In this document: in pieces, positions 1 to 64,000 of the stretch
How the letters are laid out: each line of letters starts with the position of its first letter
How positions within the stretch are numbered: position 1 is the stretch's first letter
DNA from: Sporichthyaceae bacterium
GTDB taxonomy: Bacteria > Actinomycetota > Actinomycetes > Sporichthyales > Sporichthyaceae
Reading direction: 5' to 3'
Assembly: GCA_036493475.1 (NCBI GenBank)
Contig: DASXPS010000093.1
Span: forward strand, 1 to 64,000
DNA: 64,000 nucleotides
Notes under the pieces: generated by a model
What the model was told of the DNA's origin: nothing
Database searches by the model: none
The model's input: only the letters and a program-made list of their open reading frames with translations
Program-made: the position numbers and the translations under genes

Positions 1-513
1 CTCGGTCATCAGCTCCCCGACGGCGGCGAGGAACACCGGCGGCGCACCGAACTCGCTCGGGCCGGGATTGAAGAACGGCGTCATCAACGTGTGCTGGTAG
101 AACTCGCCGCGGAAGTCGAGCTTGGTCCCGTTCTGCCAGCAGTCCCAGATCGCCTGCAACGCGGCGATGAACTCACGCATCCGGGCCGCCGGGTGCGACC
201 ACGGCATCGAGAACCGTTTCTCGATGTGGGCCTGGACTTGGGAGCCCAGCCCGAGTCGGAACCGGCCCGCGGAATAGCCCTGCAGATCCCAGCCGGCGTT
301 GGCCAGCGTCATCGGCGTCCGCGCGAAGGCCACCGCGATCGAGGTGCCGAGCTCGATGCGCTCGGTGTGCTCGGCCGCCAGCGCCAGCGGCAGGAACGGC
401 TCGCGGTCGATCTCGCCGAGCCACAGCCCGTGGTAGCCCGCGGCCTCCGCGCTCTGCGCGGTCGCCGCAGCGGCCGCGAGCGGAATCTTGACCTCGATCT
501 TGTCGAGTTTCAT
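1..513 (-). CDS. F420-dependent LLM-class oxidoreductase, C-terminus outside window
   Basis: The first 171 residues are present; the reading frame runs open off the left edge. The start is the ATG at 513 (MKLDKIEVKIP). The region around WLGEIDREPFLPLALAAEHT and ELGTSIAVAFARTPM, followed by a GRFRLGLGSQV block, is typical of luciferase-like monooxygenase folds that use reduced coenzyme F420 (family knowledge), and it resembles the MSMEG_2256-type subfamily. The substrate cannot be told. It lies downstream of the acyl-CoA ligase and unknown-family genes on the same strand, so it may be the last gene of that unit. Family call is firm; cofactor use is inferred. Confidence 0.85.
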   Translation of the reverse strand, partial: MKLDKIEVKIPLAAAAATAQSAEAAGYHGLWLGEIDREPFLPLALAAEHTERIELGTSIAVAFARTPMTLANAGWDLQGYSAGRFRLGLGSQVQAHIEKRFSMPWSHPAARMREFIAALQAIWDCWQNGTKLDFRGEFYQHTLMTPFFNPGPSEFGAPPVFLAAVGELMTE

Positions 514-562
514 ACGCACCGCCGCGGCCTGATCGAGGACTGCGAACGCAGCGGACGCGATC

Positions 563-655
563 TCATTCGGCGTAGAGCGTATCGATCAGGTCCGCGTACT
601 TGGCCGTGACGACCCGGCGGCGCACCTTCATCGAGCTCGCACAGCTGATCGGGCG
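563..655 (-). pseudogene. C-terminal relic of a long-chain acyl-CoA synthetase (FadD-like)
   Basis: About thirty codons are open in this frame, bounded by an in-frame stop at 656-658, and end in KVRRRVVTAKYADLIDTLYAE then TGA (563-565). Basic KxKRxxV...KYAxxIDxLY endings are typical of the extreme C-terminus of long-chain acyl-CoA ligases, where the lysine-rich tail follows the catalytic C-domain. Nothing of the rest of such an enzyme is visible upstream, where the unknown-family gene ends two bases before the in-frame stop. I read it as a deletion remnant. A chance frame is possible, since only one short stretch supports the call. Confidence 0.45.
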
Positions 656-660
656 TCACC

Positions 661-1650
661 TCAACGCACCAGTTCCTCGTCCTTCATCCGGTCGGAGAAC
701 GCCTCGACCCAGGTCCACCCGGTGACCACCTCACGGTCGTCCCCACGGCGCCGGGTCATCCCGCCCTGGGCGCGGTAGCCGCCCCACCGCGCCTTGTTGA
801 ACCCGCCCAGTTGCTGGTTCGGATCACCGGTGAAGTCCCACACCCCGCCCGGTCCCAGGTCGTAGCTCGCGCCGGTGACGTAGCCGTCGGCATCGACGTC
901 GAATTCCGCCCCGACCCGGGCCGCCTCGGCGATCGGCGTGCTGCCCTCGACCACGATGCCGGCGCCCCAGCGCCCACGGCCCTTGGTGATGTTGCCGAAC
1001 TCGATCGTCCCGTCGGCGTACTTGTTCGCGAAGATGTTCCAGACCACCTGCACGTCGGTGTAGTACGGGTATTCCTTCCATTCGCTGCCGTGGCGGAAGT
1101 ACACCTGGTCGAAGAAGATCGGGCCCTCGACCGCCTCGCCCAGGATCGTCCCGGTGAGCCAGTAGGGCTGGCTGGCGTATGCCAGCGGGTCCTCGCGCAT
1201 CTGGGTCAGGAACTGCGCACCGAGGGTGGGTCGCGAGCCGCGCAGCGAGATCAGCTCACCCTCGTCCCACTGCAGTTCGTCGTCGGTGATCCGCAGGTCG
1301 ATGGTTTCCTCTCCCGGGCCGGTGAGCATGCCCTTGGCGACCCAACGCCGGCTGTCCGGCTCGATCGTGCGGACCATCTCGCCCTTGGCGCTGCGGTGCG
1401 AGCCCGGGTGCAGCTCCATCCGCCCGCCGCCGTTGTGCAAGATGTAGCAGCCGCCGGTCATCGGGCCGATGAACTTGCGTTCCAGGACGTAGATGGCCCC
1501 GGACTCGCCCCGGAACCCGCCGTAGAGGTACTGCGATTGCAGGGACAGCCCGGCGATGGACGTCTCGGGCATCAGCGAGGCGAACCGCGGGGTGTAGGTG
1601 CCGACCACCGGCGCGAAGCCGAAGTCGCCGAATTGGGTCTCTGCTGTCAT
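661..1650 (-). CDS. Unknown family, paralogue A (329 aa)
   Basis: I do not recognise the family. The window holds four paralogues (A here; B, C and D further right). Shared blocks in order: a GDF..PVVGTY-like start, LQSQYLYGGF, ERKFIGPMTGG, SAKGEMVR, ITDDELQWDEG, SQPYWLTGTILGE, VEGPIFFDQVYF, EWKEY, WNIFANKYADGTIEFG, GGFNKARWGGYRAQGG and a final GWTWVEAFSDR. No signal peptide or membrane span is seen, so it is probably cytoplasmic; it is rich in Trp, Tyr and Gly, as in beta-barrel lipid-binding folds, but that is speculation. It overlaps the ligase gene by 4 nt (ATGA), so the two are translationally coupled and probably act in the same pathway. Confidence 0.8.
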   Translation of the reverse strand: MTAETQFGDFGFAPVVGTYTPRFASLMPETSIAGLSLQSQYLYGGFRGESGAIYVLERKFIGPMTGGCYILHNGGGRMELHPGSHRSAKGEMVRTIEPDSRRWVAKGMLTGPGEETIDLRITDDELQWDEGELISLRGSRPTLGAQFLTQMREDPLAYASQPYWLTGTILGEAVEGPIFFDQVYFRHGSEWKEYPYYTDVQVVWNIFANKYADGTIEFGNITKGRGRWGAGIVVEGSTPIAEAARVGAEFDVDADGYVTGASYDLGPGGVWDFTGDPNQQLGGFNKARWGGYRAQGGMTRRRGDDREVVTGWTWVEAFSDRMKDEELVR

Positions 1651-3194
1651 GACACGTCCTCGTTGATTGGTGGCTCGCCGGACCAGTACGGCGCACGCAG
1701 GGCGCGCTTGTCGACCTTGCCCATCTCGTTGCGGGGAAGTTCGGGGATCGTGCGGTAGGACCGCGGGCACTTGTAGCCGGCCAGTTCGGTCCGGCAGAAG
1801 CGGTCCAGCGCCACGTCGTCGACGCGGTCGGCCGCGGGCACGACCAACGCCAACAACCGTTCGCCGAGGTCGGGGTCCGGGACGCCGATCACGGCGACCT
1901 CGGCGACGTCGGGATGGCGGATGAGCAGTTGCTCGCACTCGGCCGGGTAGAGGTTCACCCCGCCGCAGACCACCATGTCGGCCAGCCGGTCGGTGATGAA
2001 CACGAACCCGTCGACGTCGACGTGGCCGACGTCGCCGAGGGTCGCCACGCCCGGCGCGAGGTACGCGTTCGCGCTCTTGGCGTGGTCGCCGAGGAAGCGC
2101 ACGGCGCGGCCCGGCGGCAGCGTGACGCCCAGCAGGCCGGTGGTGCCGCGGGGTTGCGCCCGGCCGGCCTCGTCGTAGGACTCGATGATCAGCGGGGGTA
2201 CCGCCCGGCCGACCGAGCCGGGGTGGGACAGCCATTCCGGGCCGGCGATGCGGCACACGGTGCCGAGTTCCGATCCGCCGTAGGACTCGGTGAGCACCGG
2301 CCCCCACCACGCGATCATCGCCCGCTTCACCGGCTCCGGGCAGGCCGACCCGGTGTGCGCGACCAAGCGCAGGCCACGGACGTCGTAGCGGGCCCGCACC
2401 GCCTCGTCGAGGGCGAGCAGGCGGGTGAAGTGCGTCGGCACCAGCACCGTCGAGGTGACGGCGCCGTGATGGATCTCGCGCAGGACGGCCTCGGCGTCGA
2501 AGCGGTCCAGCACGATCACCGGTTGCCCGCGCAGCAGGTGGCGCAGGCTGGTCAGGGGTCCGTTGTGCTGCAGCGGTCCGACCACCAGATGCGGGCCGTC
2601 CGGGAAGCCGGACTCGGCGGCGATCGCCGCCACATAGGCGTGGGCATCCGGCGCGCCCGTCCCGCGCAGCCAACAGACCTCGGTCGCGCCGGCGTGCCCG
2701 GTAGTGCCGGAGGTGAAGACCAACAGCGGACGGGCCGGGTGGGCGGCCAGGGTGAGCTTCGGCGGCGGCCGCTGGACCCAGTCCGTCCAGGCGACGGTGC
2801 CCTGCGGTGCATCGGCGCCGTGCACGACGACGGCGCGCAGGCCCGCCGGGTGCGCCGCCTCGAGGATCGCCGGCAACGCGGCGGGGCCGGTGACGGCGAC
2901 CGTGCAGCCGGTGTCGGTGAGTTCCCGGGCGAGTTCTTTCGGGGTGCCCTGCCGGTGCAGTGCGACGGTGCCCACGCCGGTGAGCAGACCCGCGAGGTGG
3001 GTGACCAGGGTGGCCGCGGCGTTGTCCCCGGTGACGCCGACCCGGTCCTCGCCGTCGGTGAGCTCGAGCAGGCGACCACCGACGCCGCGGACCAGGTCGG
3101 CGAGCTGACCCCAGGACAGATCGCCCGCGCGGTCCCGCACCGCGAGCCCGTGTGGGTCGGTCTCGGCCCGGGCGCCGATCCCGGCCAGATACAT
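1647..3194 (-). CDS. Acyl-CoA synthetase (AMP-forming), 515 aa
   Basis: Class I adenylate-forming enzyme expected to activate a carboxylic acid to its CoA thioester. The motifs are in the usual order: P-loop-like FTSGTTGHAG near residue 165, ESYGGSE in the middle, the GDVGHVDVDGFVFITDR hinge region, and the C-terminal catalytic lysine context LPRNEMGKVDKRAL. Length is normal for the family. The ATG at 3194 has a GGAGG ribosome-binding site about five bases upstream. It is divergent from the DUF35/thiolase/acyl-CoA dehydrogenase set, so it probably supplies the CoA ester that those enzymes shorten. The acid substrate (steroid side chain, isoprenoid or aromatic) cannot be read from sequence. 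Confidence 0.92.
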   Translation of the reverse strand: MYLAGIGARAETDPHGLAVRDRAGDLSWGQLADLVRGVGGRLLELTDGEDRVGVTGDNAAATLVTHLAGLLTGVGTVALHRQGTPKELARELTDTGCTVAVTGPAALPAILEAAHPAGLRAVVVHGADAPQGTVAWTDWVQRPPPKLTLAAHPARPLLVFTSGTTGHAGATEVCWLRGTGAPDAHAYVAAIAAESGFPDGPHLVVGPLQHNGPLTSLRHLLRGQPVIVLDRFDAEAVLREIHHGAVTSTVLVPTHFTRLLALDEAVRARYDVRGLRLVAHTGSACPEPVKRAMIAWWGPVLTESYGGSELGTVCRIAGPEWLSHPGSVGRAVPPLIIESYDEAGRAQPRGTTGLLGVTLPPGRAVRFLGDHAKSANAYLAPGVATLGDVGHVDVDGFVFITDRLADMVVCGGVNLYPAECEQLLIRHPDVAEVAVIGVPDPDLGERLLALVVPAADRVDDVALDRFCRTELAGYKCPRSYRTIPELPRNEMGKVDKRALRAPYWSGEPPINEDVS

Positions 3195-3333
3195 CCGTCC
3201 TCCGGTGCCGTGGGTGGGTCGAACGCTAAGTGGTATCGCTGTAAAGAAAGTATGCGGCAGAACGGCGCTGAAGTGTTACTGTTCATCGACACCAGTTCTG
3301 AATTCTGCGCCGGCGTGGACCTCGGGAGAATTT
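3195..3333. promoter_or_regulatory. Divergent promoter region, ligase / DUF35-thiolase units
   Basis: This 139 bp gap separates two divergent operons and is noticeably more AT-rich than the flanking genes around 3228-3305. I could not assign a convincing -35/-10 pair or a dyad, and none of the three shared operator motifs found elsewhere in the window occurs here. A CTCGGGAG stretch just before 3334 serves as the ribosome-binding site of the DUF35 gene. Confidence 0.5.
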
Positions 3334-3720
3334 GTGAGCCGACCACTGGCCCCGGAACTGTTCGCCTCGCTGGATCCCCTGTCGCTGGCCGGCAGCCGTT
3401 GCCCCGCCTGCGCCACCGTGCAGTTCCCGCCCGCCCCCCAGTGTGCGCACTGCGCCGCGGACGGCCCCGCGCCGATCGCGCTGCCGACCAGTGGGCGCAT
3501 CTGGACCTGGACCGTCCAGCGCTTCGCGCCCAAGGCGCCCTACGTCTCGCCCGCCTCCGGGTTCGTGCCTTACCCGGTCGGCTACGTCGACCTCGGCGAG
3601 GTGCTGGTCGAGACGCTGCTACAGGTCGGCGACCGGTCACCGGCGATCGGTGACGAGGTGCACCTGCGCCGCGCGCCGGTCGGTACCGGGGAGCACTTCA
3701 CCTACGCGTTCGGCGCATGA
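3334..3720 (+). CDS. DUF35 / Zn-ribbon OB-fold protein (128 aa)
   Basis: Small acyl-CoA-binding-type partner protein with an N-terminal rubredoxin-like zinc ribbon (Cys23, Cys26, Cys37, Cys40) followed by an OB-fold (GRIWTWTVQRFAPKAPY...). GTG 3334 is chosen because GGGAG lies six bases upstream; the open frame extends further upstream but has no better start. In known systems (ChsH2 with Ltp2 in steroid side-chain degradation) DUF35 proteins are needed for the aldolase/thiolase activity of the adjacent thiolase-like protein. Here the two genes overlap by 4 nt, which supports a heteromeric complex. Substrate unknown. Confidence 0.9.
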   Translation: MSRPLAPELFASLDPLSLAGSRCPACATVQFPPAPQCAHCAADGPAPIALPTSGRIWTWTVQRFAPKAPYVSPASGFVPYPVGYVDLGEVLVETLLQVGDRSPAIGDEVHLRRAPVGTGEHFTYAFGA

Positions 3721-4874
3721 ACGACAACGACATCTACGTCGTGGGCGCGGGCATCCACGCCTTCGGCCGACACGAGGGCGTCAGCGGCGCCGACCAGGCC
3801 GTCGTGACGACCCGCGCCGCGCTCACCGACGCCGGCCTGGGGTGGGACAAGGTCGACGTCGCGGTCGGTGGCTCCAATACCGGCAAGCCCGACTCGCTGG
3901 TCGCGCGCCTGGGGTTGACCGGCGTCGCGTTCACCGCCGTGCGCAACGGCTGCGCGACCGGCGGGATCGCGCTGGCCACCGCGGCGAACGCGTTGCGGGC
4001 CGGGCAGGGCGAGGTTGCTGCGGTGATCGGCTTCGACAAACACGTACGGGGCGCATTCGCCACCGACCCGGCGGCCTACGGGCTCGACGCCTGGTACGGC
4101 ACGACCGGGCTGATGGTGACCACCCAGTATTTCGCGATGCGCACCAAGCGCTACCAGCACGAGCACGACCTGCCCGACTTGACGCTGGCTCAGGTAGCGG
4201 TGCGGGCGAGCCGGAACGGGGCTGCCCATCCGCACGCCTGGCGGCGCCGCGAGCTCACCACGGACGAGGTGCTGGGCGCCCCCATGGTCTCCGACCCGCT
4301 GACCAACCTGATGTTCTGCCAGCCCGACGAGGGCGCCGTCGCGCTGATCCTCGCCCGCGGCAGCCGGGCGTTCGACCTGTGCCCGGCACCGGTGCGACTG
4401 GCCGCGGTTACCGTGCGCACCCGCGGGCCGGGATCGTTCGAGGTGTTCAGTCCATGGCTGTCCCCCCAGCGCGCCGGCAGCCCGAGCTCCGCGGCCGGCC
4501 GGGACGCGCTGCGCCAGGCGGGCATCACCGCCGCGGACGTGCAGGTCGCCCAGGTTCAGGACACCGACTGCGGCTCCGAACTCATCCATCTCGCCGAAAC
4601 CGGATTGTGCCGGGACGGGGAACAGGTCGAGTTGCTCGCGACCGGGGCGACCGACGCCACCGGTCGGCTACCGGTGAACACCGACGGTGGCTGCCTGGCC
4701 AACGGCGAACCGATCGGCGCCTCCGGGCTGCGGCAGGTACACGAGGTGGTCCGGCAATTGCAGGGCCGCGCCGCCGGCCACGCCGTGCCCGGCGCGCCAC
4801 GCGTCGGCTTCACCCACGTCTACGGGGCACCCGGCGTTTCGGCGTGCACCGTGCTGATGCGGTCGGACCGATGA
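3717..4874 (+). CDS. Thiolase-like lipid-transfer protein (385 aa), possible retro-aldolase
   Basis: Thiolase-superfamily fold of the SCP-x/Ltp type. The N-half nucleophile motif NGCATGG places Cys79 at the canonical position. The C-half motif reads NTDGGCLANGEPIGASG, so the usual GHP histidine is Glu. Such substituted thiolases, when paired with a DUF35 subunit, include the retro-aldolase Ltp2 that releases propionyl-CoA in steroid side-chain degradation; I infer a C-C cleaving role but cannot separate aldolase from thiolase. It overlaps the DUF35 gene upstream and the acyl-CoA dehydrogenase downstream by ATGA, giving a three-gene operon. Confidence 0.88.
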   Translation: MNDNDIYVVGAGIHAFGRHEGVSGADQAVVTTRAALTDAGLGWDKVDVAVGGSNTGKPDSLVARLGLTGVAFTAVRNGCATGGIALATAANALRAGQGEVAAVIGFDKHVRGAFATDPAAYGLDAWYGTTGLMVTTQYFAMRTKRYQHEHDLPDLTLAQVAVRASRNGAAHPHAWRRRELTTDEVLGAPMVSDPLTNLMFCQPDEGAVALILARGSRAFDLCPAPVRLAAVTVRTRGPGSFEVFSPWLSPQRAGSPSSAAGRDALRQAGITAADVQVAQVQDTDCGSELIHLAETGLCRDGEQVELLATGATDATGRLPVNTDGGCLANGEPIGASGLRQVHEVVRQLQGRAAGHAVPGAPRVGFTHVYGAPGVSACTVLMRSDR

Positions 4875-6100
4875 CCCTCCCGGACCCGGCCGGCTGGGCC
4901 GTCGAGGTGCGCGCCTGGCTACAGGACACCGTCGGCACGGCCGACCCGATTAACCGCGCGCCCGACCTGGCCGTGTTCCGCAACCTGACCGACGAACAGG
5001 AGGCGGACCTGCTCACCGCGATCCGCCTCTACCGCCGGGCCCGCTACGACGCGGGGTACGGCGCGCTCACCCTGCCGGTCGAGCACGGCGGCGCGGGCCT
5101 ACCGGCGTCCTTCGCGGCGTTGTTCGCCCAACTGGAGGTGGAGTTCGCGGTCCCGCCCTCCACCGAGCTGATCAGCGTCACCACCGGACTGGTCGCTCCG
5201 GCCGTCGCGCTGTACGGCACCCCCGCGCTGCGCGAGCGGTTCGTCACCCCACTGCTGCGCACCGACCTGCTGGCCTGCCAGCTCTTCAGCGAGCCCGGCG
5301 CCGGATCCGACCTGGCCGCGGTGGCCTGCCGGGCGCAGCTCGCCGGGGACGACTGGGTGCTGGACGGACAGAAGGTGTGGTCCTCCGGGGCCCGGCACGC
5401 CGACCTCGGTCTGCTGCTCGCCCGGACCGACCCGACGGTGCCCAAGCACGCCGGCATCACGGCCTTCCTCGTCCAGCTCGACCTGCCCGGCGTCACGGTC
5501 CGCCCGATCCGCCAGATCAGCGGGGGCGCCAGCTTCAACGAGGTCTTCCTGGACCAGGTGCGGGTACCCGATGAGTTCCGCGTCGGCGAGGTGGGCCAGG
5601 GCTGGGCGGTGGCCACCGCGACGCTGGCCTTCGAGCGGCAGGCCTCCGGCGCAGGCACCCGGCGCAAGGGCGGCTCGTTCGACGACGTGCTGGCGCTCGC
5701 CCGCGCGCAGGGCGTCAGCGATGATCCGGTGGTGCGCCAGCAGCTGGCCGATCTCTACGTGCGCAGTGTGCTGAAGGCCTGGACCTCGCAGCGGGTCGCC
5801 CGGGCGGCCGCGGCCGGCGTCTCCCCCGGCCCGGCGGGTTCGGTGGGCAAACTGGTGGCCTCCGACCTGCTGGTGCGCACCGGCGAGCTTGCCGCAGATC
5901 TGCTGGGGCCTCAGATTCTGGCGGACCACGGCGACGGCACCTTCGCCTGGACCGAACATCTCCTCGGCGCCCCGGGTTACCGGTTGGCGGGCGGCAGCGA
6001 CCAGATCCAGCGCAACGTGATCGCCGAACGCGTCCTCGGTCTGCCTGCCGAGCCCCGGATGGACAAGGACGTGCCGTTCGCCGACCTGACCAAGGGCTGA
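4871..6100 (+). CDS. Acyl-CoA dehydrogenase (FadE-like, 409 aa)
   Basis: FAD-dependent alpha,beta-dehydrogenation of an acyl-CoA. It shows FSEPGAGSDLA near residue 140, the DGQKVWSSGA flavin-binding block, and a C-terminal GGSDQIQRNVIAERVLGLP segment. Length is normal. The ATG at 4871 overlaps the thiolase stop by 4 nt. Its end is only one base from the end of a second, shorter acyl-CoA dehydrogenase on the opposite strand. In steroid side-chain catabolism such enzymes are often obligate heterotetramers of two unlike subunits, so the convergent pair may form one enzyme; that is inference from gene proximity. Confidence 0.92.
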   Translation: MTLPDPAGWAVEVRAWLQDTVGTADPINRAPDLAVFRNLTDEQEADLLTAIRLYRRARYDAGYGALTLPVEHGGAGLPASFAALFAQLEVEFAVPPSTELISVTTGLVAPAVALYGTPALRERFVTPLLRTDLLACQLFSEPGAGSDLAAVACRAQLAGDDWVLDGQKVWSSGARHADLGLLLARTDPTVPKHAGITAFLVQLDLPGVTVRPIRQISGGASFNEVFLDQVRVPDEFRVGEVGQGWAVATATLAFERQASGAGTRRKGGSFDDVLALARAQGVSDDPVVRQQLADLYVRSVLKAWTSQRVARAAAAGVSPGPAGSVGKLVASDLLVRTGELAADLLGPQILADHGDGTFAWTEHLLGAPGYRLAGGSDQIQRNVIAERVLGLPAEPRMDKDVPFADLTKG

Positions 6101-6101
6101 G

Positions 6102-7160
6102 CTACCAGGCGAGCAGCGCGGCGAGTTCCTCGCGGGCGGCCGCCACGGTGCCGAGCATGGCGGCGTCGGCGCGGGCCCGGCGGAAGTACAGGTGGGCGTC
6201 GTGCTCCCAGGTGAAACCGATACCCCCGTGCAATTGGACCGCCTCGGCGCTGACGAACCGGTACGCGTCGCAGCACCAGACCCGGGCCACCAGCGCGGCC
6301 TCGGCCAACGTGGCGGGATCGTCGGGCGCCTGCACCGCACGGTCCACCGCCGAGCGGGCCAGCTCCACCTGGACCAGCATGTCCGCCAGGGTGTGCTTGA
6401 CCGCCTGGAAGCTCCCGATGGCCCGGCCGAACTGGCGCCGTTGCTTCACGTGCGCGACGGTCCGGTCCAGACAGGCCTGCGCGCCACCGAGCTGTTCGGC
6501 AGCCACCGCGAGGCGGATCATGGGCAACGCCCCGCTCACCGCTGCGGTCGCGTCCTCGGTCAGAATCCGGGCCGTGACCTCATCAAGCGTGATGCGCGCC
6601 GCGGGCCGCGAAAGGTCCAGGGACGCCACCGGTTCGACGCGGACGCCCGGCCGGCGCAGGTCCACCAGCGCCAGGGTGTCGCCGGCGGCCGCGATCAACC
6701 AGGTGGCGCCGACCCCGTCGGGGACAGCCTGCGCGACGCCGCTGATCCGGTCGCCGGAGCGGGCGAACGGGGTCCGATCCGCAGTGACCGTCGCGACGGT
6801 CGCCGTCTCGGCGCCCGCGGCGAGCGCGGTCAGCACCGCGTCGCTACCCGCGCACCGGGCCAGAATCTGACCTGCCATCACCGTGCTGGTGAGGAAGGGC
6901 ACCGGCAGCAGATGAACGCCCAATTCCTCGGCCACCGCGAGGATCTCCGGCATTCCGCCCACGCCGTCGACAGCTTCCGGCAGGCCGAGGGCGCCAACGC
7001 CGACCTGCTGAGTCAGCACCGTCCACGCCTTGGCGTCCCAACCGGCACCCGCCGGATCGAGCGCACGAACCGCCGCGGTGCCACCGAGGTCGGTACACAC
7101 GTCGCGCACCGCCGAGCGCAGGTCGGCGATCAGCTCGGCGCGATCCGGATCGAGGCTCAC
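6102..7160 (-). CDS. Acyl-CoA dehydrogenase, short type (352 aa)
   Basis: Second FadE-type flavoprotein. Recognisable blocks are KQRRQFGRAIGSFQAVKHTLADM and, near the C-terminus, QLHGGIGFTWEHDAHLYFRRA. The 352-residue length and degenerate N-terminal half resemble the smaller subunit of heteromeric actinobacterial acyl-CoA dehydrogenases. GTG 7160 gives a 4-nt GTGA overlap with the Rieske gene upstream; an ATG at 7175 is the alternative and would overlap by 19 nt. It is part of a three-gene minus-strand unit (small protein, Rieske oxygenase, FadE). Confidence 0.88.
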   Translation of the reverse strand: MSLDPDRAELIADLRSAVRDVCTDLGGTAAVRALDPAGAGWDAKAWTVLTQQVGVGALGLPEAVDGVGGMPEILAVAEELGVHLLPVPFLTSTVMAGQILARCAGSDAVLTALAAGAETATVATVTADRTPFARSGDRISGVAQAVPDGVGATWLIAAAGDTLALVDLRRPGVRVEPVASLDLSRPAARITLDEVTARILTEDATAAVSGALPMIRLAVAAEQLGGAQACLDRTVAHVKQRRQFGRAIGSFQAVKHTLADMLVQVELARSAVDRAVQAPDDPATLAEAALVARVWCCDAYRFVSAEAVQLHGGIGFTWEHDAHLYFRRARADAAMLGTVAAAREELAALLAW

Positions 7161-8515
7161 GTGCCGGGGACCCACTGCTCGTAGAGGTGGTGGAAGTGCC
7201 GGATCCGGCTTTCCTGGTAGGCGGACAGCGTCACCCCGGTGCGCGCGGTGCTGAGCAACCCGCGTTGCACGGCCTCGAGGTTGAACTCGTCCTGGTCGAA
7301 CACCCGGGCCAGCGAGCCGAGGATCTCCACCGCATCGCGCCAGTGGTCCTCCGCGCCGAGCTTGATCTCGGGCGCCGACGGCGGGCGTTCGCCGGCGAAC
7401 GGCGCCAGCAGCATGACCTCCATCAGGGCCGAACGGTGGTCGTCACCGTTCGGCCGGAACCGGTAGAAGATTTGGTTGTAGGCGCCCCACGGATGGGCGT
7501 TGGGGAAGATGTTGACGAAGTAGCTGTCCACGAGTTCCGCGTCGCAGAGCAGGTCGACCGCGGAGCCGAGCGCCGGGCGCAGCGCCACCCGCGCGGACTC
7601 GGCCAGCACCTCGCGGGCCGTCCCACCCGCGGGGACCTCGAGCACCGCCGGGTCGTCGAGCCGCACATCCAACGTCGAGTCCAACGCCTGCTGCTCGCTG
7701 GGGCGCCACCCGATCAGCGGGCTCGCGACCCCGCGTGGGGAGATGGTGCGCGCGACATTGCCGAAGACGTCGTACTGGCTGTTGGCATCGCCGAAGCCGG
7801 GCAACAGTTGGGGGTGGGTGGTCACCACGTGGTAGCTCTCCATGAAAGCTTCCTGGACCAATTTCCAGTTGGCGTTGACCACCTTGGTGACGTGCGCGCG
7901 AACGTAGCGCTCCTCCAGCGGCCAGCGCTGGAAAAGGTCGGGCAGTACCCCGAGGAAGGAGAGAAGTGATCCTGCGTCAGGATCGGGGTTGAGAAAGACG
8001 AAGCCGCCCCAGGTGCCGAGGAGTACCCGGGGGAGTTCGAACTCCTCCGCCCGGACCTGCGGGAAGTCCCACTCGCTCGGAATGCGCTTGAGCTGTCCCT
8101 GCAGCGACCAGCAGAACCCGTGGAAGCTGCACTGCAGCTCCTCGACCCGGCCCGGTGCATCGCGCAGCGCGCGGCCGCGGTGCAGGCAGGCGTTCGGGAA
8201 GGCGCGCAGTCCCTCGGTGCCCGGGGCGTGGCGGACCACCAGGAACGATCGGTCCGCGATGTCGTAGACGAACGTGTCCCCGACCTGCGCCAGTTGCTCC
8301 ACCCGACAGACCACCTGCCACACCCGCGACCACAGGTGGGTTTTCTCCGCCTCGTGGGCCGCGCGCGAGAGATACCGGGGCACCGGGATGTCCGCCAGGC
8401 CGAGGTCCGCGGGCACGTTCCAGCGGTAGGTCTCGGGGACCGGCCGGGAGTCCGCGTCGAGCAGCGCCTGATAGCTCACCCCGCGGGTGGGACGACGCTG
8501 GTCGTGCAGCGTCAC
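7157..8515 (-). CDS. Rieske non-haem iron oxygenase alpha subunit (452 aa)
   Basis: Ring-hydroxylating oxygenase or related monooxygenase. The Rieske [2Fe-2S] ligands are Cys110-X-His112 and Cys129-X2-His132 (CLHRG ... CSFHG); the usual CPxHGW is changed to CSFHGFCW. The mononuclear iron site follows in NWKLVQEAFMESYHVVTTH. Starts at GTG 8515. No beta subunit, ferredoxin or reductase lies nearby, so it must borrow electron-transfer partners. It sits downstream of a small protein gene and upstream of a FadE, suggesting it acts on a CoA ester or free acid in this catabolic region. Confidence 0.9.
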   Translation of the reverse strand: MTLHDQRRPTRGVSYQALLDADSRPVPETYRWNVPADLGLADIPVPRYLSRAAHEAEKTHLWSRVWQVVCRVEQLAQVGDTFVYDIADRSFLVVRHAPGTEGLRAFPNACLHRGRALRDAPGRVEELQCSFHGFCWSLQGQLKRIPSEWDFPQVRAEEFELPRVLLGTWGGFVFLNPDPDAGSLLSFLGVLPDLFQRWPLEERYVRAHVTKVVNANWKLVQEAFMESYHVVTTHPQLLPGFGDANSQYDVFGNVARTISPRGVASPLIGWRPSEQQALDSTLDVRLDDPAVLEVPAGGTAREVLAESARVALRPALGSAVDLLCDAELVDSYFVNIFPNAHPWGAYNQIFYRFRPNGDDHRSALMEVMLLAPFAGERPPSAPEIKLGAEDHWRDAVEILGSLARVFDQDEFNLEAVQRGLLSTARTGVTLSAYQESRIRHFHHLYEQWVPGT

Positions 8516-8539
8516 CGGTTCGCCCTCACGCTGTCACCT

Positions 8540-8809
8540 TCACGCCGTCACCGGCTCGGTGGGCACCGGCTGCTCGGCGTCGGTCTCGAACCGTCGGCTG
8601 CGCCCCGCGGCCCCACCGGGGATCGGCCCGCCGCTGGCGATCCACCGACACATCTCTGGGTCGACGGCGATCAGCTCGCCGGCGATGCGCGTGCCGTCGC
8701 GATCGAAGCGCCCGGTCACGCCCTGACGATCGGTCACCCGCACTGGGCCGAGGCCGTCGTCCGCCCACTCGTACGTGGCGCCGGTGAGCGGATGGACGAG
8801 GCGTCGCAT
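8540..8809 (-). CDS. Small uncharacterised protein (89 aa) upstream of Rieske gene
   Basis: Not recognised. The N-half has the look of a short beta domain (LVHPLTGATYEWADDGLGPVR ... GVTGRFDRDG), followed by a DPEMCRWIASGG segment and a Pro/Thr-rich tail. There is no signal peptide or membrane span. ATG 8809 lacks a clear ribosome-binding site, but TACCAT on the minus strand (8818-8823) lies eight bases upstream and could be a -10 box of a leaderless or near-leaderless transcript. The gene ends 24 bp before the Rieske GTG, so co-transcription is likely and a role as accessory factor is possible. Confidence 0.6.
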   Translation of the reverse strand: MRRLVHPLTGATYEWADDGLGPVRVTDRQGVTGRFDRDGTRIAGELIAVDPEMCRWIASGGPIPGGAAGRSRRFETDAEQPVPTEPVTA

Positions 8810-8927
8810 GACACCGAATGGTAGGCGCGCCGGCCCTTCATAACAAGACTCGGCATCAAGTTACTCTTGCTGCGTGAGCGTAGTTACTCGATAGTGAGTA
8901 CAGCTATTCCGAGCTCGGGAGGAACGG
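8810..8927. promoter_or_regulatory. Divergent control region with shared CAAGACTCGG motif
   Basis: The gap between the Rieske unit and the SDR-E1 unit holds CAAGACTCGGCA then TCAAGTTACTC at 8844-8866. The sequence at 15044-15063, in another divergent promoter beside a TetR gene, is nearly the same (CAAGACTCGGTG then TCAAGTAA). A second element, TACTC-N6-GAGTA at 8885-8900, is a perfect 5-bp dyad. The layout suggests one regulator controlling both flanking operons; the TetR protein encoded at 15071 is the obvious candidate but this is inference. GGGAGG precedes the GTG at 8928. Confidence 0.5.
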
Positions 8928-9677
8928 GTGGACGTGGCCGGCAGGACCGCCGTGGTGACCGGTGCGGCAAGCGGAATCGGACACGCCACGGCGGCCGCAC
9001 TGGCCGGTGCCGGGATGGCCGTGGTGCTCGCCGACATCGACGGCGCAGCGGCCAAGGAAGCCGCGGCGCGGCTGAGCGGCGACGGACACCACGCCGTCGA
9101 GACCGACGTGTCCGACCCAGCCTCCCTGACCGCCCTGTTCGCCGAGCTGGCCGCTGCGGGCCGGGACCTGGCCTGCGTGGTGAACGCCGCCGGGATCATG
9201 TCCGGCGGCGACCCGTGGCCGGGTAGCGATCTGCGCCGGATGCAGCGGGTGTTGGCCGTCAACGGCGGCGGTGCGATCACCACGACCACCCTGGCCGCGA
9301 CCTACCCGGTGCCGGGTGAGCGCGTGGTGGTCAACGTCGGATCGGCCGCCGGCATCCGCGTGCTGCCGCCCGACCCGGCGTACGCCTTCACCAAGGCGGG
9401 CCTGCTGCACTTCACCCGGTCCGTGGCTGCGGCCGGCCGCGGCCTGAGGGTGAACATCGTGCTGCCGGGCATGGTCCGCACTCCCCTGCTCGCGACCAGC
9501 GGCCGGGACGGCGTCGCCGACTGGCTGGTCAAGCGGGTCGCGGGGCCGCTGCTCACCCCCGAACAGGTCGCCGAGCCGATCGTCACCCTGGTCACCGGCG
9601 ACCACAACGGCGAGGCCTGGTCGATCGAACTCGATCCGGTCGATCCCACCCGGTCCGTCGTGCAGGTCGTGGCATGA
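8928..9677 (+). CDS. Short-chain dehydrogenase/reductase (249 aa)
   Basis: Classical SDR with a Rossmann TGAASGIG motif near residue 11, an NAAG element, a catalytic Tyr/Lys pair in YAFTK (preceded by the GSAAG serine block), and a PGMVRTPLL segment after the active site. It likely oxidises a secondary alcohol or reduces a ketone with NAD(P). GTG 8928 has GGAGG eight bases upstream. Its stop overlaps the start of the E1 alpha gene (ATGA), so it heads a three-gene operon with E1 alpha and E1 beta. Confidence 0.92.
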   Translation: MDVAGRTAVVTGAASGIGHATAAALAGAGMAVVLADIDGAAAKEAAARLSGDGHHAVETDVSDPASLTALFAELAAAGRDLACVVNAAGIMSGGDPWPGSDLRRMQRVLAVNGGGAITTTTLAATYPVPGERVVVNVGSAAGIRVLPPDPAYAFTKAGLLHFTRSVAAAGRGLRVNIVLPGMVRTPLLATSGRDGVADWLVKRVAGPLLTPEQVAEPIVTLVTGDHNGEAWSIELDPVDPTRSVVQVVA

Positions 9678-10681
9678 CCGCCCCGACCACCGAGACGTTG
9701 CTGAGTCGCGCGGCTGCCGAGCGAATGTACGAGCTGATGCTCACCACCAAACTCGCCGACGACCAAGCGCGCGAGGAAACCAAGGCGGGACGCCTGCAGG
9801 CGGCGTTCTACCCGGTTCGCGGGCTGGAGGCGGTGTGCGCCGCGCTCGGGGAGGTGCTGCGCGCGGACGACCAACTGGTCTCGACCTACCGCAACCTCGG
9901 CGACGCCCTGGCCAAGGGCGTCAGTCTGCGGGCGATCATGGCCGAGCTCTACGGCCGCCTCGATGGGGTGTCCAAGGGCAAGGGCGGCTCGATGCACCTG
10001 CACGACACCACGGTCGGCTTCATGACCACCACCGGCATCGTCGGGTCCGGCCTGCCGATCACCCTCGGCCTCGGCCTGGGTGCGCAGTTGGACGGTTCGG
10101 ACCGCGTGGTGGTGGTGACCTTCGGCGACGGGGCGACCTCCATCGGCGCCGCGCACGAAGCGCTCAACCTGGCCGTGCTGTGGCAGCTGCCGATCCTGTT
10201 CCTGTGCCAGAACAACCAGTGGGGCGAGCACACCCCGATCGCCGAGTACGCCGGGTCCACCGACCTGCGCGCCCGCGCCGAGGCCTACGGCATGGCCGCG
10301 CACCGGGTCGACGGCTTCGACCTGTTCGCCACCCTGGACTGCCTGCGCGACGCGGTCGCGTCGGTGCGCGCGGGCGGCGGGCCGGTGTTCGTCGAGGCGA
10401 TGACCTACCGACTCACCGGACACACCGGCACGGCCGACTTCAGCTACGTGCCGGCCGATGAGCTCGCCGCCGCGATGGCCCGCGACCCCGCCCCGGTGTT
10501 CCGCGCGTGGTTGGTCGAGTCCGGGGCGCTGAGCGAGGGCGAGGCGAACGCGGTGGCGCACCGGGCCGAATCGGCGGTGGCCGACGCCTTCGCCTTCGCA
10601 CAGGCCAGTCCGCTGCCCGGGCCCGACGAGCTGTGGACCGACGTGTTCGCCACCGATCTGATCAATTGGGAGGAGCGGTGA
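9674..10681 (+). CDS. 2-oxoacid dehydrogenase E1 component, alpha subunit (copy 1)
   Basis: Thiamine-diphosphate-dependent decarboxylase subunit (335 aa) of the pyruvate/acetoin/branched-chain type. The ThDP motif starts at GDGATS (about residue 151) and ends in QNNQWGEHTP. Conserved features YRNLGDALAKG and the KGKGGSMHLHD loop are present. It overlaps SDR upstream (ATGA) and E1 beta downstream (GTGA). No E2 acyltransferase or E3 lipoamide dehydrogenase is found in the window. A second, clearly related E1 alpha lies at 35142-36140. It may serve a dedicated complex that shares E2/E3 from elsewhere, or act without E2. Confidence 0.93.
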   Translation: MTAPTTETLLSRAAAERMYELMLTTKLADDQAREETKAGRLQAAFYPVRGLEAVCAALGEVLRADDQLVSTYRNLGDALAKGVSLRAIMAELYGRLDGVSKGKGGSMHLHDTTVGFMTTTGIVGSGLPITLGLGLGAQLDGSDRVVVVTFGDGATSIGAAHEALNLAVLWQLPILFLCQNNQWGEHTPIAEYAGSTDLRARAEAYGMAAHRVDGFDLFATLDCLRDAVASVRAGGGPVFVEAMTYRLTGHTGTADFSYVPADELAAAMARDPAPVFRAWLVESGALSEGEANAVAHRAESAVADAFAFAQASPLPGPDELWTDVFATDLINWEER

Positions 10682-11712
10682 GCGCCCTCGCCGAACCGAA
10701 GACCGAGGAAATGACCTCGGCCGTCGCGATGAACTCCGCGCTCGACTGCGCGATGACCGCCGACCCCAAGGTGATCCTGCTCGGCGAGGACATCGCCGAC
10801 CCGATCGGCGGCGTGTTCAAGGTGACCAAGGGCCTGTCGACGAAGTACGGCACCCACCGTGTCCGGGCCACCCCGATTTCCGAACAGGCCATCGTCGGCA
10901 CGGCGATCGGACTTTCGCTGGCCGGATACCGACCGGTCGCGGAGATCATGTTCTTTGACTTCGTCACGGTCGCGATGGATCAGATCGTCAACCACGCAAC
11001 GAAACTGCGGTACATGTCCGGCGGCGCGACCCCGGCCCCGATCACCGTGCGCACCACCGTCGGCGGCAGCCGATTCGGCGCCCAGCACGCGCAGTCACTG
11101 GAGGCGTGGTTCATGCACACGCCCGGCATCAAGGTGGTGATGCCGTCCAACCCGGTGGACGCGAAGGGCCTGCTCACCTCCTGCATCTTCGACGACGACC
11201 CCTGCCTGTTCATCGAGCACCTCAACCTCGCTTACAGCAGCAAGGCCGAGGTCCCGGTCGAGGACCTGCGCATCCCGCTGGGCAAGGCGAACGTGCTCGC
11301 CACCGGCAGCGACGTCACCCTGATCACCTACGGCCCGACGGTTCCCCTGGTCCGCGCCGCCGCCGAGACCCTGGCCGCGCAGGGCATCAGCGCGGAGGTC
11401 ATCGACCTGCGCACCCTGATGCCACTGGACCTGGACACCGTCTTCGACTCGGTGACCAAGACCCGCCGGGCCGTCGTCGTGCACGAGGCCACCCAGTTCA
11501 TGGGCCCCGGCGCCGAAATCGGGGCGCAGATCCACGAGCAACTGTTCGGTGAACTGCTCGGCCCGGTGCTCCGGGTCGGCGCGCGGTTCACCCCGGTCCC
11601 GTTCTCCCGGGGCCTGTCGAACGCCCCCTCCGCCGAGCGGATCCTCGGCGCGGCACACGCCCTGCTGGCTAGTCCGAGGGTCAACCGGTCGGCGGGCCGA
11701 ACGGCGGGTTGA
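10678..11712 (+). CDS. 2-oxoacid dehydrogenase E1 component, beta subunit (copy 1)
   Basis: Transketolase-like beta subunit (344 aa). It shows LLGEDIADPIGGVFKVT, the KYGTHRVRATPISEQ segment, GYRPVAEIMFFDF and the C-terminal EVIDLRTLMPLD block. GTG 10678 overlaps the alpha stop by 4 nt; a longer open frame upstream is ruled out because it would lie inside the alpha gene. The last 32 nt overlap the convergent cupin gene, coding for a Ser/Arg/Gly-rich tail that copy 2 lacks, so the extreme C-terminus may be a recent extension. Confidence 0.93.
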   Translation: MSALAEPKTEEMTSAVAMNSALDCAMTADPKVILLGEDIADPIGGVFKVTKGLSTKYGTHRVRATPISEQAIVGTAIGLSLAGYRPVAEIMFFDFVTVAMDQIVNHATKLRYMSGGATPAPITVRTTVGGSRFGAQHAQSLEAWFMHTPGIKVVMPSNPVDAKGLLTSCIFDDDPCLFIEHLNLAYSSKAEVPVEDLRIPLGKANVLATGSDVTLITYGPTVPLVRAAAETLAAQGISAEVIDLRTLMPLDLDTVFDSVTKTRRAVVVHEATQFMGPGAEIGAQIHEQLFGELLGPVLRVGARFTPVPFSRGLSNAPSAERILGAAHALLASPRVNRSAGRTAG

Positions 11713-12202
11713 GGTGGTAACGGGCCATCAGGTCCGGAACCCAGTCCTCACCGCCGAACTGCAGCCCGTAACCCGCCGCCAGCGCGCCGATCGCCTCGGG
11801 GTCGGGCGGCCCGGCGACGAGCATCTCGGCGAGTTCGCGGAAGAAGTGCTCAAAGCCGGCCGGGCTGATGATCTCGATCATTCGGGCGGGCACCGCGCCC
11901 GCGTTCCACATCGTGTGCATTTCGCCGCGCGGCTTGGTGATGTAGCCGCCCGCGCCGAGCACCACCTCGCGGTCTCCGGACCGGAACCCGATCTCGCCCT
12001 CGGTGATGATCGAGTACTCGTCCTCTCGCGTGTGCAGGTGCGGCGGGACCAGCGCACCCACCGGGAACGGATGCTCGACCACCGACACCGAGCCATCGGT
12101 GTCCGCGCCCCACAGCTTGAACGCCACTCCGATCGCGCCGAGGGACCCGGTGGCGCCTTCGCCCGGCTGGACAACGGTCAACGGCGGGACGACAGGGCTC
12201 AT
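11681..12202 (-). CDS. Cupin-domain protein (173 aa)
   Basis: Single RmlC-like cupin. Metal motif 1 is PPHLHTREDEYSIITEGEIG (His-x-His-x4-Glu) and motif 2 is PRGEMHTMWN. A small metal-dependent enzyme or ligand sensor is likely; the reaction is unknown. ATG 12202 is preceded by GAGGTGG in its own direction. It is divergent from a TetR gene with a 79 bp gap and convergent with E1 beta with a 32-nt overlap. Being next to a regulator suggests the TetR controls it. Confidence 0.85.
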   Translation of the reverse strand: MSPVVPPLTVVQPGEGATGSLGAIGVAFKLWGADTDGSVSVVEHPFPVGALVPPHLHTREDEYSIITEGEIGFRSGDREVVLGAGGYITKPRGEMHTMWNAGAVPARMIEIISPAGFEHFFRELAEMLVAGPPDPEAIGALAAGYGLQFGGEDWVPDLMARYHLNPPFGPPTG

Positions 12203-12281
12203 GATCCACCTCGCGTGACTTTTCGAAGTACAGTGCTGTTTTACCAAATCAAAGCACGGGCGAAGCGATGGGAGCAAGACT

Positions 12282-12893
12282 TTGAGTGAACGGCCTTGTT
12301 CACCGAAATCGCGGAACTACCGAATGACCGAACGTGCGGAGCAGATTGCGGAAACCCGCCGTCGGATCGTCGAGGCAACCGCCCACCTGCACGAGACGGT
12401 CGGCCCGGCGGCCACCACCGTGGTCGCCATCGCCGCCGCGGCCGGGGTCACCCGGTTGACGGTGTATCGCCATTTTCCGGATGACGAGGCCATGTTCGCC
12501 GCCTGCTCGGCCCACTGGTTGTCCGGTCAACGCCCCCCGGATCCCACGGCGTGGGCCACGGAATCGGATCCCGAGCAGCGGCTCCGCGTGGGCCTGAGGG
12601 ATCTGTATCGGTTCTACGCCGAGGGTGAACCGATGCTGCTGCGGGTGCATCGCGACTTCGACGTGCTGCCCGAAACCCAGCGCGACACCTTGGTGAACCT
12701 CGACCGGGTAGTGACCCGAGCGCTGATCGAACCGTTCGTGGTGACCGGAACGCAACGGCGCAAGGTGCGCGCGGCGCTGGCCCACGCCACGTCGTTCGGG
12801 ACCTGGCACGACCTGTGCGTGCGCAATCAGCTGTCCCGGTCCGTCGCGATCGAGTTGATGGCCGGGTTGGTTCGCGCAGCCGGGCTCAGCTGA
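12282..12893 (+). CDS. TetR/AcrR family transcriptional regulator (203 aa)
   Basis: An N-terminal helix-turn-helix (TVVAIAAAAGVTRLTVYRHFPDDEAMFAAC) is followed by an all-helical ligand-binding domain. TTG 12282 is preferred over ATG 12324 because GGAGC lies eight bases before it, and the SRNYRMTERAEQIAETRR stretch is conserved at the N-terminus of this subfamily. Probably autoregulatory and acting on the divergent cupin gene; the ligand is unknown. Confidence 0.88.
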   Translation: MSERPCSPKSRNYRMTERAEQIAETRRRIVEATAHLHETVGPAATTVVAIAAAAGVTRLTVYRHFPDDEAMFAACSAHWLSGQRPPDPTAWATESDPEQRLRVGLRDLYRFYAEGEPMLLRVHRDFDVLPETQRDTLVNLDRVVTRALIEPFVVTGTQRRKVRAALAHATSFGTWHDLCVRNQLSRSVAIELMAGLVRAAGLS

Positions 12894-13184
12894 GCGGCGC
12901 CGCCAGAAGATCCGCGAGCTGCTCGCTGGTCACCACGTCCGCCTGGCGTGGGAAGACTTTCTCCACCAGCACTCGATGCACCTCGGGGTCCTTCAGCACC
13001 CCGGTCTCGGCGACCACCGCCCTGACCGCCTCGAAGATCCGATCCGGACACGCCGAGGCAGCCGACCCGAAGGGAACAGGTCGGCGAACATCTCCTCGGC
13101 GAACAGCACCCGACGGTGCGCGGCCAACAACGCGAACACGCTGCCCGGCTCCACCAGATGCCCCGCCACCGATGCCGCATCCAA
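12886..13184 (-). pseudogene. Broken transposase remnant, IS1182/IS5-like N-terminus
   Basis: The segment starting at TTG 13184 reads ...VFALLAAHRRVLFAEEMFADLFPSGR, the usual beginning of IS1182-type transposases. It is then joined out of frame to DRIFEAVRAVVAETGVLK, which belongs further inside the same protein family, and ends in an unmatched tail with a stop at 12886-12888, inside the end of the TetR gene. The middle, with the DDE domain, is missing. I see no terminal inverted repeats. This accounts for the 392 bp between the TetR and phosphatase genes; nothing else is apparent in 13185-13285. Confidence 0.6.
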
Positions 13185-13285
13185 CTACTCCGGCTGATCC
13201 AGCGACCGACCCTGCATGGACCGATCCTCGCCGGCCCAGCCCGCGCCACCTACCGCCGACACGCGCCCATTTGTTCAGCAGGCTC

Positions 13286-13978
13286 CTAGTAGGTGACCAG
13301 GCCGAGGGCCTCGAGGCGGTGGCGGTCGTTCAGGCTCTCCACCACCCGCCGGCCGTCCGGGGAGGCGCGGACCACGCAGACCGAGGCATGCGCCGGAAGG
13401 AAGAACATGTCCGCGTCGATGCCGAGGAACTGCGCGAGGTAGGCGTTGATCACCCCGCCGTGACAGACCACGGCGACCGTCTGCCCCGGGTGACGCTCAA
13501 TCAGGTCTTCCACTGCCGTGGTGGCCCGGGCCCGCAGTTCCTTGCTGGTCTCGCCGAAGGGGTAGACGTCCCAGCGGCGGGTGCGGGCGAACTCGACGTG
13601 CGCCGCGACCCAGGCCTCGGCGCCGACGTGGTCCGAAGGCCAGATGTCAGCGGGCATGTCGGCGTAGGCGTCGACCTCCGCAAGGTCGGGACGCACCAGC
13701 GGTTCGACCCGGTGGCCGGCGGCGATCGCCTCGGCGGTGGCCCGGGCGCGGAGCATGTGGCTGCAGGCGAGAGCCGCGAGGGACTCCCCCGCCAGGTGCT
13801 CGGCCACCGCGGCCGCTTGCCGGCGGCCGGTTGCGGTCAACTCACCGTCCAGCCAGGCCTGCGGCATCACGCCGGCCGGTGTCGACTCCTGCTGGGCATG
13901 GCGCACCAACAGCAGCCGGGTGAACTCCGTCCCGTCGCGCAGCAGCGCGGGATCGAGGTCGATGTACGCAGGCGGCAT
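13286..13978 (-). CDS. Histidine phosphatase superfamily protein (230 aa)
   Basis: Phosphoglycerate-mutase-like fold. The catalytic motif is LLLVRHAQQE (RHG changed to RHA) and the second histidine is in VVCHGGVINAYL. ATG 13978 overlaps the stop of unknown-family gene B by ATGA. A related phosphatase (37191-37856) also lies beside an unknown-family member, so the association recurs. The physiological phosphate ester is unknown; a role in CoA- or prenyl-phosphate metabolism is only a guess. Confidence 0.88.
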   Translation of the reverse strand: MPPAYIDLDPALLRDGTEFTRLLLVRHAQQESTPAGVMPQAWLDGELTATGRRQAAAVAEHLAGESLAALACSHMLRARATAEAIAAGHRVEPLVRPDLAEVDAYADMPADIWPSDHVGAEAWVAAHVEFARTRRWDVYPFGETSKELRARATTAVEDLIERHPGQTVAVVCHGGVINAYLAQFLGIDADMFFLPAHASVCVVRASPDGRRVVESLNDRHRLEALGLVTY

Positions 13979-14973
13979 CACCGCTGGACGAAGCCCTCGG
14001 ATCGGATCCGGTCGGCGAAGCACTCCAGCCACGTCCAGCCGTTGACCAGGGTGCGCTCATCGCCCTGACGGCGCGTCACACCGCCCTGGGCCCGGTACCC
14101 GCCCCAGCGTGCCTTGTTGAAGCCACCCATCTGCTGGGTGGGGTCGCCGGTGAAGGTCCAGGCCCCGGCCGGGCCGAGGTCGTAGCTGCCGGTGGCCACG
14201 TAATCCTCGGCGTCGAGGGTGAAATCACCGCGGACGTCGGTGCAGATCGCCGTCGCCCGGTCACCCTCGACCACCACCCCGGCGCTCCAGCCCTGCCGCC
14301 CGCGCACGATGTGGCCGAACTCCACCGTGCCGTCGTCGAACTTGTTCGCGAATACGTTCCAGGAGATCTGCAGGTCGATGTACCAGCGGTACTCCTTCCA
14401 CTCCGCGCCGTGCTGGAAGTACAGGTGGTCGAAGAACACCGGGCCCTCGACCGGTTCACCGAGCACCGAGCCGGTGACCCAGTAGGACTGGCTGGCGTAG
14501 CCCAGTGGTTCGCTGCGGGCCGGCGCGAAGAACTGCACACCGTGCCCACACCGCGCCCCGGACAGCGCGACGGCCGGCCCCTCGGTCCAGCTGAAATGGT
14601 CGTCGGTGATGGTCAGGTCGATCGGCAACTCGGCGGAGTCGTGCAACATCCCCTTGGATTTCCAGTTCCGCCGCAGCGGTTCGAAGTCGCGCACCAGTTC
14701 ACCCTTGGCGCTGTGGCCGGACTCCGGGGCCAACTCCATCGCCCCGGAGGAGTTGGTCAGGATGTAGTTCCCGCCCGACATCGGGCCGATGAACTTGCGC
14801 TCCACGATGTAGGTCTTGCCCGAGGCGGTGGTGAAGCCGCCGTAGACGTACTGCGACTGCAGGGTCATCCCATTGAGTTGCTGCTCGGGCATGATCGCCG
14901 AAAGGTCGGGCTCGTAGATCCCCGCGACGTTGCAGAAGTTGTAGTCGCCGACCAGCTGCCGCTTCTCGCCCAC
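13978..14973 (-). CDS. Unknown family, paralogue B (331 aa)
   Basis: Close paralogue of A, sharing LQSQYVYGGF, ERKFIGPMSGG, SAKGELVRDFEP, ITDDHFSWTEG, YASQSYWVTGSVLGEPVEG, FFDHLYF, AEWKEY, WNVFANKFDDGTVEFGHI and GGFNKARWGGYRAQGGVTRR. GTG 14973 is chosen because GAGGTGG lies upstream; GTG 14991 is possible but has no ribosome-binding site. It overlaps the histidine phosphatase and is divergent from a TetR gene whose promoter carries shared motifs. Function unknown. Confidence 0.8.
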   Translation of the reverse strand: MGEKRQLVGDYNFCNVAGIYEPDLSAIMPEQQLNGMTLQSQYVYGGFTTASGKTYIVERKFIGPMSGGNYILTNSSGAMELAPESGHSAKGELVRDFEPLRRNWKSKGMLHDSAELPIDLTITDDHFSWTEGPAVALSGARCGHGVQFFAPARSEPLGYASQSYWVTGSVLGEPVEGPVFFDHLYFQHGAEWKEYRWYIDLQISWNVFANKFDDGTVEFGHIVRGRQGWSAGVVVEGDRATAICTDVRGDFTLDAEDYVATGSYDLGPAGAWTFTGDPTQQMGGFNKARWGGYRAQGGVTRRQGDERTLVNGWTWLECFADRIRSEGFVQR

Positions 14974-15070
14974 TGCGCCACCTCGGGTCACTTACTTTAT
15001 GTGCTCTCTAGTATTCCAGCATCGCATCGGCGCCGGATCGATGCAAGACTCGGTGTCAAGTAAGTAAGAT
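14974..15070. promoter_or_regulatory. Divergent promoter with paired ACTTACTT/AAGTAAGT and CAAGACTCGG motif
   Basis: This lies between unknown-family gene B and a TetR gene. ACTTACTT (14990-14997) and AAGTAAGT (15058-15065) form an inverted pair 60 bp apart, one next to each start codon. CAAGACTCGGTG followed by TCAAGTAA (15044-15063) matches a site at 8844. The same ACTTACT...AAGTAAGT arrangement recurs at 26753 and 26844. ATACTAGAG on the minus strand (about 15006-15014) may serve as the -10 box of gene B. These look like operators for the TetR protein encoded here. Confidence 0.5.
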
Positions 15071-15679
15071 GTGCGGGTGACCACCCCGACCCGACGACCG
15101 GCGCACCGGCCCTCCCGCCGCAGCGCCATCGTCAGCACCGCGCTGGAGCTCATCGCGGAGAGCCAGCCGGACGCGGTCACCATCGCGGATATCGCGGCCG
15201 CCGCGAACATGACGCCCGCGGCGATCTACTACCACTACGCCTCCCGCGACGCGATCCTGCTCGAGGGCTTTCAGGGGGTCAGCCAGACCTACCGCGCCGC
15301 CATCGACGCGGGGGTGGAGCGAGTCAAGGCCGGGGAATCGATCGGCTGCATCGCCGGGGAAATCATGACCTGGGCGAAGTCCTCCCCCGGCGCGCGCGCC
15401 TACGTCCTGTCCGCCTCCGGCCTGTCCTCCGCCGTCGAAGGGGTCCTGCGCCACGACCGCATCCACGCCGTCGAGCAGTTCCGGGTAGCGGTGAAAGCAG
15501 CGCGGCCGGGCGTCAAGGCAGCGGAGGCCTCGGTGTTGGCCGTCGCCCTGCTCTCCCTCACCGAGGCAGCGGTCGCCTCGATGTTGACCCTGGACCGGGC
15601 CCGCAAGGGCCTGAGCGAGACGCGGTTCCGCCTGGAGGTCGAAGCACTCGCCGAGGGCATCGTCACCCCCGCGAGCTAG
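15071..15679 (+). CDS. TetR family transcriptional regulator (202 aa)
   Basis: DNA-binding helix-turn-helix at residues about 35-65 (VTIADIAAAANMTPAAIYYHYASRDAILLEGF). The C-terminal half is a helical effector domain. Start is GTG 15071 or GTG 15077; neither has a good ribosome-binding site, and the transcript could be leaderless. Its promoter contains motif copies also found before the Rieske/SDR-E1 operons (8.85 kb) and the P450/ABC operons (26.75-26.85 kb), so it is the best local candidate for a regulator of several units. Confidence 0.88.
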   Translation: MRVTTPTRRPAHRPSRRSAIVSTALELIAESQPDAVTIADIAAAANMTPAAIYYHYASRDAILLEGFQGVSQTYRAAIDAGVERVKAGESIGCIAGEIMTWAKSSPGARAYVLSASGLSSAVEGVLRHDRIHAVEQFRVAVKAARPGVKAAEASVLAVALLSLTEAAVASMLTLDRARKGLSETRFRLEVEALAEGIVTPAS

Positions 15680-15682
15680 CCG

Positions 15683-16366
15683 TCAGCTGCGCTCCTCCGC
15701 GGCCGCCATCATCCGCAGCGAGACCTCCTCGTAGGCCTTGCGCAACGCCGCCGTGGACTGCCCGGCGAGCGGGCCCTCGCCGAGTCGCAGGGAGTGCACG
15801 TTGGTGCCCAGGGAGAACAGGCTGCGCATGATCAGCGAGGTGGTGGTCCAGCGCAGCGCGGCGTCGCGCCGGTTGCTCGGCGCCGACGGGACCCGCAGGT
15901 AGTCGACCATCCGCTCGATGTGCCGGCGTTCGAAGTCCTGCCGAATGCGCAGCGAGTTCGCGGTCGCCCCGGGCAGCTGGTGGTAGAGCAGCTTCGCCGG
16001 CTCCGGGTTGTTCTCCACCCAGTCCCACACCGCCCCGATCACCCGACTGAAGCTGAGTTCGTCACCCTCCGGCCGGGCCTTCTCGACGACCTCGTCCAGC
16101 TGGGCGAAGACGTGATCCAGCGCCGCCTCGTAGAGCTCGTCCTTGCCGGCGAAGTGGTAGTAGACCGCAGTGGTCACTACCTCGGCCTCGGCGGCCACAT
16201 CCTGAATGCTGGTGCCCTGGAAGCCCTCCCGGGCGAACACGGTCACGGCGGAGCGGACGACATGCTCCCGCCGGTTGGGCCGCCGCGTGGGCTGCGCCGA
16301 TACCGCTGCCAACCGTGCCAATGACCCGGGTCCTCTTCCTCGTGCCCGCACCTGTCCTGCACGCAT
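15683..16366 (-). CDS. TetR family transcriptional regulator (227 aa)
   Basis: N-terminal helix-turn-helix (TSIQDVAAEAEVVTTAVYYHFAGKDELYEAALDHVF) and a C-terminal helical domain. ATG 16366 gives a basic N-terminal extension (residues 1-30) before the domain; a shorter start inside is possible. It follows the epimerase/PEP fusion gene by 22 bp on the same strand, at the downstream end of the long ABC operon, and is convergent with the other TetR gene (3 bp between stops). It could give feedback control of the operon. Confidence 0.85.
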   Translation of the reverse strand: MRAGQVRARGRGPGSLARLAAVSAQPTRRPNRREHVVRSAVTVFAREGFQGTSIQDVAAEAEVVTTAVYYHFAGKDELYEAALDHVFAQLDEVVEKARPEGDELSFSRVIGAVWDWVENNPEPAKLLYHQLPGATANSLRIRQDFERRHIERMVDYLRVPSAPSNRRDAALRWTTTSLIMRSLFSLGTNVHSLRLGEGPLAGQSTAALRKAYEEVSLRMMAAAEERS

Positions 16367-16388
16367 CCTGCCCGATCCCCCCGTCCGA

Positions 16389-19082
16389 TCACGGGAGGGT
16401 GAGCACGACAACCGTGCCCGCCGTACCGTCGACCTCGACCTCCATGCCGTCCACCAGCCGGACCGTCGAATCGGCCGTGTCGCACACCGCGGGGATCCCG
16501 AACTCCCGAGCGACCACGGCGGCGTGGGACAACATGCCGCCGATGTCGGTGACGACCGCGGCCGCGTGGCCGAACAGGGGGGTGTATCCGACGTCGGTGA
16601 CCTGGGTGACGAAGACCTCACCCGGCTCGAGGAGGTCGGCCGTTTCCGGCGTGACGACGCGTACCCGCCCGCGAGCTTTTCCGCTAGCCGCGGCCACGCC
16701 GGTGAGGCGATCGCCGACGGCCAGGATGGGCACCTCGGGCTCCGGCTCCCACGGCGCGACGAATGCGATCGGCAGCCGGATCTCGGCCAGCCGTTCGCGT
16801 TCCGCCCGCCGGCGGGTAACCGCCGCCCGCGCGTCGCTGCCGGGCGCGAACAGCTCGTCGTAGGTCAGGTAGAAAACATCCGATGCATCGCTCAGCACAC
16901 CGGCCGCGGTCAGCCGTCGGCCCTGTTCCCGCGCGATGGACCGCATCACGCCGATGACCCGCACCAACGCGTCCCGGTCGCGTTCGCGCTCCCCCGTTGC
17001 CCAGCGGGCCAACGCGACCGCGGGCCGCGCCCGGCGCGGGACGGCGACCGCGTCGGCCGGCCGCCGGCGCGTCGCAGCCGGCGCCCTGAGCGCGGCTGCT
17101 GCCTTACCCACGGTGCGCAGCACCAGGTCGGGGTCGTCGGCGAACACCGACGAGGCAAGTTCGCACTCGGCCGGCCCGCGGTGGCCGAACGTCCGCAGCG
17201 CCTCGGTGACCGCGTTCGCGAAGCGGGGCGAGACGGCCTCGGCCCGACCGAGCAGTCCACTGCCACCCTCGTCGAGCACCGCCAGCACCGCCGGTTCGGC
17301 CGCGGCCAGCTCGGCCAGCCGGCGCACCCCGCTCAGGCCCTCGGCACTGGTGAGACCCTCGCCGACGGCCATCACCACGCCGGTCCGGCCCGCCAGCTGT
17401 TCGGCGGTATTGGTCCCGGCGCCGGAGAGGATCGCGCCCAGCGCGGCCAACCGCCAGCCATGACACTGCAGGTCGTAACCGAGGTTGAACATCGATTCCA
17501 AGGCCGGGTCCGACAGGCCGGCCGGATCATCGGCGAGCCGTTCCAGTCGGGCGACCTGACGCAGCATCTCGTCGATGTCCCGGCGATAACCGGCCAGCAC
17601 GCCGACCAGCCGCAGGCCCATCGCGCCGCCCGCCTTCGCCTTGCCGCGCCGCGTGGTGACCTTGTCCATCGGCAGGTCGGCGAAGCTCAGCGGCGGTAGC
17701 TCCTCCACGTGGCGGCCAAGGTACTGCCGGGCGAAGGAGTCCGCGTCCCAGCCGGGCGAGAGCTCGCCGATGGCGGCACCGGTGGCCACGTTCATGTACA
17801 CGCGATGGCCCTGGATGCTGAACATTCGGGCATGCGCCTCGGTCCGCGCGACGCCGTGCAGACCGACGAAGTGCACGGCGGCGACGCCGGCCTGCGCGAA
17901 CGCGGGCGCCACCGCGGTCAACGACAGCGGCGTGGCGGGTCCCGGCAACGCCTCGGAGAAGTTGGTGGCGACGAACGTGGAGAATCGGGGGTCCACGGGA
18001 CTGTCGAACTCCCCCACCTGATCGGGCTTGGCGCCCGCCTCGAGCGACCCTCCGTCCAACGCCGGGGTGTCCGAGGGAACCCGACCCGGCAGAAACGGCT
18101 GCTTCCACGGCACGGTGACCGCCTTGTCGCCGACGCCGAGGACGCCGACGAGTGACAGCCGGGTGTCCTCCAGCGCGTCCGGGCCCGACCACGCGCACTC
18201 GAACCCGAACTCCTCGCGTTGCCGCGTGGTGTCCAGCAGCGGCTGGTACAGCACGAAGCGGAAGTCACCGACATTCACCGGGAGCATCTTGCGCTTGTAC
18301 CCGGCAGCGATGCCCTTTTCCAGCCGGTCCTCGCGTACCCGCACGATGCGTTTGCCGAAGGCGGCGGCGACCTGCTCGACCGAGAGGATCTCCTCCGCGG
18401 CGAGGTTGACCGGACCGGCCGGGCCCCGCTCACACGCGACGGCAAAGAAGCGACCGACGTCGTCGGCGTGCACGACCTGCCAGCTGATCTCCCGGCCCTT
18501 GGCCACCGCGATAACCGGGCCGGCCAGCAGGTTGCGGACCCGATTGTCGATCCGGCGGCCGACCACGATCGGCGAGCGGATGCTGATGGCATCGACGTCG
18601 GCGGCCGCCAGCAGCGCTTCCGCCTCGGCCTTGTGAACGGCGTAGGTCGCCTCGGGATGGGGCGCCAGTGGGGTGCTCTCCCGCAGCCGGCTGCGGTCGT
18701 CCGGCTTGGGACCGTAGGCGGTGGTCGAACTGGCAAAGACGACCCGGCGCACGCCGGTGCGCGCCATGGCGGCGAGCACGTTCTCGGTGCCACCGATGTT
18801 GATGGCCCGCTCGGCCGGGTCGCCGAACAGCGCCTCGACCGCCCAGGCGCAGTGCGCGACCACGTCGCACCCGTCAAGCGCGCGGGTCAGCGCGTCGAGG
18901 TCACGGATGTCCGCGGACACGTAGTGCGCACCGACGCACGGGTTGGCCGGCGGCCGGCGCGACAGCCCGATCACCCGGTGTCCCCGGCGCAGCAGGCGTT
19001 CGGTGATCTCGCGTCCGAACACCCCGCTCGCCCCGGTGACCAAAATCGTCCGGGGAGGGTTCTCGACCTCGAGGGTGGTCAT
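16389..19082 (-). CDS. Fusion: NAD-dependent epimerase + PEP-utilising/rifampicin-phosphotransferase-like protein (897 aa)
   Basis: Residues about 11-300 are an extended SDR (TGASGVFGREITERLL Rossmann motif, ASSTTAYGP and a YAVHK catalytic pair). Residues about 390-780 resemble the substrate-binding region of PEP synthase/rifampicin phosphotransferase relatives (TNFSEALPGPATPLS, GHRVYMNV). Residues about 784-897 are the swivelling phosphohistidine domain with GGMLSHAAVVAREFGIP (catalytic His about 853). The ATP-grasp domain that charges the histidine in the full-length enzymes is absent, replaced by the epimerase. ATG 19082 overlaps the nitroreductase stop (ATGA), so a longer frame upstream is rejected. 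A stand-alone relative is at 38974-40578. Reaction unknown. Confidence 0.85.
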   Translation of the reverse strand: MTTLEVENPPRTILVTGASGVFGREITERLLRRGHRVIGLSRRPPANPCVGAHYVSADIRDLDALTRALDGCDVVAHCAWAVEALFGDPAERAINIGGTENVLAAMARTGVRRVVFASSTTAYGPKPDDRSRLRESTPLAPHPEATYAVHKAEAEALLAAADVDAISIRSPIVVGRRIDNRVRNLLAGPVIAVAKGREISWQVVHADDVGRFFAVACERGPAGPVNLAAEEILSVEQVAAAFGKRIVRVREDRLEKGIAAGYKRKMLPVNVGDFRFVLYQPLLDTTRQREEFGFECAWSGPDALEDTRLSLVGVLGVGDKAVTVPWKQPFLPGRVPSDTPALDGGSLEAGAKPDQVGEFDSPVDPRFSTFVATNFSEALPGPATPLSLTAVAPAFAQAGVAAVHFVGLHGVARTEAHARMFSIQGHRVYMNVATGAAIGELSPGWDADSFARQYLGRHVEELPPLSFADLPMDKVTTRRGKAKAGGAMGLRLVGVLAGYRRDIDEMLRQVARLERLADDPAGLSDPALESMFNLGYDLQCHGWRLAALGAILSGAGTNTAEQLAGRTGVVMAVGEGLTSAEGLSGVRRLAELAAAEPAVLAVLDEGGSGLLGRAEAVSPRFANAVTEALRTFGHRGPAECELASSVFADDPDLVLRTVGKAAAALRAPAATRRRPADAVAVPRRARPAVALARWATGERERDRDALVRVIGVMRSIAREQGRRLTAAGVLSDASDVFYLTYDELFAPGSDARAAVTRRRAERERLAEIRLPIAFVAPWEPEPEVPILAVGDRLTGVAAASGKARGRVRVVTPETADLLEPGEVFVTQVTDVGYTPLFGHAAAVVTDIGGMLSHAAVVAREFGIPAVCDTADSTVRLVDGMEVEVDGTAGTVVVLTLP

Positions 19083-19744
19083 CGTTCTCCTTCGCCAACC
19101 GGGTCCGGCCACAATGGTTTCTCGCAGGTCCACTCCGGAGCCTCGCCCCAACGCTCGGAGTAAACAACCTCGTGCAGTGCCGGGCGTTGCGCGATCCCCC
19201 ACCGGCCGGTCGGCCGGCCCAACGGCACCATCGCGGCCATCTCGTACTCGGAGTCCGCGGGCAGGCCGAGCAACGCGTCCACCTGCGCCCGTCGCGACTT
19301 CAACAGCGTTGTGACGGTGGCGCCGAGCCCCTCCGCCCGAGCCGCCAGGCAGGCGCTCCACACGGCCGGGAACACCGAGGACTCACCACCGCGGCGACCG
19401 AACGCGAACAGCAGCACCGGCACCTCGTGCAGGTGGTCCGCGAGGTGGTTCGCCGAGGCGGAAACCCGTTGCTGGGTGGCATCGGCGGTGCCGCCGCGTA
19501 CCGCCTGCGCCGCCGTGGCGTAGCGGGTCTCGTAGAGCTCGTCCAGCACCTCTCGGTACAACCCCTGCAGCGCCTTCTTGGTGTCGGCATCGCGCACCAC
19601 GAGGAAGCGGAACGCGTGCTGATTGCCCGCCGACGGGGCCCGGATCGCGGCATCGAGGATCCGCATCAGGACCTCGTCGGGGATCGGGTCCGGCGCCAGG
19701 CGGCGCATCGCGCGCGTGGTGTACAGCGCCTGGTACACGTCCAC
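19079..19744 (-). CDS. Nitroreductase family flavoprotein (221 aa)
   Basis: FMN-dependent oxidoreductase fold: TTRAMRRLAPDPIPDEVL at the N-terminus, APSAGNQHAFRFLVV for FMN phosphate binding, and a C-terminal GRPTGRWG loop. Such proteins reduce nitro groups, quinones or enones; a role in reducing a ring enone is possible here. GTG 19744 is preceded by GGAGGGG. It lies between the ABC substrate-binding protein gene and the epimerase/PEP fusion, overlapping the latter by 4 nt, so it belongs to the same operon. Confidence 0.9.
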   Translation of the reverse strand: MDVYQALYTTRAMRRLAPDPIPDEVLMRILDAAIRAPSAGNQHAFRFLVVRDADTKKALQGLYREVLDELYETRYATAAQAVRGGTADATQQRVSASANHLADHLHEVPVLLFAFGRRGGESSVFPAVWSACLAARAEGLGATVTTLLKSRRAQVDALLGLPADSEYEMAAMVPLGRPTGRWGIAQRPALHEVVYSERWGEAPEWTCEKPLWPDPVGEGER

Positions 19745-19774
19745 CGATCCCCTCCTTCCGGTTCCGGGGCCGAA

Positions 19775-21217
19775 CTACAGACAGCTGGGTTTGTCGCCCC
19801 GGGGCGCGGTCCACTTGCCGCCGACGATCTGCATCGGGAACGCGCACATCTTGTTCACCTGCGCCGGCGGCTTGCCCGGCACGTAGGTCAGGGGCTGGCT
19901 CGTTCCGCCCAGTGTCTCGTTCTTGAAGGTGTAGAGCCCCTTGAGCAACAACGCGGTCGACGGGATCGCGTCGGGCGCGATCGACTGCGCCGCCTTGGCG
20001 AAGATGTCCGCCACATTCCAACCCTGCGCGTGCGCAGCAAAGATCTGATCGAGACCCACCGCCTGCAGCAGGACCGAACGGAACCGCTTCTCCTCGGGCA
20101 GCGTGGTGTCGATGAACGGGAACTGCTGGCTCGGGATGATCAGCCCGTCCATCGCCGGATTGCTCGGGGAACTGGGGTCGGTCAGCACCGGCGCGGTGAC
20201 GTAGGTCGGCTTGTAACCCTGGCGCGAGCAGTCCCGGGCGATCCGCTTGACCGAGTTGATGTCGATGCGCAGGAACAGCACCTGGGCACCGGCGTTGCGC
20301 GCCTGCAGGCAGTTGGCGGTGAAATCCGGTGCGGTCAGCGACGCCCGGCCCGCGAACACCGGCGTGAACCCCGCCTTCGCGGAGAAGCCCGCGAACGTGG
20401 TCGCGTAGTCGCTGCACTGCTGCACCTCCTGACAGGAGATGAAACCCACCTTGTGGCCCGCGCCGAGCAGATCGCGGGCGGCGGCGAACTCGGTGCCGTT
20501 CAGCGCGATCCCGGACGCACCGAAGCCGAAGATCATCGGGCTGGTGGGCGCCAGCAGGTTCGAGTCGTCACCGTCCAGGATCGGGATGCCTTTGGACTCG
20601 ACGTAGTCCACGGCGGCCTGCGACAACGAAGCCGCGTGGGTGTTCCCGACGAAGCCGATCACCTTGTCCTGCTCGACCATCCGACGTAACTGGGCCAGGT
20701 AGATCGCGGGGTCACCACCGTCATCGGCGACGATCAGCTTGATCGGGTGATCGTTGATCCCACCCCGGCTGTTCAGGTCGGTGAGGTTCGCCTGGATCGC
20801 GGTGAGCAGGGGCCGGAAGGACGTCCCGTAGAGGCCGGTGATACTGCCGACGAAACCGACGGTGATCGGCAGGTGGTTGGCCGGCGCCCGGGCGACTGGG
20901 CCACGACCCGCGGCCGGCACGGCTCGGCCACTGCCGGATGACGCGGCCGGCTTGGCCTTGACGAGCGGGGCCGCCGGGTCGGTGACCACGGTCGCGGTCG
21001 CCGCGGCCGCGCCCGGGGTGGCGGTAACCGCACCCGGGTTCGGCGCGCCGGTGTCGATGACCACCGGCGCCGCATCGCTCGCGCCGGTGACGCCGGCCGA
21101 GACCGGCACACCCTGCTGGGCGGCCACGATCTCTCCGCGGCTCAGACTGCTGGCGCAGCCGCCGAGCAGAACGAGCCCGCAGAGGATCACCGATGTCCGG
21201 CGGGTCAGGCGGTTCAT
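19775..21217 (-). CDS. ABC importer substrate-binding lipoprotein (cassette 1, 480 aa)
   Basis: Lipoprotein signal peptide with lipobox LLGGC (lipidated Cys21), then an Ala/Pro/Val-rich linker to about residue 115, then a type I periplasmic-binding fold of the branched-chain amino acid (Peripla_BP_6) class (PITVGFVGSITGLYG ... VADDGGDPAIYLAQLRRMV). It captures a small organic ligand outside the membrane. Its ATG overlaps the livF-type gene stop by 4 nt. In this region the ligand is more likely a catabolic substrate than an amino acid, but that is inference. Confidence 0.92.
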   Translation of the reverse strand: MNRLTRRTSVILCGLVLLGGCASSLSRGEIVAAQQGVPVSAGVTGASDAAPVVIDTGAPNPGAVTATPGAAAATATVVTDPAAPLVKAKPAASSGSGRAVPAAGRGPVARAPANHLPITVGFVGSITGLYGTSFRPLLTAIQANLTDLNSRGGINDHPIKLIVADDGGDPAIYLAQLRRMVEQDKVIGFVGNTHAASLSQAAVDYVESKGIPILDGDDSNLLAPTSPMIFGFGASGIALNGTEFAAARDLLGAGHKVGFISCQEVQQCSDYATTFAGFSAKAGFTPVFAGRASLTAPDFTANCLQARNAGAQVLFLRIDINSVKRIARDCSRQGYKPTYVTAPVLTDPSSPSNPAMDGLIIPSQQFPFIDTTLPEEKRFRSVLLQAVGLDQIFAAHAQGWNVADIFAKAAQSIAPDAIPSTALLLKGLYTFKNETLGGTSQPLTYVPGKPPAQVNKMCAFPMQIVGGKWTAPRGDKPSCL

Positions 21218-21939
21218 CGCGGTGCTCCTTCGGTGGACGCTGCGGCGCGGACCGGCTCCAGACCCGCGTAGGACTGGAAGATCCGCTCCTCGTCGAGCTC
21301 GTGCGGCTCACCGACGAAGCCGACGCGGCCACGGGAGAGCAGCACGACGTAGTCGGCCAACGCCAGTGCCCGCCCGACGTACTGCTCGACCAGCAGCAGC
21401 GCGGCCCCCCGGGCGCGCAGGGCGGCGAGGAAGGCGAAGACCTCGTCGACGACGACCGGGGCCAGACCCATCGAGACCTCGTCGAGCAGGATCAGCCGCG
21501 GGGACTGCAGGTAGGCCCGGGCCAGCGCGAGCATCTGTTGCTCGCCGCCACTCATCGAGCCGGCGCGTTGGTTCATCCGGCGGCCCAAGGTCGGGAACGC
21601 CCGTACCGCCAGATCCAGCTCGGCGGCGCGGTTACCCACGAACAGCGCCAGGTTCTCCCGCACGGTGAGCCCGGGGAAGACCGCGCGGCCCTCCGGCACG
21701 GTACAGACCCCGTGCCGGACCAGGTCATGCGGATGACGACCCGTCACATCCGTGCCGTCCACGAGCACCTTGCCGCGCATCGGCCGCAGCGTGCCCGCCG
21801 CGACCCGCAGCAATGTGGTCTTGCCCGCGCCGTTCGGCCCGAGCAGCGCCACCGTGCTGCCGTCGGGCACCACGAGGTCGACGTCGCTGAGTACCGGCGC
21901 ACCCGTGTACCCGGCGGTGACGTTGCGCAGCTCAAGCAT
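21214..21939 (-). CDS. ABC transporter ATP-binding protein, LivF type (cassette 1)
   Basis: 241-residue ATPase with Walker A GPNGAGKTTLL, signature SGGEQQMLALARA, Walker B LILLDEVSMGLAP and a switch histidine region in LLLVEQYVGRAL. It energises import with the LivG-type partner encoded upstream, whose stop overlaps this start by 8 nt. Length is normal for LivF. Confidence 0.95.
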   Translation of the reverse strand: MLELRNVTAGYTGAPVLSDVDLVVPDGSTVALLGPNGAGKTTLLRVAAGTLRPMRGKVLVDGTDVTGRHPHDLVRHGVCTVPEGRAVFPGLTVRENLALFVGNRAAELDLAVRAFPTLGRRMNQRAGSMSGGEQQMLALARAYLQSPRLILLDEVSMGLAPVVVDEVFAFLAALRARGAALLLVEQYVGRALALADYVVLLSRGRVGFVGEPHELDEERIFQSYAGLEPVRAAASTEGAPR

Positions 21940-22735
21940 GGGCCGCCTCCTCGACGGTCCCGAGGTAGGCCTGGCGGACCCGGTCGTCGCGGAGCACGGC
22001 CTCGGTCGGTCCGTCGCACAGGTGCACGCCGAAGTCCAGTACGTACAGATACGCGCAGATCTCCCGAACCAGGGTCATGTCGTGCTCGACGACCAGCACC
22101 GAAGCACCGGAGTCGGCCACGATGTCGCGCACGATCCGGGCGAACACCTCGGTCTCCGTGGGGTCCAGGCCCGAGGACGGTTCGTCGAGCAACAGCACCG
22201 GCGAGCGGCCGCACACGGCGCGCGCGAGTTCGACCAGCCGCCGCTGACCGGTGGAGAGCGAACCGACCCGGCGAGCGGCGAGATCGGAAATGCCGCACAG
22301 CTCCAGCGCCTCGCGCACCCGGGCTGCCTGCGCCCTGCGGGCCCCGCGCGGGGCGAGGAAACATTTCCATGGCCGCCCGCCGGCCTGGCGCGCCTCAACG
22401 GCGAGTCCGACGTTCTGCGCGACCGGGAGCGAGTCGCACAACGCGAAGCGTTGGAACGTTCGCCCCAGGCCGTGCCGCGCGCGGTGCGCGGGCGACCAGG
22501 AGCTGACGTCGACCCCGAGCAATTCCACCCGGCCGGCGGCCGGATGCACCGTGCCGGCGCAGGCGTTCAGCGTGGTGGTCTTACCGGCCCCGTTGGGCCC
22601 GATCAGGCCGACGATCTCCCGCGCGCGCACCTCCAGGTCCAAGGCGTCCACCGCGCGGGTACCGCCGAACTGGACCGTCAGCCCGCGGGTGGCCAGCACC
22701 CGCTGCTCGGGTCGTGCCTCGACCGGCGTGTTCAC
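21932..22735 (-). CDS. ABC transporter ATP-binding protein, LivG type (cassette 1)
   Basis: 267-residue ATPase. Walker A is GPNGAGKTTTLN, the signature is LSTGQRRLVELARAV (SGGQ replaced by STGQ), Walker B VLLLDEPSSGLDP, and VVEHDMTLV carries the switch His. GTG 22735 overlaps the permease stop by 4 nt; the longer open frame upstream is in permease DNA and is not coding. It pairs with the LivF-type ATPase. Confidence 0.94.
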   Translation of the reverse strand: MNTPVEARPEQRVLATRGLTVQFGGTRAVDALDLEVRAREIVGLIGPNGAGKTTTLNACAGTVHPAAGRVELLGVDVSSWSPAHRARHGLGRTFQRFALCDSLPVAQNVGLAVEARQAGGRPWKCFLAPRGARRAQAARVREALELCGISDLAARRVGSLSTGQRRLVELARAVCGRSPVLLLDEPSSGLDPTETEVFARIVRDIVADSGASVLVVEHDMTLVREICAYLYVLDFGVHLCDGPTEAVLRDDRVRQAYLGTVEEAAHA

Positions 22736-24663
22736 CCGCGCACCCCCGCGTGCGTCGGGCGCGCCGGGCGCGCGAGCTGACGGGGCGGCAGGAATTCTCG
22801 GCGCCGCAGCCGTGAGGCCACCCGGCCGCGGTCCCAGCCCCGGTTCAGGTCGAACTGACGGTCCGACAGCAGGCTCGCGGCGATGGCGGCCGCCCCGAAG
22901 ATCGCGGTGTACCAGCCCGGGTCCAAATGGATCTGCGTGGGCATGACCGCCAGGGCATACGCCGCGGCCGCGGCGCGGATCACCGTGGCCCGCGAGCCGA
23001 ACAGGGCGAGCACGGCGACCCAGGTCAGGCCGACGGTGTATCCGTAACCGCGGCTGCTGGCCTGCAGGGTCACCCCGGAGGCGAGCGCCCCACCGATCGA
23101 GGCGAGGAAACCCGCGATGCAGAACACGGCCGTGCGGATCGTCGTGGTGTCCCCACCGTTGGCCGCCACCGCGTCGGCGGACTCCGCGTTCGCCTGCAAG
23201 AGGCGACCCAGCCGAGCCCGCTGGATGCCGAAGACCAGCACCGCGGCCAGGGCAGCCAGGGACACGCAGAGGTAGTAGTAGCCGCGGTCGGTGGCCAGAT
23301 CGAGTCCGAACAGCGAGATCTTCGGCCGCGCCACGGCGCGGAAGCCGCCACCGAACATCGCCTGCGTCGGGTACACCAGCTGCTGGAGCAGCACGGCGAA
23401 CGCGAAGGTCGCCAGCGCCAGATAGAGCCCGGAAAGGCGCAGCGTGGGCAGCGCCACCGCCACCGCGACCGGCACCGCGATCAAACCGGTGGCCAGCAAC
23501 GCCGCACCCCACGGCAGCCCGGCGTCGAGGAACTTACTCATCGCCGCGGCGCCGATGGCGGCGAAGGCCGCATGTGCCAGCGAGACCTGACCCGAGGTCC
23601 ACACCATCAGCCCGAGGCCGAGGAAGACCACCACCAAGCTCGCCGCGGTGGTCCACACCGACAGGGATGTGTCCACGAAGGCCGGCACCACCAGGGCCAC
23701 CACGGCCAGGGCGAGGACCGCCTCCCGGTGCAGCCGCGGCGTGACCGCCCGCCCGCCGGCGGTCCGGCTGCTGCTGGGGACGTCGAAGAACTTCCGCGCC
23801 GGGGTCACCACGAGCAACGCGAACAGCACCAGGAACGGCGCGACGTCGGGGATCCCTGCCCAGAACGGCGAGTTCGGCAGGTGCTCGCCGATGAACCTGG
23901 CGGACAGCGTCGAGGCCACCCCGATCGCGATACCGCCGGCAAACGTTGCACCGATCGAACCGAACCGACCCACCGCGGCCGCGCCGAATGCCTGGACCAC
24001 GAGCAGCGCCAGCACGACGGTGTCCAGGCCGAGGCTGGGCGCCAGCAGCAAACCGGTGGCGCAGGCGAACACCGAGCTGATCACCCAGGCAGCACGACGG
24101 ACCGAGGTCGGGTTGTCGCCCTCGTAGGAGAGCAACTGCGGGTTGTCGACGACTGCGCGCATGCGCAGCCCGGTCTTGGTGAAACGGAAGAGCGCGAGCA
24201 GGCCCAGTACCCCGGCGACCGCGATGCCGAAGCCGATCAGCTGCTCGTAGGAGACGAAGGTGCCGACGATCTTGACGGTGCCCTGCGGCAGGAATGCATT
24301 GAGCGGGATCGTGGCCGGCCCGTAGTGGACGGCGGCGAGGCCCTGCACGACGAGCAGCAGGCCGACCGTGGCGACGATCCGGTAAACGGCCCGGACCCCG
24401 TGCAGACCCGCGGCCATCCGCTCCAGCACCAGACCGATGGCGGGCGCGAAGACGGCGAGCACGAGCAGCGCGGCCAGCGGCCAGGACAGCCCGCGGATCT
24501 CCTTGAGCTCGTAAAAGACGTAGGCGCCGGCCGCGGCGATCGCTCCGTGCGCGAAGTTGAACAGCCCACTGGTGCGGAAGGAGAGCACCAGGCCGACGGC
24601 AGCCAGTCCGAGCAAGGACCCGGCGACGACGCCGGAAACGACGAAGGGCAGGTAGTCGTTCAC
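22732..24663 (-). CDS. Fused LivH-LivM type ABC permease (643 aa)
   Basis: One polypeptide carries both branched-chain-type permeases. Residues about 1-290 match LivH (SFRTSGLFNFAHGAIAAAGA near the start, FGSIGATFAGGIAIG late). Residues about 310-620 match LivM (WTSGQVSLAHAAFAAIGAAA, LRLSGLYLALATFAFA). Roughly sixteen to eighteen membrane spans are expected. In cassette 2 the same functions are two genes. GTG 24663 overlaps the small membrane protein stop (GTGA). Both halves look intact. Confidence 0.92.
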   Translation of the reverse strand: MNDYLPFVVSGVVAGSLLGLAAVGLVLSFRTSGLFNFAHGAIAAAGAYVFYELKEIRGLSWPLAALLVLAVFAPAIGLVLERMAAGLHGVRAVYRIVATVGLLLVVQGLAAVHYGPATIPLNAFLPQGTVKIVGTFVSYEQLIGFGIAVAGVLGLLALFRFTKTGLRMRAVVDNPQLLSYEGDNPTSVRRAAWVISSVFACATGLLLAPSLGLDTVVLALLVVQAFGAAAVGRFGSIGATFAGGIAIGVASTLSARFIGEHLPNSPFWAGIPDVAPFLVLFALLVVTPARKFFDVPSSSRTAGGRAVTPRLHREAVLALAVVALVVPAFVDTSLSVWTTAASLVVVFLGLGLMVWTSGQVSLAHAAFAAIGAAAMSKFLDAGLPWGAALLATGLIAVPVAVAVALPTLRLSGLYLALATFAFAVLLQQLVYPTQAMFGGGFRAVARPKISLFGLDLATDRGYYYLCVSLAALAAVLVFGIQRARLGRLLQANAESADAVAANGGDTTTIRTAVFCIAGFLASIGGALASGVTLQASSRGYGYTVGLTWVAVLALFGSRATVIRAAAAAYALAVMPTQIHLDPGWYTAIFGAAAIAASLLSDRQFDLNRGWDRGRVASRLRRREFLPPRQLARPARPTHAGVRG

Positions 24664-25088
24664 GGTCGGCACCAGCCGCACGGCTCGAGCCCGGTGCGCG
24701 CCGGGTTCGACAGCACCTCGGCGGGCTTGCCGATCACCAATCGACAGGCCGGCCGGTGGTACAGCTGCCCACCCGGCAGGGCGACCCGGCGGTGGTCGGC
24801 GTCGAGTCGGGTGGCGCGGGCCGGCTGCCGGGAGCGCCGCAGCGCCCGCTGGCGCAGGCCGATCCGCGAGCGGGAGATCAACAGCAGGCGCGCGTTGCCG
24901 AACGCGGCGAGGACCAGCCCGATCGCGGACAGGTTCATCCACGGTGTGCCGTCCTTCAGCGTCGGCTCGTGGGCGGCGCCGTGCCAGCCGAGGAACAGCA
25001 GGATCGCGGCCAGCGCGTTGGCGGCCAGGGTGAGGCGCAGGGCGCCCGGCGTCCACGGCCGGGTGGCGCCCGCCGTCGTCCTGCTCAT
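24660..25088 (-). CDS. Small membrane protein (142 aa), cassette 1 only
   Basis: No family recognised. Two probable membrane segments are seen (LTLAANALAAILLFLGWHGA at about residues 18-38 and NLSAIGLVLAAFGNARLLLI at about 52-72), followed by an Arg-rich stretch and a C-terminal tail containing LPGGQLYHRPACRLVIG. It overlaps its neighbours on both sides by 4 nt, so it is translated with the importer. It may be a third subunit of the uptake apparatus; cassette 2 has no counterpart. Confidence 0.7.
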   Translation of the reverse strand: MSRTTAGATRPWTPGALRLTLAANALAAILLFLGWHGAAHEPTLKDGTPWMNLSAIGLVLAAFGNARLLLISRSRIGLRQRALRRSRQPARATRLDADHRRVALPGGQLYHRPACRLVIGKPAEVLSNPARTGLEPCGWCRP

Positions 25089-25474
25089 CGCGCGGCGGCC
25101 CGGGCCGCTGCGTCATCCGACCGGAGCACGACGGTGTCCGGCGCACCGAGGTCTGCCACGTCGGCGTCGGGCCGGCCGAGCCGGTGCTCGGTCGGCGCGG
25201 GGGACTCGCCGCGGTGGTCGTCGGAGGTGGTGGTGAGCTCGTCGAGCTTGTGCCACTCATCGCGCAGGTCGGCGGAGAGCCACAGGGTGGCGCCCAGGCC
25301 GAGAAGGAACAGCGAACCGACACCGGCCGACATCAGCAGCGGCAGCTGCTCGGCCGGGTAGGGGGTGCGACTGATCCGCACATAGCCGACCACCAGCATC
25401 ACGACGCCGGCCAGCGTCAGTCCCAGCGCCAGTGCCCGGTCCCAGTGGGCCCGCAGTGCGTCCATGCGCGTCAC
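25085..25474 (-). CDS. Small two-span membrane protein (129 aa), paired with cassette 2 homologue
   Basis: Two membrane helices (LALGLTLAGVVMLVVGYV and LLMSAGVGSLFLLGLGATLWL), then a charged cytoplasmic or coiled tail (DLRDEWHKLDELTTT). The arrangement and spacing match the 122-residue protein at 52976-53344 (LVAAGLLCVLLGYLGVRR ... YLASGGVGGLALIALGAVVLI), which sits at the same position next to a surface-anchored protein. Starts at GTG 25474, overlapping the anchored-protein gene; ends overlapping the 142-aa gene. Function unknown. Confidence 0.75.
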   Translation of the reverse strand: MTRMDALRAHWDRALALGLTLAGVVMLVVGYVRISRTPYPAEQLPLLMSAGVGSLFLLGLGATLWLSADLRDEWHKLDELTTTSDDHRGESPAPTEHRLGRPDADVADLGAPDTVVLRSDDAAARAAAR

Positions 25475-26712
25475 GACGGTCGGACTCCTCGGAGGCGAAG
25501 CAGTTGGCCCAGCAACAGGACGCCGAGACCGGCTACGACGAAGGGCCAGAACAGAGCCGGATTGAGATCGGCCGATCGGGCGGACAGCGCCGCAGGGCTG
25601 ACCCGGACGGTCGGGACGATGGCGCGGGTGGCGGCGGTCGGCCAGGTGGTGGTGGTGGCGACCCCCGGCAGCACGCCGGGTGTTGCCGCGGCGTCCGTGG
25701 GAGGCAGCGCGCCGGTGCCCGTCGGCCCGGCGGTATCCACGGTCGGGCCCACCCGCGGCGGCGGTGCCGCGTCAATCGTCGCGGGCGAGCCGGAGCTGTT
25801 CAGCGAGACGTAGCTTCGCCCCAGCGTCAGGCTCTGCGTGGTCAGGCCGAACGGTGCGCCGGCCGGCGGCTGGTAGCGCGAGGTGATCTCCAGGCCCGCG
25901 GCGAGCACGGAGTCATCGGTGATGATCGGCTGGAGGTAACGCAAGCCGATCCCCTGCTGTGACAACGCCTTGGCGATCGGACTGTCGTCCGGCAGTGGGG
26001 ACTTCTGCCCGGCCAGGCTCAGTCCGTCGGGCCCGAAGGTCAGCGGAACGCCGGCCACGGAGAGCCCGGTCACCACGAGCTGCGAGGTGGGTTGGTGGTC
26101 CTTGCCGTCAGAAATCATCTGGGCCACCGACTGCACGACGCCGATCTCGACCTCAGCGACGGAGATCCCCGTGGCAAGCGTGGTCGCCCGGGCGGTGATC
26201 GAGCGGCCGTCGGTGCTGGTCTCGGCCAGCGAGGAGGCATGGGCGAGCACGACCCCGGCCTGGTGGACGGTGTCCCCGCCCGCGCTGGCCGCGCTGCGGT
26301 CCGCGTCGCTGTCGGCCTCGAGTGAGTAGGGCCCGACCTCCTGGGATGACTTCGGGGTCGCCGGGGCGCGGGAGACGGCGAAGTAGGGGTAGTCCGGAAG
26401 CGCCGATAATTGCGGGGCGAGCCCGCGCGCGGTGCTCGGCATGGCGGTGATCTGCTCGCCGGGATTGCTCGCCGCCGCGATCGCGGTGCTGTTGCCGATC
26501 GCGTCGAGCAGGGCCCGGGCGCTGGGACTGCCGCCGTCGAAGATCGTCTCCGAGACCGGGGCGTCCTTGACCACGTAGGTCTCGTGGGCCACCTCCGCGG
26601 CGGCGGTGGCAGTGAAGCTGAGCGCGGCGTGGGCAGCGGGAGCGCGGACGAACGGCGCCGCACCGATCAAAACCGGCACGGCGACGATGCCGATGATCCG
26701 CAGTCTCACCAC
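25471..26712 (-). CDS. Secreted, C-terminally membrane-anchored protein (413 aa), cassette 1
   Basis: A signal peptide (residues 1 to about 28, ending AHA-A) is followed by a beta-rich, Ser/Thr/Ala-rich ectodomain, a Pro/Thr-rich stalk (about 330-380), one C-terminal helix (FWPFVVAGLGVLLLGQLL) and a short basic tail. No LPXTG motif. It is distantly homologous to the protein at 51625-52947: both have a VTGLSVAGVPLTFGPDGLS-like block, then ALSQQGI, then a P.....SVLAAGLEITSRY segment and an LGRSYVSL strand. First gene of the cassette 1 operon. GTG 26712 or 26709 can serve as start. I infer an extracytoplasmic partner of the importer. Confidence 0.75.
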   Translation of the reverse strand: MVRLRIIGIVAVPVLIGAAPFVRAPAAHAALSFTATAAAEVAHETYVVKDAPVSETIFDGGSPSARALLDAIGNSTAIAAASNPGEQITAMPSTARGLAPQLSALPDYPYFAVSRAPATPKSSQEVGPYSLEADSDADRSAASAGGDTVHQAGVVLAHASSLAETSTDGRSITARATTLATGISVAEVEIGVVQSVAQMISDGKDHQPTSQLVVTGLSVAGVPLTFGPDGLSLAGQKSPLPDDSPIAKALSQQGIGLRYLQPIITDDSVLAAGLEITSRYQPPAGAPFGLTTQSLTLGRSYVSLNSSGSPATIDAAPPPRVGPTVDTAGPTGTGALPPTDAAATPGVLPGVATTTTWPTAATRAIVPTVRVSPAALSARSADLNPALFWPFVVAGLGVLLLGQLLRLRGVRPS

Positions 26713-26923
26713 GACTCCGAAACGGGGGACGTTGTTTGGCGTTCGCTCGACTACTTACTGGAGATGAAGACCAGCTAAGTCGATGGCCGGACAATACCCC
26801 CGGAACACCCCCCGTACAAGACCCCATAACTCGGTTCCGTGACAAGTAAGTCGGCGGCTTTCGCGGTTCTGGCCCGGTGTCTTTCTTGACATCAGGTCTA
26901 GTTTGCCGTCACGCTTCCGAGCC
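26713..26923. promoter_or_regulatory. Divergent promoter, ABC cassette 1 / P450-Rieske operon
   Basis: This 211 bp region is more AT-rich than its surroundings. ACTTACT (26753-26759) and AAGTAAGT (26844-26851, in context TGACAAGTAAGT) repeat the inverted arrangement seen at 14990/15058. TTGACA at 26886-26891 resembles a -35 box but no -10 lies at the right spacing. TAGTTTGCCG at 26899-26908 matches ten bases of the left half of the AATAGT-N10-ACTATT site at 31258. The P450 ATG at 26924 lacks a Shine-Dalgarno sequence. Confidence 0.45.
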
Positions 26924-28222
26924 ATGGCTGACACGGCGTCGGACCCCGACTTCGAAGACGCTGCGGAGCGCTACCTGGCGGCCGACGCAGCCGCTGTCGC
27001 CGACCCGTTCCCGATGTTCGCCCGGCTCCGGGAGAAGTCGCCGGTGCACTACGTCGAGGCGGCCGGTGTCTGGCTGGTCACCCGGTACTCCGATATCTGC
27101 ACGGTGGCGCGCAACCCCGTGGTGTTCTCCTCTCGCCAGGCGACCGGCCCGCACGGGCAGCAACGCCGCCGGGCACTGGAGGCCATGGCCGCCGAGTCCG
27201 AGAAGCTGCGCACCGCGCTCGCCGCCGGTGCCTTCCGGGATCGCGAACCCGTGCTGCTGCGCTGCGACCCACCGCGGCACACGGCGCAGCGCAAGCTGGT
27301 CAACAAGGCGTTCTCACCGAGCCGGGTCCGGCAGATCGAGGGCACCGTCGCCGCCATCTGCACCCGCCTGATCGACGCGGTCATCGACACCGGGCGGATG
27401 GAGTTGGTCGCCAACCTTGCGGTCCCGCTACCCATCACGGTGATCGCGGGCGCCCTGGGTGTGGCCGACGGCGATGTGCCGACGTTCAAACGGTGGTCCG
27501 ACGCGCTCGCGGCGAGCATCGGTAACGACGCGCTCAACCGCGACCAGGTGCTGGCCCAGATCCGCTGCCAGTCCGAGTTCGCCGCCTACTTCATCGACAC
27601 CATCGAGAACCGGCGGCGTACCCCGCAGGACGACCTGATCTCCGACCTGGTGCACGCCAACGTCGATGGCGAGTCGCTGAGCCAGGACGAACTGCTGACC
27701 ATGTTTGCCCAGTTCCTCATCGCGGGGAACGAGACGACGACGACGCACATCACGGCCACCGTCCAACTGCTGCTCGACCAGCCGCTGCTGCTGGCGCGCT
27801 GCCGCGCGGACCTGAGTCTGCTGCCGAAGCTGGTCGAGGAGTCACTGCGGGTCGAGTCCCCGATCGCCGGCCTGTACCGCACCGCGCTGGTCGACACCGA
27901 GGTCGGTGGCGTCGCCGTTCCGGCCGGCGCGCACCTGTTGCTCTGCTACGGCTCGGGCAACCGCGACCCCGATCAGTTCGCCGACCCCGACTGCGTCGAT
28001 CTGCAGCGGGACGGCGAAGGCGCACACCTCGCCTTCGGTCAGGGCCCGCATTTCTGCCTGGGCAGTGCGCTGTCCCGGGCCGAGAGCCGCATCGCGCTCA
28101 ACGCGCTGCTGACCCGGATGACCAACCTGCGCCGCGACCCGGACGCTCCCCCGCCGCAACGGGTACCCAGCTACATCCTGCGCGGGGTCCGCCGCCTCGA
28201 CCTGCTCTTCGACCCGGCCTGA
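26924..28222 (+). CDS. Cytochrome P450 monooxygenase (432 aa)
   Basis: Bacterial class I P450. The I-helix oxygen-binding motif is AGNETTTT, the K-helix ExxR is EESLRVESP, and the haem loop FGQGPHFCLG contains ligand Cys378. It needs ferredoxin and reductase from elsewhere. ATG 26924 is preferred to the upstream TTG because it fits the usual N-terminus. The Rieske oxygenase follows 13 bp downstream with GAGGAG in between, so P450, Rieske and SDR form one operon. It probably hydroxylates an aliphatic or alicyclic carbon; substrate unknown. Confidence 0.93.
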   Translation: MADTASDPDFEDAAERYLAADAAAVADPFPMFARLREKSPVHYVEAAGVWLVTRYSDICTVARNPVVFSSRQATGPHGQQRRRALEAMAAESEKLRTALAAGAFRDREPVLLRCDPPRHTAQRKLVNKAFSPSRVRQIEGTVAAICTRLIDAVIDTGRMELVANLAVPLPITVIAGALGVADGDVPTFKRWSDALAASIGNDALNRDQVLAQIRCQSEFAAYFIDTIENRRRTPQDDLISDLVHANVDGESLSQDELLTMFAQFLIAGNETTTTHITATVQLLLDQPLLLARCRADLSLLPKLVEESLRVESPIAGLYRTALVDTEVGGVAVPAGAHLLLCYGSGNRDPDQFADPDCVDLQRDGEGAHLAFGQGPHFCLGSALSRAESRIALNALLTRMTNLRRDPDAPPPQRVPSYILRGVRRLDLLFDPA

Positions 28223-28235
28223 CCGAGGAGACGCC

Positions 28236-29471
28236 ATGGCACCCACCGTGGACGCCCGGAGCGCGACACCGACCTATCGGGGCGCGGTCGGTCCGGGCGA
28301 TCCGGCGTGGAACGACGCTCTCGCCGCGATGCGTCGCCTCGCCGTGCACCACCGGGCGAAGACCACCGACCAGGCCGAGGCCATCTGGCGCGAACCGGCC
28401 GACAAGTACCGCGACCCGCAGCTGTGGCAACGGGAGATGGCCGCGGTTCACCACCAGGTTCCGCTTCCGCTCGCGCTGTCCTGCGAGCTGACCGAACCCG
28501 GCGCGTACAAGGCGATGGATGTCGCCGGCACCCCGGTCCTGATCACCCGCGGCGCCGACGGCGCGGTGCACGCGATGCTCAACGTCTGCCGGCACCGGGG
28601 CTCGGCGGTGGTGGAGAACGGGGCGGGTGTCGCGAACGCGTTCAGCTGCCCGTACCACGCGTGGACCTACGACACCGCGGGCTGCCTGCGCAGCGTCTAC
28701 GGCGAGAGCACCTTCGGCGCCATCGACCGATCCGACCGGGGACTGTTGAGCCTGCCGGCGGAGGAACGCGCGGGGGTGGTGTTCGTCGGGTTGACCCGGG
28801 ATCGCCCCCTCGAGGTGGACCACTGGCTGGGCGACGCGCTACCGGTGCTCGAGGGCCTCGGCCTGGCGGGCTGCCACCTGCACTCCTCGATGCGCCAACT
28901 GGACGGCCCGAACTGGAAGATCGTCCTCGACGGATACCTGGAGAACTATCACTTCGGGCCGCTGCACACGCAGACCGTGTTCAAGCGCAACCTGTCCAAC
29001 ATCGCCGCGATCGATATCTGGGGCCCGCACATTCGCAACTCCTTCGCCCTGCGGCCGATCGCACAGGCGATCACTCGGGTCGAATCCGAGTGGGATCCCA
29101 CGCAGTGCGTCGGGCTGATCATGTTCGTCTTCCCCGGCCTGGCCATCGCCGGCGGGCTGCGCAACCAGGTGTCGGTTTCGCTGGTCCTGCCGGGCACCAC
29201 GGTGGACACCTCGGTGACCTATCAGTCGCTGCTACTGCGCAATCCGCCGGCGGATGAGGTCGAGGCCAAGGAGGCCGACCACACCAGCGACTGGTTCTAC
29301 GACGTGGTCCGCGAGGAGGACTACGCCACCTGTTACGGCATCCAGCGCGGCCTGGAGGCGTTGGCCGGCACCGACCTGCTGTTCGGCCGCAACGAACCCG
29401 GCGTGCAACACCTGCACCGCACCATCGACCGGCTCGCGGCCGGTGCCCCGGTCAGCGAGGTGGCCCGGTGA
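28236..29471 (+). CDS. Rieske non-haem iron oxygenase alpha subunit (411 aa)
   Basis: Rieske cluster ligands are Cys118-X-His120 and Cys138-X2-His141 (CRHRGSAVVENG ... CPYHAW). The catalytic iron ligands lie in DGYLENYHFGPLH. The C-terminal half has the helix-grip fold typical of alpha subunits. No beta subunit accompanies it. It sits between a P450 and an SDR with a GTGA overlap to the latter; oxidation followed by alcohol dehydrogenation is a plausible sequence of steps. Confidence 0.92.
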   Translation: MAPTVDARSATPTYRGAVGPGDPAWNDALAAMRRLAVHHRAKTTDQAEAIWREPADKYRDPQLWQREMAAVHHQVPLPLALSCELTEPGAYKAMDVAGTPVLITRGADGAVHAMLNVCRHRGSAVVENGAGVANAFSCPYHAWTYDTAGCLRSVYGESTFGAIDRSDRGLLSLPAEERAGVVFVGLTRDRPLEVDHWLGDALPVLEGLGLAGCHLHSSMRQLDGPNWKIVLDGYLENYHFGPLHTQTVFKRNLSNIAAIDIWGPHIRNSFALRPIAQAITRVESEWDPTQCVGLIMFVFPGLAIAGGLRNQVSVSLVLPGTTVDTSVTYQSLLLRNPPADEVEAKEADHTSDWFYDVVREEDYATCYGIQRGLEALAGTDLLFGRNEPGVQHLHRTIDRLAAGAPVSEVAR

Positions 29472-30214
29472 GCCCGGTCCTGCTGGTCACCGGCGCAGCC
29501 TCCGGAATCGGCCGGGCGACCCTCGACCTGGCGGTCGAGCGCGGCGCGTCCGTGGTCGCGGTCGATCTGGCCGGCCTGGAGGATCTCGCCGGGCACGACA
29601 ACGTCACGCCGGTCCAGGGTGACGCTTGCGACGCCGACATCATGGGCCGGGCGGTGGCCGAGGCGGAGAAACGCTTCGGCGCCCTGCACGGGCTGGTGCT
29701 CAACGCCGGGGTCACCGGATCCGGTCCGGTGGACACCGTCGGGATCGACGTGCTGCGCCGACTGCTCGAGGTGAACACCGTCGCGCTGGCCACCGGTCTG
29801 CAAGCGGCGGTGCCCGCCCTGCGCCGGTCCGGCGGTGGCTCGGTCGTGGTCACCTCCTCGGTGTCCGGCCTGGGCGGCGAACCGAACCACCTGGCCTACG
29901 GCACGGCCAAGGCGGCCGCGATCAACCTCGCCCGGTGCGCCGCGATCGACCTGGCGCGCGACCGGATCCGGGTCAACACCGTGTGTCCGGGCCCGATCCA
30001 CACCCCGATGACGAATCCGCTGCGGGAGCGCAGCCCGGAACGCTACGAGGAGCTGCGCCGCACCATCCCGCTCGGGCGGTGGGGCGAGGCCCACGAGGTC
30101 GCCGAGGTCATCTGCTTCCTGCTGTCCCCGGCGGCCGGCTTCCTCACCGGCGTCACCCTGCCGGTCGACGGCGGCGTCATGGCCCGCACGCCGCAGTTCC
30201 TGCCGCCGACGTGA
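29468..30214 (+). CDS. Short-chain dehydrogenase/reductase (248 aa)
   Basis: Classical SDR: TGAASGIGRATLDLA, LNAGVTGSG, catalytic YGTAK with the upstream TSSVSG serine, then PGPIHTPM. GTG 29468 overlaps the Rieske stop (GTGA). It likely oxidises the alcohol made by the preceding oxygenases. Its stop is 21 bp from the convergent stop of unknown-family gene C, with a 17 bp dyad between them. Confidence 0.92.
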   Translation: MSPVLLVTGAASGIGRATLDLAVERGASVVAVDLAGLEDLAGHDNVTPVQGDACDADIMGRAVAEAEKRFGALHGLVLNAGVTGSGPVDTVGIDVLRRLLEVNTVALATGLQAAVPALRRSGGGSVVVTSSVSGLGGEPNHLAYGTAKAAAINLARCAAIDLARDRIRVNTVCPGPIHTPMTNPLRERSPERYEELRRTIPLGRWGEAHEVAEVICFLLSPAAGFLTGVTLPVDGGVMARTPQFLPPT

Positions 30215-30223
30215 TCAGCAGTG

Positions 30224-30240
30224 ACTGACGATACGTCAGT
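30224..30240. promoter_or_regulatory. Dyad ACTGACG-N3-CGTCAGT (site 1 of 3)
   Basis: Perfect 7-bp arms around ATA, located between the convergent SDR and unknown-family gene C and overlapping the latter's stop codon. The same arms recur at 37209-37225, and a 6-bp-arm version at 54606-54620. No T-run follows, so an intrinsic terminator is unlikely. The repeated exact arms suggest a regulator-binding site, although its position between two gene ends is odd for an operator. Confidence 0.5.
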
Positions 30241-31252
30241 GGATGGTGTCGAGGGCGAGGCCCGCGTCGCGGATGCGGTGGTCGAAGGACTCCAGCCAGG
30301 TCACCCCGGACACCAGCTCGCGGTCGTCACCCAAACGCCGGGTGATGCCGAACTGCGCGTGGTAGCCGTTCCATCGGGAGGCGGAGAACTCTGCCATGTT
30401 GTTCTCGTCCTCGCCGCGGAATTCGTAGGTGTGCCCGCCGACGTCGTACTGCGCGTGCCGGATGAACCCGCCGTCGTTGAGCACATAGCGGCCGTCGACC
30501 TCGCTGCTACCGGCGGTCAACCGGTGGTCATCGACCACCATCGCGGCGTTGAAGCCGTCCTTGCCGACGACGATTTTCCCGTACTCGATCGAGCCGTCGG
30601 CATAGACGTTGCCGAAGATGTTCCAGGAGAGCTGGATGTCGGTGAACATCTTGGTCTCCTTCCACTCCGTGCCCGCCTTGAGGTGCACGCGGTCGAAGTA
30701 AACGAGCCCGGTGGTCGGCCGGCCGAGTACCTCGCCCTGCACCCAGTACGGGATCGAGGTGAAGAACAGCGGCTCCTCGATGGAGGCGGCGTAGAACTGC
30801 ACGCCGAGCGTCCGGATCTCACCCTCGAGGTGGCACAGGTCGCCCTGGTCCCAGACGAACTTGTCGCCGTCGAGTTCCAGCAGGTACGGCAGGTCACCCT
30901 CGCGGCGGGCGGCGGCGGGCAGTCGCAGCATCACCGGGTCGGACCACTTCCGGTATTTGTCCTCCTTGGTGCGCCGAACCTCGCCGCGGTAGCTGCGGGT
31001 GGTCTCCGGCTGGATGTTCATCCCACCACGGCCGTCGGTTTGCATCACGAAGGTGCCGGTCGAGACCGACCCGACGAACTTCTGCTCCAGGCAGGTGATG
31101 GTGCCATCCTCGGCGGTGAAGAATCCGTAGACGTACTCGATCTGTTGCTCCAGACCGAAGTGCACCGCGTCGGGCCGCATGGTCGACAGGTCGTTGACGA
31201 AACCGCTCACGACCGTGCGGTATTCGAAGTCGCCATAGGTGTAGTGGTCCAT
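30236..31252 (-). CDS. Unknown family, paralogue C (338 aa)
   Basis: More divergent member of the family: YVYGFFTAEDG, EQKFVGSVSTG, PYWVQGEVLGRPTTG, YFDRVHL, TEWKETKMFTDIQLSWNIFGNVYADGS (in parts) and ASRWNGYHAQFGITRR ... GVTWLESFDHR. ATG 31252 is preferred to ATG 31282 because MDHYTYGDFEYRTVV then aligns with the GDF start of the other paralogues. No ribosome-binding site precedes it; a near-leaderless transcript is possible. It is divergent from the SnoaL-like gene across an AATAGT-N10-ACTATT site. Function unknown. Confidence 0.78.
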   Translation of the reverse strand: MDHYTYGDFEYRTVVSGFVNDLSTMRPDAVHFGLEQQIEYVYGFFTAEDGTITCLEQKFVGSVSTGTFVMQTDGRGGMNIQPETTRSYRGEVRRTKEDKYRKWSDPVMLRLPAAARREGDLPYLLELDGDKFVWDQGDLCHLEGEIRTLGVQFYAASIEEPLFFTSIPYWVQGEVLGRPTTGLVYFDRVHLKAGTEWKETKMFTDIQLSWNIFGNVYADGSIEYGKIVVGKDGFNAAMVVDDHRLTAGSSEVDGRYVLNDGGFIRHAQYDVGGHTYEFRGEDENNMAEFSASRWNGYHAQFGITRRLGDDRELVSGVTWLESFDHRIRDAGLALDTIH

Positions 31253-31257
31253 GTATA

Positions 31258-31279
31258 AATAGTTTGCCGCTTGACTATT
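31258..31279. promoter_or_regulatory. Operator-like dyad AATAGT-N10-ACTATT (site 1)
   Basis: Perfect 6-bp arms with a 10-bp spacer, in the 53 bp between unknown-family gene C and the divergent SnoaL-like gene, and only 6 bp from the ATG of gene C. An identical arrangement is at 38913-38934, upstream of paralogue D. The spacers are also related when the second site is read in reverse (TTGCCGCTTG against TTGTACCTCG). These AT-rich words are improbable in such GC-rich DNA, so a shared transcription factor is likely. Confidence 0.6.
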
Positions 31280-31305
31280 CATCGGGCAAGACCAGGGGAG
31301 CAACG

Positions 31306-31764
31306 ATGCTCAGCCAGGACCTCGAGGCCCGCATCGCCCGCCTGGAGGCGATCGAGGAGATCCGCCGGCTGAAGGCGCGTTACTTCCGCTGCGTGGACAC
31401 CCGCAACTGGGCCGAGTTCGCCGACCTGTTCACCCTCGATTGCGCCTTTGAGTTCGCCGAGTCCACCTCCGGCGCCAAAGGTCGGCACGAATTTCTGGCG
31501 GCGGCCGCCAAGCACTTCGTGTCCGGCATCTCCGTGCACCACGGCCACGAACCCGAGATCGAGATTCTCGACGAGGATCGGGCCACCGGCATCTGGCCGA
31601 TGTTCGACCTGGTGGAGTCCCCGGCGGACTCCGGTTACGTGAACCACACCGGCTGGGGCCACTACACCGAGGAGTACCGCCGCGAGCCCGACGGGAAGTG
31701 GCGCATCTCCCGGTCCTGCCTGAGCCGCATCAAGCGCGTGGAACTGCCGAAGGAACAGTTGTGA
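31306..31764 (+). CDS. SnoaL-like (NTF2-fold) protein (152 aa)
   Basis: Single nuclear-transport-factor-2-like domain: an EAIEEIRRLKARYFRCVD start, the DLFTLDCAFEF strand, and a C-terminal DGKWRISRSCLSRIKR strand. Members act as isomerases, dehydratases, hydrolases or hydroxylases; the scytalone-dehydratase-like N-terminus fits a dehydratase or isomerase on a catabolic intermediate, but this is not certain. ATG 31306 is preceded by GGGGAG. Its stop overlaps the LLM oxidoreductase GTG. Confidence 0.85.
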   Translation: MLSQDLEARIARLEAIEEIRRLKARYFRCVDTRNWAEFADLFTLDCAFEFAESTSGAKGRHEFLAAAAKHFVSGISVHHGHEPEIEILDEDRATGIWPMFDLVESPADSGYVNHTGWGHYTEEYRREPDGKWRISRSCLSRIKRVELPKEQL

Positions 31765-32657
31765 TCACCCTCGGCCTGACGCTGCCTCAGTTGGGCCCGG
31801 TGGTGGACACCGCGCTGCTGCGCGACTTTGCCCAACAGGCCGAGGGCATGGGCTTCGACCACCTCTGGGTGCAGGACCACTTCCTCTACGCCGTGCAACA
31901 GCAGGGCGAGTACGGCGGCAGCGCTGCCGCGCAACCCGCGGTGTACCAGTCGGTGTGGGCACCCACCGAGGTGTTGGCCGCAGTGGCCGGGTGGACGCAC
32001 ACTGTGCGGCTGGGCACCAGCGTGCTGGTCGGCGGCAACCACTGGCCCGCGCCGCTGGCCGCGCGGCTGGCCACCGTCGACCGGCTGGCCGAGGGCCGAC
32101 TGGACGTGGTCGGGCTGTCGGTGGGCTGGTCGGTGGAGGAGCACGTGGCGGCCGGCGTCGACCCGCACACCCGGGGCCGGCGGATGGACGAGTTCGTGCC
32201 GGCGCTGGCGGCCTGTTGGGGACCGGACCCGGTGCGCTTCGACGGAGAATTCGTCTCCGTCCCGGAGTCGTTGATCAACCCCAAGCCGGTGTCCACCCCG
32301 CGGCTGATGTCCGGCATGTGGTCGGCGGCCGGCCTGGCCCGCACCGCCGCACTGTTCGACCTGTGGAACCCCGGCTCGTTGCCCATCGAGACCGTCAGTC
32401 AAATGTTGGCCACCATCAACGCGCAACGCCCGGCCGGCCGGGACCCGGTCGACGTGATCTACCGGGTAGCCGTGGAGTCCACCGCGGGCAAGCGAATGAG
32501 CGTCGTGGAGATCGCCGAGCGCACCCGCGAGGTGGGCGAAGCCGACTGGGAGGGCGTCATCATCGAAACGAATTTCTGTGCCGAGATCGACAAGCCTGCG
32601 GTCTGGCTGGACCTGCTGACCGGGCTCGCCCCGGTGCTCGAGGCGGCCCGGTCGTGA
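31761..32657 (+). CDS. LLM-class F420-dependent oxidoreductase (298 aa)
   Basis: Luciferase-like TIM-barrel: LTLPQLGPVVD at the N-terminus, FDHLWVQDHF, RLGTSVLVGGNHWPAPLAARLATVDRL (in parts), and a GLSVGWSVEEHVAAGV block typical of F420-binding members. GTG 31761 overlaps the SnoaL stop and its own end overlaps the next gene (GTGA at both ends), forming a three-gene operon. A hydride transfer between F420 and an alcohol or enone is expected from the family; the substrate is unknown. Confidence 0.9.
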   Translation: MITLGLTLPQLGPVVDTALLRDFAQQAEGMGFDHLWVQDHFLYAVQQQGEYGGSAAAQPAVYQSVWAPTEVLAAVAGWTHTVRLGTSVLVGGNHWPAPLAARLATVDRLAEGRLDVVGLSVGWSVEEHVAAGVDPHTRGRRMDEFVPALAACWGPDPVRFDGEFVSVPESLINPKPVSTPRLMSGMWSAAGLARTAALFDLWNPGSLPIETVSQMLATINAQRPAGRDPVDVIYRVAVESTAGKRMSVVEIAERTREVGEADWEGVIIETNFCAEIDKPAVWLDLLTGLAPVLEAARS

Positions 32658-33742
32658 CGCTGGGGGTCGGCCTGATCGGGCTGTCCGCGGAACGTGGCTG
32701 GGCCGCCGCCGCGCACGTGCCGGCGCTGTGGGCCGTGCCCGGCGTGGAACTCGTCGCGTGCAGCGCGAGCAGTCTCGACAACGCGCGCCTCGCGGCGGCC
32801 AAGCACGGCGTACCGGTCGCCTGCGCGGACGCCGCGTCCCTCGCCGCACACCCCGACGTCGACCTGGTCGTGGTGACCGTGAAGGTGCCACACCACGCCG
32901 AGTTGGTCGCGCACGCCACCGCCGCCGGCAAGCGGGTGCTCTGCGAGTGGCCGTTGGGCAATGGCACCGCGCAGGCCGAGGCCATGGCGCGCGCAGCGGC
33001 CGACGGCCCGGGGGCCTGGGTCGGCCTGCAAGCCCGGGCCTGCCCGACCCTGCATCTGCTGGCCGACCTGATCGGCGCCGGGGAGATCGGGGAGGTGCTG
33101 TCCACCACGCTGGTCTCGGCGGGCGAGCAGTGGGGCCGCACCGTCCCGGCCGGCAACGAGTACCTGCTCGACCCGGCCAACGGCGCGACCATGATGACCA
33201 TCCCGTTCGGGCACGCCATCGACGCGTTGACGCACATCCTCGGCGAGTTCACCGAGCTCTCCGCGACCACCGCCACCCGCCGCCCTGTGGTCACCGCGGC
33301 AAACGGTGCGACGTTGTCGATGACGGCCGCCGACCAGATCGCGGTCACCGGAACATTGGAGAACGGGGCGGTGGCCGCCATCCACGTGCGGGGCGGGCGT
33401 ACCGCCGGGTTGCGGTTCCACTGGGAGATCACCGGCAGCGAGGGCGAACTCGTGGTGGTCGGCAAGCACGGGCATCTGCAGTTCGGCCTGGTCGAGTTGT
33501 TCCGCTCCACCGGCGGCGGGCCGCTGGAGTCCGTTTGGGTGCCGCCCGAGTACGAACTCGCCGCCGGTGACCCGGCGTCACTTTCCTACACGGTCGCCCA
33601 GGCCTACGCCGGGCTCCTCAAGGACATCGCCGACGATGGGCACCGCACGCCGACGTTTGCCGACGCGGTGCAGCGCCACCGCATGCTCGACGCGGTGACG
33701 CGTGCCGCCGCCACCGGCACCCGCCAGCGCATCGACGGCTGA
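32654..33742 (+). CDS. Gfo/Idh/MocA family oxidoreductase (362 aa)
   Basis: An N-terminal Rossmann domain (GVGLIGLSAERGWAAAAHVPAL) is followed by VDLVVVTVKVPHHAELV and the GKRVLCEWPLG block in which the usual EKP is EWP. The C-terminal alpha/beta domain covers the second half. The missing lysine of the EKP motif may alter catalysis. GTG 32654 overlaps the LLM gene stop. It likely oxidises or reduces a polyol-like or cyclic substrate with NAD(P); no sugar genes are nearby. Confidence 0.88.
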   Translation: MTLGVGLIGLSAERGWAAAAHVPALWAVPGVELVACSASSLDNARLAAAKHGVPVACADAASLAAHPDVDLVVVTVKVPHHAELVAHATAAGKRVLCEWPLGNGTAQAEAMARAAADGPGAWVGLQARACPTLHLLADLIGAGEIGEVLSTTLVSAGEQWGRTVPAGNEYLLDPANGATMMTIPFGHAIDALTHILGEFTELSATTATRRPVVTAANGATLSMTAADQIAVTGTLENGAVAAIHVRGGRTAGLRFHWEITGSEGELVVVGKHGHLQFGLVELFRSTGGGPLESVWVPPEYELAAGDPASLSYTVAQAYAGLLKDIADDGHRTPTFADAVQRHRMLDAVTRAAATGTRQRIDG

Positions 33743-33802
33743 ACCTCCCTCGCGATGTGAACTTTTCTTGTTTTATAGCGATATCTCTGCAATACTGAAC
33801 AT

Positions 33803-35131
33803 ATGTTCGAGTCCACCGCATCGTCGATCTCCGATGAGGAATTCGCGTACTTGTGGTCGCTGCGCTCGGACGAGGACATTGCCGCCGCCGAGCGCGACGA
33901 CCCGGGTCCGGGGTGGGCCGAGCCGGACCCGTTGGATCTGATCGCACGCGAGGAACGCAACCAAGCCATCGCGTTGGGCCACCAGATGCGGGCCATGGCC
34001 GCGCACATCGACCGGGTGATGGCCACCGCCCCGCCCTGGCATCAGCAGGACGCGTTCAAATCCGCCCATGCCGAGATCGCGTCGCGCCTGGGCCTGTGCG
34101 CGTCCGGGCAGGATCGGCGCATCGGTGAGGCAGACGCGTTGGCCGGCCGGTTGCCCGCCACCCTCGATGCGCTGTGTGCGGGGAAGCTGACCTACCGCAA
34201 GATGCTGGTGATCCTGGAGGAGACCGTCAACATCGGCGACCGCGCGATCCGCAGGCAGGTCGAGGCCGAGACCTTGGCCGTCGCCGAGGGGTTCAACCCG
34301 GCCCGGCTGCGCGAGAAAATCCGGCGCACCATCGAACGCCTCGACGCCCAAGCGCTCAAGCAGCGCGTGGCGGAGGCACCCAAGGCGCGTTGCGTCAGCC
34401 TGCGCCGCGAGCCCGATGGCATGGCCACCATCAACGCGTTCCTGCCCATCGACAAAGCCCTGGCCGCCTTCGGGGTCATCGACACCCTCGCCCACACCTG
34501 CACCGGTCCCGGCGAGGAGCGCACCACTGATCAGTTACGCGCCGACGTGTTCGTCGACCTGATCTGCAACCCCGGCGACCAACCCTCCCGGATCAGCTAC
34601 GAGATGCAGGTCGTGGCCACCGCCGACCTACTGCTGGGCCGCGACGGTGCCGAACCCGCCCGGATGGCCGACGGCTCCCCCATCCCCGACGACCTCGCGC
34701 TGGCCATCGCCACCGACGCCCGCTGGCGTCTACTGCTCACCGACCCGCTGACCCGCCACCTTCTCGACGTCGGCGCCAACACCTACCAACCACGCACGAA
34801 ACTGGCCCGGTTCCTGCGCCTACGCGACCGACGCTGCCGCCGGCCCGGCTGCGGCCAACCCGCCCGCCGCTGCGACATCGACCACCAGATCAAATTCCGC
34901 TACGACGGACTGACCATCGCCATCAACACCGCCAACCTGTGCCGGCGCCACCACCAGGTCAAGGACATGCCCGGCTGGTCAGCCATCCAAGACCCCCACA
35001 CCGCAGCGATCACCTTCACCACCCCACACGGTGACCGCTACACCACCCGACCACCCACCATCGACGGAGACACCCACCCCGTCGTCACCGTCCTTGCCGG
35101 CGCAGCCCGCAACGACGAAGTGCCCTTCTGA
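33803..35131 (+). CDS. DUF222 / HNH endonuclease domain protein (442 aa)
   Basis: Of the 13E12-repeat type common and multi-copy in actinobacteria. The N-terminal DUF222 region spans about residues 40-300. The C-terminal HNH nuclease has CRRPGCGQPARRCDIDHQ and NLCRRHH, with zinc-binding Cys and catalytic His residues. It is preceded by a markedly AT-rich stretch (33760-33802) that probably holds its promoter. It interrupts the catabolic genes and is unrelated to them, consistent with a mobile or selfish gene. Confidence 0.92.
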   Translation: MFESTASSISDEEFAYLWSLRSDEDIAAAERDDPGPGWAEPDPLDLIAREERNQAIALGHQMRAMAAHIDRVMATAPPWHQQDAFKSAHAEIASRLGLCASGQDRRIGEADALAGRLPATLDALCAGKLTYRKMLVILEETVNIGDRAIRRQVEAETLAVAEGFNPARLREKIRRTIERLDAQALKQRVAEAPKARCVSLRREPDGMATINAFLPIDKALAAFGVIDTLAHTCTGPGEERTTDQLRADVFVDLICNPGDQPSRISYEMQVVATADLLLGRDGAEPARMADGSPIPDDLALAIATDARWRLLLTDPLTRHLLDVGANTYQPRTKLARFLRLRDRRCRRPGCGQPARRCDIDHQIKFRYDGLTIAINTANLCRRHHQVKDMPGWSAIQDPHTAAITFTTPHGDRYTTRPPTIDGDTHPVVTVLAGAARNDEVPF

Positions 35132-35141
35132 CCCACAGAGG

Positions 35142-36140
35142 TCAGCGGCTATAGGTGGGCACCGCCGATCGGTCGGCGAACACGTGGGCGTAGAGGTCGT
35201 CCTCGCTCGGTGACGCACTTGCGAAGCCGAAGTCGAAGGCGTCGGTCACCGCCGCCTCGACGTCGGCCTCGATCGCGGCCAATCGCGCCTCGTCCAGCAC
35301 GTCTTCGGCCAGCAGCCATCCCCGGAAGGTCGGGGCGGGATCGCGGGCCATCGCGGCGGCAAGTTCGTCGGCCGGCATGTAGGAGGCGTCGGCGGTGCCG
35401 GAGTGCCCGGTCAACCGGTACGTCCGGCACTCCACGAACGTCGGGCCCTCCCCGGCCCGGGCGCGTTGCAGCGCGCCGTCCAGCACTCGCCAGGTGGCGA
35501 TCGGGTCGAAGCCGTCCACCGTCTCGGCATGCATGTTGTAGGAGGCGGCGCGAGCAGCCAGGTCGGTGTTCGCCGCGTACTCGGCCAGCGGGGTGTGCTC
35601 GCCCCAGCCGTTGTTCTGACACACCACCACCAACGGCAGTTGCCACAAGGCGGCCATGTTCATCGCCTCGTGGAACGCGCCGATGGAGGTGGCCCCGTCG
35701 CCATGGGTCGTCACCACCGCGCGGCCCGCACCCTCCAGTTGCGCGGCCATCGCCACACCCACCGCGATCGGCAGGCCGGCGCCGACAATGCCGGTGGAGG
35801 TGACGAAACCGGCCTGCTGGTCGTGCAGGTGCATGGGGCCGCCCAGGCCTCCCGAGGTGCCGTCCACCCGACCCAGCAACTCGGCGATGATCGCCCGCAA
35901 CGAGGCGCCCTTGGCCAGCGCGTCACCCAGGTTGCGGTAGGTCGACACCAACTTGTCGGTCGGCTGCACCGCAGCACCGAGCGCCGCACACACGCCCTCC
36001 AGCCCACGCACCGGGTAGAACGCGGCCTGCATGCGTCCGGCGGTGACCTCGGCCCGGGCCCGTTCCCCGGCCGCGGTGGTCAGCAGCATGAGCCGGTACA
36101 TCTGCTCCAGCGCGGCCGGTTCGGGACGGGTCTCGGTCAT
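35142..36140 (-). CDS. 2-oxoacid dehydrogenase E1 component, alpha subunit (copy 2)
   Basis: 332-residue paralogue of the copy-1 alpha subunit: AAFYPVRGLEGVCAALG, YRNLGDALAKGASLRAI, ThDP motif HGDGATSIGAFHEAMNMA to QNNGWGEHTP. ATG 36140 has TGGAG upstream; ATG 36161 would put the start on a palindrome and is less likely. Unlike copy 1, alpha and beta are divergent rather than co-linear. Again no E2 or E3 gene is nearby. Confidence 0.92.
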   Translation of the reverse strand: MTETRPEPAALEQMYRLMLLTTAAGERARAEVTAGRMQAAFYPVRGLEGVCAALGAAVQPTDKLVSTYRNLGDALAKGASLRAIIAELLGRVDGTSGGLGGPMHLHDQQAGFVTSTGIVGAGLPIAVGVAMAAQLEGAGRAVVTTHGDGATSIGAFHEAMNMAALWQLPLVVVCQNNGWGEHTPLAEYAANTDLAARAASYNMHAETVDGFDPIATWRVLDGALQRARAGEGPTFVECRTYRLTGHSGTADASYMPADELAAAMARDPAPTFRGWLLAEDVLDEARLAAIEADVEAAVTDAFDFGFASASPSEDDLYAHVFADRSAVPTYSR

Positions 36141-36161
36141 GGCAGAAACTCCAGTGCTCAT

Positions 36162-36175
36162 CTAGTTAGTACTAG
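36162..36175. promoter_or_regulatory. Palindrome CTAGT-N4-ACTAG in E1 alpha/beta divergent promoter
   Basis: 5-bp perfect arms in the 68 bp gap between the divergent E1 alpha and E1 beta genes. The downstream TAGAGT (about 36174-36179) could be the -10 box of the beta gene, whose ATG at 36209 has AGAGAGGA before it. Overlap of dyad and promoter suggests an operator controlling both subunits together. Confidence 0.45.
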
Positions 36176-36208
36176 AGTAGTGCTGTCGCCCCCAGAGAGG
36201 ACACCCCG

Positions 36209-37198
36209 ATGAGCTCCTCGGCCGTCGAGACCCTCACCGGCGCGGGCGCCGTGGCCAGCGCGCTGGATTTGGCCATGGCCGCGGACGAGCGCGTGGTGCT
36301 GCTCGGTGAGGACATCGCCGATCCGGTGGGCGGGGTGTTCAAGACCTCGGTGGGCCTGTCCACCAAATACGGCACGCACCGGGTGCGGGCCACGCCGATC
36401 GCGGAGACCGGCATCATCGGCGCCGCAGTGGGCCTGGCCATGTCCGGCTACCGTCCGGTCGCCGAGATCATGTTCTTCGACTTCACCCTGGTCGCGGCCG
36501 ACCAGTTGGTGAACCACGCGGCCAAGCTGCGCTACATGTCCGGTGGGCACACCCCGGTGCCGATGGTGGTGCGCACCACCGTCGGGCAGAGCCGCTTCGG
36601 CGCGCAGCACTCGCAGTCGCTGGAGGCGTGGTTCATGCACACGCCGGGTCTGAAGGTGGTGTTCGCGTCCTCGCCGGGTGACTACAAGGGTCTGCTCACC
36701 GCGGCGATCGAGGATGACGACCCGGTGCTGTTCGTCGAGCACATCAACCTTTACTACGGCACCAAGCAGGACGTGCCGGCCGGGCGGCACCACATCCCGC
36801 TCGGGCACGCGGCCACATTGCGCACGGGCGGCGACGTCACGCTGATCACCTACGGACCTTCGGTGCCGGTGGCCGTCAAGGCCGCGGAACAACTGGCCGA
36901 GAGCGGGGTGCAGGTGGAACTCATCGACCTGCGCACGCTGGTGCCGCTGGACATGGACACCTTGCTCGAGTCGGTGGCCACCACCCGCCGGGCGATCATC
37001 GTGCACGAGGCCACCCGGTTCTGCGGGCCGGGTGCGGAGATCGCCGCGCAGCTCAACGAGCAACTGTTCGGTGACCTGCTGGCCCCGCCGCTGCGGCTCG
37101 GCGCCGCGTACACGCCCACACCGTTCTCCCCCGGGCTGAGCGGCTATCCCACGGCGGACGGTATCGTCGCCGCGGTGAACGAGTTGATCGGTGGCTGA
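36209..37198 (+). CDS. 2-oxoacid dehydrogenase E1 component, beta subunit (copy 2)
   Basis: 329 residues, closely similar to copy 1: LLGEDIADPVGGVFKTSVGL, KYGTHRVRATPIAETG, GYRPVAEIMFFDF, QSLEAWFMHTPGLKVV, ELIDLRTLVPLD. It overlaps the histidine phosphatase gene by 8 nt. The duplicated E1 pair suggests two keto-acid substrates or two growth conditions. Confidence 0.93.
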   Translation: MSSSAVETLTGAGAVASALDLAMAADERVVLLGEDIADPVGGVFKTSVGLSTKYGTHRVRATPIAETGIIGAAVGLAMSGYRPVAEIMFFDFTLVAADQLVNHAAKLRYMSGGHTPVPMVVRTTVGQSRFGAQHSQSLEAWFMHTPGLKVVFASSPGDYKGLLTAAIEDDDPVLFVEHINLYYGTKQDVPAGRHHIPLGHAATLRTGGDVTLITYGPSVPVAVKAAEQLAESGVQVELIDLRTLVPLDMDTLLESVATTRRAIIVHEATRFCGPGAEIAAQLNEQLFGDLLAPPLRLGAAYTPTPFSPGLSGYPTADGIVAAVNELIGG

Positions 37199-37856
37199 AC
37201 CGCAGTCGACTGACGAGGCGTCAGTTGCGGCGCTGGCCGCGACGATACTCACCAAGGTCCACACCGAACTGTGGCTGGTCCGGCACGGCGCGGTGGACCG
37301 CGAGTGGACCGCGGCCGACCCACCGTTGTCCGCCGAGGGGCACGAACAGGCCAAGGTGGTGGCCGCCGCCCTGGCCGGCGTGCCGGCGTTGGCCGGGATG
37401 ACCGCGATCCACTGCTCCCCGCTGTTGCGCACGCAGCAGACCGCCGAGCCGTTGGCCGCGGCGCTGGGCCTGCCGGTGGTACTGCACGAGGGCCTCGCCG
37501 AGTTCGACCGCAACGCCCCGGAGTATCTGCTGCTTTCCGAGCTCAAGGCCCGCGGCGACGCTCGTTACGAGCAGGTGATGGCCGGGGACATCTCCGCCTG
37601 GGGCACCGACTGGGCCACGTTCCGCGACGGGGCGGTGGCAGCGCTGCGCGACGTGGTGGCCGCGGTGGACCGGATTGGCGTGATCGTCACCCACGGCGGC
37701 GTCATCAACGCACTGATCGGAGTGGCGCTGGGACACGACCAGGCCTGGTTGAACATCCCTGAGCACGCGTCGCTGACCCGCTTCGGGGTGTCCGCGGACG
37801 GCAAGCTGAAACTGCTCAGCCTGAACGAGACGTGGTATCTGCGTCCGGGCCCCTGA
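37191..37856 (+). CDS. Histidine phosphatase superfamily protein (221 aa)
   Basis: Phosphoglycerate-mutase-like: ELWLVRHGAVDREW with the catalytic RHG, LLRTQQTAEPLA, and IVTHGGVINALIG for the second His. GTG 37191 overlaps E1 beta by 8 nt; no other in-frame start lies before the domain. Its codons 7-12 contain an ACTGACG-N3-CGTCAGT dyad. Relative of the phosphatase at 13286-13978, which also adjoins an unknown-family gene. The substrate is unknown. Confidence 0.9.
   Translation: MAEPQSTDEASVAALAATILTKVHTELWLVRHGAVDREWTAADPPLSAEGHEQAKVVAAALAGVPALAGMTAIHCSPLLRTQQTAEPLAAALGLPVVLHEGLAEFDRNAPEYLLLSELKARGDARYEQVMAGDISAWGTDWATFRDGAVAALRDVVAAVDRIGVIVTHGGVINALIGVALGHDQAWLNIPEHASLTRFGVSADGKLKLLSLNETWYLRPGP
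37209..37225. promoter_or_regulatory. Dyad ACTGACG-N3-CGTCAGT (site 2 of 3)
   Basis: Same 7-bp arms as at 30224-30240, spacer AGG, lying inside the 5' end of the phosphatase gene and just after the E1 beta stop. Intragenic position next to a start could block elongation or control an internal promoter; it may also be coincidence of coding sequence, but identity of all 14 arm bases argues against that. Confidence 0.45.
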
Positions 37857-37860
37857 GGCC

Positions 37861-38885
37861 TCAGATCGCCAACCCGTCCGCGGCCACCCGGTCCGCGAAC
37901 CCCTCCAGCCAGGTCAGCCCGTCGACCAGCGTGCGGGTGTCGCCGACCTGTCGGGTGCGGCCCAACTGGGCGCGGTAGTTCGCCCACCGAGAGGCGGAGA
38001 ACTGCGTCATCCGCCCGGTGTGCGGCCCGACGAAGTCGTACTGCACGTCGCCCAGATCGAAAGTGGCGCTCTCCGGCCAAGCACCGCCCCGCTCTGATGT
38101 ATCTGTCATGACGAACTTGGCGCGCAGGTCCGGGGTGGCCGCGACCACGCTCTCCCCATTGACGATCACGCCCGGGGTGAACCCGTCGCGGCCCAGTACC
38201 AGGTGGCCCCACTCGAACGAGCCGTCATCGAAGGCGTTGCAGAACACGTGCCACATGATCTGCAGGTCGTTGAAGTAGCCGTATTCCTTCCACTCCAGCC
38301 CGTGCACCCAGTAGGAGTTGTCGAACCAGAGCGGCCCGGCCACCGCGCGGCCCTGCATGGTGCCGCGCACCCAGTGGCAGGTCGAGGAGTACAGCATCGG
38401 GTGAGTACGGGAGGCCGCGTAAAACTGCACGCCGAGCCCCACGGACGGCCCGGCCACCTCCAGGATGTCGCCCTCGCTGTAGGCCATCCCGTCCTTTGTC
38501 CAGCGCAACGCCATTGGCTGCTCCCCGGCCGGCACGATCCCGGCGGGCAACCGTTGGAAGACCGGCTCGGACCAGACCCGCTCCGGGCCGTCCAGCACCC
38601 GGCGCAACTCCCCGCGAGCACTGCGCCCGGAGTCGGCGTGCACGTTGAGTTCGTTGCCCGCGTCGCCGTCCTGGGTCATCACGAAGCACCCGCTGGTCAG
38701 CGATCCGACGAACTTGCGCTCGATGCAGTAGGTGAGCCCGGCGGAGTCCCGGAAGAATCCGTACAGCCACGAGGTCTGCAGCGGCAGACCCTGCTGCGGA
38801 TCCTGCACGAGCATGGTTTCCGGTCCGGCCGGAAGGCGCCGACGACCACCCGGTGGTCGAAGTCGCCGAACAGAAAGCGCGGCAT
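37861..38885 (-). pseudogene. Unknown family, paralogue D, frameshifted near the N-terminus
   Basis: The C-terminal 317 codons (from 38814) are open and match the family: LYGFFRDSAG, ERKFVGSLTSG, SARGELRR, LEWKEYGYFNDLQIMWHVF (in parts), FSASRWANYRAQLG and GLTWLEGFADR. The expected beginning, MPRFLFGDFDHRVVVGAFRPD, lies in another frame from ATG 38885. Inserting one base near 38815-38822 restores DRETMLVQDPQQGL, which lines up with DLSTMRPDAVHFGL of paralogue C. So there is a 1-nt deletion or a sequencing error; re-initiation at ATG 38814 is conceivable. TAGGGT seven bases before ATG 38885 may be a -10 box. Confidence 0.75.
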
Positions 38886-38912
38886 GACGGTCACCCTAGG
38901 TCTTGCGGGAAA

Positions 38913-38934
38913 AATAGTCGAGGTACAAACTATT
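38913..38934. promoter_or_regulatory. Operator-like dyad AATAGT-N10-ACTATT (site 2)
   Basis: Perfect 6-bp arms with a 10-bp spacer, between paralogue D and the divergent PEP-utilising gene. Read on the minus strand, CTCGACTATT then CCGCAAGACC resembles CTTGACTATT then GGCAAGACC beside site 1, so similarity goes beyond the dyad. Probably the same transcription factor and promoter architecture as at 31258-31279. Confidence 0.6.
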
Positions 38935-38973
38935 GAGAGGCAAGCTATCCGTCTGTCCCACGGAGGTTCCGCG

Positions 38974-40578
38974 TTGGCGATAGTGAGCGACCCGACGCTC
39001 GGGACCAGCCAACCCGGTCGGTACTGGACCACCACCAACCTCGGTGAAGCCGCACCGGACGTGCTTTCCCCGATGTGCATGGAGATCTGGGGCCGGTCGG
39101 CGGAAATCGGTTGGCTGTTCTCCATGCAGGTGTTCGGGGTGCTGCCCACCTCGGCCAAGCCGTCTGCGGACACCAACGACTGGGGCTGTTCGGTCTTCTA
39201 CGGCCGCCCGGCCATCAATGTCGACGTGGTGCGCGCGACCGTGGCCTCGCTGCCCGGGGTGAGCGGCGACGACTTCGAACGCGACCTGTGCGGCAGCGTG
39301 CGCTCGGACGCACCGCCGGTGAAGGGCGACCCGCGGCGCATCCCGATCATCCTGGCCAAGGCTCCGCGCACGTTGCTGCGCGAGGGCAAGGTCATCCATG
39401 CCAAGCACGCGGAGACCTACGCCTGGTGGCGACGCGAGGTGTTCGGCAGCGAGACACCGGGCACGCCGGTGGACCGACTGGTGACCGCCCGCGATCGATT
39501 CATCGACGTGTTCTCCCACCACTGCGCCTGGCGGTTCGTGTATGCCGGCGCGCAGAGCGCGATGGTGGACGCGGCTACCAAGGCCGGCGACCCGGCGCTG
39601 GCGACCCGGTTGATGTCCGGGGTGGGCGACGTGCTCGAGACCCGGATGGCCGACGACCTGTGGCGGCTCGCGCACGGACAGCTGACGGAGGATGAGTTCC
39701 TCGCCCAGTGGGGCTACCACGGTCCGAACGAGGGCAACCCCAGCGCGACTGTGTGGCGGGAGGACCCGACGCCGGTGCGGGTGTTGGCCAAGACCTATGC
39801 GGGCCGCGGAGCGGAACGGCCGGCCGGCCGCGAGGCACGGGCGAAGATCATCGGGCAGGAGGCGGAGCAGGCGCTGCTCGCGGCCACGCCGCGGCTGCGC
39901 CGGGCGTCGGTGCAGTGGTTACTGCGTCGGGTACGCAACATCGTCCGAACACTGCAGGTCGGCAAGGCCTCCTTTCTCATGTGCATCGACGGGGTGCGCA
40001 AGGCGACCCGCGAGTTCGGCGCCGAACAGGTCGCCAAGGGCGCACTGGCTCAGGTGGACGACGCGTTCTACCTGACCATCGCCGAGTGTCAGGCCTTGTC
40101 GGCCGGCCGACTCCCCGACGTCACCGAGATTGTGCTGGCCCGCCGCGGGTATCGCGACGCCCACCGCAAGGTCACCCTGCCGGTGTTCTTCTCCGGCATG
40201 CCCGAGCCGGTGGTGCCCGACCTGAGCCCGACCGATGGTCCGGTCGAGTTGTCCGGCGCGGCCTCCGGCGGCGGACGGGTCGAGGGCCGGGCGCGGGTGC
40301 TGCTCGACGTCAACAACGCGATCGAACTCGACGAGGGCGACATCCTGGTCTGCCGGTTCACCGATCCGAGTTGGGCGCCGCTGATGTCGTTGGCCGAGGC
40401 GTTGGTCATCGACCTGGGCGGTTCGGCGAGCCACGGCGCGGTCGTGGCGCGCGAACTCGGCATCCCGTACGTGATCGGCACGGAACGCGGCACCACGGTG
40501 CTGCGCGACGGGGACCGGATCCTGGTCGACGGCGAGCAGAATGTGGTCCGGGTGTTGGGTGGAGAGGGTGCGTCATGA
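38974..40578 (+). CDS. PEP-utilising-enzyme-like protein without ATP-grasp domain (534 aa)
   Basis: An N-terminal substrate-binding-like region (TTTNLGEAAPDVLSPMCMEI, FYGRPAINVDVV) leads to a C-terminal swivelling phosphohistidine domain with GGSASHGAVVARELGIPYV (His about 487). It lacks the ATP-grasp domain of PEP synthase and rifampicin phosphotransferase. TTG 38974 is chosen because GGAGG lies seven bases upstream; GTG 38983 is the alternative. It overlaps the membrane protein gene downstream (ATGA). It is the stand-alone relative of the C-terminal two thirds of the fusion at 16389-19082. Reaction unknown. Confidence 0.85.
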   Translation: MAIVSDPTLGTSQPGRYWTTTNLGEAAPDVLSPMCMEIWGRSAEIGWLFSMQVFGVLPTSAKPSADTNDWGCSVFYGRPAINVDVVRATVASLPGVSGDDFERDLCGSVRSDAPPVKGDPRRIPIILAKAPRTLLREGKVIHAKHAETYAWWRREVFGSETPGTPVDRLVTARDRFIDVFSHHCAWRFVYAGAQSAMVDAATKAGDPALATRLMSGVGDVLETRMADDLWRLAHGQLTEDEFLAQWGYHGPNEGNPSATVWREDPTPVRVLAKTYAGRGAERPAGREARAKIIGQEAEQALLAATPRLRRASVQWLLRRVRNIVRTLQVGKASFLMCIDGVRKATREFGAEQVAKGALAQVDDAFYLTIAECQALSAGRLPDVTEIVLARRGYRDAHRKVTLPVFFSGMPEPVVPDLSPTDGPVELSGAASGGGRVEGRARVLLDVNNAIELDEGDILVCRFTDPSWAPLMSLAEALVIDLGGSASHGAVVARELGIPYVIGTERGTTVLRDGDRILVDGEQNVVRVLGGEGAS

Positions 40579-41552
40579 CCGTGCTCAGTGACAAGCCGCG
40601 GACGCGGCGCGCGGTTCCCGCCCGCCCGCGCAACCGGCTGGTGACCGCACTGGTCGGCGGGTTCGCCGCGCTGGTCGTGCTGGACCTGGTGATCACCGGC
40701 ATCGGCAGCCCGCCGGGCAACGTCCCTGCGGTGAAGCTCGGGGAGAACACCGGGGTCCCGATGGTGCCGACCAACGCGGATTTCCCGTACAACCACACCC
40801 ACACGATCTGGGCGATCGTCCTGCTCGGCGGGCTTGGCACGATCGGCTTCGCGGTGGCCATCCGGGACGCCATCCGCAACCGGGACTACCTGCCGCTGTT
40901 CATCGGCTTGGGCACCATTGCGGTGGTCTTTCCCGAGGTCTTCTTCGACATCGTCGGCATGGTCTACTACCCCGTCCATTCCGGCGACTTCGCGTTCAAG
41001 ATCTTCGGCCGCCGGATGGGCTGGTTCATCGTCGGCGGCTGGTTCGGCGCCGGGGCATTCGCCGGGCTGATGCTCAAGGCCCTGCGCAGTCGACCCAAGG
41101 CCTGGCAGGTCTGGGCGCTCGTGCTCGGCGTCGGGATCAGCTACTCGATCTTCGAGGAAATCCTGGTCACCGCCGGCGGCATGTACCAGTACTACGGCAA
41201 CCAGCCGATGTGGTGGCACAGCCTCCCGTTGTGGTGGACACCGTGCAACGTCATCGGCTGCGCGCTGCTGCCTGCCGCCTTCGCCTACCGCTACCAGCAC
41301 ATCCTCACCGGCTGGCGCGCCGCGGTCATGGTGATCGTGGTGCCCGTCAGCGTGGCCGGGACGTACGCGTTCATTGCCATGCCGAGTTGGATTGTGGTCA
41401 ACGCCGACTACCCGTGGTTGCCCACCGAGTTGGGCGGTCTGGCCACCTACGCGCTGGGCATCGGGATGATCGCCGTGGTGCTGAACGCGTTCATGGGCTA
41501 TCAGCCGTTCGACCCGGACAGCGGGCCGGCTGGATCGAACACTCGGGAGTAG
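40575..41552 (+). CDS. Polytopic membrane protein (325 aa), unknown
   Basis: About eight hydrophobic helices, starting with LVTALVGGFAALVVLDLVI and including IWAIVLLGGLGTIGFAVAI and VWALVLGVGISYSIFEEILV. Conserved-looking polar residues are in PYNHTHTIW, FPEVFFDIVG and the LPLWWTPCNVIGC loop. ATG 40575 overlaps the PEP-utilising gene stop. No transporter family recognised; it could be an integral membrane enzyme working with the upstream protein. Confidence 0.75.
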   Translation: MTVLSDKPRTRRAVPARPRNRLVTALVGGFAALVVLDLVITGIGSPPGNVPAVKLGENTGVPMVPTNADFPYNHTHTIWAIVLLGGLGTIGFAVAIRDAIRNRDYLPLFIGLGTIAVVFPEVFFDIVGMVYYPVHSGDFAFKIFGRRMGWFIVGGWFGAGAFAGLMLKALRSRPKAWQVWALVLGVGISYSIFEEILVTAGGMYQYYGNQPMWWHSLPLWWTPCNVIGCALLPAAFAYRYQHILTGWRAAVMVIVVPVSVAGTYAFIAMPSWIVVNADYPWLPTELGGLATYALGIGMIAVVLNAFMGYQPFDPDSGPAGSNTRE

Positions 41553-41625
41553 GCGGATGGCGTCGTGGGCATCGCCTCGACGACGAACCAACGCCGCGGG
41601 GTCGACCTCGGCCCCCGGATCGGGA

Positions 41626-41997
41626 CTATTGCCCGAACGAGTAACGCAGGTTGGCGTTGATCAATTGATTCAGCCGGTGGCGCAGGGCGCGCACGGTGCT
41701 CTCGTCCGGGAACGGGTCGTCCAGCAGCAAGGTCCACCGCAGGTCTGTGTCGTAGCCGGAGGCGGACGGCGTCAGGTCGAAGCGCACCCGCGCATCCGGA
41801 CGCTCCTCCCAAAGCGAGGACCACACGACCAGCCGTGGCGCCTCGGATTCCAGCACGACCGGCCGGACCTCGCTCGACCGGATGGACAACCACTGCCGGT
41901 GCGGACCGCGGTCGGGGTCGGTGAGCGCTTCGAAGACCACCTGCGACGGCGCGGGTTGGTTCTTCTTCTTGGACGCCACCTCGTGCATGGGGTCCAT
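41626..41997 (-). CDS. SRPBCC / START-like domain protein (123 aa)
   Basis: Short helix-grip-like protein: a SQVVFEALTDPDRGPHRQWL start, beta strands RLVVWSSLWEERPDARVRF and DTDLRWTLLLDD, and a C-terminal helix ALRHRLNQLINANLRY. Members bind hydrophobic ligands or act as small cyclases. ATG 41997 or ATG 41988 can be the start. It is convergent with the membrane protein gene across about 70 bp with no clear terminator. Confidence 0.7.
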   Translation of the reverse strand: MDPMHEVASKKKNQPAPSQVVFEALTDPDRGPHRQWLSIRSSEVRPVVLESEAPRLVVWSSLWEERPDARVRFDLTPSASGYDTDLRWTLLLDDPFPDESTVRALRHRLNQLINANLRYSFGQ

Positions 41998-42012
41998 TGT
42001 GCCTTCCGGGCC

Positions 42013-43440
42013 TCACCACTGGGCGGGTTTATAGTCCTTGAGGAAGACGCCATACAGGTCCTCGCCGACCTCCCCGCGCACGATCGGGTCGTAGACCCGA
42101 GCCGCGCCGTCGACCAGGTCGAGCGGGGCGTGGAAGCCCTCCTCGTGCAGCCGGGCCTTCGTGGGGTGCGGGCGTTCGTCGGTGATCCAACCGGTGTCGA
42201 CCGCGGTCATCAGAATCCCGTCGCGTTCGAACATTTCCTGCGCGCTGGTGCGGGTCAGCATGTTCAGCGCGGCCTTGGCCATGTTCGTGTGCGGGTGGCC
42301 GGGACCCTTGTTGCCGCGGGCGAACTGACCCTCCATCGCTGAGACGTTGACGACGTAGGTGCGTCGTGCCGGCGAGGCGGCCAGCGACGCACGCAGCCGG
42401 GAGACGAGCAGGAACGGCGCGGTGGAGTTGCACAGTTGGACCTCGAGCAGTTCCAGCGGGTCGACCTCGTCGACCACGTCGGTCCAGCTGTTCCTCGGCG
42501 CCAGATCCGGCACCAGCCCGCCGGCGTCGATCGCATTGCCCGCCGCCACCCGGTCCAGCGCCGCCGAACCCCCGATCAGTGCCAGCTCGGTCAGGGCGCT
42601 CGGGGTCAGCGGGTGTTCGGCCAGATTGGTCAACTCCTTCGAGTGCTCGCGCACCCCACCGGACAACGTCATCACGTCGGGCAACAGGCCCTCGGGCAGC
42701 GGTGCGGTCTCCGCGGCCACCAGGTGGGAGTAGGCGCCGGGGCTGCGCCGCACAGTCTGCGCGGCGTTGTTGATCAGAATGTCCAGCGGCCCGGCCGCGG
42801 CGACGGAGTCGGCGAGCGCGATGACCTGCGCCGGGTCACGCAGGTCGATGCCGACGATGCGCAGTCGGTGCAGCCAGTCGGCGCTGTCCTGCATGGCGCT
42901 GAACCGGCGCACCGCGTCGGACGGGAAGCGGGTGGTGATGGTGGTGTGCGCGCCGTCGCGCAGCAGGCGCAACGCGATGTACATACCGATCTTGGCCCGC
43001 CCACCGGTGAGCAACGCACGCTTCCCGGTCAGGTCGGCGTGCGCGTCGCGGCGGGCCCGGTTGAACGCCGCGCACGACGGACAGAGCTGGTGGTAGAACG
43101 CGTCCACCTCGACGTAGCGGACCTTGCAGATGTAGCAACCGCGCGCCCGGTTGAGGATCCCGGCCAGGTCGGTGGCGGTCTGCGTGGCCAACCCGAATGC
43201 ACCGGCGGTCTCGTCATCGATGCGGCCCGGCGCCCCGGTGGCGGTGGCGGCGGTGACCGCGTCGTCCTCGGCGCGGATGCGGGCCTGGCGTTCCGCGCGT
43301 CGGCGCTCCTTGACCGTCTTGAAGACGCCACCCACCGCCAGGCGCAGCGCCACCGCATCCGGGTGCTCCGGCGGAAGCGCCTCGACCTCAGCGATCACCG
43401 CCAGGGCCTGCGCCAGTCGTTCGGGGTCGATGCCGTCCAC
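42013..43440 (-). CDS. SDR-family protein with N-terminal extension and CxxC pair, atypical active site (475 aa)
   Basis: Residues about 1-100 form a helical, Arg-rich extension. A putative zinc site CYIC ... CPSC follows at about 102-123. The Rossmann domain begins at KRALLTGGRAKIGMYIAL. NNAAQTVRR and VSAMEGQFARG mark the usual later blocks, but the catalytic YxxxK is TNMAK, so the tyrosine is missing. It may be a reductase with another proton donor or a non-catalytic NAD-binding protein. GTG 43440 start. It is followed by nothing on its strand; the SnoaL and P450 genes are just upstream. Confidence 0.82.
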   Translation of the reverse strand: MDGIDPERLAQALAVIAEVEALPPEHPDAVALRLAVGGVFKTVKERRRAERQARIRAEDDAVTAATATGAPGRIDDETAGAFGLATQTATDLAGILNRARGCYICKVRYVEVDAFYHQLCPSCAAFNRARRDAHADLTGKRALLTGGRAKIGMYIALRLLRDGAHTTITTRFPSDAVRRFSAMQDSADWLHRLRIVGIDLRDPAQVIALADSVAAAGPLDILINNAAQTVRRSPGAYSHLVAAETAPLPEGLLPDVMTLSGGVREHSKELTNLAEHPLTPSALTELALIGGSAALDRVAAGNAIDAGGLVPDLAPRNSWTDVVDEVDPLELLEVQLCNSTAPFLLVSRLRASLAASPARRTYVVNVSAMEGQFARGNKGPGHPHTNMAKAALNMLTRTSAQEMFERDGILMTAVDTGWITDERPHPTKARLHEEGFHAPLDLVDGAARVYDPIVRGEVGEDLYGVFLKDYKPAQW

Positions 43441-43452
43441 CGAGCGATTTTG

Positions 43453-43935
43453 TCAGTACGAGGGATCGCTCCGGTCCCGGGCGGCCGGCGCCGTCCCCGG
43501 CGGGGTCGCGACGAACTGGCCGACCTGCTCGGTCTGCCACTCCGAGACCAGCGTGCGATGGGCGATCCGCCAGCGGGCAGCGGGGCGGTCCTCGAACCGG
43601 TCGACGTACCGGGCGCCGAACACGCGCAGCGCACCGCCGCCCTTGGTCACGTGGTAGGCGACCAGGTAGCTCTCCACGATGGCGACGCCACCGTCGGCGG
43701 CAATGGAGATGTTCGACAGCGTGTGCATGGTGGAGTCGAAGCGTTCGGCCAGCACGCCGAGGACCCAGGGGACGTACTCATCGACGCTGCCCCGGAAGGA
43801 ATCACCGTGATCGTCGAAGCCGTCGTCATGGTAGGCCGAGCGGATCAGCTCGGCGTCTCTGCGGTCGATGCCGCGGCAATACCGGTGCAGGGCCGCGGTG
43901 ATCTGCCGCTCCACATCGATCGACGGATCTCTCAT
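43453..43935 (-). CDS. SnoaL-like (NTF2-fold) protein (160 aa)
   Basis: Single NTF2-like domain: ALHRYCRGIDRRDAELIRSAYHDDGFDDHGDSF, later strands VAIVESYLVAYHV and WRIAHRTLVSEW. The Asp/His pair near the start matches the dehydratase/isomerase-like subset. ATG 43935 overlaps the P450 stop by 4 nt, so the longer frame upstream is rejected. It ends 12 bp before the SDR-like gene, so the three form one operon. Confidence 0.85.
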   Translation of the reverse strand: MRDPSIDVERQITAALHRYCRGIDRRDAELIRSAYHDDGFDDHGDSFRGSVDEYVPWVLGVLAERFDSTMHTLSNISIAADGGVAIVESYLVAYHVTKGGGALRVFGARYVDRFEDRPAARWRIAHRTLVSEWQTEQVGQFVATPPGTAPAARDRSDPSY

Positions 43936-45209
43936 GCCGGTTCGAGAACCACCTGAAGCCTCGTCAGATTGTGTTGAACCAAATTCGGCATCCATGAGCC
44001 ACAGTCCTCCCCCGGTGCCAACGCCAGCGCACTGGTACGGCGCAACAACACCTCGATAGCAATCCGTGCTTCCGCGCGGGCCAACGGCGCACCCAGGCAG
44101 AAGTGTGGGCCCTGGGCGAAGGACAGATGGCGCCTGCCCTCGGCCGCCCGGTCCAATCGCACCTCGTCAGCAGCCGGCCATTGGTCCGGGTCGCGATTGG
44201 CCGCCGCGTAGAGCAACCAGACGAACTCGCCCGCCGCGATCGGCACCCCGCCCGCGGTGGTACCCCGGGTCGCGGTGCGGAACAAGCCCTGCGCCGGCGG
44301 CTCCAGACGCAGCACTTCCTCAACGAACGCGGGCACCTGCGCGGTGTCGGACCGCAGCCGCTCCTGCAGCGTCGGGTCCATCGCCAGGGCTGCCGCACAC
44401 GAGGAGATCAGACTCTGCGTGGTCTCATTCCCGCCGATCAGGAACAGCGTCAACGTCTGCAATTGCTCCTCGTGACAGAGCACCTCACCGGCCGCCGCCA
44501 CATCCGAGATCAGGTCCTCGCGCGGGGTGGACACCCGGTCGGCGATGGCCGCGGTGAAGTAGTCGTAGCACTCGTCCAGCCCGGTGAGCAGCGCCACGAT
44601 CTCCTCGCGCGGCAACGTTGGCTTCCCGTTGGCCCGCACGAAGCAGTCACTCCACCGTTTCAACGTCGGCTGATCCACGTCGTCGATGCCCAAGGCCCGG
44701 GCAATCACCGTCATCGGCAGCGGTACTGCGTAATCTCGCACCAGATCCGCACGCCTGTTCGGCACGAACGCATCGGCCAACGTTTCGGCCACGTCGGTGA
44801 TCGGCGCCTCCAACGCGTTCACCCGACGCGGCGCGAAGGCCTTGTTCATCAGCGTGCGCTGTTGGCCGTGCCGCGGTGGATCGCAGTTGACCAGCGAGGC
44901 ACCCTTCTGCGCGATCCCCACCCGGCGCACCGCGGCCGCCCGGACCGCCTCGGGGTAGGACTCGTCCGCCGCCACTGCCCGGGCCAACGCGGTCGCCGCA
45001 CCCGGCCCGGACTGCCGCGTCGAGGAAAAGTCCTCCGGACGCAACAAAACATCGAGCACGTCGGCATGCCGGGTCACCGCGTAGGCGGACAGCGCCGAGA
45101 CCCAGTGCACCGGATGCTCCTCGCGCAGATGCGCGTAGATCGGGTACGGGCAGCGCACCAGGTCCGGATCCGCGTTGGCGAACAAGCCCTCGTGCGGACA
45201 GTCGGTCAC
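43932..45209 (-). CDS. Cytochrome P450 monooxygenase (425 aa)
   Basis: I-helix IGGNETTQS, ExxR in EEVLRLEPP, haem loop FAQGPHFCLG with ligand Cys371. The general layout resembles the P450 at 26924, so the two may be fairly recent paralogues. GTG 45209 start. It heads a P450-SnoaL-SDR operon and is divergent from another SDR gene. Confidence 0.93.
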   Translation of the reverse strand: MTDCPHEGLFANADPDLVRCPYPIYAHLREEHPVHWVSALSAYAVTRHADVLDVLLRPEDFSSTRQSGPGAATALARAVAADESYPEAVRAAAVRRVGIAQKGASLVNCDPPRHGQQRTLMNKAFAPRRVNALEAPITDVAETLADAFVPNRRADLVRDYAVPLPMTVIARALGIDDVDQPTLKRWSDCFVRANGKPTLPREEIVALLTGLDECYDYFTAAIADRVSTPREDLISDVAAAGEVLCHEEQLQTLTLFLIGGNETTQSLISSCAAALAMDPTLQERLRSDTAQVPAFVEEVLRLEPPAQGLFRTATRGTTAGGVPIAAGEFVWLLYAAANRDPDQWPAADEVRLDRAAEGRRHLSFAQGPHFCLGAPLARAEARIAIEVLLRRTSALALAPGEDCGSWMPNLVQHNLTRLQVVLEPA

Positions 45210-45251
45210 AGCCGGACGCTAATGCCGCGCGGCACTCAAGGTCCAGTGCCC

Positions 45252-45292
45252 AACCATTGAGAACTTGACTATTTCGGCCCTAGTCTCGTCCC
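45252..45292 (+). promoter_or_regulatory. Probable leaderless promoter with degenerate AATAGT-N10-ACTATT site
   Basis: TTGAGA (45257-45262), an 18-bp spacer and TAGTCT (45281-45286) form a good -35/-10 pair. The GTG at 45293 is seven bases after the -10, so the SDR mRNA is probably leaderless; no Shine-Dalgarno is present. Overlapping it, AACCAT-N10-ACTATT (45252-45273) keeps the right half and the CTTGACTATT context of sites 1 and 2, so the same factor may bind here with the -35 inside its site. Confidence 0.55.
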
Positions 45293-46105
45293 GTGCCCAC
45301 CGATCCGTTCCGTCTGGACGGCGAGGTCGCGGTCGTCACCGGCGGCACGGCCGGTATCGGCGCAGCGATCGCCACCCTGTTCCGCGACCGCGGCGCCCGG
45401 GTGATCGTCTGTGGCCGCGATGCCGAGCGCGGCAAGGCCTTCGCCGACACCCACGGCATCGAGTTCGTGGGCGCGGACGTCACCAGCGAGGCCGATCTCG
45501 CCGGCCTGGCCGTCGCCGTGGGCCCGGCGTCGATCCTGGTGAACAACGCCGGCCCCACCGACCTGCTGCACACCCGCGAGGTCGACGGTCCGGTCGGCGA
45601 GATGACGCCGACCAACTGGGCCCGGGTGCTGGATGTCACGCTCACCGGCGCCTACCTGACGACCCATCATCTTTTGCCCGCGCTGATCCGGTCCGGCCAC
45701 GGTGCCATCGTGAACATTTCCTCGATCGCCGCCGCGCAGGCCATACCCGGCTTCGACGCCTACTCCGCAGGCAAGGCCGGCCTGGAGGCGATGACCCGTT
45801 CGCTGGCCGCGGGCTATGCCCACCTGGGCGTGCGGGCCAACGCGATCCGGGTCGGCTCGATCGCGGTCGACCATGGCGACGGCGAACGCCGCCGCGGCGT
45901 GGAGCCCGACCCGCGCCCGGACGCCTGGCGTCGCCCCGCCCCACCGGCCGCAGGTCGCCCGGAGGACATCGCGCACGCGGCGCTGTATCTGGCCGGCCCA
46001 GCAAGCAGTTACGTCACCGGCGTCGTGCTGCCGGTTGACGGCGGGCTCGGCACCCGCTCCTTGATGCCCTGGCAGACCCCCCGGCCGGGGCCGCCGGACG
46101 GCTGA
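45293..46105 (+). CDS. Short-chain dehydrogenase/reductase (270 aa)
   Basis: Classical SDR: TGGTAGIGAAIATLF, LVNNAGPTDL, ISSIAAAQAI then YSAGKAG catalytic block, and a final VTGVVLPVDGGLG. The segment GDGERRRGVEPDPRPDAWRR replaces the usual substrate loop and is unusually charged. Monocistronic by position; promoter is just upstream. Confidence 0.92.
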   Translation: MPTDPFRLDGEVAVVTGGTAGIGAAIATLFRDRGARVIVCGRDAERGKAFADTHGIEFVGADVTSEADLAGLAVAVGPASILVNNAGPTDLLHTREVDGPVGEMTPTNWARVLDVTLTGAYLTTHHLLPALIRSGHGAIVNISSIAAAQAIPGFDAYSAGKAGLEAMTRSLAAGYAHLGVRANAIRVGSIAVDHGDGERRRGVEPDPRPDAWRRPAPPAAGRPEDIAHAALYLAGPASSYVTGVVLPVDGGLGTRSLMPWQTPRPGPPDG

Positions 46106-46298
46106 TACACGGACTTTCCGCGCCAAATTCGCCTAGGGCGTGATGTCCGACCAATCCGACAAGCAGTCCTACTGGGTTCACGTACCGAAAAGTAGGGTTC
46201 GGTCACGTTCTGTCGTTACAGTGACCGGCGCGACAATTCGGACGTAAATTTGGGGCGCGGGTCAGTCCGGTGAACCGCATAAGCCTCAGGAGTCGCAC
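46106..46298 (+). promoter_or_regulatory. Leader/promoter region of ABC cassette 2
   Basis: 193 bp without a gene. It contains a perfect 6-bp inverted repeat ACCGAA-N8-TTCGGT at 46184-46203 with TAGGGT in its loop, which could be an operator over a -10 box. AGGAG (46288-46292) precedes the GTG at 46299. None of the three shared motifs is seen here. Confidence 0.45.
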
Positions 46299-47924
46299 GT
46301 GCCCCGTTCGCACCGCACGCTCCGTATTCTGGCCGCTGCTGCGGCCACGACCACCCTACTCAGCGCATGTGCCGCGAACAGCGAGGTTCGCCAGGCCGTC
46401 GCTCAACAACGCGCCGCCGCGGCCGCCGCACCCGCCGGTGGCGGGGCGCTCGCCGGCGCCTCGCTGGCCGCCGCCCAGCCGGGCGGCACCACCATCGACA
46501 CCGGCGCGGCCGCTGCGGCCGCCGCTCCCGGCGCCCCGGCCGCATCCACCGGCGGGGCCGCTCCGGTCGCCGCGGGTGGCGCCGCCCCGGCGGCCGGCGC
46601 CAAGGCCGCGGGCAAGAAGGACGCGAAGACCACCACGGCCACCGCCGGTCAGCCCGCCGCGGCCGCGGCGGGCGGGTGCACCGCGGCCGCCCCCGCGGGC
46701 GGCAACGGCGGAGCCACGGACAAGGGCGTCACCGCGACCACCATCAAGGTCGGTGGCACGTTCTTCAACGGCGGCTACCTGGACAAGTACGGCAAGGTGT
46801 CGGAGAACGCTGCCCGTGCGTACTTCGACTACATCAATGACAACGGCGGCATCTGCGGCCGGAAGATCCAGTACGTCACCTGTGACACCGCGGGCTCCGC
46901 GGACGGCACCACCGGCTGCCTGAACAAGCTGGCCAACCAGGACCAGGTCTTCATCATGGGCCCGTCCCTGGACTTCAACCTGGACATCGTTCAGCCCACG
47001 TTGGCCAAGGACAAGCTGCCCTGGGTTGGCTCCTCCGGCCTGTACGGCGAGGAATTCACCAGCCCGTGGATGTACCCGACGCAGTTGTCCGGCCCGGCGG
47101 TCGGTGCGTTGATCGCCCAGTACGCCGTGACCCAGCTGCACCTGAAGAAGATCGGCGTCTCGTTCCTCAATGACGTGGCGGGCCCCGGCTGCACCCAGCG
47201 GGTGCAGAAGGTCGCCGCCGCCAACGGGGCGCAGGTAGTGAAGACCACGTCCAACACCGAGATCGAGACCAGCCTGGACAGCCAGGTGGCCACGTTGAAG
47301 AACGCCGGCGTGGACTCCGTCCTGTTCTGCAACGACCCGGTGAACACGGTGAAGTTCATCCAGGCCGCCCAGCGAGTGGGCTGGAAGCCGACGTTCGTCG
47401 GTGGCTACGTGGCCGCGGACGACGTCCCGCAGGCCGCGGGCAGCAACGGCAAGGGCATGTACGGGTTCTCCTTCTGGGACTTCTACAAGAACAACACCCC
47501 GGGCGTGAACAAGTACCGGCAGATCACCGAGTACTACTTCCCGCAGACCTTCCACCACTTCTACGAGCAGGCCTGCTACGTGGGCGCCGAGGCGATCGTC
47601 GAGGCCTTGCGCAAGGCCGGCCCACACCTGACCCGCGACGACTTCCTCAAGGCGATCCGGTCGATGACCAACTTCGACTCCACACTGGGGCTGAAGCTGG
47701 ACTTCTCGAACCTGGCCGATACCGCCCCGAGCGGGGTCATGCTCAAGGCCGACGACAACCTCGTCTGGCAGCAGGCGGTGGCACGGTTCGGCCTGAACAA
47801 GGGCTCCGCCGCGGCCTCCAGTGGCACCGTCCGCGACGCCCTGCCCGCCGCCGTGATGCCCGAGCGTCGTAACCAGGCGCGCCGCATCCTGGGTAGGCGC
47901 AGCGCGGGGCGTCGGGTTCGATGA
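46299..47924 (+). CDS. ABC importer substrate-binding lipoprotein (cassette 2, 541 aa)
   Basis: Signal peptide with lipobox LLSAC (Cys24), then a very Ala/Gly-rich, low-complexity linker to about residue 140 that may cross the cell wall, then a Peripla_BP_6 fold (TIKVGGTFFNGGYLDKYGKV ... INDNGGICGRKIQYV). An Arg-rich tail ends the protein. It overlaps by 4 nt the first mini-ORF element, which leads to the permease gene. Ligand unknown; same class as the cassette 1 protein. Confidence 0.93.
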   Translation: MPRSHRTLRILAAAAATTTLLSACAANSEVRQAVAQQRAAAAAAPAGGGALAGASLAAAQPGGTTIDTGAAAAAAAPGAPAASTGGAAPVAAGGAAPAAGAKAAGKKDAKTTTATAGQPAAAAAGGCTAAAPAGGNGGATDKGVTATTIKVGGTFFNGGYLDKYGKVSENAARAYFDYINDNGGICGRKIQYVTCDTAGSADGTTGCLNKLANQDQVFIMGPSLDFNLDIVQPTLAKDKLPWVGSSGLYGEEFTSPWMYPTQLSGPAVGALIAQYAVTQLHLKKIGVSFLNDVAGPGCTQRVQKVAAANGAQVVKTTSNTEIETSLDSQVATLKNAGVDSVLFCNDPVNTVKFIQAAQRVGWKPTFVGGYVAADDVPQAAGSNGKGMYGFSFWDFYKNNTPGVNKYRQITEYYFPQTFHHFYEQACYVGAEAIVEALRKAGPHLTRDDFLKAIRSMTNFDSTLGLKLDFSNLADTAPSGVMLKADDNLVWQQAVARFGLNKGSAAASSGTVRDALPAAVMPERRNQARRILGRRSAGRRVR

Positions 47925-48004
47925 GAGAGCGCAGCGAACTCATCAATAGGCATAGGGCACGCCGGGGAGTTCGGCGCGCTGCCGGCCGTGAGGTACGCCG
48001 ATGA
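47921..48004 (+). repeat. MIRU-like coupling element 1: 27-codon mini-ORF
   Basis: An 84-nt element whose ATG overlaps the SBP stop (ATGA) and whose TGA overlaps the LivH-type ATG (ATGA). It encodes MRERSELINRHRARR... ending in VRR. Its first 43 bases are nearly the same as element 2 (49991), and both end in GAGGYACGCCG, which places GAGG seven bases before the next start. It therefore supplies both translational coupling and a ribosome-binding site. Mycobacterial MIRUs are known to contain small ORFs that overlap neighbouring genes in this way. Confidence 0.7.
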
Positions 48005-48879
48005 GCAAGTTCCTCGGATACGTCGTCACCGGGTTGGCCAACGGCACCATCTACGCGCTGGTCGCCCTCGGCGTGGTGATCACCTACCGGGTCTCCCGGG
48101 TGATCAACCTCGCCCAGGGCGCCACCGGGGTGCTCGCCGCGTTCCTGTTCCACTACACGCTGATGGGCAAGTTCGGCATGCCGGTGGCGGTGGCCACGGT
48201 GACCGCCATCCTGTTCGGCGCGGTGCTGGGCGCCGGCGTGGAACGCTTCGCGGTGCGCCCGGTGCGCCACCGCGGAGCGTTGGCCACGCTGACCGTCACC
48301 ACCGGAGTGCTGTTGATGTTCTCCGAACTCACCGTGCAGATCTGGGGGCCGAACAACCCGCCGATCGCCTCGGTGTTCTCCGACCACGTGGTGCACATCG
48401 GCAACACCGGTGTGACGGTGCATCAGCTGGCCACGGCGGCCGCGGTGGTGTTGCTGTCCGGCGGGCTGTACCTGCTGCTGGCCCGCACCTGGTTCGGCGC
48501 CGGGGTCACCGCGATCGCCCAGGACCCGGGCGCGGCTCGCATCGTTGGACTGCCGGTGAACGGCATCATCACTGCCACCTGGGCCATCGGTGGCGCCAGC
48601 GCCGCGCTGGCCGGCCTGATGTACATCCACCTGAACTCTCTGGACCAGATCAGCCTGACCTTCGTGCTGATCTCCAGCCTGGTCGCCGCGGCGCTGGGCG
48701 GGTTCAACAGCCTGCCGCTGGCCGGGGCCGGCGGCCTGGCCGTCGGGCTGATCTTCAGCCTCAGCCAGGGTTACGCGTCCACCGCGGGGATCGGTGAGCT
48801 GTTGGTCTTCATCGCCCTGCTGGTGGTGCTGGTGGCTCGCTCCGGCAAGCCGCAGCTGGACGTGGTGGCGGAGTTCTGA
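48001..48879 (+). CDS. ABC permease, LivH type (cassette 2, 292 aa)
   Basis: Branched-chain-type permease: YVVTGLANGTIYALVALGVV, SRVINLAQGATGVLAAF, and GLPVNGIITATWAIGGASAA. About eight membrane spans. ATG 48001 lies seven bases after GAGG within element 1. Its TGA shares one base with the LivM-type ATG (TGATG). Confidence 0.95.
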   Translation: MSKFLGYVVTGLANGTIYALVALGVVITYRVSRVINLAQGATGVLAAFLFHYTLMGKFGMPVAVATVTAILFGAVLGAGVERFAVRPVRHRGALATLTVTTGVLLMFSELTVQIWGPNNPPIASVFSDHVVHIGNTGVTVHQLATAAAVVLLSGGLYLLLARTWFGAGVTAIAQDPGAARIVGLPVNGIITATWAIGGASAALAGLMYIHLNSLDQISLTFVLISSLVAAALGGFNSLPLAGAGGLAVGLIFSLSQGYASTAGIGELLVFIALLVVLVARSGKPQLDVVAEF

Positions 48880-49994
48880 TGGCCCGCGCCCGCACCCAAC
48901 GATCGAGCCTGCTCAGCCTGGACAGCATCGGCGTGCTGGTGCTGGCCGCGGCCGCGGTGCTCTGGCCGGTCTTCACCCCGAAGGTCGCGCACTTCTACGG
49001 CACGCTGTCCGCCACCTACGCGCTGGTCGGCCTGTCACTGGTGATCCTGGTCGGCTGGACCGGGCAGATCTCCCTCGGTCACGCCGCATTCCTCGGTTTC
49101 GGCTGCTACATCGGCGCGAAACTGCTCAACCACAACGTGCCGTTGGTTCTCGCCGTGCCGATCATCGCCGCGGCCGGCGCGGCCATCAGCCTGGTGCTGG
49201 GCGTGCCCTCGTTGCGCCTGCGCGGGGTGTATCTGACGATCACCACATTGGCCTTCGGTGTGGCCTGCCAGCGCTACTTCTTCACCCGGCCGCAGTTGCG
49301 CGGCAGCACCGCCGTGGAAGTGCCGCGCAAGACCCTGCTCGGCTGGTCCACCGAATCCGACCGCGGTCTGTACTACGCCGTGCTGGTGGTGCTGGCGGTG
49401 GCGCTGCTGCTGGCCTGGAACGTCCGGCGCACCGACACCGGGCGGGTGCTGTTCGCCATCCGTGACTCCGAGCAGGCCGCGGCCGCCATGGGCATCCGCA
49501 TCGCGCCGTACAAGGTCGGTGTGTTCGCCGCGTCCGCCGCGTTGGCCACCGTGGCCGGGCTGTTCTACGGCATGTTGTTCCGCTCCACGCCGGGCGCGGA
49601 CCAATTCGGTGTGCTGCAGTCGCTGTTCTACCTGGCCATGCCGGTGCTCGGCGGGGCCGAGGCCATTCTCGGTGCGGTGATCGGCGGATCGTTCCTGGCC
49701 ACCGGGCAACCGCTGGTGAACCTGTTCGACGTCCGGCTGTACCTGGTGTCCAGCGTTTCGCTGCTGCTCATGCTGCTCTCCGGACAGGACGGGGTTGTCG
49801 GCATGCTGCACAACGCGCGCAAGACGCTGGCCGACGCCATCCGCGGCGAACCGATCCGTTACGGCTCGTTCGTGCCGGAAACCCACACCGAACGGCCCGA
49901 CCGGTCGCCGGTGGTACACGTGCAGATCGAAGAGCCGCTGCCCGAGGGCACCGTGATTCGGGCGCGACTGGTGCGGGGCGGTGCACACGTATGA
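48879..49994 (+). CDS. ABC permease, LivM type (cassette 2, 371 aa)
   Basis: LivM-type features: GWTGQISLGHAAFLGFGCYI, LRLRGVYLTITTLAFGVACQ, and AVIGGSFLATGQPL. A C-terminal cytoplasmic tail of about 60 residues follows the last span, longer than usual. It overlaps mini-ORF element 2 by 4 nt. Forms the channel with LivH. Confidence 0.95.
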   Translation: MARARTQRSSLLSLDSIGVLVLAAAAVLWPVFTPKVAHFYGTLSATYALVGLSLVILVGWTGQISLGHAAFLGFGCYIGAKLLNHNVPLVLAVPIIAAAGAAISLVLGVPSLRLRGVYLTITTLAFGVACQRYFFTRPQLRGSTAVEVPRKTLLGWSTESDRGLYYAVLVVLAVALLLAWNVRRTDTGRVLFAIRDSEQAAAAMGIRIAPYKVGVFAASAALATVAGLFYGMLFRSTPGADQFGVLQSLFYLAMPVLGGAEAILGAVIGGSFLATGQPLVNLFDVRLYLVSSVSLLLMLLSGQDGVVGMLHNARKTLADAIRGEPIRYGSFVPETHTERPDRSPVVHVQIEEPLPEGTVIRARLVRGGAHV

Positions 49995-50074
49995 GCGAGC
50001 GCAGCGAGCTCATCAATGGGCACAGTGCACGCCCACAACGGCGCCGCACCGATCGAAGCGAGGCACGCCGGTGA
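49991..50074 (+). repeat. MIRU-like coupling element 2: 27-codon mini-ORF
   Basis: 84 nt, encoding MSERSELINGHSARP... ending in EARR. It starts on the LivM stop (ATGA) and its TGA overlaps the LivG GTG (GTGA). Arms ATGAGC and GCTCAT at its 5' end could form a small hairpin. Same length and same conserved ends as element 1; the middle differs. Confidence 0.7.
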
Positions 50075-50835
50075 GTGGGCACTTGATCGGTACCGGGATG
50101 ACCAAGCGCTACGCGGGCCTGGTGGCCAACGACGACATCGACGTCGAGGTGCAGCCGGGCGAGATCGTCGGCCTGATCGGGCCGAACGGCGCGGGCAAGA
50201 CGACGCTGTTCAACTGTCTGACCGGGGCACAGAAACTGACCGCGGGCAAGATCGTGCTCAACGGCAAGGACATCACCACGCTACCCGCCAGCGAGCGCGC
50301 TCGGCTGGGTCTGGCCCGCACGTTCCAGCAGTCCCAGTTGTTCCGTCACCTCTCGGTGGAGGAGAACCTGCTGTTGGGCAAGCACCGCAGCTACGGCACC
50401 GGCGCCGTGCTCGGCGCGCTGGGCCTGGCCGGCCGGTCCGAGCGGGCGGCACGCAAGGTGGTGCACCAAACCGCCGAGCAGTGCGGGCTCAACGACGTGT
50501 TGCACGCCCCGGTGGGCGACCTGCCCTACGGCACCCAGCGCATGGTCGAGGTGGCGCGGGCGATCGTGATGAACCCCGAGGTGTTGCTCGTCGACGAACC
50601 CGCCGCGGGCATGGACAGCACCGAGTCGGAGTACTTCGGCAACCTGCTGCGCCGGATCAGCCGGGAGCGCGCGATGTCCGTGCTGATCATCGAGCACGAC
50701 GTGACCATGGTGCTGGCCATCTGCGACCGGGTGTACGTGCTGAACTTCGGCAAGCTGTTGGCCCGGGGCCTGCCGGCGCAGATCCGCGCCAACGAAGAGG
50801 TCCGGGCGGCCTACCTGGGGAGCACGGTGGCCTGA
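50071..50835 (+). CDS. ABC transporter ATP-binding protein, LivG type (cassette 2)
   Basis: 254 residues. Walker A GPNGAGKTTLFNCL, signature region LPYGTQRMVEVARAI, Walker B VLLVDEPAAGMD, and IIEHDVTMV. GTG 50071 is set by the mini-ORF overlap and by GAGG seven bases before it. Its stop shares a base with the LivF ATG. Confidence 0.95.
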   Translation: MSGHLIGTGMTKRYAGLVANDDIDVEVQPGEIVGLIGPNGAGKTTLFNCLTGAQKLTAGKIVLNGKDITTLPASERARLGLARTFQQSQLFRHLSVEENLLLGKHRSYGTGAVLGALGLAGRSERAARKVVHQTAEQCGLNDVLHAPVGDLPYGTQRMVEVARAIVMNPEVLLVDEPAAGMDSTESEYFGNLLRRISRERAMSVLIIEHDVTMVLAICDRVYVLNFGKLLARGLPAQIRANEEVRAAYLGSTVA

Positions 50836-51593
50836 TGGCAATGACCGAAGAGGCCAAGGCCTTCGCCGGTGTGGGCGCGGGTGAGAAGCCGCTGCTGGCC
50901 GCGCGGTCCCTCGACGTTGCCTACGGTTCCGTGCTGGCCGTGCGTGGTCTCTCGCTGCAGGTCGCCAAGGGCGAGATCGTCGCCCTGCTCGGCCCGAACG
51001 GCGCGGGCAAGACCTCCACGCTGCGCGGGGTGACCGGCCTGGTCCGGCCCCGCGCGGGCACGGTGAGCGTGAACGGGGTGCGCATCGACGGGCACGGCGC
51101 GGCCGCTGCGGTGCGGGCGGGCCTGGCGCACGTGCCGGAGGGCCGCCGGGTGTTCCCCGAGATGACCGTGCTGGACAACCTGCGGCTGGGTGCCTGGACG
51201 GACCGGCGCAAGGGCAAGGTCGTGGACGAGCGGGTGCGCACCGCGTTCGAGCTGTTCCCGCGGCTGGGCGAACGCCGCGGTCAGGCCGCGGGCTCCATGT
51301 CCGGCGGCGAGCAGCAGATGCTGGCCATTGCCCGGGCACTAATGTCTGACCCGCAACTATTGCTGATCGACGAGTTGTCGCTGGGCCTGTCCCCGCTGGT
51401 GGTTGACGAGATCTTGGCCCGCCTGGTGGAGCTGAACCGGGCCGGATTGTCCATATTGCTTATTGAACAGTTCGTGCACCGGGCGCTGGACGTGGCCGAC
51501 CGCGTTTATGTGCTGAAGAAGGGCCGGGTGGCCTACAGCGGTACGCCGGAAGCCGCAGTTCGGGTCGGCGCTGTCGAGGAGGCTTACCTATGA
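50835..51593 (+). CDS. ABC transporter ATP-binding protein, LivF type (cassette 2)
   Basis: 252 residues. Walker A GPNGAGKTSTLRG, signature SGGEQQMLAIARAL, Walker B LLLIDELSLGLSP, LLIEQFVHRAL. ATG 50835 or ATG 50841. It ends on mini-ORF element 3, which links it to the surface-anchored protein gene, evidence that the latter belongs to the transporter operon. Confidence 0.95.
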   Translation: MAMTEEAKAFAGVGAGEKPLLAARSLDVAYGSVLAVRGLSLQVAKGEIVALLGPNGAGKTSTLRGVTGLVRPRAGTVSVNGVRIDGHGAAAAVRAGLAHVPEGRRVFPEMTVLDNLRLGAWTDRRKGKVVDERVRTAFELFPRLGERRGQAAGSMSGGEQQMLAIARALMSDPQLLLIDELSLGLSPLVVDEILARLVELNRAGLSILLIEQFVHRALDVADRVYVLKKGRVAYSGTPEAAVRVGAVEEAYL

Positions 51594-51628
51594 GCGAGTT
51601 GCGAGCTCATCAACGGGCACAGCTATGA
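51590..51628 (+). repeat. MIRU-like coupling element 3 (short): 12-codon mini-ORF
   Basis: 39 nt encoding MSELRAHQRAQL then TGA. It retains ATGAGCGAG...GAGCTCATCAACGGGCACAG of the longer elements with a small internal deletion, and lacks their 3' part. Start overlaps the LivF stop and stop overlaps the next ATG, both ATGA. The next gene thus has no GAGG Shine-Dalgarno of its own and may depend on re-initiation. Confidence 0.65.
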
Positions 51629-52947
51629 GCAACACGCGACGTGCGCTACGCGTGCTGGCCGGTACTGGGGCGTTGGGCCTGACCGGGGTCCTGGTGCTGG
51701 GCTGGGGTCCGGCCGCCAAGGCCGACCCACCGAGCACGCTGGCCACGTTCGTCGCGACGAGCTACGCCACCCCGTACGGCGTCATCAGCCGGGTACCGGT
51801 GGAGAGCGCCGGTGGCTTCCTCTACTCGAAGTCCTCGGTGCAGTTGGGCAAGTCGCTGAGCATGGCCGCCGGGTTCACCCTGGGCGAACTCGGTGACACC
51901 TTCGTGGTCACCTCGGCACCGCCGAACACCATCACCTCGATGCCCTCGGTGATCAACGCGCAGGACCCGCCCTCGACCACTGCCCCGAAGGAAGCCCACC
52001 TGACGGCCGGCCAGTACGGCGGGGCCGACAGCGGTGAGGTGCGCAATGCGGACCTGGCTGCCCGGGCCAACTCCGAGGATGCCCCGACGGCCACCGCGCA
52101 GGCGGCAGGCAATGCGGTGTCCTCCGCCCCGTTCAGCTCCGGGGCGTCCAGCTCGCGCAGCGACAGCGCGGTGGCCCCGGACGGCACGGTGAGCACCAAG
52201 GCCATCACCAGCGTGCAGAACGTGGTGATCGGCTCCGGGGCCACTGCGCTCACCATCGCCGCGGTGGACAGCGTGGCCTCGGTGAGCATCGCGCCCGGCG
52301 GCAAACCCATCCCGACGCTGACCGTCCACACCTTCGGCGCGCAGTTGGCCGGCGTGCCGGTCACCATCGACAGCAAGGGCATCAGCATCGACAACCAGGT
52401 CGCGCTGCCGCCGGACGCGCTGACCGCCTTCAAGGCCGGCATGGATCAACTGGCCGCACAAGGGTTGACGTTCACCCCCTCCCCGATGCAGACGCAGAGC
52501 ATCCCGGAGGGCGCGACAGTCTCCGGTGCCGTGTTCTCCTTCCGCTACCACTACCCGGACGCCTTCCCGCGGCCCAGCGACATCGGCACCGACGAGGAAT
52601 GGCGCCTGGGCAGCGTGTACGCCTCGGCGACCGCCCGGCCGCGCACCGAACCGCCAGTGGCGGCTCCGGTGGCCGGCGCCCCCGCCGGGTCGGCCGCGGC
52701 TGCGCCGGATGTGGCCGCGCCGGCGAGCGCCCCGCTCACGCCGGGCCTGCCGCCGGGCGCACCCGCCCCGGTGGGCACCGGGCAGCTGAACCCGGCCACC
52801 GCACCGGCGGAGGAACCGTTGTTCGCCCTGCCTGCCCGGGTCGCCTCGCCACTGCCGGGTGAGTTCCGGGACGGCTATCGATACGTTCTGTTGGCGGCCC
52901 TGGCCGGCATCGGCACCATGATCATCGTCCTCAAGCGCGCGCTGTAG
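51625..52947 (+). CDS. Secreted, C-terminally membrane-anchored protein (440 aa), cassette 2
   Basis: Signal peptide about 1-33 (ending AKA-D), a Ser/Ala-rich ectodomain of about 300 residues, a Pro/Ala-rich stalk (about 340-400), then one membrane helix (YVLLAALAGIGTMIIVL) and a short basic tail KRAL. Distantly homologous to the cassette 1 protein at 25471-26712, most clearly where HTFGAQLAGVPVTIDSKGIS aligns with VTGLSVAGVPLTFGPDGLS. It may present substrate to the lipoprotein or bind cell-wall material; function unknown. Confidence 0.78.
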   Translation: MSNTRRALRVLAGTGALGLTGVLVLGWGPAAKADPPSTLATFVATSYATPYGVISRVPVESAGGFLYSKSSVQLGKSLSMAAGFTLGELGDTFVVTSAPPNTITSMPSVINAQDPPSTTAPKEAHLTAGQYGGADSGEVRNADLAARANSEDAPTATAQAAGNAVSSAPFSSGASSSRSDSAVAPDGTVSTKAITSVQNVVIGSGATALTIAAVDSVASVSIAPGGKPIPTLTVHTFGAQLAGVPVTIDSKGISIDNQVALPPDALTAFKAGMDQLAAQGLTFTPSPMQTQSIPEGATVSGAVFSFRYHYPDAFPRPSDIGTDEEWRLGSVYASATARPRTEPPVAAPVAGAPAGSAAAAPDVAAPASAPLTPGLPPGAPAPVGTGQLNPATAPAEEPLFALPARVASPLPGEFRDGYRYVLLAALAGIGTMIIVLKRAL

Positions 52948-52975
52948 TCGGCCAAGGACCTCAGAGGGAGACACC

Positions 52976-53344
52976 ATGAACAACAAGCTCGGTGACCTGG
53001 GGCTCAAGGCGCTCGCCGCGGCTCTGGTGGCCGCCGGCCTACTCTGCGTTCTGCTGGGCTACCTCGGGGTGCGCCGCAACGACGACATCGTGCTGCAACT
53101 GCCCTATCTCGCCTCCGGCGGTGTGGGCGGGCTGGCGCTGATCGCGCTGGGCGCGGTGGTGCTGATCGTCGAGCAGATGCGAGCGCAGAGCCGGCGCGCC
53201 GCCGCGGTCAGCGAGGCGCTGGAGGAGTGGAAGGAGGCGGCCATGGCCGAACTGCGTGCCTTCCTGGACAGCGCGACGCTGGAACTCGAGGTGCCGCCGC
53301 GTAATCACCGCGCCGCGAACGATCCGGCCGGCGCACGCAACTGA
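52976..53344 (+). CDS. Small two-span membrane protein (122 aa), cassette 2
   Basis: Two membrane helices (LAAALVAAGLLCVLLGYLG and ASGGVGGLALIALGAVVLI) and a charged, partly coiled tail (QMRAQSRRAAAVSEALEEW). Homologue of the 129-aa protein at 25085-25474. GAGGGAG precedes ATG 52976. Two base pairs separate it from the regulator gene. Confidence 0.78.
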   Translation: MNNKLGDLGLKALAAALVAAGLLCVLLGYLGVRRNDDIVLQLPYLASGGVGGLALIALGAVVLIVEQMRAQSRRAAAVSEALEEWKEAAMAELRAFLDSATLELEVPPRNHRAANDPAGARN

Positions 53345-53346
53345 CC

Positions 53347-54609
53347 ATGCGGACCGCCGCGGTGTTGGTGTCCGCCGCGGCGCAACGGATGAGCGCGGAA
53401 CGCGGCAAGCTGATCGACGGGATGGTCGACATGCTCGCCGGCGAGATCGCGCCGCTGCAGCATGACGACGACCACCTGCTCGCGATGCTGGCCGCGTCCA
53501 CCCACGAGAGCGTCATGGGCGGCCTGCGGGTGCTGGAGAACAACCTCGACCCGCGCAGTTCCGAGGCGGGCGAGGCCGCCCTGCAGTACACCCGACGGCT
53601 GGCCCAGCGGGCGATCCCGTTGTCCGCGCTGCTGCGGGCGTTCCGTTTGGGGCACGCCTCGTTCGTGGAGATGCTGCTGGCCGAGATCGCGGCCGATCCC
53701 GACGTGAGCACGGCCGATGCCGCGGCGGCGGGTGTGGTGGCCATGCGCCAGTCCACCGGGTATGTGGACACGGTTTCCGAGCAATTGGTGGTCGCCTACG
53801 AACGGGAGCGCGAGGCGTGGACCCAGCACCACTCCATGCTGCGCGCCGGGATGATCAAGTCGCTGCTGGATGGCGACGACGTGGACGTGCCCGCCACCGA
53901 GGCTTCCTTGGGTTATCGCCTGGGTCAGACCCACCTGGGGTTGCTGCTGTGGTTCGACCGGGAAATGGGTGCGCCCGGGGAGGGCTTGCTCACCTTGGAG
54001 AAGCTGGCCACCCGGATTGCCGCGGCGTTGGACGGGTTGCATCTGTCGGTGCCGGCGGACGCGGACAGCGTGCAGGTCTGGATCGGGTTGCCCGGCGGGG
54101 ATCCCGGCGAGACGGCCGCCCCGACCGTTGGCTCGATATTGGAGGCGGTACCCGAGCCGCGGCCGCGCGCCGCGCTGGGTCGACCGGCGACCGGTATCGC
54201 CGGCTTCCGCTCCAGCCATCGTCAGGCCCGCGCGGCCCGGCAGGTGGCGGTGGCCGCCGGACGCCGCTGCGGGCCGGTCACCGACTACGCCGAGGTGGGC
54301 GCGATCGCCCTGCTGTGCACGGATCTGGCCACCACCCGGACCTGGGTGCAGGACACCCTCGGTGGGTTGGCAGGAGATGACGAGGCCACCGAGCGGTTGC
54401 GCGAGACCGTGCGGGTGTTCCTGCATCTGGGTTCCAGCCACACCGCCGCGGCGGAGAAGCTGAACCTGCACAAGAATTCGGTGGTCTACCGGATCGGCCG
54501 GGCCGAGGCACTGCGCGGCCGGCCACTGCGCTCCGACCGAGCCGACGTGGAACTGGCGCTGCGCGCCGCCCACCTGCTCGGACCGGTGGTGCTCGACCAA
54601 CAGAGCTGA
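53347..54609 (+). CDS. PucR/CdaR-type transcriptional regulator (420 aa)
   Basis: A C-terminal helix-turn-helix of the PucR type (FLHLGSSHTAAAEKLNLHKNSVVYRI) follows a GGDEF-like middle region and a helical N-terminal sensing region. Such proteins often regulate catabolic operons in response to ring-derived intermediates. It directly follows the ABC cassette 2 genes and precedes the esterase-P450-BVMO-ChoD genes, so it may control one or both. An ACTGACG-type dyad overlaps its stop. Confidence 0.88.
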   Translation: MRTAAVLVSAAAQRMSAERGKLIDGMVDMLAGEIAPLQHDDDHLLAMLAASTHESVMGGLRVLENNLDPRSSEAGEAALQYTRRLAQRAIPLSALLRAFRLGHASFVEMLLAEIAADPDVSTADAAAAGVVAMRQSTGYVDTVSEQLVVAYEREREAWTQHHSMLRAGMIKSLLDGDDVDVPATEASLGYRLGQTHLGLLLWFDREMGAPGEGLLTLEKLATRIAAALDGLHLSVPADADSVQVWIGLPGGDPGETAAPTVGSILEAVPEPRPRAALGRPATGIAGFRSSHRQARAARQVAVAAGRRCGPVTDYAEVGAIALLCTDLATTRTWVQDTLGGLAGDDEATERLRETVRVFLHLGSSHTAAAEKLNLHKNSVVYRIGRAEALRGRPLRSDRADVELALRAAHLLGPVVLDQQS

Positions 54610-54620
54610 CGTCTCGTCAG
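54606..54620. promoter_or_regulatory. Dyad CTGACG-N3-CGTCAG (site 3 of 3)
   Basis: 6-bp perfect arms around TCT, overlapping the regulator stop and ending 26 bp before the esterase ATG, which is a standard operator position. Shares the core of the sites at 30224 and 37209, so the esterase-P450-BVMO-ChoD genes may be in the same regulon as the unknown-family C and E1/phosphatase units. Confidence 0.5.
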
Positions 54621-54646
54621 GTGTCGGGGTAATCGGGAGGAATGGC

Positions 54647-55600
54647 ATGAGTAGCTCACGTACAGGCCTGCACAGGACCGACGGCCAGCGGTTGTCCCCG
54701 CTGCTCGGGGTGCTGTGTGGACCGTTCACGCCCACCCTGCACGCGGCGGTTAGGCACCCGTCCAACCCCGTGCGTCGCGGCCTGGACGTGTTGATCACCG
54801 TGGCCGGCGTGCACCGCGGCGGGAAGGTGACCAGCCGGGACCTGAGCGCGGGTGGCCTTCCCGCGCGGCTGTTCACGCCGGAGGGCGTCGGCGCGGACGC
54901 CCCGTTGCTGGTGTTCTTCCACGGCGGCGGCTTCGTGGTCGGTTCGATCAACTCCCACGCGCAGGCCTGCAAGTTCATCGCGCAACGCGGCGCGTGCAAG
55001 GTGCTGTCCGTCGGCTACCGCAAGGCACCCGAGCACCGCTTCCCGACCGCCGTGGAGGACTGCACCGCGGCGTTCCGCTGGGCCGCTGCGCACGCCGCGG
55101 AACTCGGCGTGAACCCCGCCCGCATCGCGGTCGGTGGGGACAGCGCGGGCGGCAACGCCTCGATCGTGGTGTGCCTCAATACGCTGAGCGAGGAGCGGCG
55201 GCCGTGCGGCGCCTGGCTGCTCTACCCGGTGGTCGACGCCGACTTCGACGCGTGGCCCTCGGACAAGCTGTTCGAGAAGGGCCCGCTGCTGTCGGCCGGC
55301 TGCCTGCGCGACATGTTCGCCAACTACTGCAACCCCGGCCAGGAGAAGGACCCGAAGCTGTCCCCGATCAACTCCGATCAGCTCGGCGAACTGCCCCCGA
55401 TCTACCTGGCCACGGCGGGCATGGACCCGCTGCGGGATCAGGGCGAGGCCTTCGCCGATCGGGCCCGGTCGGCCGGCGCCAAGGTCGAGCTGCGTCGCTA
55501 TGACTCGCTGCCGCACGCCTTCATCAACCTGCTCATCGACCCCGGCGCTCGCTCGGCGGCCGAGGAGTCCGTCCGAGGTCTGCGGGCTCTGTTCGCCTGA
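54647..55600 (+). CDS. Alpha/beta hydrolase, hormone-sensitive-lipase family (317 aa)
   Basis: Esterase with oxyanion-hole motif FFHGGGFVVGS, nucleophile motif GDSAGG (catalytic Ser), and a C-terminal LPHAFINL that carries the catalytic His. YRKAPEHRFPTAVEDC is typical of the family. GGGAGG precedes ATG 54647. It probably hydrolyses an ester or lactone, possibly the product of the BVMO encoded two genes downstream. Confidence 0.9.
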   Translation: MSSSRTGLHRTDGQRLSPLLGVLCGPFTPTLHAAVRHPSNPVRRGLDVLITVAGVHRGGKVTSRDLSAGGLPARLFTPEGVGADAPLLVFFHGGGFVVGSINSHAQACKFIAQRGACKVLSVGYRKAPEHRFPTAVEDCTAAFRWAAAHAAELGVNPARIAVGGDSAGGNASIVVCLNTLSEERRPCGAWLLYPVVDADFDAWPSDKLFEKGPLLSAGCLRDMFANYCNPGQEKDPKLSPINSDQLGELPPIYLATAGMDPLRDQGEAFADRARSAGAKVELRRYDSLPHAFINLLIDPGARSAAEESVRGLRALFA

Positions 55601-55619
55601 TCTTGTACTGCGGTCACTG

Positions 55620-55706
55620 ATGGCCGTGGTGAAGCTCGGTCCGCCGAGCCATGGCCGGCGCGCTGCGGAAGCGAAAGGCTGGTGCCCGGCGAGGAGGCCG
55701 TCATGA
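55620..55706 (+). other. Possible mini-ORF coupled to P450 start (28 codons)
   Basis: ATG 55620 opens a frame MAVVKLGPPSHGRRAA... whose TGA overlaps the P450 ATG (ATGA). The layout echoes the three coupling elements at 48-51.6 kb, and GAGGAGG falls at its 3' end, before the P450 start. Sequence similarity to those elements is weak, so it may be a chance frame in the 102 bp intergenic region. Confidence 0.35.
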
Positions 55707-57034
55707 CGTTCAACGCGCTGTGGGAAGACGAGGACACCGAGGCGTCCAACGCGAGTGGCAATCCGGACCGCCCGTACGACGAGATCAACCTGTCCACCAA
55801 GGCGTTCTGGTGGGCCACCATGGACGAGCGGGAGCGCAGCTTCGCCGTGCTGCGCAAGGAGCGGCCGATCACCTGGCAACCCCCCTTCGAGGACCAGCTC
55901 ATCGACGAGCCGTTGGACTACGGCTATTGGGCGGTCACCACGCACCGGCACCTGGTCGAGGTGACCCGGCGGCCCGAGGACTTCCTGTCCAGCCCGAGCA
56001 TCTTGATGGAGAACGTGCCGGTACAGACGTTGGAGGCCGCGCAGTCGATCATCGCCATGGACCCGCCACGGCACTCCTCGCTGCGCCGGCTGATGGCGGC
56101 CGCCTTCACGCCCCGTCAGATGCGACGGATCGAGGACCAGATCAACGCCAACGCGGCGCTGGTGGTGGACAACCTGCTGCAGAAGGCGAAGGAGTCGCCC
56201 GACGGTTGGGTCGATTTCGTTGCCGAGTGCGCCAACCTGCTGCCCATGCACAACATCAACGACATGATGGGCGTCCCCGACGGCCAGCGGCAGGAAGCCG
56301 CCGACTGGATGATGAAGGCCACCTCCTGGAGCGACCCCGAATACGCGGGGGACACCAAGGAGTCCGCGATCACGATGCTGTTCGACTCGGTGATCTACAT
56401 GCACGAGTTGGCGGCCGAGCTGATCGAGGACCGCCGGGCCAACCCGGGGCCGGACCTGTTCAGCTCCTTGGTGCAGGCCGAGGTCGACGGCGAACGGCTC
56501 GAGGACCACGAGATCGGGTCGTTCTTCGTGCTGCTGACCATCGCGGGCAACGACACCACCCGGCAGTCCCTGGCCCACGGGATGCGCGCGCTGACCACGC
56601 ACCCGGACCAGCGAGCCTGGCTGATGGCCGACCTGCCGGGCCGGATGGCCACCGCGGCCGAGGAAATCGTCCGCTGGGCCACCCCGATCATGACCTTCCG
56701 GCGCACCGCCGCGCGGGACTGCGAGATCGACGGGGTGCAGATCACCAAGGGCGACAAGGTGGTGCTTTTCTACTCCTCGGCCAACCGCGACGAGCTGGCC
56801 ATCGATCGGCCCCACGAGCTCGATTTCTCCCGGCACCCGAACCCGCACGTGGCCTTCGGCGGCGGCGGCATCCACCATTGCCTCGGCAATCAGCTGGCGC
56901 GCTTCCAGATCCGGGCACTGTTTTCCGAACTGCTCACCCGCTGCCCCGACATTGAGGCCGGCGAGCCTATACTTACTCCTGGTAACTTCTTCCATGTGGT
57001 CAAGCGGATGCAGTGCCGTCCGTATCCCTCCTAG
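55703..57034 (+). CDS. Cytochrome P450 monooxygenase (443 aa)
   Basis: I-helix IAGNDTTRQS, ExxR in EEIVRWATP, haem loop FGGGGIHHCLG with ligand Cys393. The HCLGNQLAR region and WWATMDERERSF N-terminus recall the CYP125/CYP142-type steroid and fatty-acid hydroxylases, but the exact family is unsure. ATG 55703 has GAGGAGG upstream. It sits directly before EthA-like and ChoD genes, so a sterol or terpenoid substrate is plausible. Confidence 0.9.
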   Translation: MTFNALWEDEDTEASNASGNPDRPYDEINLSTKAFWWATMDERERSFAVLRKERPITWQPPFEDQLIDEPLDYGYWAVTTHRHLVEVTRRPEDFLSSPSILMENVPVQTLEAAQSIIAMDPPRHSSLRRLMAAAFTPRQMRRIEDQINANAALVVDNLLQKAKESPDGWVDFVAECANLLPMHNINDMMGVPDGQRQEAADWMMKATSWSDPEYAGDTKESAITMLFDSVIYMHELAAELIEDRRANPGPDLFSSLVQAEVDGERLEDHEIGSFFVLLTIAGNDTTRQSLAHGMRALTTHPDQRAWLMADLPGRMATAAEEIVRWATPIMTFRRTAARDCEIDGVQITKGDKVVLFYSSANRDELAIDRPHELDFSRHPNPHVAFGGGGIHHCLGNQLARFQIRALFSELLTRCPDIEAGEPILTPGNFFHVVKRMQCRPYPS

Positions 57035-57047
57035 AGGAGCGCCCGCC

Positions 57048-58511
57048 TTGAACGATCTCGACGTCCTTATCGTCGGCGCCGGCCTGTCCGGGATCGGCGC
57101 CGCGCACCGGATCACCACCGAGCACCCGCAGCGCAGCTATGCGGTGCTGGAGGCCCGCGAGGCCATCGGCGGCACCTGGGACCTGTTCCGTTACCCCGGC
57201 ATCCGCTCGGACTCCGACGCGTTCACGATGAGCTATCCGTTCCGGCCGTGGGCCAGTCGCAAGGCCATTGCGCCGGGCGATGAGATCCGCGCCTACGTGC
57301 AGGGCGCCGCGGCCGACGCGGGCATCGACCAGCACATCCGCTTCGGTACCACGGTGCGCTCGGCGTCCTGGTCGTCGAGGGCCGCCCGGTGGACGGTGCA
57401 GACCGACGAGCGGGGCACCGGAGTCACCTACACCTGCAAGTTCCTCTACCTGTGCACCGGTTACTACTCCTACGACGCCCCACATCAGCCGGTCTTCCCC
57501 GGCGCCGAGGACTTCATCGGCCAGGTGATTCATCCTCAGTTCTGGCCGGAGGATCTGGACTACGCGGGCAAGCGGGTCGTGGTGATCGGCAGCGGCGCGA
57601 CCGCGGTCACTCTGGTGCCGTCCATGGCGACCACCGCGGCGCACGTGACCATGCTGCAGCGCTCGCCGTCGTACGTGCTGGCCATGCCCGAGGTGGACCA
57701 CATCGCCGAGTTGCTGAAGAAGGTGTTGCCCGCAAAGACCGCGCACACGGTGGTGCGGGCGAAGAACATGGCGCTGCTGCAGGGCATCTATGAGCTGTCC
57801 CGGCGCAGGCCGGGCCTGGCCCGCAAGCTGGCCCGCAAGGGCGCGGTGGCGTTCCTGAAGGACGAGGCGTACGTCGACAAGCACTTCAAGCCGCGCTATC
57901 ACCCGTGGGACCAGCGGCTGTGCCTGGTGCCGGACGGGGACATGTTCAAGGCCATCCGCAACGGCAGCGCCTCGGTGGTGACCGACACCATCGACCGGTT
58001 CGTGCCCGAAGGCATCAGGTTGAGCTCGGGCGAGGTGCTCGAGGCCGACATCATCATCTCCGCCACAGGTCTGACGCTGCGTCGGTTCGGCGACCTGAGC
58101 CTGGACCTGGACGGGGTTGAGGTCGACCTGGCGGACACCGTTGCCTACCGGGCGATGATGGTGTCCGGGGTGCCGAACTTCGGTTTCTGCTTCGGCTACT
58201 CCAACAACTCCTGGACGCTGCGGGCGGACTTGTCCGCGCGCTACCTGTGCCGGCTACTGGCCCATATGGACGCGCACGGCTACGACGTGGCCACCCCGAC
58301 GCTACCCGGCAAGGTGGGTCGCAAGCCGTTCCTGGATCTGAGCTCGGGCTACGTGACGCGCGGCATCGCGCTGTTCCCGAAAGCCGGCGACCGTGGGCCG
58401 TGGCAGGTCAGCCAGAACCACCTGAAGATGGCCGCCGGCTTCCGGCGCAACGATCTCGATGAGGACATGACCTTCTCCAAGGTTCAGCGAACGACCCCGG
58501 TCACCGCGTGA
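57048..58511 (+). CDS. EthA-like flavin-containing Baeyer-Villiger monooxygenase (487 aa)
   Basis: Closely resembles mycobacterial EthA from end to end: FAD-binding LIVGAGLSGIGAA, EAREAIGGTWDLFRYPGIRSD (in part), the IHPQFWPEDLDY block, NADPH-binding VVIGSGATAVTLVPS, and YHPWDQRLCLVPDGD. Length is normal. TTG 57048 is chosen because GAGGAG lies eight bases upstream; the longer frame runs back into the P450. It likely inserts oxygen next to a ketone carbon. Its stop overlaps choD (GTGA). Confidence 0.93.
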   Translation: MNDLDVLIVGAGLSGIGAAHRITTEHPQRSYAVLEAREAIGGTWDLFRYPGIRSDSDAFTMSYPFRPWASRKAIAPGDEIRAYVQGAAADAGIDQHIRFGTTVRSASWSSRAARWTVQTDERGTGVTYTCKFLYLCTGYYSYDAPHQPVFPGAEDFIGQVIHPQFWPEDLDYAGKRVVVIGSGATAVTLVPSMATTAAHVTMLQRSPSYVLAMPEVDHIAELLKKVLPAKTAHTVVRAKNMALLQGIYELSRRRPGLARKLARKGAVAFLKDEAYVDKHFKPRYHPWDQRLCLVPDGDMFKAIRNGSASVVTDTIDRFVPEGIRLSSGEVLEADIIISATGLTLRRFGDLSLDLDGVEVDLADTVAYRAMMVSGVPNFGFCFGYSNNSWTLRADLSARYLCRLLAHMDAHGYDVATPTLPGKVGRKPFLDLSSGYVTRGIALFPKAGDRGPWQVSQNHLKMAAGFRRNDLDEDMTFSKVQRTTPVTA

Positions 58512-60241
58512 GTTCAAGCGCGGTCGACTACGACGTCCTGGTCATCGGGTCGGGGTTCGGCGGCAGCGTGACCGCACTGCGGTTGACCGAAAAGGGCTAC
58601 CGCGTCGGCGTGCTCGAGGCGGGGCGCCGGTTCACTGCCGACACCCTGCCGCGCACCTCCTGGGACGTGCGCAACTTCGTGTTCGCACCAAGGCTCGGGT
58701 GCTACGGCATTCAGCGCATCCATGTGCTGCGGGATGTGATCGTGCTGGCCGGCGCGGGCGTCGGTGGCGGGTCGTTGAACTACGCCAACACGCTCTACCA
58801 ACCCAGCGCGGAGGCGTTCTACCGCGACCCGCAGTGGGCAGACATCACCGACTGGCGGGCCGAACTCGACCCGTACTACGCGCAGGCCTCGAAGATGCTC
58901 GGTGTGGTCACCCAGCCCAGCGACACCCCCAGCGACCGGGTCATGCGGGCCGTGGCCGAGGAGTTCGGCAAGGCCGACACCTACACCCCGACCCGGGTCG
59001 GGGTGTTCTTCGGCCGGGACGGGGCGCAGGAACCCAGCGTTGAGGTGCCCGACCCGTTCTTCGGTGGCGTCGGGCCGGTCCGGCGGGGCTGCATCGAGTG
59101 CGGCGCGTGCATGACCGGCTGCCGGCACGGCGCCAAGAACACGTTGACCACCAACTACTTGGCCCTCGCCGAAGGTGCCGGTGCTGTGGTACACCCCGAA
59201 ACGACGGTGCTCACGGTGGCACCGCATTCCACCGGGGGTTACGCGGTGACGACGCGTCAGACGGTCGGTCGGGGCCGGCGAGTATTCACCGCCGAGCAGG
59301 TGGTGTTCGCTGCGGGCACCTATGGCACCCAGAAGTTGTTGCACCGCATGCGCGACACGGGTGTGTTGCCGAATATTTCGGCCCGCCTCGGCGAGGTGAC
59401 GCGTACCAACTCCGAGGCCATCGTCGGTGGGGTCTCCCGGCGCCGTCCGGAGCCGGGCAGCGACCGGGACTTCACGCAGGGGGTGGCCATCACCTCGTCG
59501 TGGTTCCCGGACGAGCACACCCATGTCGAGCCGTGCCGATACTCCCGCGGCAGCAACGCGATGGCGCTGTTGGGCACGATCCAGGTGGACGGCGGCGGCC
59601 GCATCCCGCGGCCGATCCGAGCGCTGGGCCAAATCGCGGCGCACCCCATTCGGTTCCTCCGGTCACTCTCGGCCCGGCACTGGTCGGAGCGAGCAGTGAT
59701 CGCATTGGTCATGCAGTCGGTGGACAACTCGATCACCGTGCATCGCACCAAGCGGGGGCGGCTGACGTCCAGTCAGGGCCACGGCGCGCCCAACCCGACG
59801 TACCTGCCGGTGGCCAACGAGGTGGCCCGCAAGATCGCAGAGCAGATCGACGGGGACCCGCTGGGCTCGGTCGGGGAGCTGATCGACCTGCCGATGACCG
59901 CGCACTTCATCGGCGGCGCGGTGATCGGTGCCACACCGAGCACCGGCGTGGTGGATGCCTACCAGCGGTTGTACGGCCACCCCGGCTTACACGTGGCGGA
60001 CGGCTCCGCGCTGTCCGCGAACCTCGGGGTGAACCCGTCGCTGACCATCACCGCGCAGGCGGAGCGGGCGATGGCGTTCTGGCCGAACTCCGGCGAGGCC
60101 GACTCGCGGCCCGCGCTGGGTGAGCCCTACCGGCGGCTGGACCCGGTGCGCCCGCATCACCCCACGGTGCCCGCCGGCGCCCCGGCCGCGCTGGACCTGC
60201 CCTGGCCGTCCGCGCGGGAGGGCTCGACCACCTCCGGCTGA
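58508..60241 (+). CDS. choD: Cholesterol oxidase-like GMC oxidoreductase (577 aa)
   Basis: Very similar to mycobacterial ChoD: an FAD-binding VIGSGFGGSVTALRLTEKGY (residues about 12-31), APRLGCYGIQRIH, GAGVGGGSLNYANTLY, a Cys-rich GCIECGACMTGCRHGAKN cluster, AHFIGGAVIG and SANLGVNPSLTITAQAERA. ChoD family members oxidise 3-beta-hydroxysterols, though catalytic proof for ChoD itself has been debated. GTG 58508 overlaps the BVMO stop. The last 85 nt overlap the convergent MMPL gene, giving a Pro/Ala-rich tail. Confidence 0.92.
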   Translation: MSSSAVDYDVLVIGSGFGGSVTALRLTEKGYRVGVLEAGRRFTADTLPRTSWDVRNFVFAPRLGCYGIQRIHVLRDVIVLAGAGVGGGSLNYANTLYQPSAEAFYRDPQWADITDWRAELDPYYAQASKMLGVVTQPSDTPSDRVMRAVAEEFGKADTYTPTRVGVFFGRDGAQEPSVEVPDPFFGGVGPVRRGCIECGACMTGCRHGAKNTLTTNYLALAEGAGAVVHPETTVLTVAPHSTGGYAVTTRQTVGRGRRVFTAEQVVFAAGTYGTQKLLHRMRDTGVLPNISARLGEVTRTNSEAIVGGVSRRRPEPGSDRDFTQGVAITSSWFPDEHTHVEPCRYSRGSNAMALLGTIQVDGGGRIPRPIRALGQIAAHPIRFLRSLSARHWSERAVIALVMQSVDNSITVHRTKRGRLTSSQGHGAPNPTYLPVANEVARKIAEQIDGDPLGSVGELIDLPMTAHFIGGAVIGATPSTGVVDAYQRLYGHPGLHVADGSALSANLGVNPSLTITAQAERAMAFWPNSGEADSRPALGEPYRRLDPVRPHHPTVPAGAPAALDLPWPSAREGSTTSG

Positions 60242-62433
60242 GGTCGCCGCGGCCACCAGTTCAACGGGCCCAACAGCATCGCCGCGGCGGGCACAATGAG
60301 CGTGCGCACGATCAGAGTGTCCAACAGCAACCCGATCGCGATTGCCGTGCCGACCTCGGAGAGGTCCAGCAGGGGCGCGGGCACCAGCGCCAGGAAGCTG
60401 CCCGCGAAGATGAGCCCGGCCGAGGTGATCACCCCGCCGGTGCTGATCACCGCGCGCGCGATACCCGGCCGGTCCCCGGTGGGCGTCTCCTCCCGGATAC
60501 GCGCGGTGAGCAGCAGGTTGTAGTCCGCGCCCACGGCCACCAGGAACACGAACGTGACGATCGGCAGGAACCACACCAGTGGACGGCCCAACAGGGTGTG
60601 CCACACCAGCGCGGTCACGCCGATCGCCGCGGCATAGGACAGCACCACCGAGGCCAGCAGATACAGCGGCGCCACCAGTGCCCGCAGCACCATGACCAGG
60701 ATGAGCACGACGGCGGCGAGCACCATCGCGGCGACCACCTTCAGGTCCCGACGCAGCAGGTCGTGCAGGTCCGCACCGAACGCGGCGGCCCCGGTCACCT
60801 CGACCCGCGCGCCGGCCAGCGCGGTGCCGGGCAACGCGGTGCGCAACGCGGCCTGCTCGGCGCGCAGCCGGGCCCGGCCCGCGGGGCTGAGGGGGTTGGC
60901 GTCGCCGCTGACCAGGATGCGCGCGGTGTGCCCGTCGGCGGAGACGACCTGCGCGAGCGCCGCCGTGGCCACCGCCGGGTCGATCTTCGACCCCTTTTTT
61001 CCCTTCGGGGGCAGCAGGTCCGCCGGGCTGTGCATCATCGCCACACCCGGCACCGCGGCCACCGCCGCGGCGGGCCGGGCGAACGCGGCCAGTGCCGCGG
61101 GAGTGCGCAGATCGGCGCGGCTGGTCAGCACGAAGAAATCGGGCAGCGTGGCGTGGTGTGGGAAGTGCGCGTTGAGCGCGTCCAATGCGCGCGCATTCTT
61201 GGAGTGCGGTTGCAGGGCGTTCTCGTCCACGCTGGTGTGCACGCCGGCCGCGAACGCGGCGAACGGCGCGAGCACCAGCACTGCGACCGCCAGCACGGCT
61301 GCTGGTCGCCGGGCCAGCAGATCCGCGGTGGCCGTCCACCGGCGCACCGAGCCGGCGCCGCCCGCCCGCGCCGCCCGGTCCCCGGTCAACACCAGCAGCG
61401 CGGGGGTCAACGTCAACGCCACCGCGGCGGTGACCGCGATGCTCAACGCCAACGCCGGGCCGAGCGTGTGCAGCGCGGCCAGGCGCGCGGCAAGCATCGC
61501 CGCGCTGCCGACCATGACGGTGGCCGCCGACGCGGCCAGCACCGGACCGAGCGCCACCAACGCGGCCCGTGCCGCTGCCGGTGGCGAGGCCCCAGCGGCG
61601 AGGCCCTCCTGGTGACGGCTGATCAGAAACACGGCGTAGTCGGTGCCGGCGCCGAACACCACCACCACGACGAAGGCGTCGGTGTAGGTGGACACCGGCA
61701 TCCCGTGCTCACCGGCCAGCGAGATCAGACCGCGGGCGCAGAGCACGGAGGTGAGGATGGTCGCCAGCGGGATCGCCATCAGCCGCGGACGCCGGTAGAT
61801 GCCCAACAGAATGCCCAGGATCAGCACCAAGGCGATCACCGTCACCGGCACCATGATGTGTTCGATTTTGTCCATGAGGTCGGTGATCATCGCGACGTCA
61901 CCGCCCACGTGCACGTTCAGTCCGGGCGGCGGATCGAGCGCCCGGGCGGTATCCCGCAGCCAGTGCACGTCGCGGACCCCCTGCGGCGAGCCGACCTGCG
62001 GGGGGATCGCGGTCGGCAGGTAGGTCGCCGCACCGTCCGCGCTGCGCAGGGAGGGGGCCAACAGCGGATCGGTCAGGTCGTCCTGGACGTCCAGCACCCG
62101 ATCCGGAGCGGCCCGCAACGCCGCCACAAAGCGCCCCTGATAGGCCCGGTCGGCGGCGGTGAGCCCGCCGGGGTGCTCCAGCACGACCAGGACGTAGCCG
62201 TGCGCGCCGGGCGCACCGAAGGCCGCCTCCATACTCTGCAGGCCCCGCACGCTCGCCGAGTTCGACGGCAGGAACGGCGCGCTCTTGTTGCGCACCACGT
62301 GTTCGAACTGCGGCACGAACACGTTGAACGCCATCGCGACCAGCAGCCAGGCGGTGATCACCCGCCAGGGTCGGGTACCGACTGCGGCGCCGATCCGGCC
62401 GAAAACCGTCAGTCCCCGGTCTCGCGGAACCAC
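60157..62433 (-). CDS. MMPL/RND family transporter (758 aa)
   Basis: Two repeats of the RND-type fold with about twelve spans. Proton-relay motifs include FGAGTDYAVFLISRHQEG (first half) and VGADYNLLLTARIREE (second half). MMPL proteins export lipids or siderophores in mycobacteria; no lipid-synthesis genes are near, so the cargo is unknown. GTG 62433 overlaps the SUKH gene by 25 nt. The C-terminal tail overlaps choD by 85 nt. Confidence 0.92.
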   Translation of the reverse strand: MVPRDRGLTVFGRIGAAVGTRPWRVITAWLLVAMAFNVFVPQFEHVVRNKSAPFLPSNSASVRGLQSMEAAFGAPGAHGYVLVVLEHPGGLTAADRAYQGRFVAALRAAPDRVLDVQDDLTDPLLAPSLRSADGAATYLPTAIPPQVGSPQGVRDVHWLRDTARALDPPPGLNVHVGGDVAMITDLMDKIEHIMVPVTVIALVLILGILLGIYRRPRLMAIPLATILTSVLCARGLISLAGEHGMPVSTYTDAFVVVVVFGAGTDYAVFLISRHQEGLAAGASPPAAARAALVALGPVLAASAATVMVGSAAMLAARLAALHTLGPALALSIAVTAAVALTLTPALLVLTGDRAARAGGAGSVRRWTATADLLARRPAAVLAVAVLVLAPFAAFAAGVHTSVDENALQPHSKNARALDALNAHFPHHATLPDFFVLTSRADLRTPAALAAFARPAAAVAAVPGVAMMHSPADLLPPKGKKGSKIDPAVATAALAQVVSADGHTARILVSGDANPLSPAGRARLRAEQAALRTALPGTALAGARVEVTGAAAFGADLHDLLRRDLKVVAAMVLAAVVLILVMVLRALVAPLYLLASVVLSYAAAIGVTALVWHTLLGRPLVWFLPIVTFVFLVAVGADYNLLLTARIREETPTGDRPGIARAVISTGGVITSAGLIFAGSFLALVPAPLLDLSEVGTAIAIGLLLDTLIVRTLIVPAAAMLLGPLNWWPRRPQPEVVEPSRADGQGRSSAAGAPAGTVG

Positions 62434-62849
62434 GCGTCCAACATCGACTGCAGGTCCGAGGCCACCCAGCGAGTCTCCCGGCGGTCGGCCACCCAGAGGT
62501 AAACGTCGGGGCGGTTCTCCTCGAGCCGGTAGGCGAACAGATCCTCGCCCCCGGTGTCGCCGAAGAACAGCAGGTCAACCTCGAGGCCCCCGCCCTCGGG
62601 CATCGCCGGGGTGTCCCCGTCCCGGCCGAGCTCCAGGTTCTCCTCGACGATGCGCTCCACCGGCCAGACTGGCTCACCGCCCTCGTCGTCGGCCAGCCCG
62701 TCGGTCTCCAGCAACAGCGAGCGCAGGTCCCGTGGCAGATCCAGGCCGAGCTTGTCCTCCAGCTCGTCGATGGTGGCCTCGTCGGCCGGGTCGGCCAGCT
62801 CGACGACGACCCCGAAGTCGTCGAGGGTCCGCAGCCAGGCCGTCCACAT
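62409..62849 (-). CDS. SMI1/KNR4 (SUKH)-like protein (146 aa)
   Basis: SUKH-superfamily pattern: ADEATIDELEDKLGLDLPRDLRSLLLETDG, then a strand-rich half with DLLFFGDTGGEDLFAYRL and a WVASDLQSMLDAWF C-terminal helix. Such proteins often serve as immunity or regulatory modules; no toxin gene is nearby. ATG 62849 is preferred over the TTG at 62870 because TAGGGT lies seven bases before it, consistent with leaderless transcription. Confidence 0.8.
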   Translation of the reverse strand: MWTAWLRTLDDFGVVVELADPADEATIDELEDKLGLDLPRDLRSLLLETDGLADDEGGEPVWPVERIVEENLELGRDGDTPAMPEGGGLEVDLLFFGDTGGEDLFAYRLEENRPDVYLWVADRRETRWVASDLQSMLDAWFRETGD

Positions 62850-62900
62850 GGGCGTCACCCTAACCCTCAAGGGCCGCCATTCGGGGGACCCGACGCCGGG

Positions 62901-63503
62901 TCAGACGATCAGTCGACGCAGCGCGGGCAGCAACTGACGTAACGCCTGTCCGCGGTGCGAGATCGCGTCCTTTTCCGCGGCGGACATCTCGGCGGTGGTG
63001 CGCTCGTGCCCGTAGGGCTGGAAGATCGGGTCATAGCCGAAACCGTTGCTGCCGCGGCGTTCCCGCAGCAACACGCCGGTGATGGTGGCCAGCACGGACT
63101 GTCCGGTGCCGTCCGGCAACGCCAACGCCGCCGCGCAGGCGAACTTCGCGCCGCGCCTCTCGTCCGGCACGTCCTGCAGTTGGCCGAGCACCAGGTCCAG
63201 GTTCGCCTCGTCGTCGCCGTGCTTCCCGGCCCAGCGCGCAGAGAAGATGCCGGGCATCCCGTTCAGCGCGTCCACACACAGCCCGGAGTCGTCGGCGATC
63301 GCGGGCACGCCGCTGGCCTGAGCCACCGCGTGCGCTTTCAGCAGCGCGTTCTCGGCGAATGTCGTCCCGGTCTCGGCCACCTCGGGCACATCGGCGAAGG
63401 CGTCCACCCCGCACACCTGCAGCGGCAGGTCGGCCTCGGCCAGGATGCGGGCGAGTTCGGCGAGCTTGGCCGCGTTGCGGGTGGCCAGCACGATCCTGTT
63501 CAC
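62901..63503 (-). CDS. rdgB: Non-canonical purine NTP pyrophosphatase (RdgB/HAM1)
   Basis: House-cleaning enzyme that hydrolyses d[60 protein letters not shown] and the final [11 protein letters not shown] are all characteristic. GTG 63503 overlaps the rph stop (GTGA), the usual actinobacterial rph-rdgB arrangement. Confidence 0.96.
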
Positions 63504-64000
63504 CCCGACAGCGCCGCCTGCTGAATGCGCGTCAGTTCCGCACAGCCGCCCACCGCCAGGTCCAGCAGTGTGTCGAGCAACGCCCGGTCGAACGGCGCGC
63601 CCTCCGCGGTGCCCTGCACCTCGACGAAGTTGCCCGCGCCGGTGCAGACCACGTTCATGTCGGTGTCCGCCGCGACGTCCTCGACGTACTCCAGGTCCAA
63701 CACCGGCACGCCGAGGGACACCCCGACGCTGACCGCGGCCACCGAGTCGCGCAGCGGCTCCCCGCGCAGCGCGCCGCGCTCACGCAGCCAACTGATGCCG
63801 TCGGCCAACGCCACATATGCGCCGGTGATGGCCGCGGTGCGGGTACCGCCGTCGGCCTGCAGCACGTCGCAGTCCAGCACGATGGTGTTCTCCCCGAGCG
63901 CCTTGTAGTCGACCACCGCGCGCAGGCTGCGCCCGACCAACCGGGAGATCTCCTGGGTACGGCCGCCGAGGCGTCCCTTCACCGACTCGCGATCGCTGCG
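63500..64000 (-). CDS. rph: Ribonuclease PH, N-terminus outside window
   Basis: The last 166 residues of the 3'-5' phosphorolytic exoribonuclease that trims tRNA 3' ends. The frame is open to base 64000 and starts [20 protein letters not shown], followed by [28 protein letters not shown] and [15 protein letters not shown]. Partial at the right edge. Confidence 0.96.

Follow-up and report, generated by a model that had tools for sequence, protein, structure and literature searches.

Anchored and small membrane protein families linked to Liv-type ABC importers in a Sporichthyaceae bacterium and other Actinomycetota

The standard Liv/HAAT importers (LivKHMGF; COG0683/PF13458, PF02653) are made up of five core components, the same five that are found in both of the gene cassettes described here. 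In Actinobacteria, lipids and steroids are taken up by the Mce ABC importers (Mce4-type), which have stalked extracytoplasmic subunits and small accessory membrane proteins, and to our knowledge little is known about how steroids, terpenoids, and other water-poor compounds enter across the wall in non-Mce actinobacteria. For Liv-type systems themselves, COG0683 binding proteins of R. palustris can bind aromatic and fatty acids, i.e., hydrophobic acids (PMC3223731). No published description of the anchored and small membrane proteins reported below was found in the literature on choice-of-anchor P, Sporichthya transporters, and steroids together with branched-chain transporters.

Two importer cassettes in the window

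The window, i.e., the whole stretch of 64,000 nucleotides from a Sporichthyaceae bacterium that was analysed, contains two cassettes (A and B), each holding a PF13458 binding protein (SBP), two PF02653 permease domains, and two ABC ATPases. The genes of cassette A are as follows:

25471..26709, minus strand: ANC_A, 412 aa, secreted and C-terminally membrane-anchored protein, with orthologues 84% and 66% identical in relatives
25085..25474, minus strand: S1_A, small protein with two transmembrane (TM) helices and no zinc-type tail (E=7e-8 to S_B)
24660..25088, minus strand: S2_A, a small two-TM paralogue of S1 ending in a zinc-knuckle-like motif
22732..24681, minus strand: LivH-LivM fused permease, 649 aa, a single ORF with two PF02653 stretches (E=2e-39)
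21932..22699, minus strand: LivG-type ATPase (PF00005 E=1.7e-28; PF12399 subthreshold)
21214..21939, minus strand: LivF-type ATPase (PF00005 E=4.1e-30)
19775..21217, minus strand: SBP_A lipoprotein, lipobox LGGC (PF13458 E=2.2e-43, domain from residue 117)

Cassette B and the gene 3' of it are arranged as follows:

46299..47924, plus strand: SBP_B lipoprotein, lipobox LSAC (PF13458 E=1.9e-53, domain from residue 148)
48001..48879, plus strand: LivH permease, own gene (PF02653 match)
48879..49994, plus strand: LivM permease, own gene (PF02653 match, E=1.2e-37)
about 50071..50835, plus strand: LivG-type ATPase (identified by tblastn against cassette A and relatives and by its place in the gene order)
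about 50835..51593, plus strand: LivF-type ATPase (same evidence as for LivG)
51625..52947, plus strand: ANC_B, 440 aa, architecture as ANC_A, with 48-61% identical orthologues in relatives
52976..53344, plus strand: S_B, two-TM small protein without a zinc-type tail (homology to S1_A)
53347..54609, plus strand: PucR-type regulator (PF13556, PF17853)

Both cassettes are complete Liv/HAAT ABC importers, as a sequence-only reading of the window had proposed: all five core components were found with standard domains by Pfam, and by tblastn for the ATPases of cassette B. The two PF02653 stretches lie in one fused LivHM ORF in cassette A and in two genes in cassette B. The same reading had described the additional genes as translationally linked to the importers and had given one small two-helix protein to each cassette. 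Taken literally, such linkage is seen in cassette A, with 4-base overlaps; in cassette B there are gaps of 31 and 28 bases; the count of one small protein is correct for cassette B and not for cassette A, which holds two S paralogues, S1 and S2. Based on its position and its recurrence near B-type cassettes, the PucR-type gene is a probable regulator of cassette B.

The anchored and small membrane protein families

ANC_A is laid out as a signal peptide (residues 1-27), a beta-meander ectodomain (about 30-310), a disordered Pro/Ala/Thr stalk (about 314-388), and a predicted TM helix (388-406) followed by a basic tail. The same plan of signal peptide, beta-rich ectodomain, Pro/Ala/Thr stalk of about 75 aa, C-terminal TM helix, and basic tail is common to ANC_A and ANC_B, so the architecture initially read from the letters was recovered in both proteins. 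The common blocks noticed at that stage were confirmed, with AGVPxT lying within a pairwise match of 34% identity over 73 aa (E=0.001), and comparison of the clade profiles, which had been set beforehand as the test of similarity, gave a probability score of 98.4 and E=1.1e-14 over 369 columns. On this sequence evidence ANC_A and ANC_B are homologous. As a query in the contig scan ANC_B alone found no relative, and the family-wide ANC alignment was too variable for this use, while a tighter subset recovered the Sporichthya records.

No Pfam match was obtained for any ANC member at E<=0.01, and ANC_A and ANC_B had no NCBIfam match at E<=1, NF040603 (choice_anch_P) included. Scores of 28-30 bits against NF040603 (cut-off 27) were reached by a few ANC paralogues, and 6/51 ANC members match it at E<=0.01 (best 1.5e-6); the profile-profile comparison by hhalign was non-significant (probability score 11.6). 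The choice-of-anchor P proteins are secreted and beta-rich, as is ANC, whereas the strong members sampled lie outside Liv operons, and several of them end in LPxTG-like sorting signals where ANC ends in a TM helix. The AlphaFold model of the ANC ectodomain is of moderate confidence (pLDDT 73), and no recognisable fold was found with two AlphaFold models in Foldseek/VIA searches. The sole matches were to outer-membrane barrels, with TM-scores <0.3 and Z at most 7.2, which is background level for such models, and a barrel fold is not claimed.

The likeness first noticed between the small two-helix proteins of the two cassettes was confirmed, with 34% identity over 50 aa (E=7e-8). The pattern in S1_A reads ...GY.RIS....AEQLP.L.SAGVGSL...LWLSADLRDEW..., and searches with a profile of S1 or of S2 arrive at one common set of about 160 proteins. 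S2_A ends in the motif yHRPaCrLVIGK...LEPCGWC, and a tail of this type (HxxxxC…CxxC, or H-x(3,4)-C ... C-x2-C), predicted to be cytosolic, occurs in 82/161 S proteins in comparison to 3/558 other short genes. The S2 tail is zinc-knuckle-like (HCCC), and it may bind zinc. ANC and S are families not described before. S-like proteins were also found in 21 sampled genomes without detected ANC, and the S family therefore has some independent existence.

Linkage to Liv-type importers and the lipoprotein linker

In the closed genome of a relative, a LivHM pair adjoins 28/28 ANC genes, in comparison to 3.2 expected, at a distance of <=6.6 kb in all 28 and <=1.8 kb in 26. Conversely, 28 of the 40 LivHM pairs in that genome carry ANC, one per system, and the remaining 12 are ordinary in this regard. 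Of the 111 ANC genes examined, all but a few were in Liv operons, and an S gene was present with 103; among Liv pairs without ANC, S was found in 1/19 stretches, and a divergent ANC-like frame lies in that stretch. Most Liv-type importers of some Actinomycetota, Sporichthya relatives among them, carry ANC and one or two S proteins. The expected linkage to Liv-type importers in other genomes is thus borne out, and together with the ANC profile homology it strongly supports the view that the additional proteins form a distinct module. A reading in which they are unrelated genes, sitting in Liv operons by hitchhiking or as a quirk of one lineage, is highly improbable: besides the 28/28 linkage, ANC genes occur in several families and outside this class of Actinomycetota, and among the 111 cassettes the gene order varies while the linkage is kept. 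As far as genome data can refute it, that reading is already refuted.

Across 64 cassettes, a mirror-tree comparison, which was read for ANC, HM, and SBP as the ATPase set mixed F and G genes, gave distance correlations of r=0.87 for ANC-HM and 0.89 for ANC-SBP, with the HM-SBP reference at 0.93. The binding proteins themselves also carry a signature. In SBP_A the post-lipobox motif CASSLSRGEIVAAQQG is followed by a low-complexity linker of about 90 residues, and the linker in SBP_B is about 120 residues; the post-lipobox motif of SBPs in ANC-type cassettes is CG[TS]R-L-S-x-x-E-[ILV]-x-A-A. The median linker length was 102 residues for 66 SBPs of ANC-type cassettes in comparison to 19-27 in 5/6 SBPs without ANC (P=1.5e-4), the latter being a small group of six. 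An IDTGA motif, present in both SBPs of the window, was dropped as a linker signature since it occurs in 3/76 overall.

The conserved ANC-Liv linkage would also fit a regulatory or assembly role. ANC could sense the substrate or the SBP load, with S passing the signal on to regulators in the cytosol, for example the PucR of cassette B, so that expression and not transport is controlled; the conserved HCCC motif in the predicted-cytosolic S2 tail and the PucR-type genes that follow or flank B-type cassettes are in line with this. We consider such a sensor quite unlikely, given that most of the 111 cassettes lack a recognised regulator in the operon, that S1-type tails carry no signalling domain, and that the module-specific linker and motif of the SBP suggest a structural partner of the transporter.

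Catabolic context, possible function, and comparison with known systems

With genome-wide P450 and ligase positions as background, 20/28 ANC-type systems of the closed relative genome had a P450 gene at a distance of <=15 kb, in comparison to 2/12 other Liv systems, a small group (Fisher P=0.002, circular-shift P=0.0006). Acyl-CoA ligases were nearby for 17/28 and 3/12, respectively (Fisher P=0.08, circular-shift P=0.002). This genomic context suggests candidate substrates other than branched-chain amino acids. Ring-type or fatty carboxylic compounds are the probable ones, and the neighbouring P450, acyl-CoA ligase, and beta-oxidation genes would serve to break them down. The uptake of a hydrophobic catabolic substrate, as initially proposed, gains indirect support from the P450 clustering, less clearly from the ligases, and from the COG0683 precedent in R. 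palustris (PMC3223731).

The same clustering bears on whether ANC is instead a wall- or glycan-binding stalk which, together with S, holds the importer and its long-linker SBP at particular envelope sites or stabilises them there, and makes no substrate contact. A tether of this kind would suit the low-complexity stalks of both ANC and SBP, the few invariant residues of the ANC ectodomain, and the fact that some members distantly resemble choice-of-anchor P surface proteins, and yet a generic scaffold has no need for each paralogous importer to keep its own co-diverging ANC, and the association is with P450-linked systems only; we regard it as unlikely.

We favour, with moderate confidence, a stalked receptor or coupling module; it would fit a Liv importer for moving hydrophobic substrates, themselves catabolised by oxidation, across the wall. 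The computed basis of the module is homology, one-to-one linkage, predicted topology, the SBP linker signature, and catabolic clustering; the complex, the hand-off, and the substrate are proposed. ANC would be a putative extracytoplasmic receptor on a stalk of about 75-100 residues, with a single TM helix as its anchor, and within the membrane S1, S2, and the ANC helix would form an assembly with the LivHM permease. Outside, the ectodomain of ANC would meet the lipoprotein SBP, both stalks being long enough to extend into the cell wall, and ANC would capture or present a poorly soluble substrate, or dock and concentrate the SBP. LivHM would then take over the substrate and import it with ATP as the energy source, and the S2 tail may serve as a cytosolic docking point. 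Only tentatively do we extend this to a lineage-expanded stalked uptake class in Actinomycetota, in which a Liv importer, ANC as its dedicated surface receptor, S1/S2 as membrane coupling subunits with a zinc-knuckle tail, and a long-linker lipoprotein would form one complex for hydrophobic ring compounds, with as many as 28 paralogues in a single genome.

The one-to-one tie between these undescribed families and dozens of importers means that genes labelled 'branched-chain amino acid transporter' can be re-annotated, with ANC, S, and the long-linker SBP together as a marker that tells Liv systems with a likely hydrophobic substrate apart from ordinary systems, and the role of the module becomes testable through deletion of single small genes.

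Unlike standard Liv/HAAT systems, ANC-type cassettes add the ANC and S families, mostly have a fused LivHM, and carry an SBP with a long linker and a post-lipobox motif. The Liv-type binding proteins of R. palustris provide a precedent for COG0683 importers of hydrophobic acids near catabolic genes, and, unlike in the ANC cassettes, anchored or small-membrane accessory proteins go unmentioned in the accessible portion of that report (PMC3223731). The proposed role of the ANC/S module would be analogous to that of the Mce importers in serving hydrophobic substrates. Pfam found no MCE/MlaD domain in ANC and no YrbE-type permeases in the cassettes, and there is no evidence of ANC-Mce homology in this comparison. 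The cassettes differ from Mce in having PF02653 (Liv) permeases, and if the proposal is true, they would represent a stalked class functionally analogous to Mce on a different transporter base.

Gene layout and relatedness of the two cassettes

The two importers that the sequence-only reading had reported, each accompanied by an anchored and a small membrane protein, were present as described, except that a second small gene of cassette A had been overlooked. ANC denotes the surface-anchored stalked protein, S (S1, S2) the small two-TM proteins, SBP the lipoprotein binding protein, LivH and LivM the permeases, and LivG and LivF the ATPases.

19775-26712, minus strand: cassette A, in the order ANC - S1 - S2 - LivHM - LivG - LivF - SBP
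22732-24681, minus strand: LivHM of cassette A, one fused ORF of 649 aa
24660-25088, minus strand: S2_A, paralogue of S1, absent from the earlier reading
46299-53344, plus strand: cassette B, in the order SBP - LivH - LivM - LivG - LivF - ANC - S, followed by a PucR-type regulator gene

Cassette A has 4-base overlaps at ANC/S1, S1/S2 and LivF/SBP, and in cassette B the ANC gene is set apart from its two neighbours by 31 and 28 bases. Cassette A and most other ANC cassettes encode a single LivH-LivM polypeptide, but the cassette-B clade has two separate permeases.

ANC_A and ANC_B matched at 34% over 73 residues (E=0.001), and the two ANC clades aligned profile against profile over 369 columns with a probability of 98.4 (E=1.1e-14), confirming the similarity for which a profile comparison had been proposed. 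S1_A and S_B matched at 34% over 50 residues (E=7e-8), and because profiles seeded independently with S1 and S2 converged on the same 160 proteins, S2_A is a paralogue of S1.

Linkage of ANC and S to Liv systems

Searched with an iterated ANC profile, the window's own genome yielded 17 ANC genes and a closed genome of the same family 28. In the closed genome, every one of the 28 had a LivHM pair no more than 6.6 kb away (26 of them no more than 1.8 kb), in comparison to a chance expectation of 3.2, with one ANC per pair and 12 of the 40 pairs lacking ANC. Of the 17 in the window's genome, 16 had a permease system at a distance of 1.9 kb or less, and the remaining one lies near a contig end. 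Homologues were found in 19 of 394 sampled genomes, covering several families of the class, and also beyond the class; the relatives include Sporichthya sp. MAG records and two unclassified Actinomycetota MAGs. All confident homologues whose neighbourhood was read stood with Liv genes, which, together with the closed genome, shows the conserved linkage in other genomes on which the earlier reading depended. Two weak matches (L164, L165), both choice-of-anchor P proteins, had no Liv genes alongside.

At least one S gene was present in the operon of 103 of the 111 ANC genes, a total that includes a few from regions that overlap, in comparison to only one of 19 Liv-pair stretches lacking ANC (L249), where a divergent ANC-like frame adjoins the S gene. 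Gene order varies among cassette subtypes, but membership is kept. The L197/L249 locus (G002:C1 about 1430138), scored as without ANC, has its S gene and the divergent ANC-like frame between the permease and ATPase genes; 28 of 40 is therefore probably a lower bound for the share of Liv systems with ANC in the closed genome. The S family was also found in 21 sampled genomes without detected ANC, so that S may have functions beyond this module, or those genomes may hold a more divergent ANC. Behind some ANC cassettes (L075, L211), four to five SBP genes stand in tandem, suggesting several ligands for one importer.

Protein anatomy, probable substrate class and proposed mechanism

ANC consists of a signal peptide, an ectodomain that is modelled as a long antiparallel beta meander (pLDDT 73, pTM 0.76; fold unassigned), a disordered Pro/Ala/Thr-rich stalk of about 75 residues, and, at the C terminus, a single TM helix and a basic tail. 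S has two TM helices joined by a short conserved outer loop, GW.GvSg.....Q.PYl.SGGl.Gl, and both termini are predicted to be cytosolic by the positive-inside rule. About half of the S proteins (82/161, in comparison to 3/558 other short genes) end in yHRpdC-lv.GK ... pCgvC, a zinc-knuckle-like HxxxxC...CxxC pattern that, judging by its residues, may bind zinc; the tail is predicted cytosolic and exemplified by S2_A (24660-25088). Genomes in which no ANC was detected (e.g., G100, G073, G058) have this tail too.

The SBP itself is specialised in ANC cassettes: a common post-lipobox motif, roughly CG[TS]R-L-S-x-x-E-[ILV]-x-A-A, is followed by a low-complexity linker with a median of 102 residues, in comparison to 19-27 residues in 5 of 6 SBPs from Liv systems lacking ANC. 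The motif and long linker argue for a structural partnership of SBP, ANC and S. ANC, HM and SBP distances co-vary across 64 cassettes (r 0.87-0.93), which shows joint inheritance but does not prove contact.

The commonest genes near cassettes were P450s, acyl-CoA ligases, SDRs, enoyl-CoA hydratases, acyl-CoA dehydrogenases and thiolases. Of the ANC-type systems in the closed genome, 20/28 had a P450 no more than 15 kb away (5.4 expected), in comparison to 2/12 other Liv systems (circular-shift P=0.0006; Fisher P=0.002), and acyl-CoA ligases were near 17/28 and 3/12, respectively (circular-shift P=0.002; Fisher P=0.08). The window itself carries P450s, Rieske oxygenases, an FMO-like enzyme, a GMC oxidoreductase and a 3beta-HSD-like domain, and COG0683 binding proteins from R. 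palustris take aromatic, fatty and dicarboxylic acids as ligands (PMC3223731). The clustering and this precedent support hydrophobic, oxidatively degraded compounds as the probable substrate class, in keeping with the hydrophobic catabolic substrate proposed earlier, but point to no single compound.

Also in the window are two E1/transketolase dehydrogenase gene pairs (9674-11712, 35142-37198), two PEP-utiliser mobile-domain proteins (16389-19082, 38983-40578), one fused to a 3beta-HSD/epimerase-like domain, and an MMPL-family (RND-type) transporter (60157-62361) closing the catabolic region. PEP-utiliser homologues are present near 12 ANC cassette regions. Three conserved-looking genes (30236-31282, 40575-41552, 13978-14973) had no Pfam match; the first has homologues in the surroundings of several cassettes.

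In the simplest model, ANC would act as a stalked receptor and S as membrane coupling subunits on a Liv importer, meeting the long-linker SBP outside and fitting the importer for substrates of low solubility that have to cross the wall. A regulatory role for ANC and S instead of transport, or a scaffold role, is a less probable alternative to this receptor-and-coupling model.

Relation to known families

None of the 51 sequences in the ANC alignment had a Pfam match at E<=0.01, and no credible solved-structure match was found; S had no credible family match, and no description of the accessory module was found in the literature or curated libraries searched. Because only a few ANC paralogues matched NCBIfam choice_anch_P, some barely over its cut-off, ANC_A and ANC_B did not match it, the direct profile comparison was not significant, and the strong choice_anch_P members sampled, unlike ANC, showed no Liv linkage, ANC would belong to the functionally uncharacterised choice-of-anchor P superfamily, if at all, only as a distant branch linked to Liv systems. 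The cassette core belongs to the Liv/HAAT family.

Follow-up and report, generated by a model that had tools for sequence, protein, structure and literature searches.

The short repeats at three gene junctions of the liv-like operon studied here are probably copies of a small non-autonomous mobile element, which inserts at the sequence DTGA (D = A, G or T) and spreads without uncoupling the operons that it enters, an advantage to the host being only secondary. Its target appears to be mostly the stop codon of one gene overlapping the start of the next, and the comparison of filled and empty sites shows that after insertion DTGA stands at both ends of the element. According to this anatomy, a ribosome finishing the upstream gene would reinitiate on the DTG of the element, translate 12–27 codons, terminate within the second DTGA and reinitiate once more, now on the downstream gene; such a relay is possible because the unit is 2 mod 3 in length and open in one frame. 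The elements, whose variants measure 35 to 86 bases, may be regarded as natural translational relays.

Copies of the element in the window and in other genomes

The window, i.e., the whole analyzed stretch of 64,000 nucleotides of a Sporichthyaceae genome (contig DASXPS010000093.1), contained three copies passing the repeat-model threshold of E 0.01, and the features of this region are as follows.

46299..47924, +, livK-like gene 5′ of element 1 (PF13458, E 1.9e-53)
47921..48000, +, element 1, type A unit of 80 bp at the livK/livH junction, second DTGA (ATGA) at 48001–48004 (model match 70.1 bits, E 9.4e-19)
47921..48004, +, mini-ORF 1 of 27 codons, start overlapping the livK stop (ATGA 47921–47924), TGA within the livH start ATGA 48001–48004
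47921..47943, +, predicted 5′ hairpin of element 1, closing pair A47921–T47943 (start-codon base and base 23), from family covariation and the predicted fold of element 1
47990..47993, +, GAGG, candidate Shine–Dalgarno sequence 7 bases 5′ of the livH start
48001..48879, +, livH-like permease (PF02653, E 8.5e-27)
48879..49994, +, livM-like permease (PF02653, E 3e-37)
49991..50070, +, element 2, type A unit of 80 bp at the livM/livG junction, GTGA at 50071–50074 (model match 72.4 bits, E 1.9e-19)
49991..50074, +, mini-ORF 2 of 27 codons, ATGA 49991–49994 overlapping the livM stop, TGA within the livG start GTGA 50071–50074
49991..50013, +, predicted 5′ hairpin of element 2, closing pair A49991–T50013, from family covariation and the predicted fold
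50060..50063, +, GAGG, candidate Shine–Dalgarno sequence 7 bases 5′ of the livG start
50071..50835, +, livG-like ATPase (PF00005, E 6.8e-32; PF12399, E 2.6e-9)
50835..51593, +, livF-like ATPase (PF00005, E 2.1e-29)
51590..51624, +, element 3, short form of 35 bp at the livF/next gene junction, ATGA at 51625–51628 (model match 19.3 bits, E 0.007)
51590..51628, +, mini-ORF 3 of 12 codons, ATGA 51590–51593 overlapping the livF stop, TGA within ATGA 51625–51628
51625..52947, +, gene 3′ of element 3 (no Pfam family at E ≤ 0.001)

Direct reading of the livK/livH, livM/livG and livF/next gene junctions bore out the original prediction that three mini-ORFs link stop and start codons here. The conserved 5′ block described in it was found in all three copies, with two mismatches in element 1, none in element 2 and a shortened loop in element 3. 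The two long copies, elements 1 and 2, ended in GAGGTACGCCG and GAGGCACGCCG, with GAGG exactly 7 bases 5′ of the next start, and this spacing, likewise proposed beforehand, recurred across the family in 12/13 type A, 16/18 type B and 16/42 type C copies. The search of Rfam 15 with positions 46000–54000 of the window gave no matches above the gathering score.

Further copies, for which a search of the genome and its relatives had been suggested, were abundant. The 20-base pattern GAGCGCAGCGAGCTCATCAA, with three or fewer mismatches allowed, had 20 matches in the genome vs. 0 for the reversed-pattern control, and a repeat model built on 12 full-length copies of the same genome (threshold E ≤ 0.01) gave 35 matches in it (G000), 66 in the sister genome G001, and 4, 2 and 19 in three genomes of the genus Sporichthya. 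The unit lengths were 77, 80, 35 and 50 bp, among others, and tandem arrays consisted of two copies at C49:7-166 of G000 and of two 77 bp copies at the livF/next junction of G001. After exclusion of one own match (C181:32206, no locus), the remaining 34 of 35 own matches and the 66 of G001 formed 100 rows, of which 3 lacked the 5′ NTGA; among the 97 left, 15 were without an in-range mini-ORF ending in DTGA.

A strict phylum-wide search with model R1 (4/396 genomes) and the exact 5′ pattern (3/396) hinted at a narrow distribution, which was overturned by the broader model R2, matching 36 genomes in a class-wide sample of 393. All 15 class loci examined outside family f1 (one per genome, seven families) had a unit of 77 or 80 bp, with the mini-ORF open and terminated by DTGA. 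In genus g5, presumably Mycobacterium, 18 of 40 sampled genomes had weak matches only (best E 7e-4), and the majority of the 16 loci read lay in coding-like DNA lacking the ends of the element; a primer pattern for M. tuberculosis picked out none of 396 genomes of genus g5. A plasmid collection searched with one copy of genus g6 gave no match at E 0.01, and the 5′ pattern was not found in viral contigs. MIRU-like elements, earlier known from mycobacteria, are present in many other actinobacteria.

Reading frame and terminal hairpins

The alignment of 73 full-length copies comprised unique copies with a DTGA offset of 74, 77, 80, 83 or 86, a selection that favors frame-keeping lengths; therefore, the length statistic was drawn from 67 full-span copies, i.e., those reaching the model end with a 5′ NTGA. 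Alignment A2 comprised all 23 own copies, 25 of 49 from G001 and 25 others. Among the full-span copies, the unit length was 2 mod 3 in 64/67, the 3′ DTGA was present in 67/67, and the mini-ORF was open exactly from DTGA to DTGA, with a −4 overlap with its neighbors, in 61/67. The mini-ORF was broken in the other six, and the relay is consequently dispensable at some sites. It should be noted that in the 73-copy alignment the mini-ORF frame was open in 69 copies, compared with 51 and 44 for the remaining two forward frames of this GC-rich DNA, and the frequent openness of the latter counts against the relay reading. The 5′ loop had three or two bases, and this one-base change was offset at column 58 in 39/43 copies, which suggests conservation of the reading relay but not of the peptide.

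The base D was identical at both ends in 51/67 copies (permutation mean 30.3, maximum 45), and the first base of the start codon formed a Watson–Crick pair with base 23 in 66/73 copies (permutation mean 36.8, maximum 52 in 20000), both permutation tests ignoring the relatedness of copies. The latter was the strongest covarying pair of the 73-copy alignment and closes the 5′ hairpin, which would begin with this base of the start codon; the same pairing occurred in 27/32 additional copies of Sporichthya and genus g6 and in 15/15 from other genomes in the class. The consensus RNA structure from the first 12 copies was weak overall, and the 5′ hairpin became visible only with more copies. In type B, a predicted second hairpin encloses the downstream start and part of GAGG (mean z −3.98; start paired 0.95 vs. 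0.46 shuffled), so that this start would depend on translation through the element. In types A and C, no significant second hairpin was found (mean z −0.54 and −0.38, respectively), and a locked downstream start is hence not applicable to the copies of the window. Among 13 copies of genus g6 with a distinct stem, 11 have the 3′ DTGA closed by a Watson–Crick pair as well.

It may well be, with slightly less than an even chance, that the hairpins serve mobility only, an enzyme reading a single strand folded so that DTGA pairs with internal GAAY/TCAY, and that the open mini-ORF merely reflects which insertions are tolerated. The start-codon base covaries with its hairpin partner regardless of the reading frame, which, together with the closed 3′ DTGA of genus g6 and the agreement of the two DTGA, speaks for this explanation, whereas the compensated loop change looks like selection on the frame after insertion. 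In the IS200/IS605 and REP/TnpA-REP systems, one strand folds into hairpins at the ends, and an internal guide recognizes short target motifs by pairing. The present family resembles them in its terminal hairpins (5′, and also 3′ in type B and genus g6) and differs in that the target is present at both ends; moreover, the Y1_Tnp domain (PF01797) was absent from all five family genomes searched (in the control, 5 of 14 known genomes had a match), which counts against the main reading as well as against a purely mobile role of the hairpins.

Filled and empty junctions

In relatives, junctions without the element were nearly always a bare DTGA stop/start overlap, and the element consequently adds one unit and a second DTGA. 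Insertion with the overlap kept was found at five junctions, namely, livM/livG, livF/next, livK/livH and two in an operon that we take to be qcrCAB, in which the first junction was filled in G000 and empty in G001 and the second showed the reverse. For livM/livG, each of the five loci compared (two of G001 and one each of G002, G003 and G004) was empty, with a bare DTGA overlap, and livF/next, which carries the tandem 77 bp pair in G001, was bare DTGA in G002 and G003. The livK/livH junction of G001 had an 80 bp element with a sequence unlike element 1, and the paralogous operon of G001 had an empty ATGA; the empty site of Sporichthya, TGATCCATG, has no overlap and is not of the DTGA kind, a point against the proposed mode of insertion. 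Same-strand coding on both flanks was observed at 48/82 element sites vs. 15/809 control DTGA sites. These data agree with the portability assumed in the original prediction. At 9/82 sites, the downstream side was coding but the upstream frame was closed; thus, the joining of two overlapping genes is not universal among insertions.

It is improbable that the copies are domesticated regulators, retained by hosts to set the ratio of neighboring gene products. Both G000 and G001 have an element at livK/livH, and excerpts of PMC2734929 report a correlation, in M. tuberculosis, between the length of a MIRU-VNTR array lying upstream of a gene and the mRNA level of that gene; however, the two livK/livH copies differ in sequence, and at most comparable junctions only one of the two genomes has the element. 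A function of the mini-ORF products as micropeptides, for which the frame open in 69/73 copies could be cited, is very improbable, since the conserved DNA is read in one frame by the variants with three-base loops and in another by those with two-base loops, so that their peptides are unrelated, and the 35 bp form retains only 12 codons. Gene starts with ATGAGC are common in high-GC genomes, but chance or low-complexity likeness among gene starts has a negligible probability and is refuted by the pattern counts (20 vs. 0), model E-values down to 7e-20 and insertion at five junctions.

Comparison with known repeats

Compared by anatomy and description, the element works like the mycobacterial interspersed repetitive unit (MIRU; Supply et al. 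1997), as the latter is described in excerpts of PMC12548453, PMC2734929 and PMC4213456. Both are short repeats dispersed over many loci of one genome (40–100 bp for MIRU), with an internal small ORF in −4 overlap with its neighbors (61/67 full-span copies here), apparent insertion at start codons or DTGA (filled and empty junctions here) and tandem arrays at some loci (the two described above). They differ in the hosts, here Sporichthyaceae and further families within the class, and in the terminal hairpins with a covarying start-codon base, which these MIRU descriptions, as excerpted, do not mention. Consequently, the likeness to MIRU put forward in the original prediction holds for anatomy (PMC12548453, in excerpt), while descent from mycobacterial MIRU is hypothetical. 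That prediction did not extend to the terminal hairpins with their start codons, to the covariation between the start-codon base and its partner, to the compensated frame or to the spread of the family across the class.

The enterobacterial RU-1, RU-2 and RU-3 repeats (ERIC-type) are likewise MITE-like intergenic repeats of ~100–170 bp with reading frames, but they belong to another phylum, have another sequence and are found inside genes, and a stop/start relay is not mentioned in the excerpts of PMC2759123. Termination–reinitiation at NTGA, the commonest gene overlap according to excerpts of PMC12548453, has the same −4 geometry; however, ordinary gene pairs of this kind have no mobile relay cistron. 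A text search of the literature for the sequence and peptide strings of the repeat gave no occurrence, no publication pairing MIRU with translational coupling (as whole words) was found, and titles and abstract openings, a source in which subscription papers are mostly uncovered, contained no report of such elements outside mycobacteria.

A more far-reaching scheme is rather doubtful: actinomycete elements throughout the class would pick their sites by pairing the DTGA of each end, its variable start-codon base included, with internal GAAY/TCAY (Watson–Crick or tandem sheared G–A), the same hairpins would then hold the starts so that translation passes only by the ribosome relay, and the mycobacterial MIRU would be one branch, moving by a folded-strand, guide-paired reaction. 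MIRUs are widely used in tuberculosis strain typing, and their movement and role are still open according to excerpts of PMC2734929 and PMC12548453. In actinomycetes with dozens of copies and empty sites that allow close comparison, both become testable, with two measurable features at hand, namely, the length modulo 3 and the start-codon base with its hairpin partner.

A repeat family inserted at DTGA

According to Pfam assignments, the operon in the window encodes a branched-chain amino-acid transporter (livK-H-M-G-F) and continues after livF with one additional gene; the host genome is taken to represent a sister genus of Sporichthya. The following features lie at the end of the operon and downstream of it:

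51625-52947: terminal gene of the operon, kept beside livF in relatives (48-57% identity), no Pfam match
53347-54609: PucR-type regulator (HTH_30 with a GGDEF-like domain, Pfam), downstream of the liv operon

Short elements are present at three of the five operon junctions, each opening with an ATGA that overlaps the upstream stop and ending before a DTGA (D = A, G or T) that overlaps the downstream start. The coordinates, codon counts and sequence blocks of the original prediction for these three elements all agreed with direct reading. The pattern of the conserved block had 20 matches genome-wide vs. 0 for the reversed pattern. At E ≤ 0.01, a sequence-only model, R1, built on 12 full-length copies from the window's own genome (G000), gave 35 matches in that genome and 66 in its sister G001; three Sporichthya genomes had 4, 2 and 19. 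Three types were designated in this analysis, namely, type A, with a unit (from the 5′ DTGA up to the second DTGA) of mostly 80 bp and including the two long elements of the window; type B, with a 77 bp unit and a strong second hairpin; and type C, with a 77 bp unit and comprising most of the G001 copies.

Tandem arrays were also found in the family. In one of them (L134, G001 C22:32672-32908), three copies are joined by GCAA in place of DTGA, and the mini-ORF reads through all three copies to an in-frame stop 234 bases on, the end being CTGA. On a single contig of the window's genome (C104), four type B copies (L045, L048, L049 and L052) lie on one strand within ~24 kb.

Comparison of corresponding junctions revealed both filled and empty states. 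All five comparison loci (two in G001 and one in each of the Sporichthya genomes G002, G003 and G004) have a bare DTGA overlap at livM/livG, where G000 contains an element. At the livF/next gene junction, G000 has a 35 bp form and G001 a tandem pair of 77 bp copies. G002 and G003 show a bare overlap there, and G004 and the second G001 locus lack an element, with slightly different spacing. The livK/livH junction is occupied in both G000 and G001 by copies differing in sequence; the second G001 locus has a bare ATGA there, and the Sporichthya genomes have TGATCCATG. The second G001 locus (L089, C69:65000-72500) is a paralogous liv operon, element-free at the compared junctions. A flank search added one more operon, presumably qcrC-qcrA-qcrB to judge by its proteins, with reciprocal occupancy of neighbouring junctions (L040, G000 C217; L125, G001 C120): the first junction is filled in G000 and a bare ATGA in G001, and the next shows the reverse. 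Thus, the elements are inserted units leaving DTGA at each end, which bears out the predicted portability of the repeats. The 5′ and 3′ DTGA shared the first base in 51 of 67 copies (permutation mean 30.3, maximum 45), which fits either target duplication or element-borne ends.

Conserved length class and frame compensation

Among the 67 copies reaching the model end and having a 5′ NTGA, unit lengths were 77 (51 copies), 80 (11), 86 (2) and 69, 76 and 78 bp (1 each), i.e., 2 mod 3 in 64 copies, and all 67 ended in ATGA, GTGA or TTGA. An unbroken mini-ORF stopping in the 3′ DTGA was found in 61 copies; the six failures comprised two lengths of 0 mod 3, one of 1 mod 3 and three internal stops. 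In the alignment of 73 copies, 69 had an open mini-ORF frame, compared with 51 and 44 for the other two forward frames and 35, 61 and 26 for the reverse ones; since other frames are often open in GC-rich DNA, openness is modest evidence alone. Stronger evidence is provided by compensation between the aligned columns 27 and 58. In copies lacking the column 27 base, a two-base loop was accompanied by the column 58 base (23/23) and a three-base loop mostly by its absence (16/20), so that the length class is preserved in 39 of 43 even though the frame between both places differs. Consequently, conserved DNA is read in differing frames among copies, the relay being kept and the peptide not.

Same-direction coding-like codon use on both sides was found at 48 of 82 sites with an intact mini-ORF vs. 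15 of 809 control DTGA sites from the same stretches; several of the remaining sites were inner members of tandem arrays or lay near contig ends, and the upstream frame was closed at 9 of the 82. GAGG seven bases before the next start, as originally described for the two long elements, was found in 12/13 type A, 16/18 type B and 16/42 type C copies, with any GAGG present in 17 of the latter 42.

Start-codon base covariation and terminal hairpins

The strongest pair by mutual information (73 copies) was that of columns 1 and 23, which involves the start-codon base (corrected score 0.62; next 0.35). It was Watson–Crick in 66 copies (A-T 42, G-C 23, C-G 1); 20000 permutations averaged 36.8 and never exceeded 52. 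Columns 20-21 (GA 49, TC 23, GG 1) face an invariant GA at columns 3-4, and the column 1/23 pair was Watson–Crick in 45/49 GA copies (reached in 0/20000 permutations) and 20/23 TC copies (16/20000). Columns 20-21 may be read as forming Watson–Crick or tandem sheared G-A pairs with columns 3-4, closing a GNA triloop or a two-base loop; sheared G-A and GNA-triloop motifs are known for their stability. In the broader alignment A2, the 5′ hairpin had 27 cells changed on both sides vs. a shuffled mean of 11.8 (0/500 shuffles as high; ≤4 in slid controls), these two-sided changes being limited to two of the eight hairpin pairs, a spread not above shuffles. The column 1/23 pair was Watson–Crick in 27/32 copies from Sporichthya and genus g6 (33 loci were looked at, one being unmatched by the expression) and in 15/15 copies from other genomes of the class.

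A second hairpin surrounds the downstream start in type B, with a nine-pair stem and many compensatory changes (20 copies); fold prediction for 18 copies gave a mean z of −3.98, with the start paired at 0.95 vs. 0.46 for shuffled sequences. Types A and C had no such 3′ stem beyond chance, and therefore the 3′ hairpin applies only weakly to the window's own copies. In g6, a clear 3′ stem was found in 13/19 copies, with the partner of the 3′ D being Watson–Crick in 11/13 (A-T 6, G-C 5). The first bases of the two DTGA differ in the g6 loci L193 and L195 and each fits its own hairpin partner, which favours the hairpins as the stronger constraint.

Distribution and relation to MIRUs

R1 matches were found in 29 of 39 g6 genomes (E ≤ 0.001); in genus g5, presumed to be Mycobacterium, weak matches (E ≤ 0.05) occurred in 18/40 genomes, most of the loci read there being without the element's ends. 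R2, a model from 73 varied copies, matched 36/393 genomes of the class and 16/137 genera (E ≤ 1e-4). Among the loci fetched with R2, 15 from seven families other than f1, one per genome, all had a unit of 77 or 80 bp flanked on either side by open frames, with an open mini-ORF that ends in DTGA, although as best matches they give no estimate for all copies.

Published passages on mycobacterial interspersed repetitive units (MIRUs) describe 41 loci of 40-100 bp with units of 77 and 53 bp (PMC2734929, PMC4213456), both of which are 2 mod 3, as are most units here. Judged by their anatomy, the present elements would therefore function in a MIRU-like manner. Relative to the literature searched, their occurrence outside mycobacteria, start-codon-base covariation, terminal hairpins and frame compensation appear to be new. 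Y1 transposases were absent from five genomes of the family. The elements may spread selfishly, with targets possibly chosen by pairing, and ribosomes would be relayed through the mini-ORF between neighbouring genes, and the downstream start would depend on the relay.
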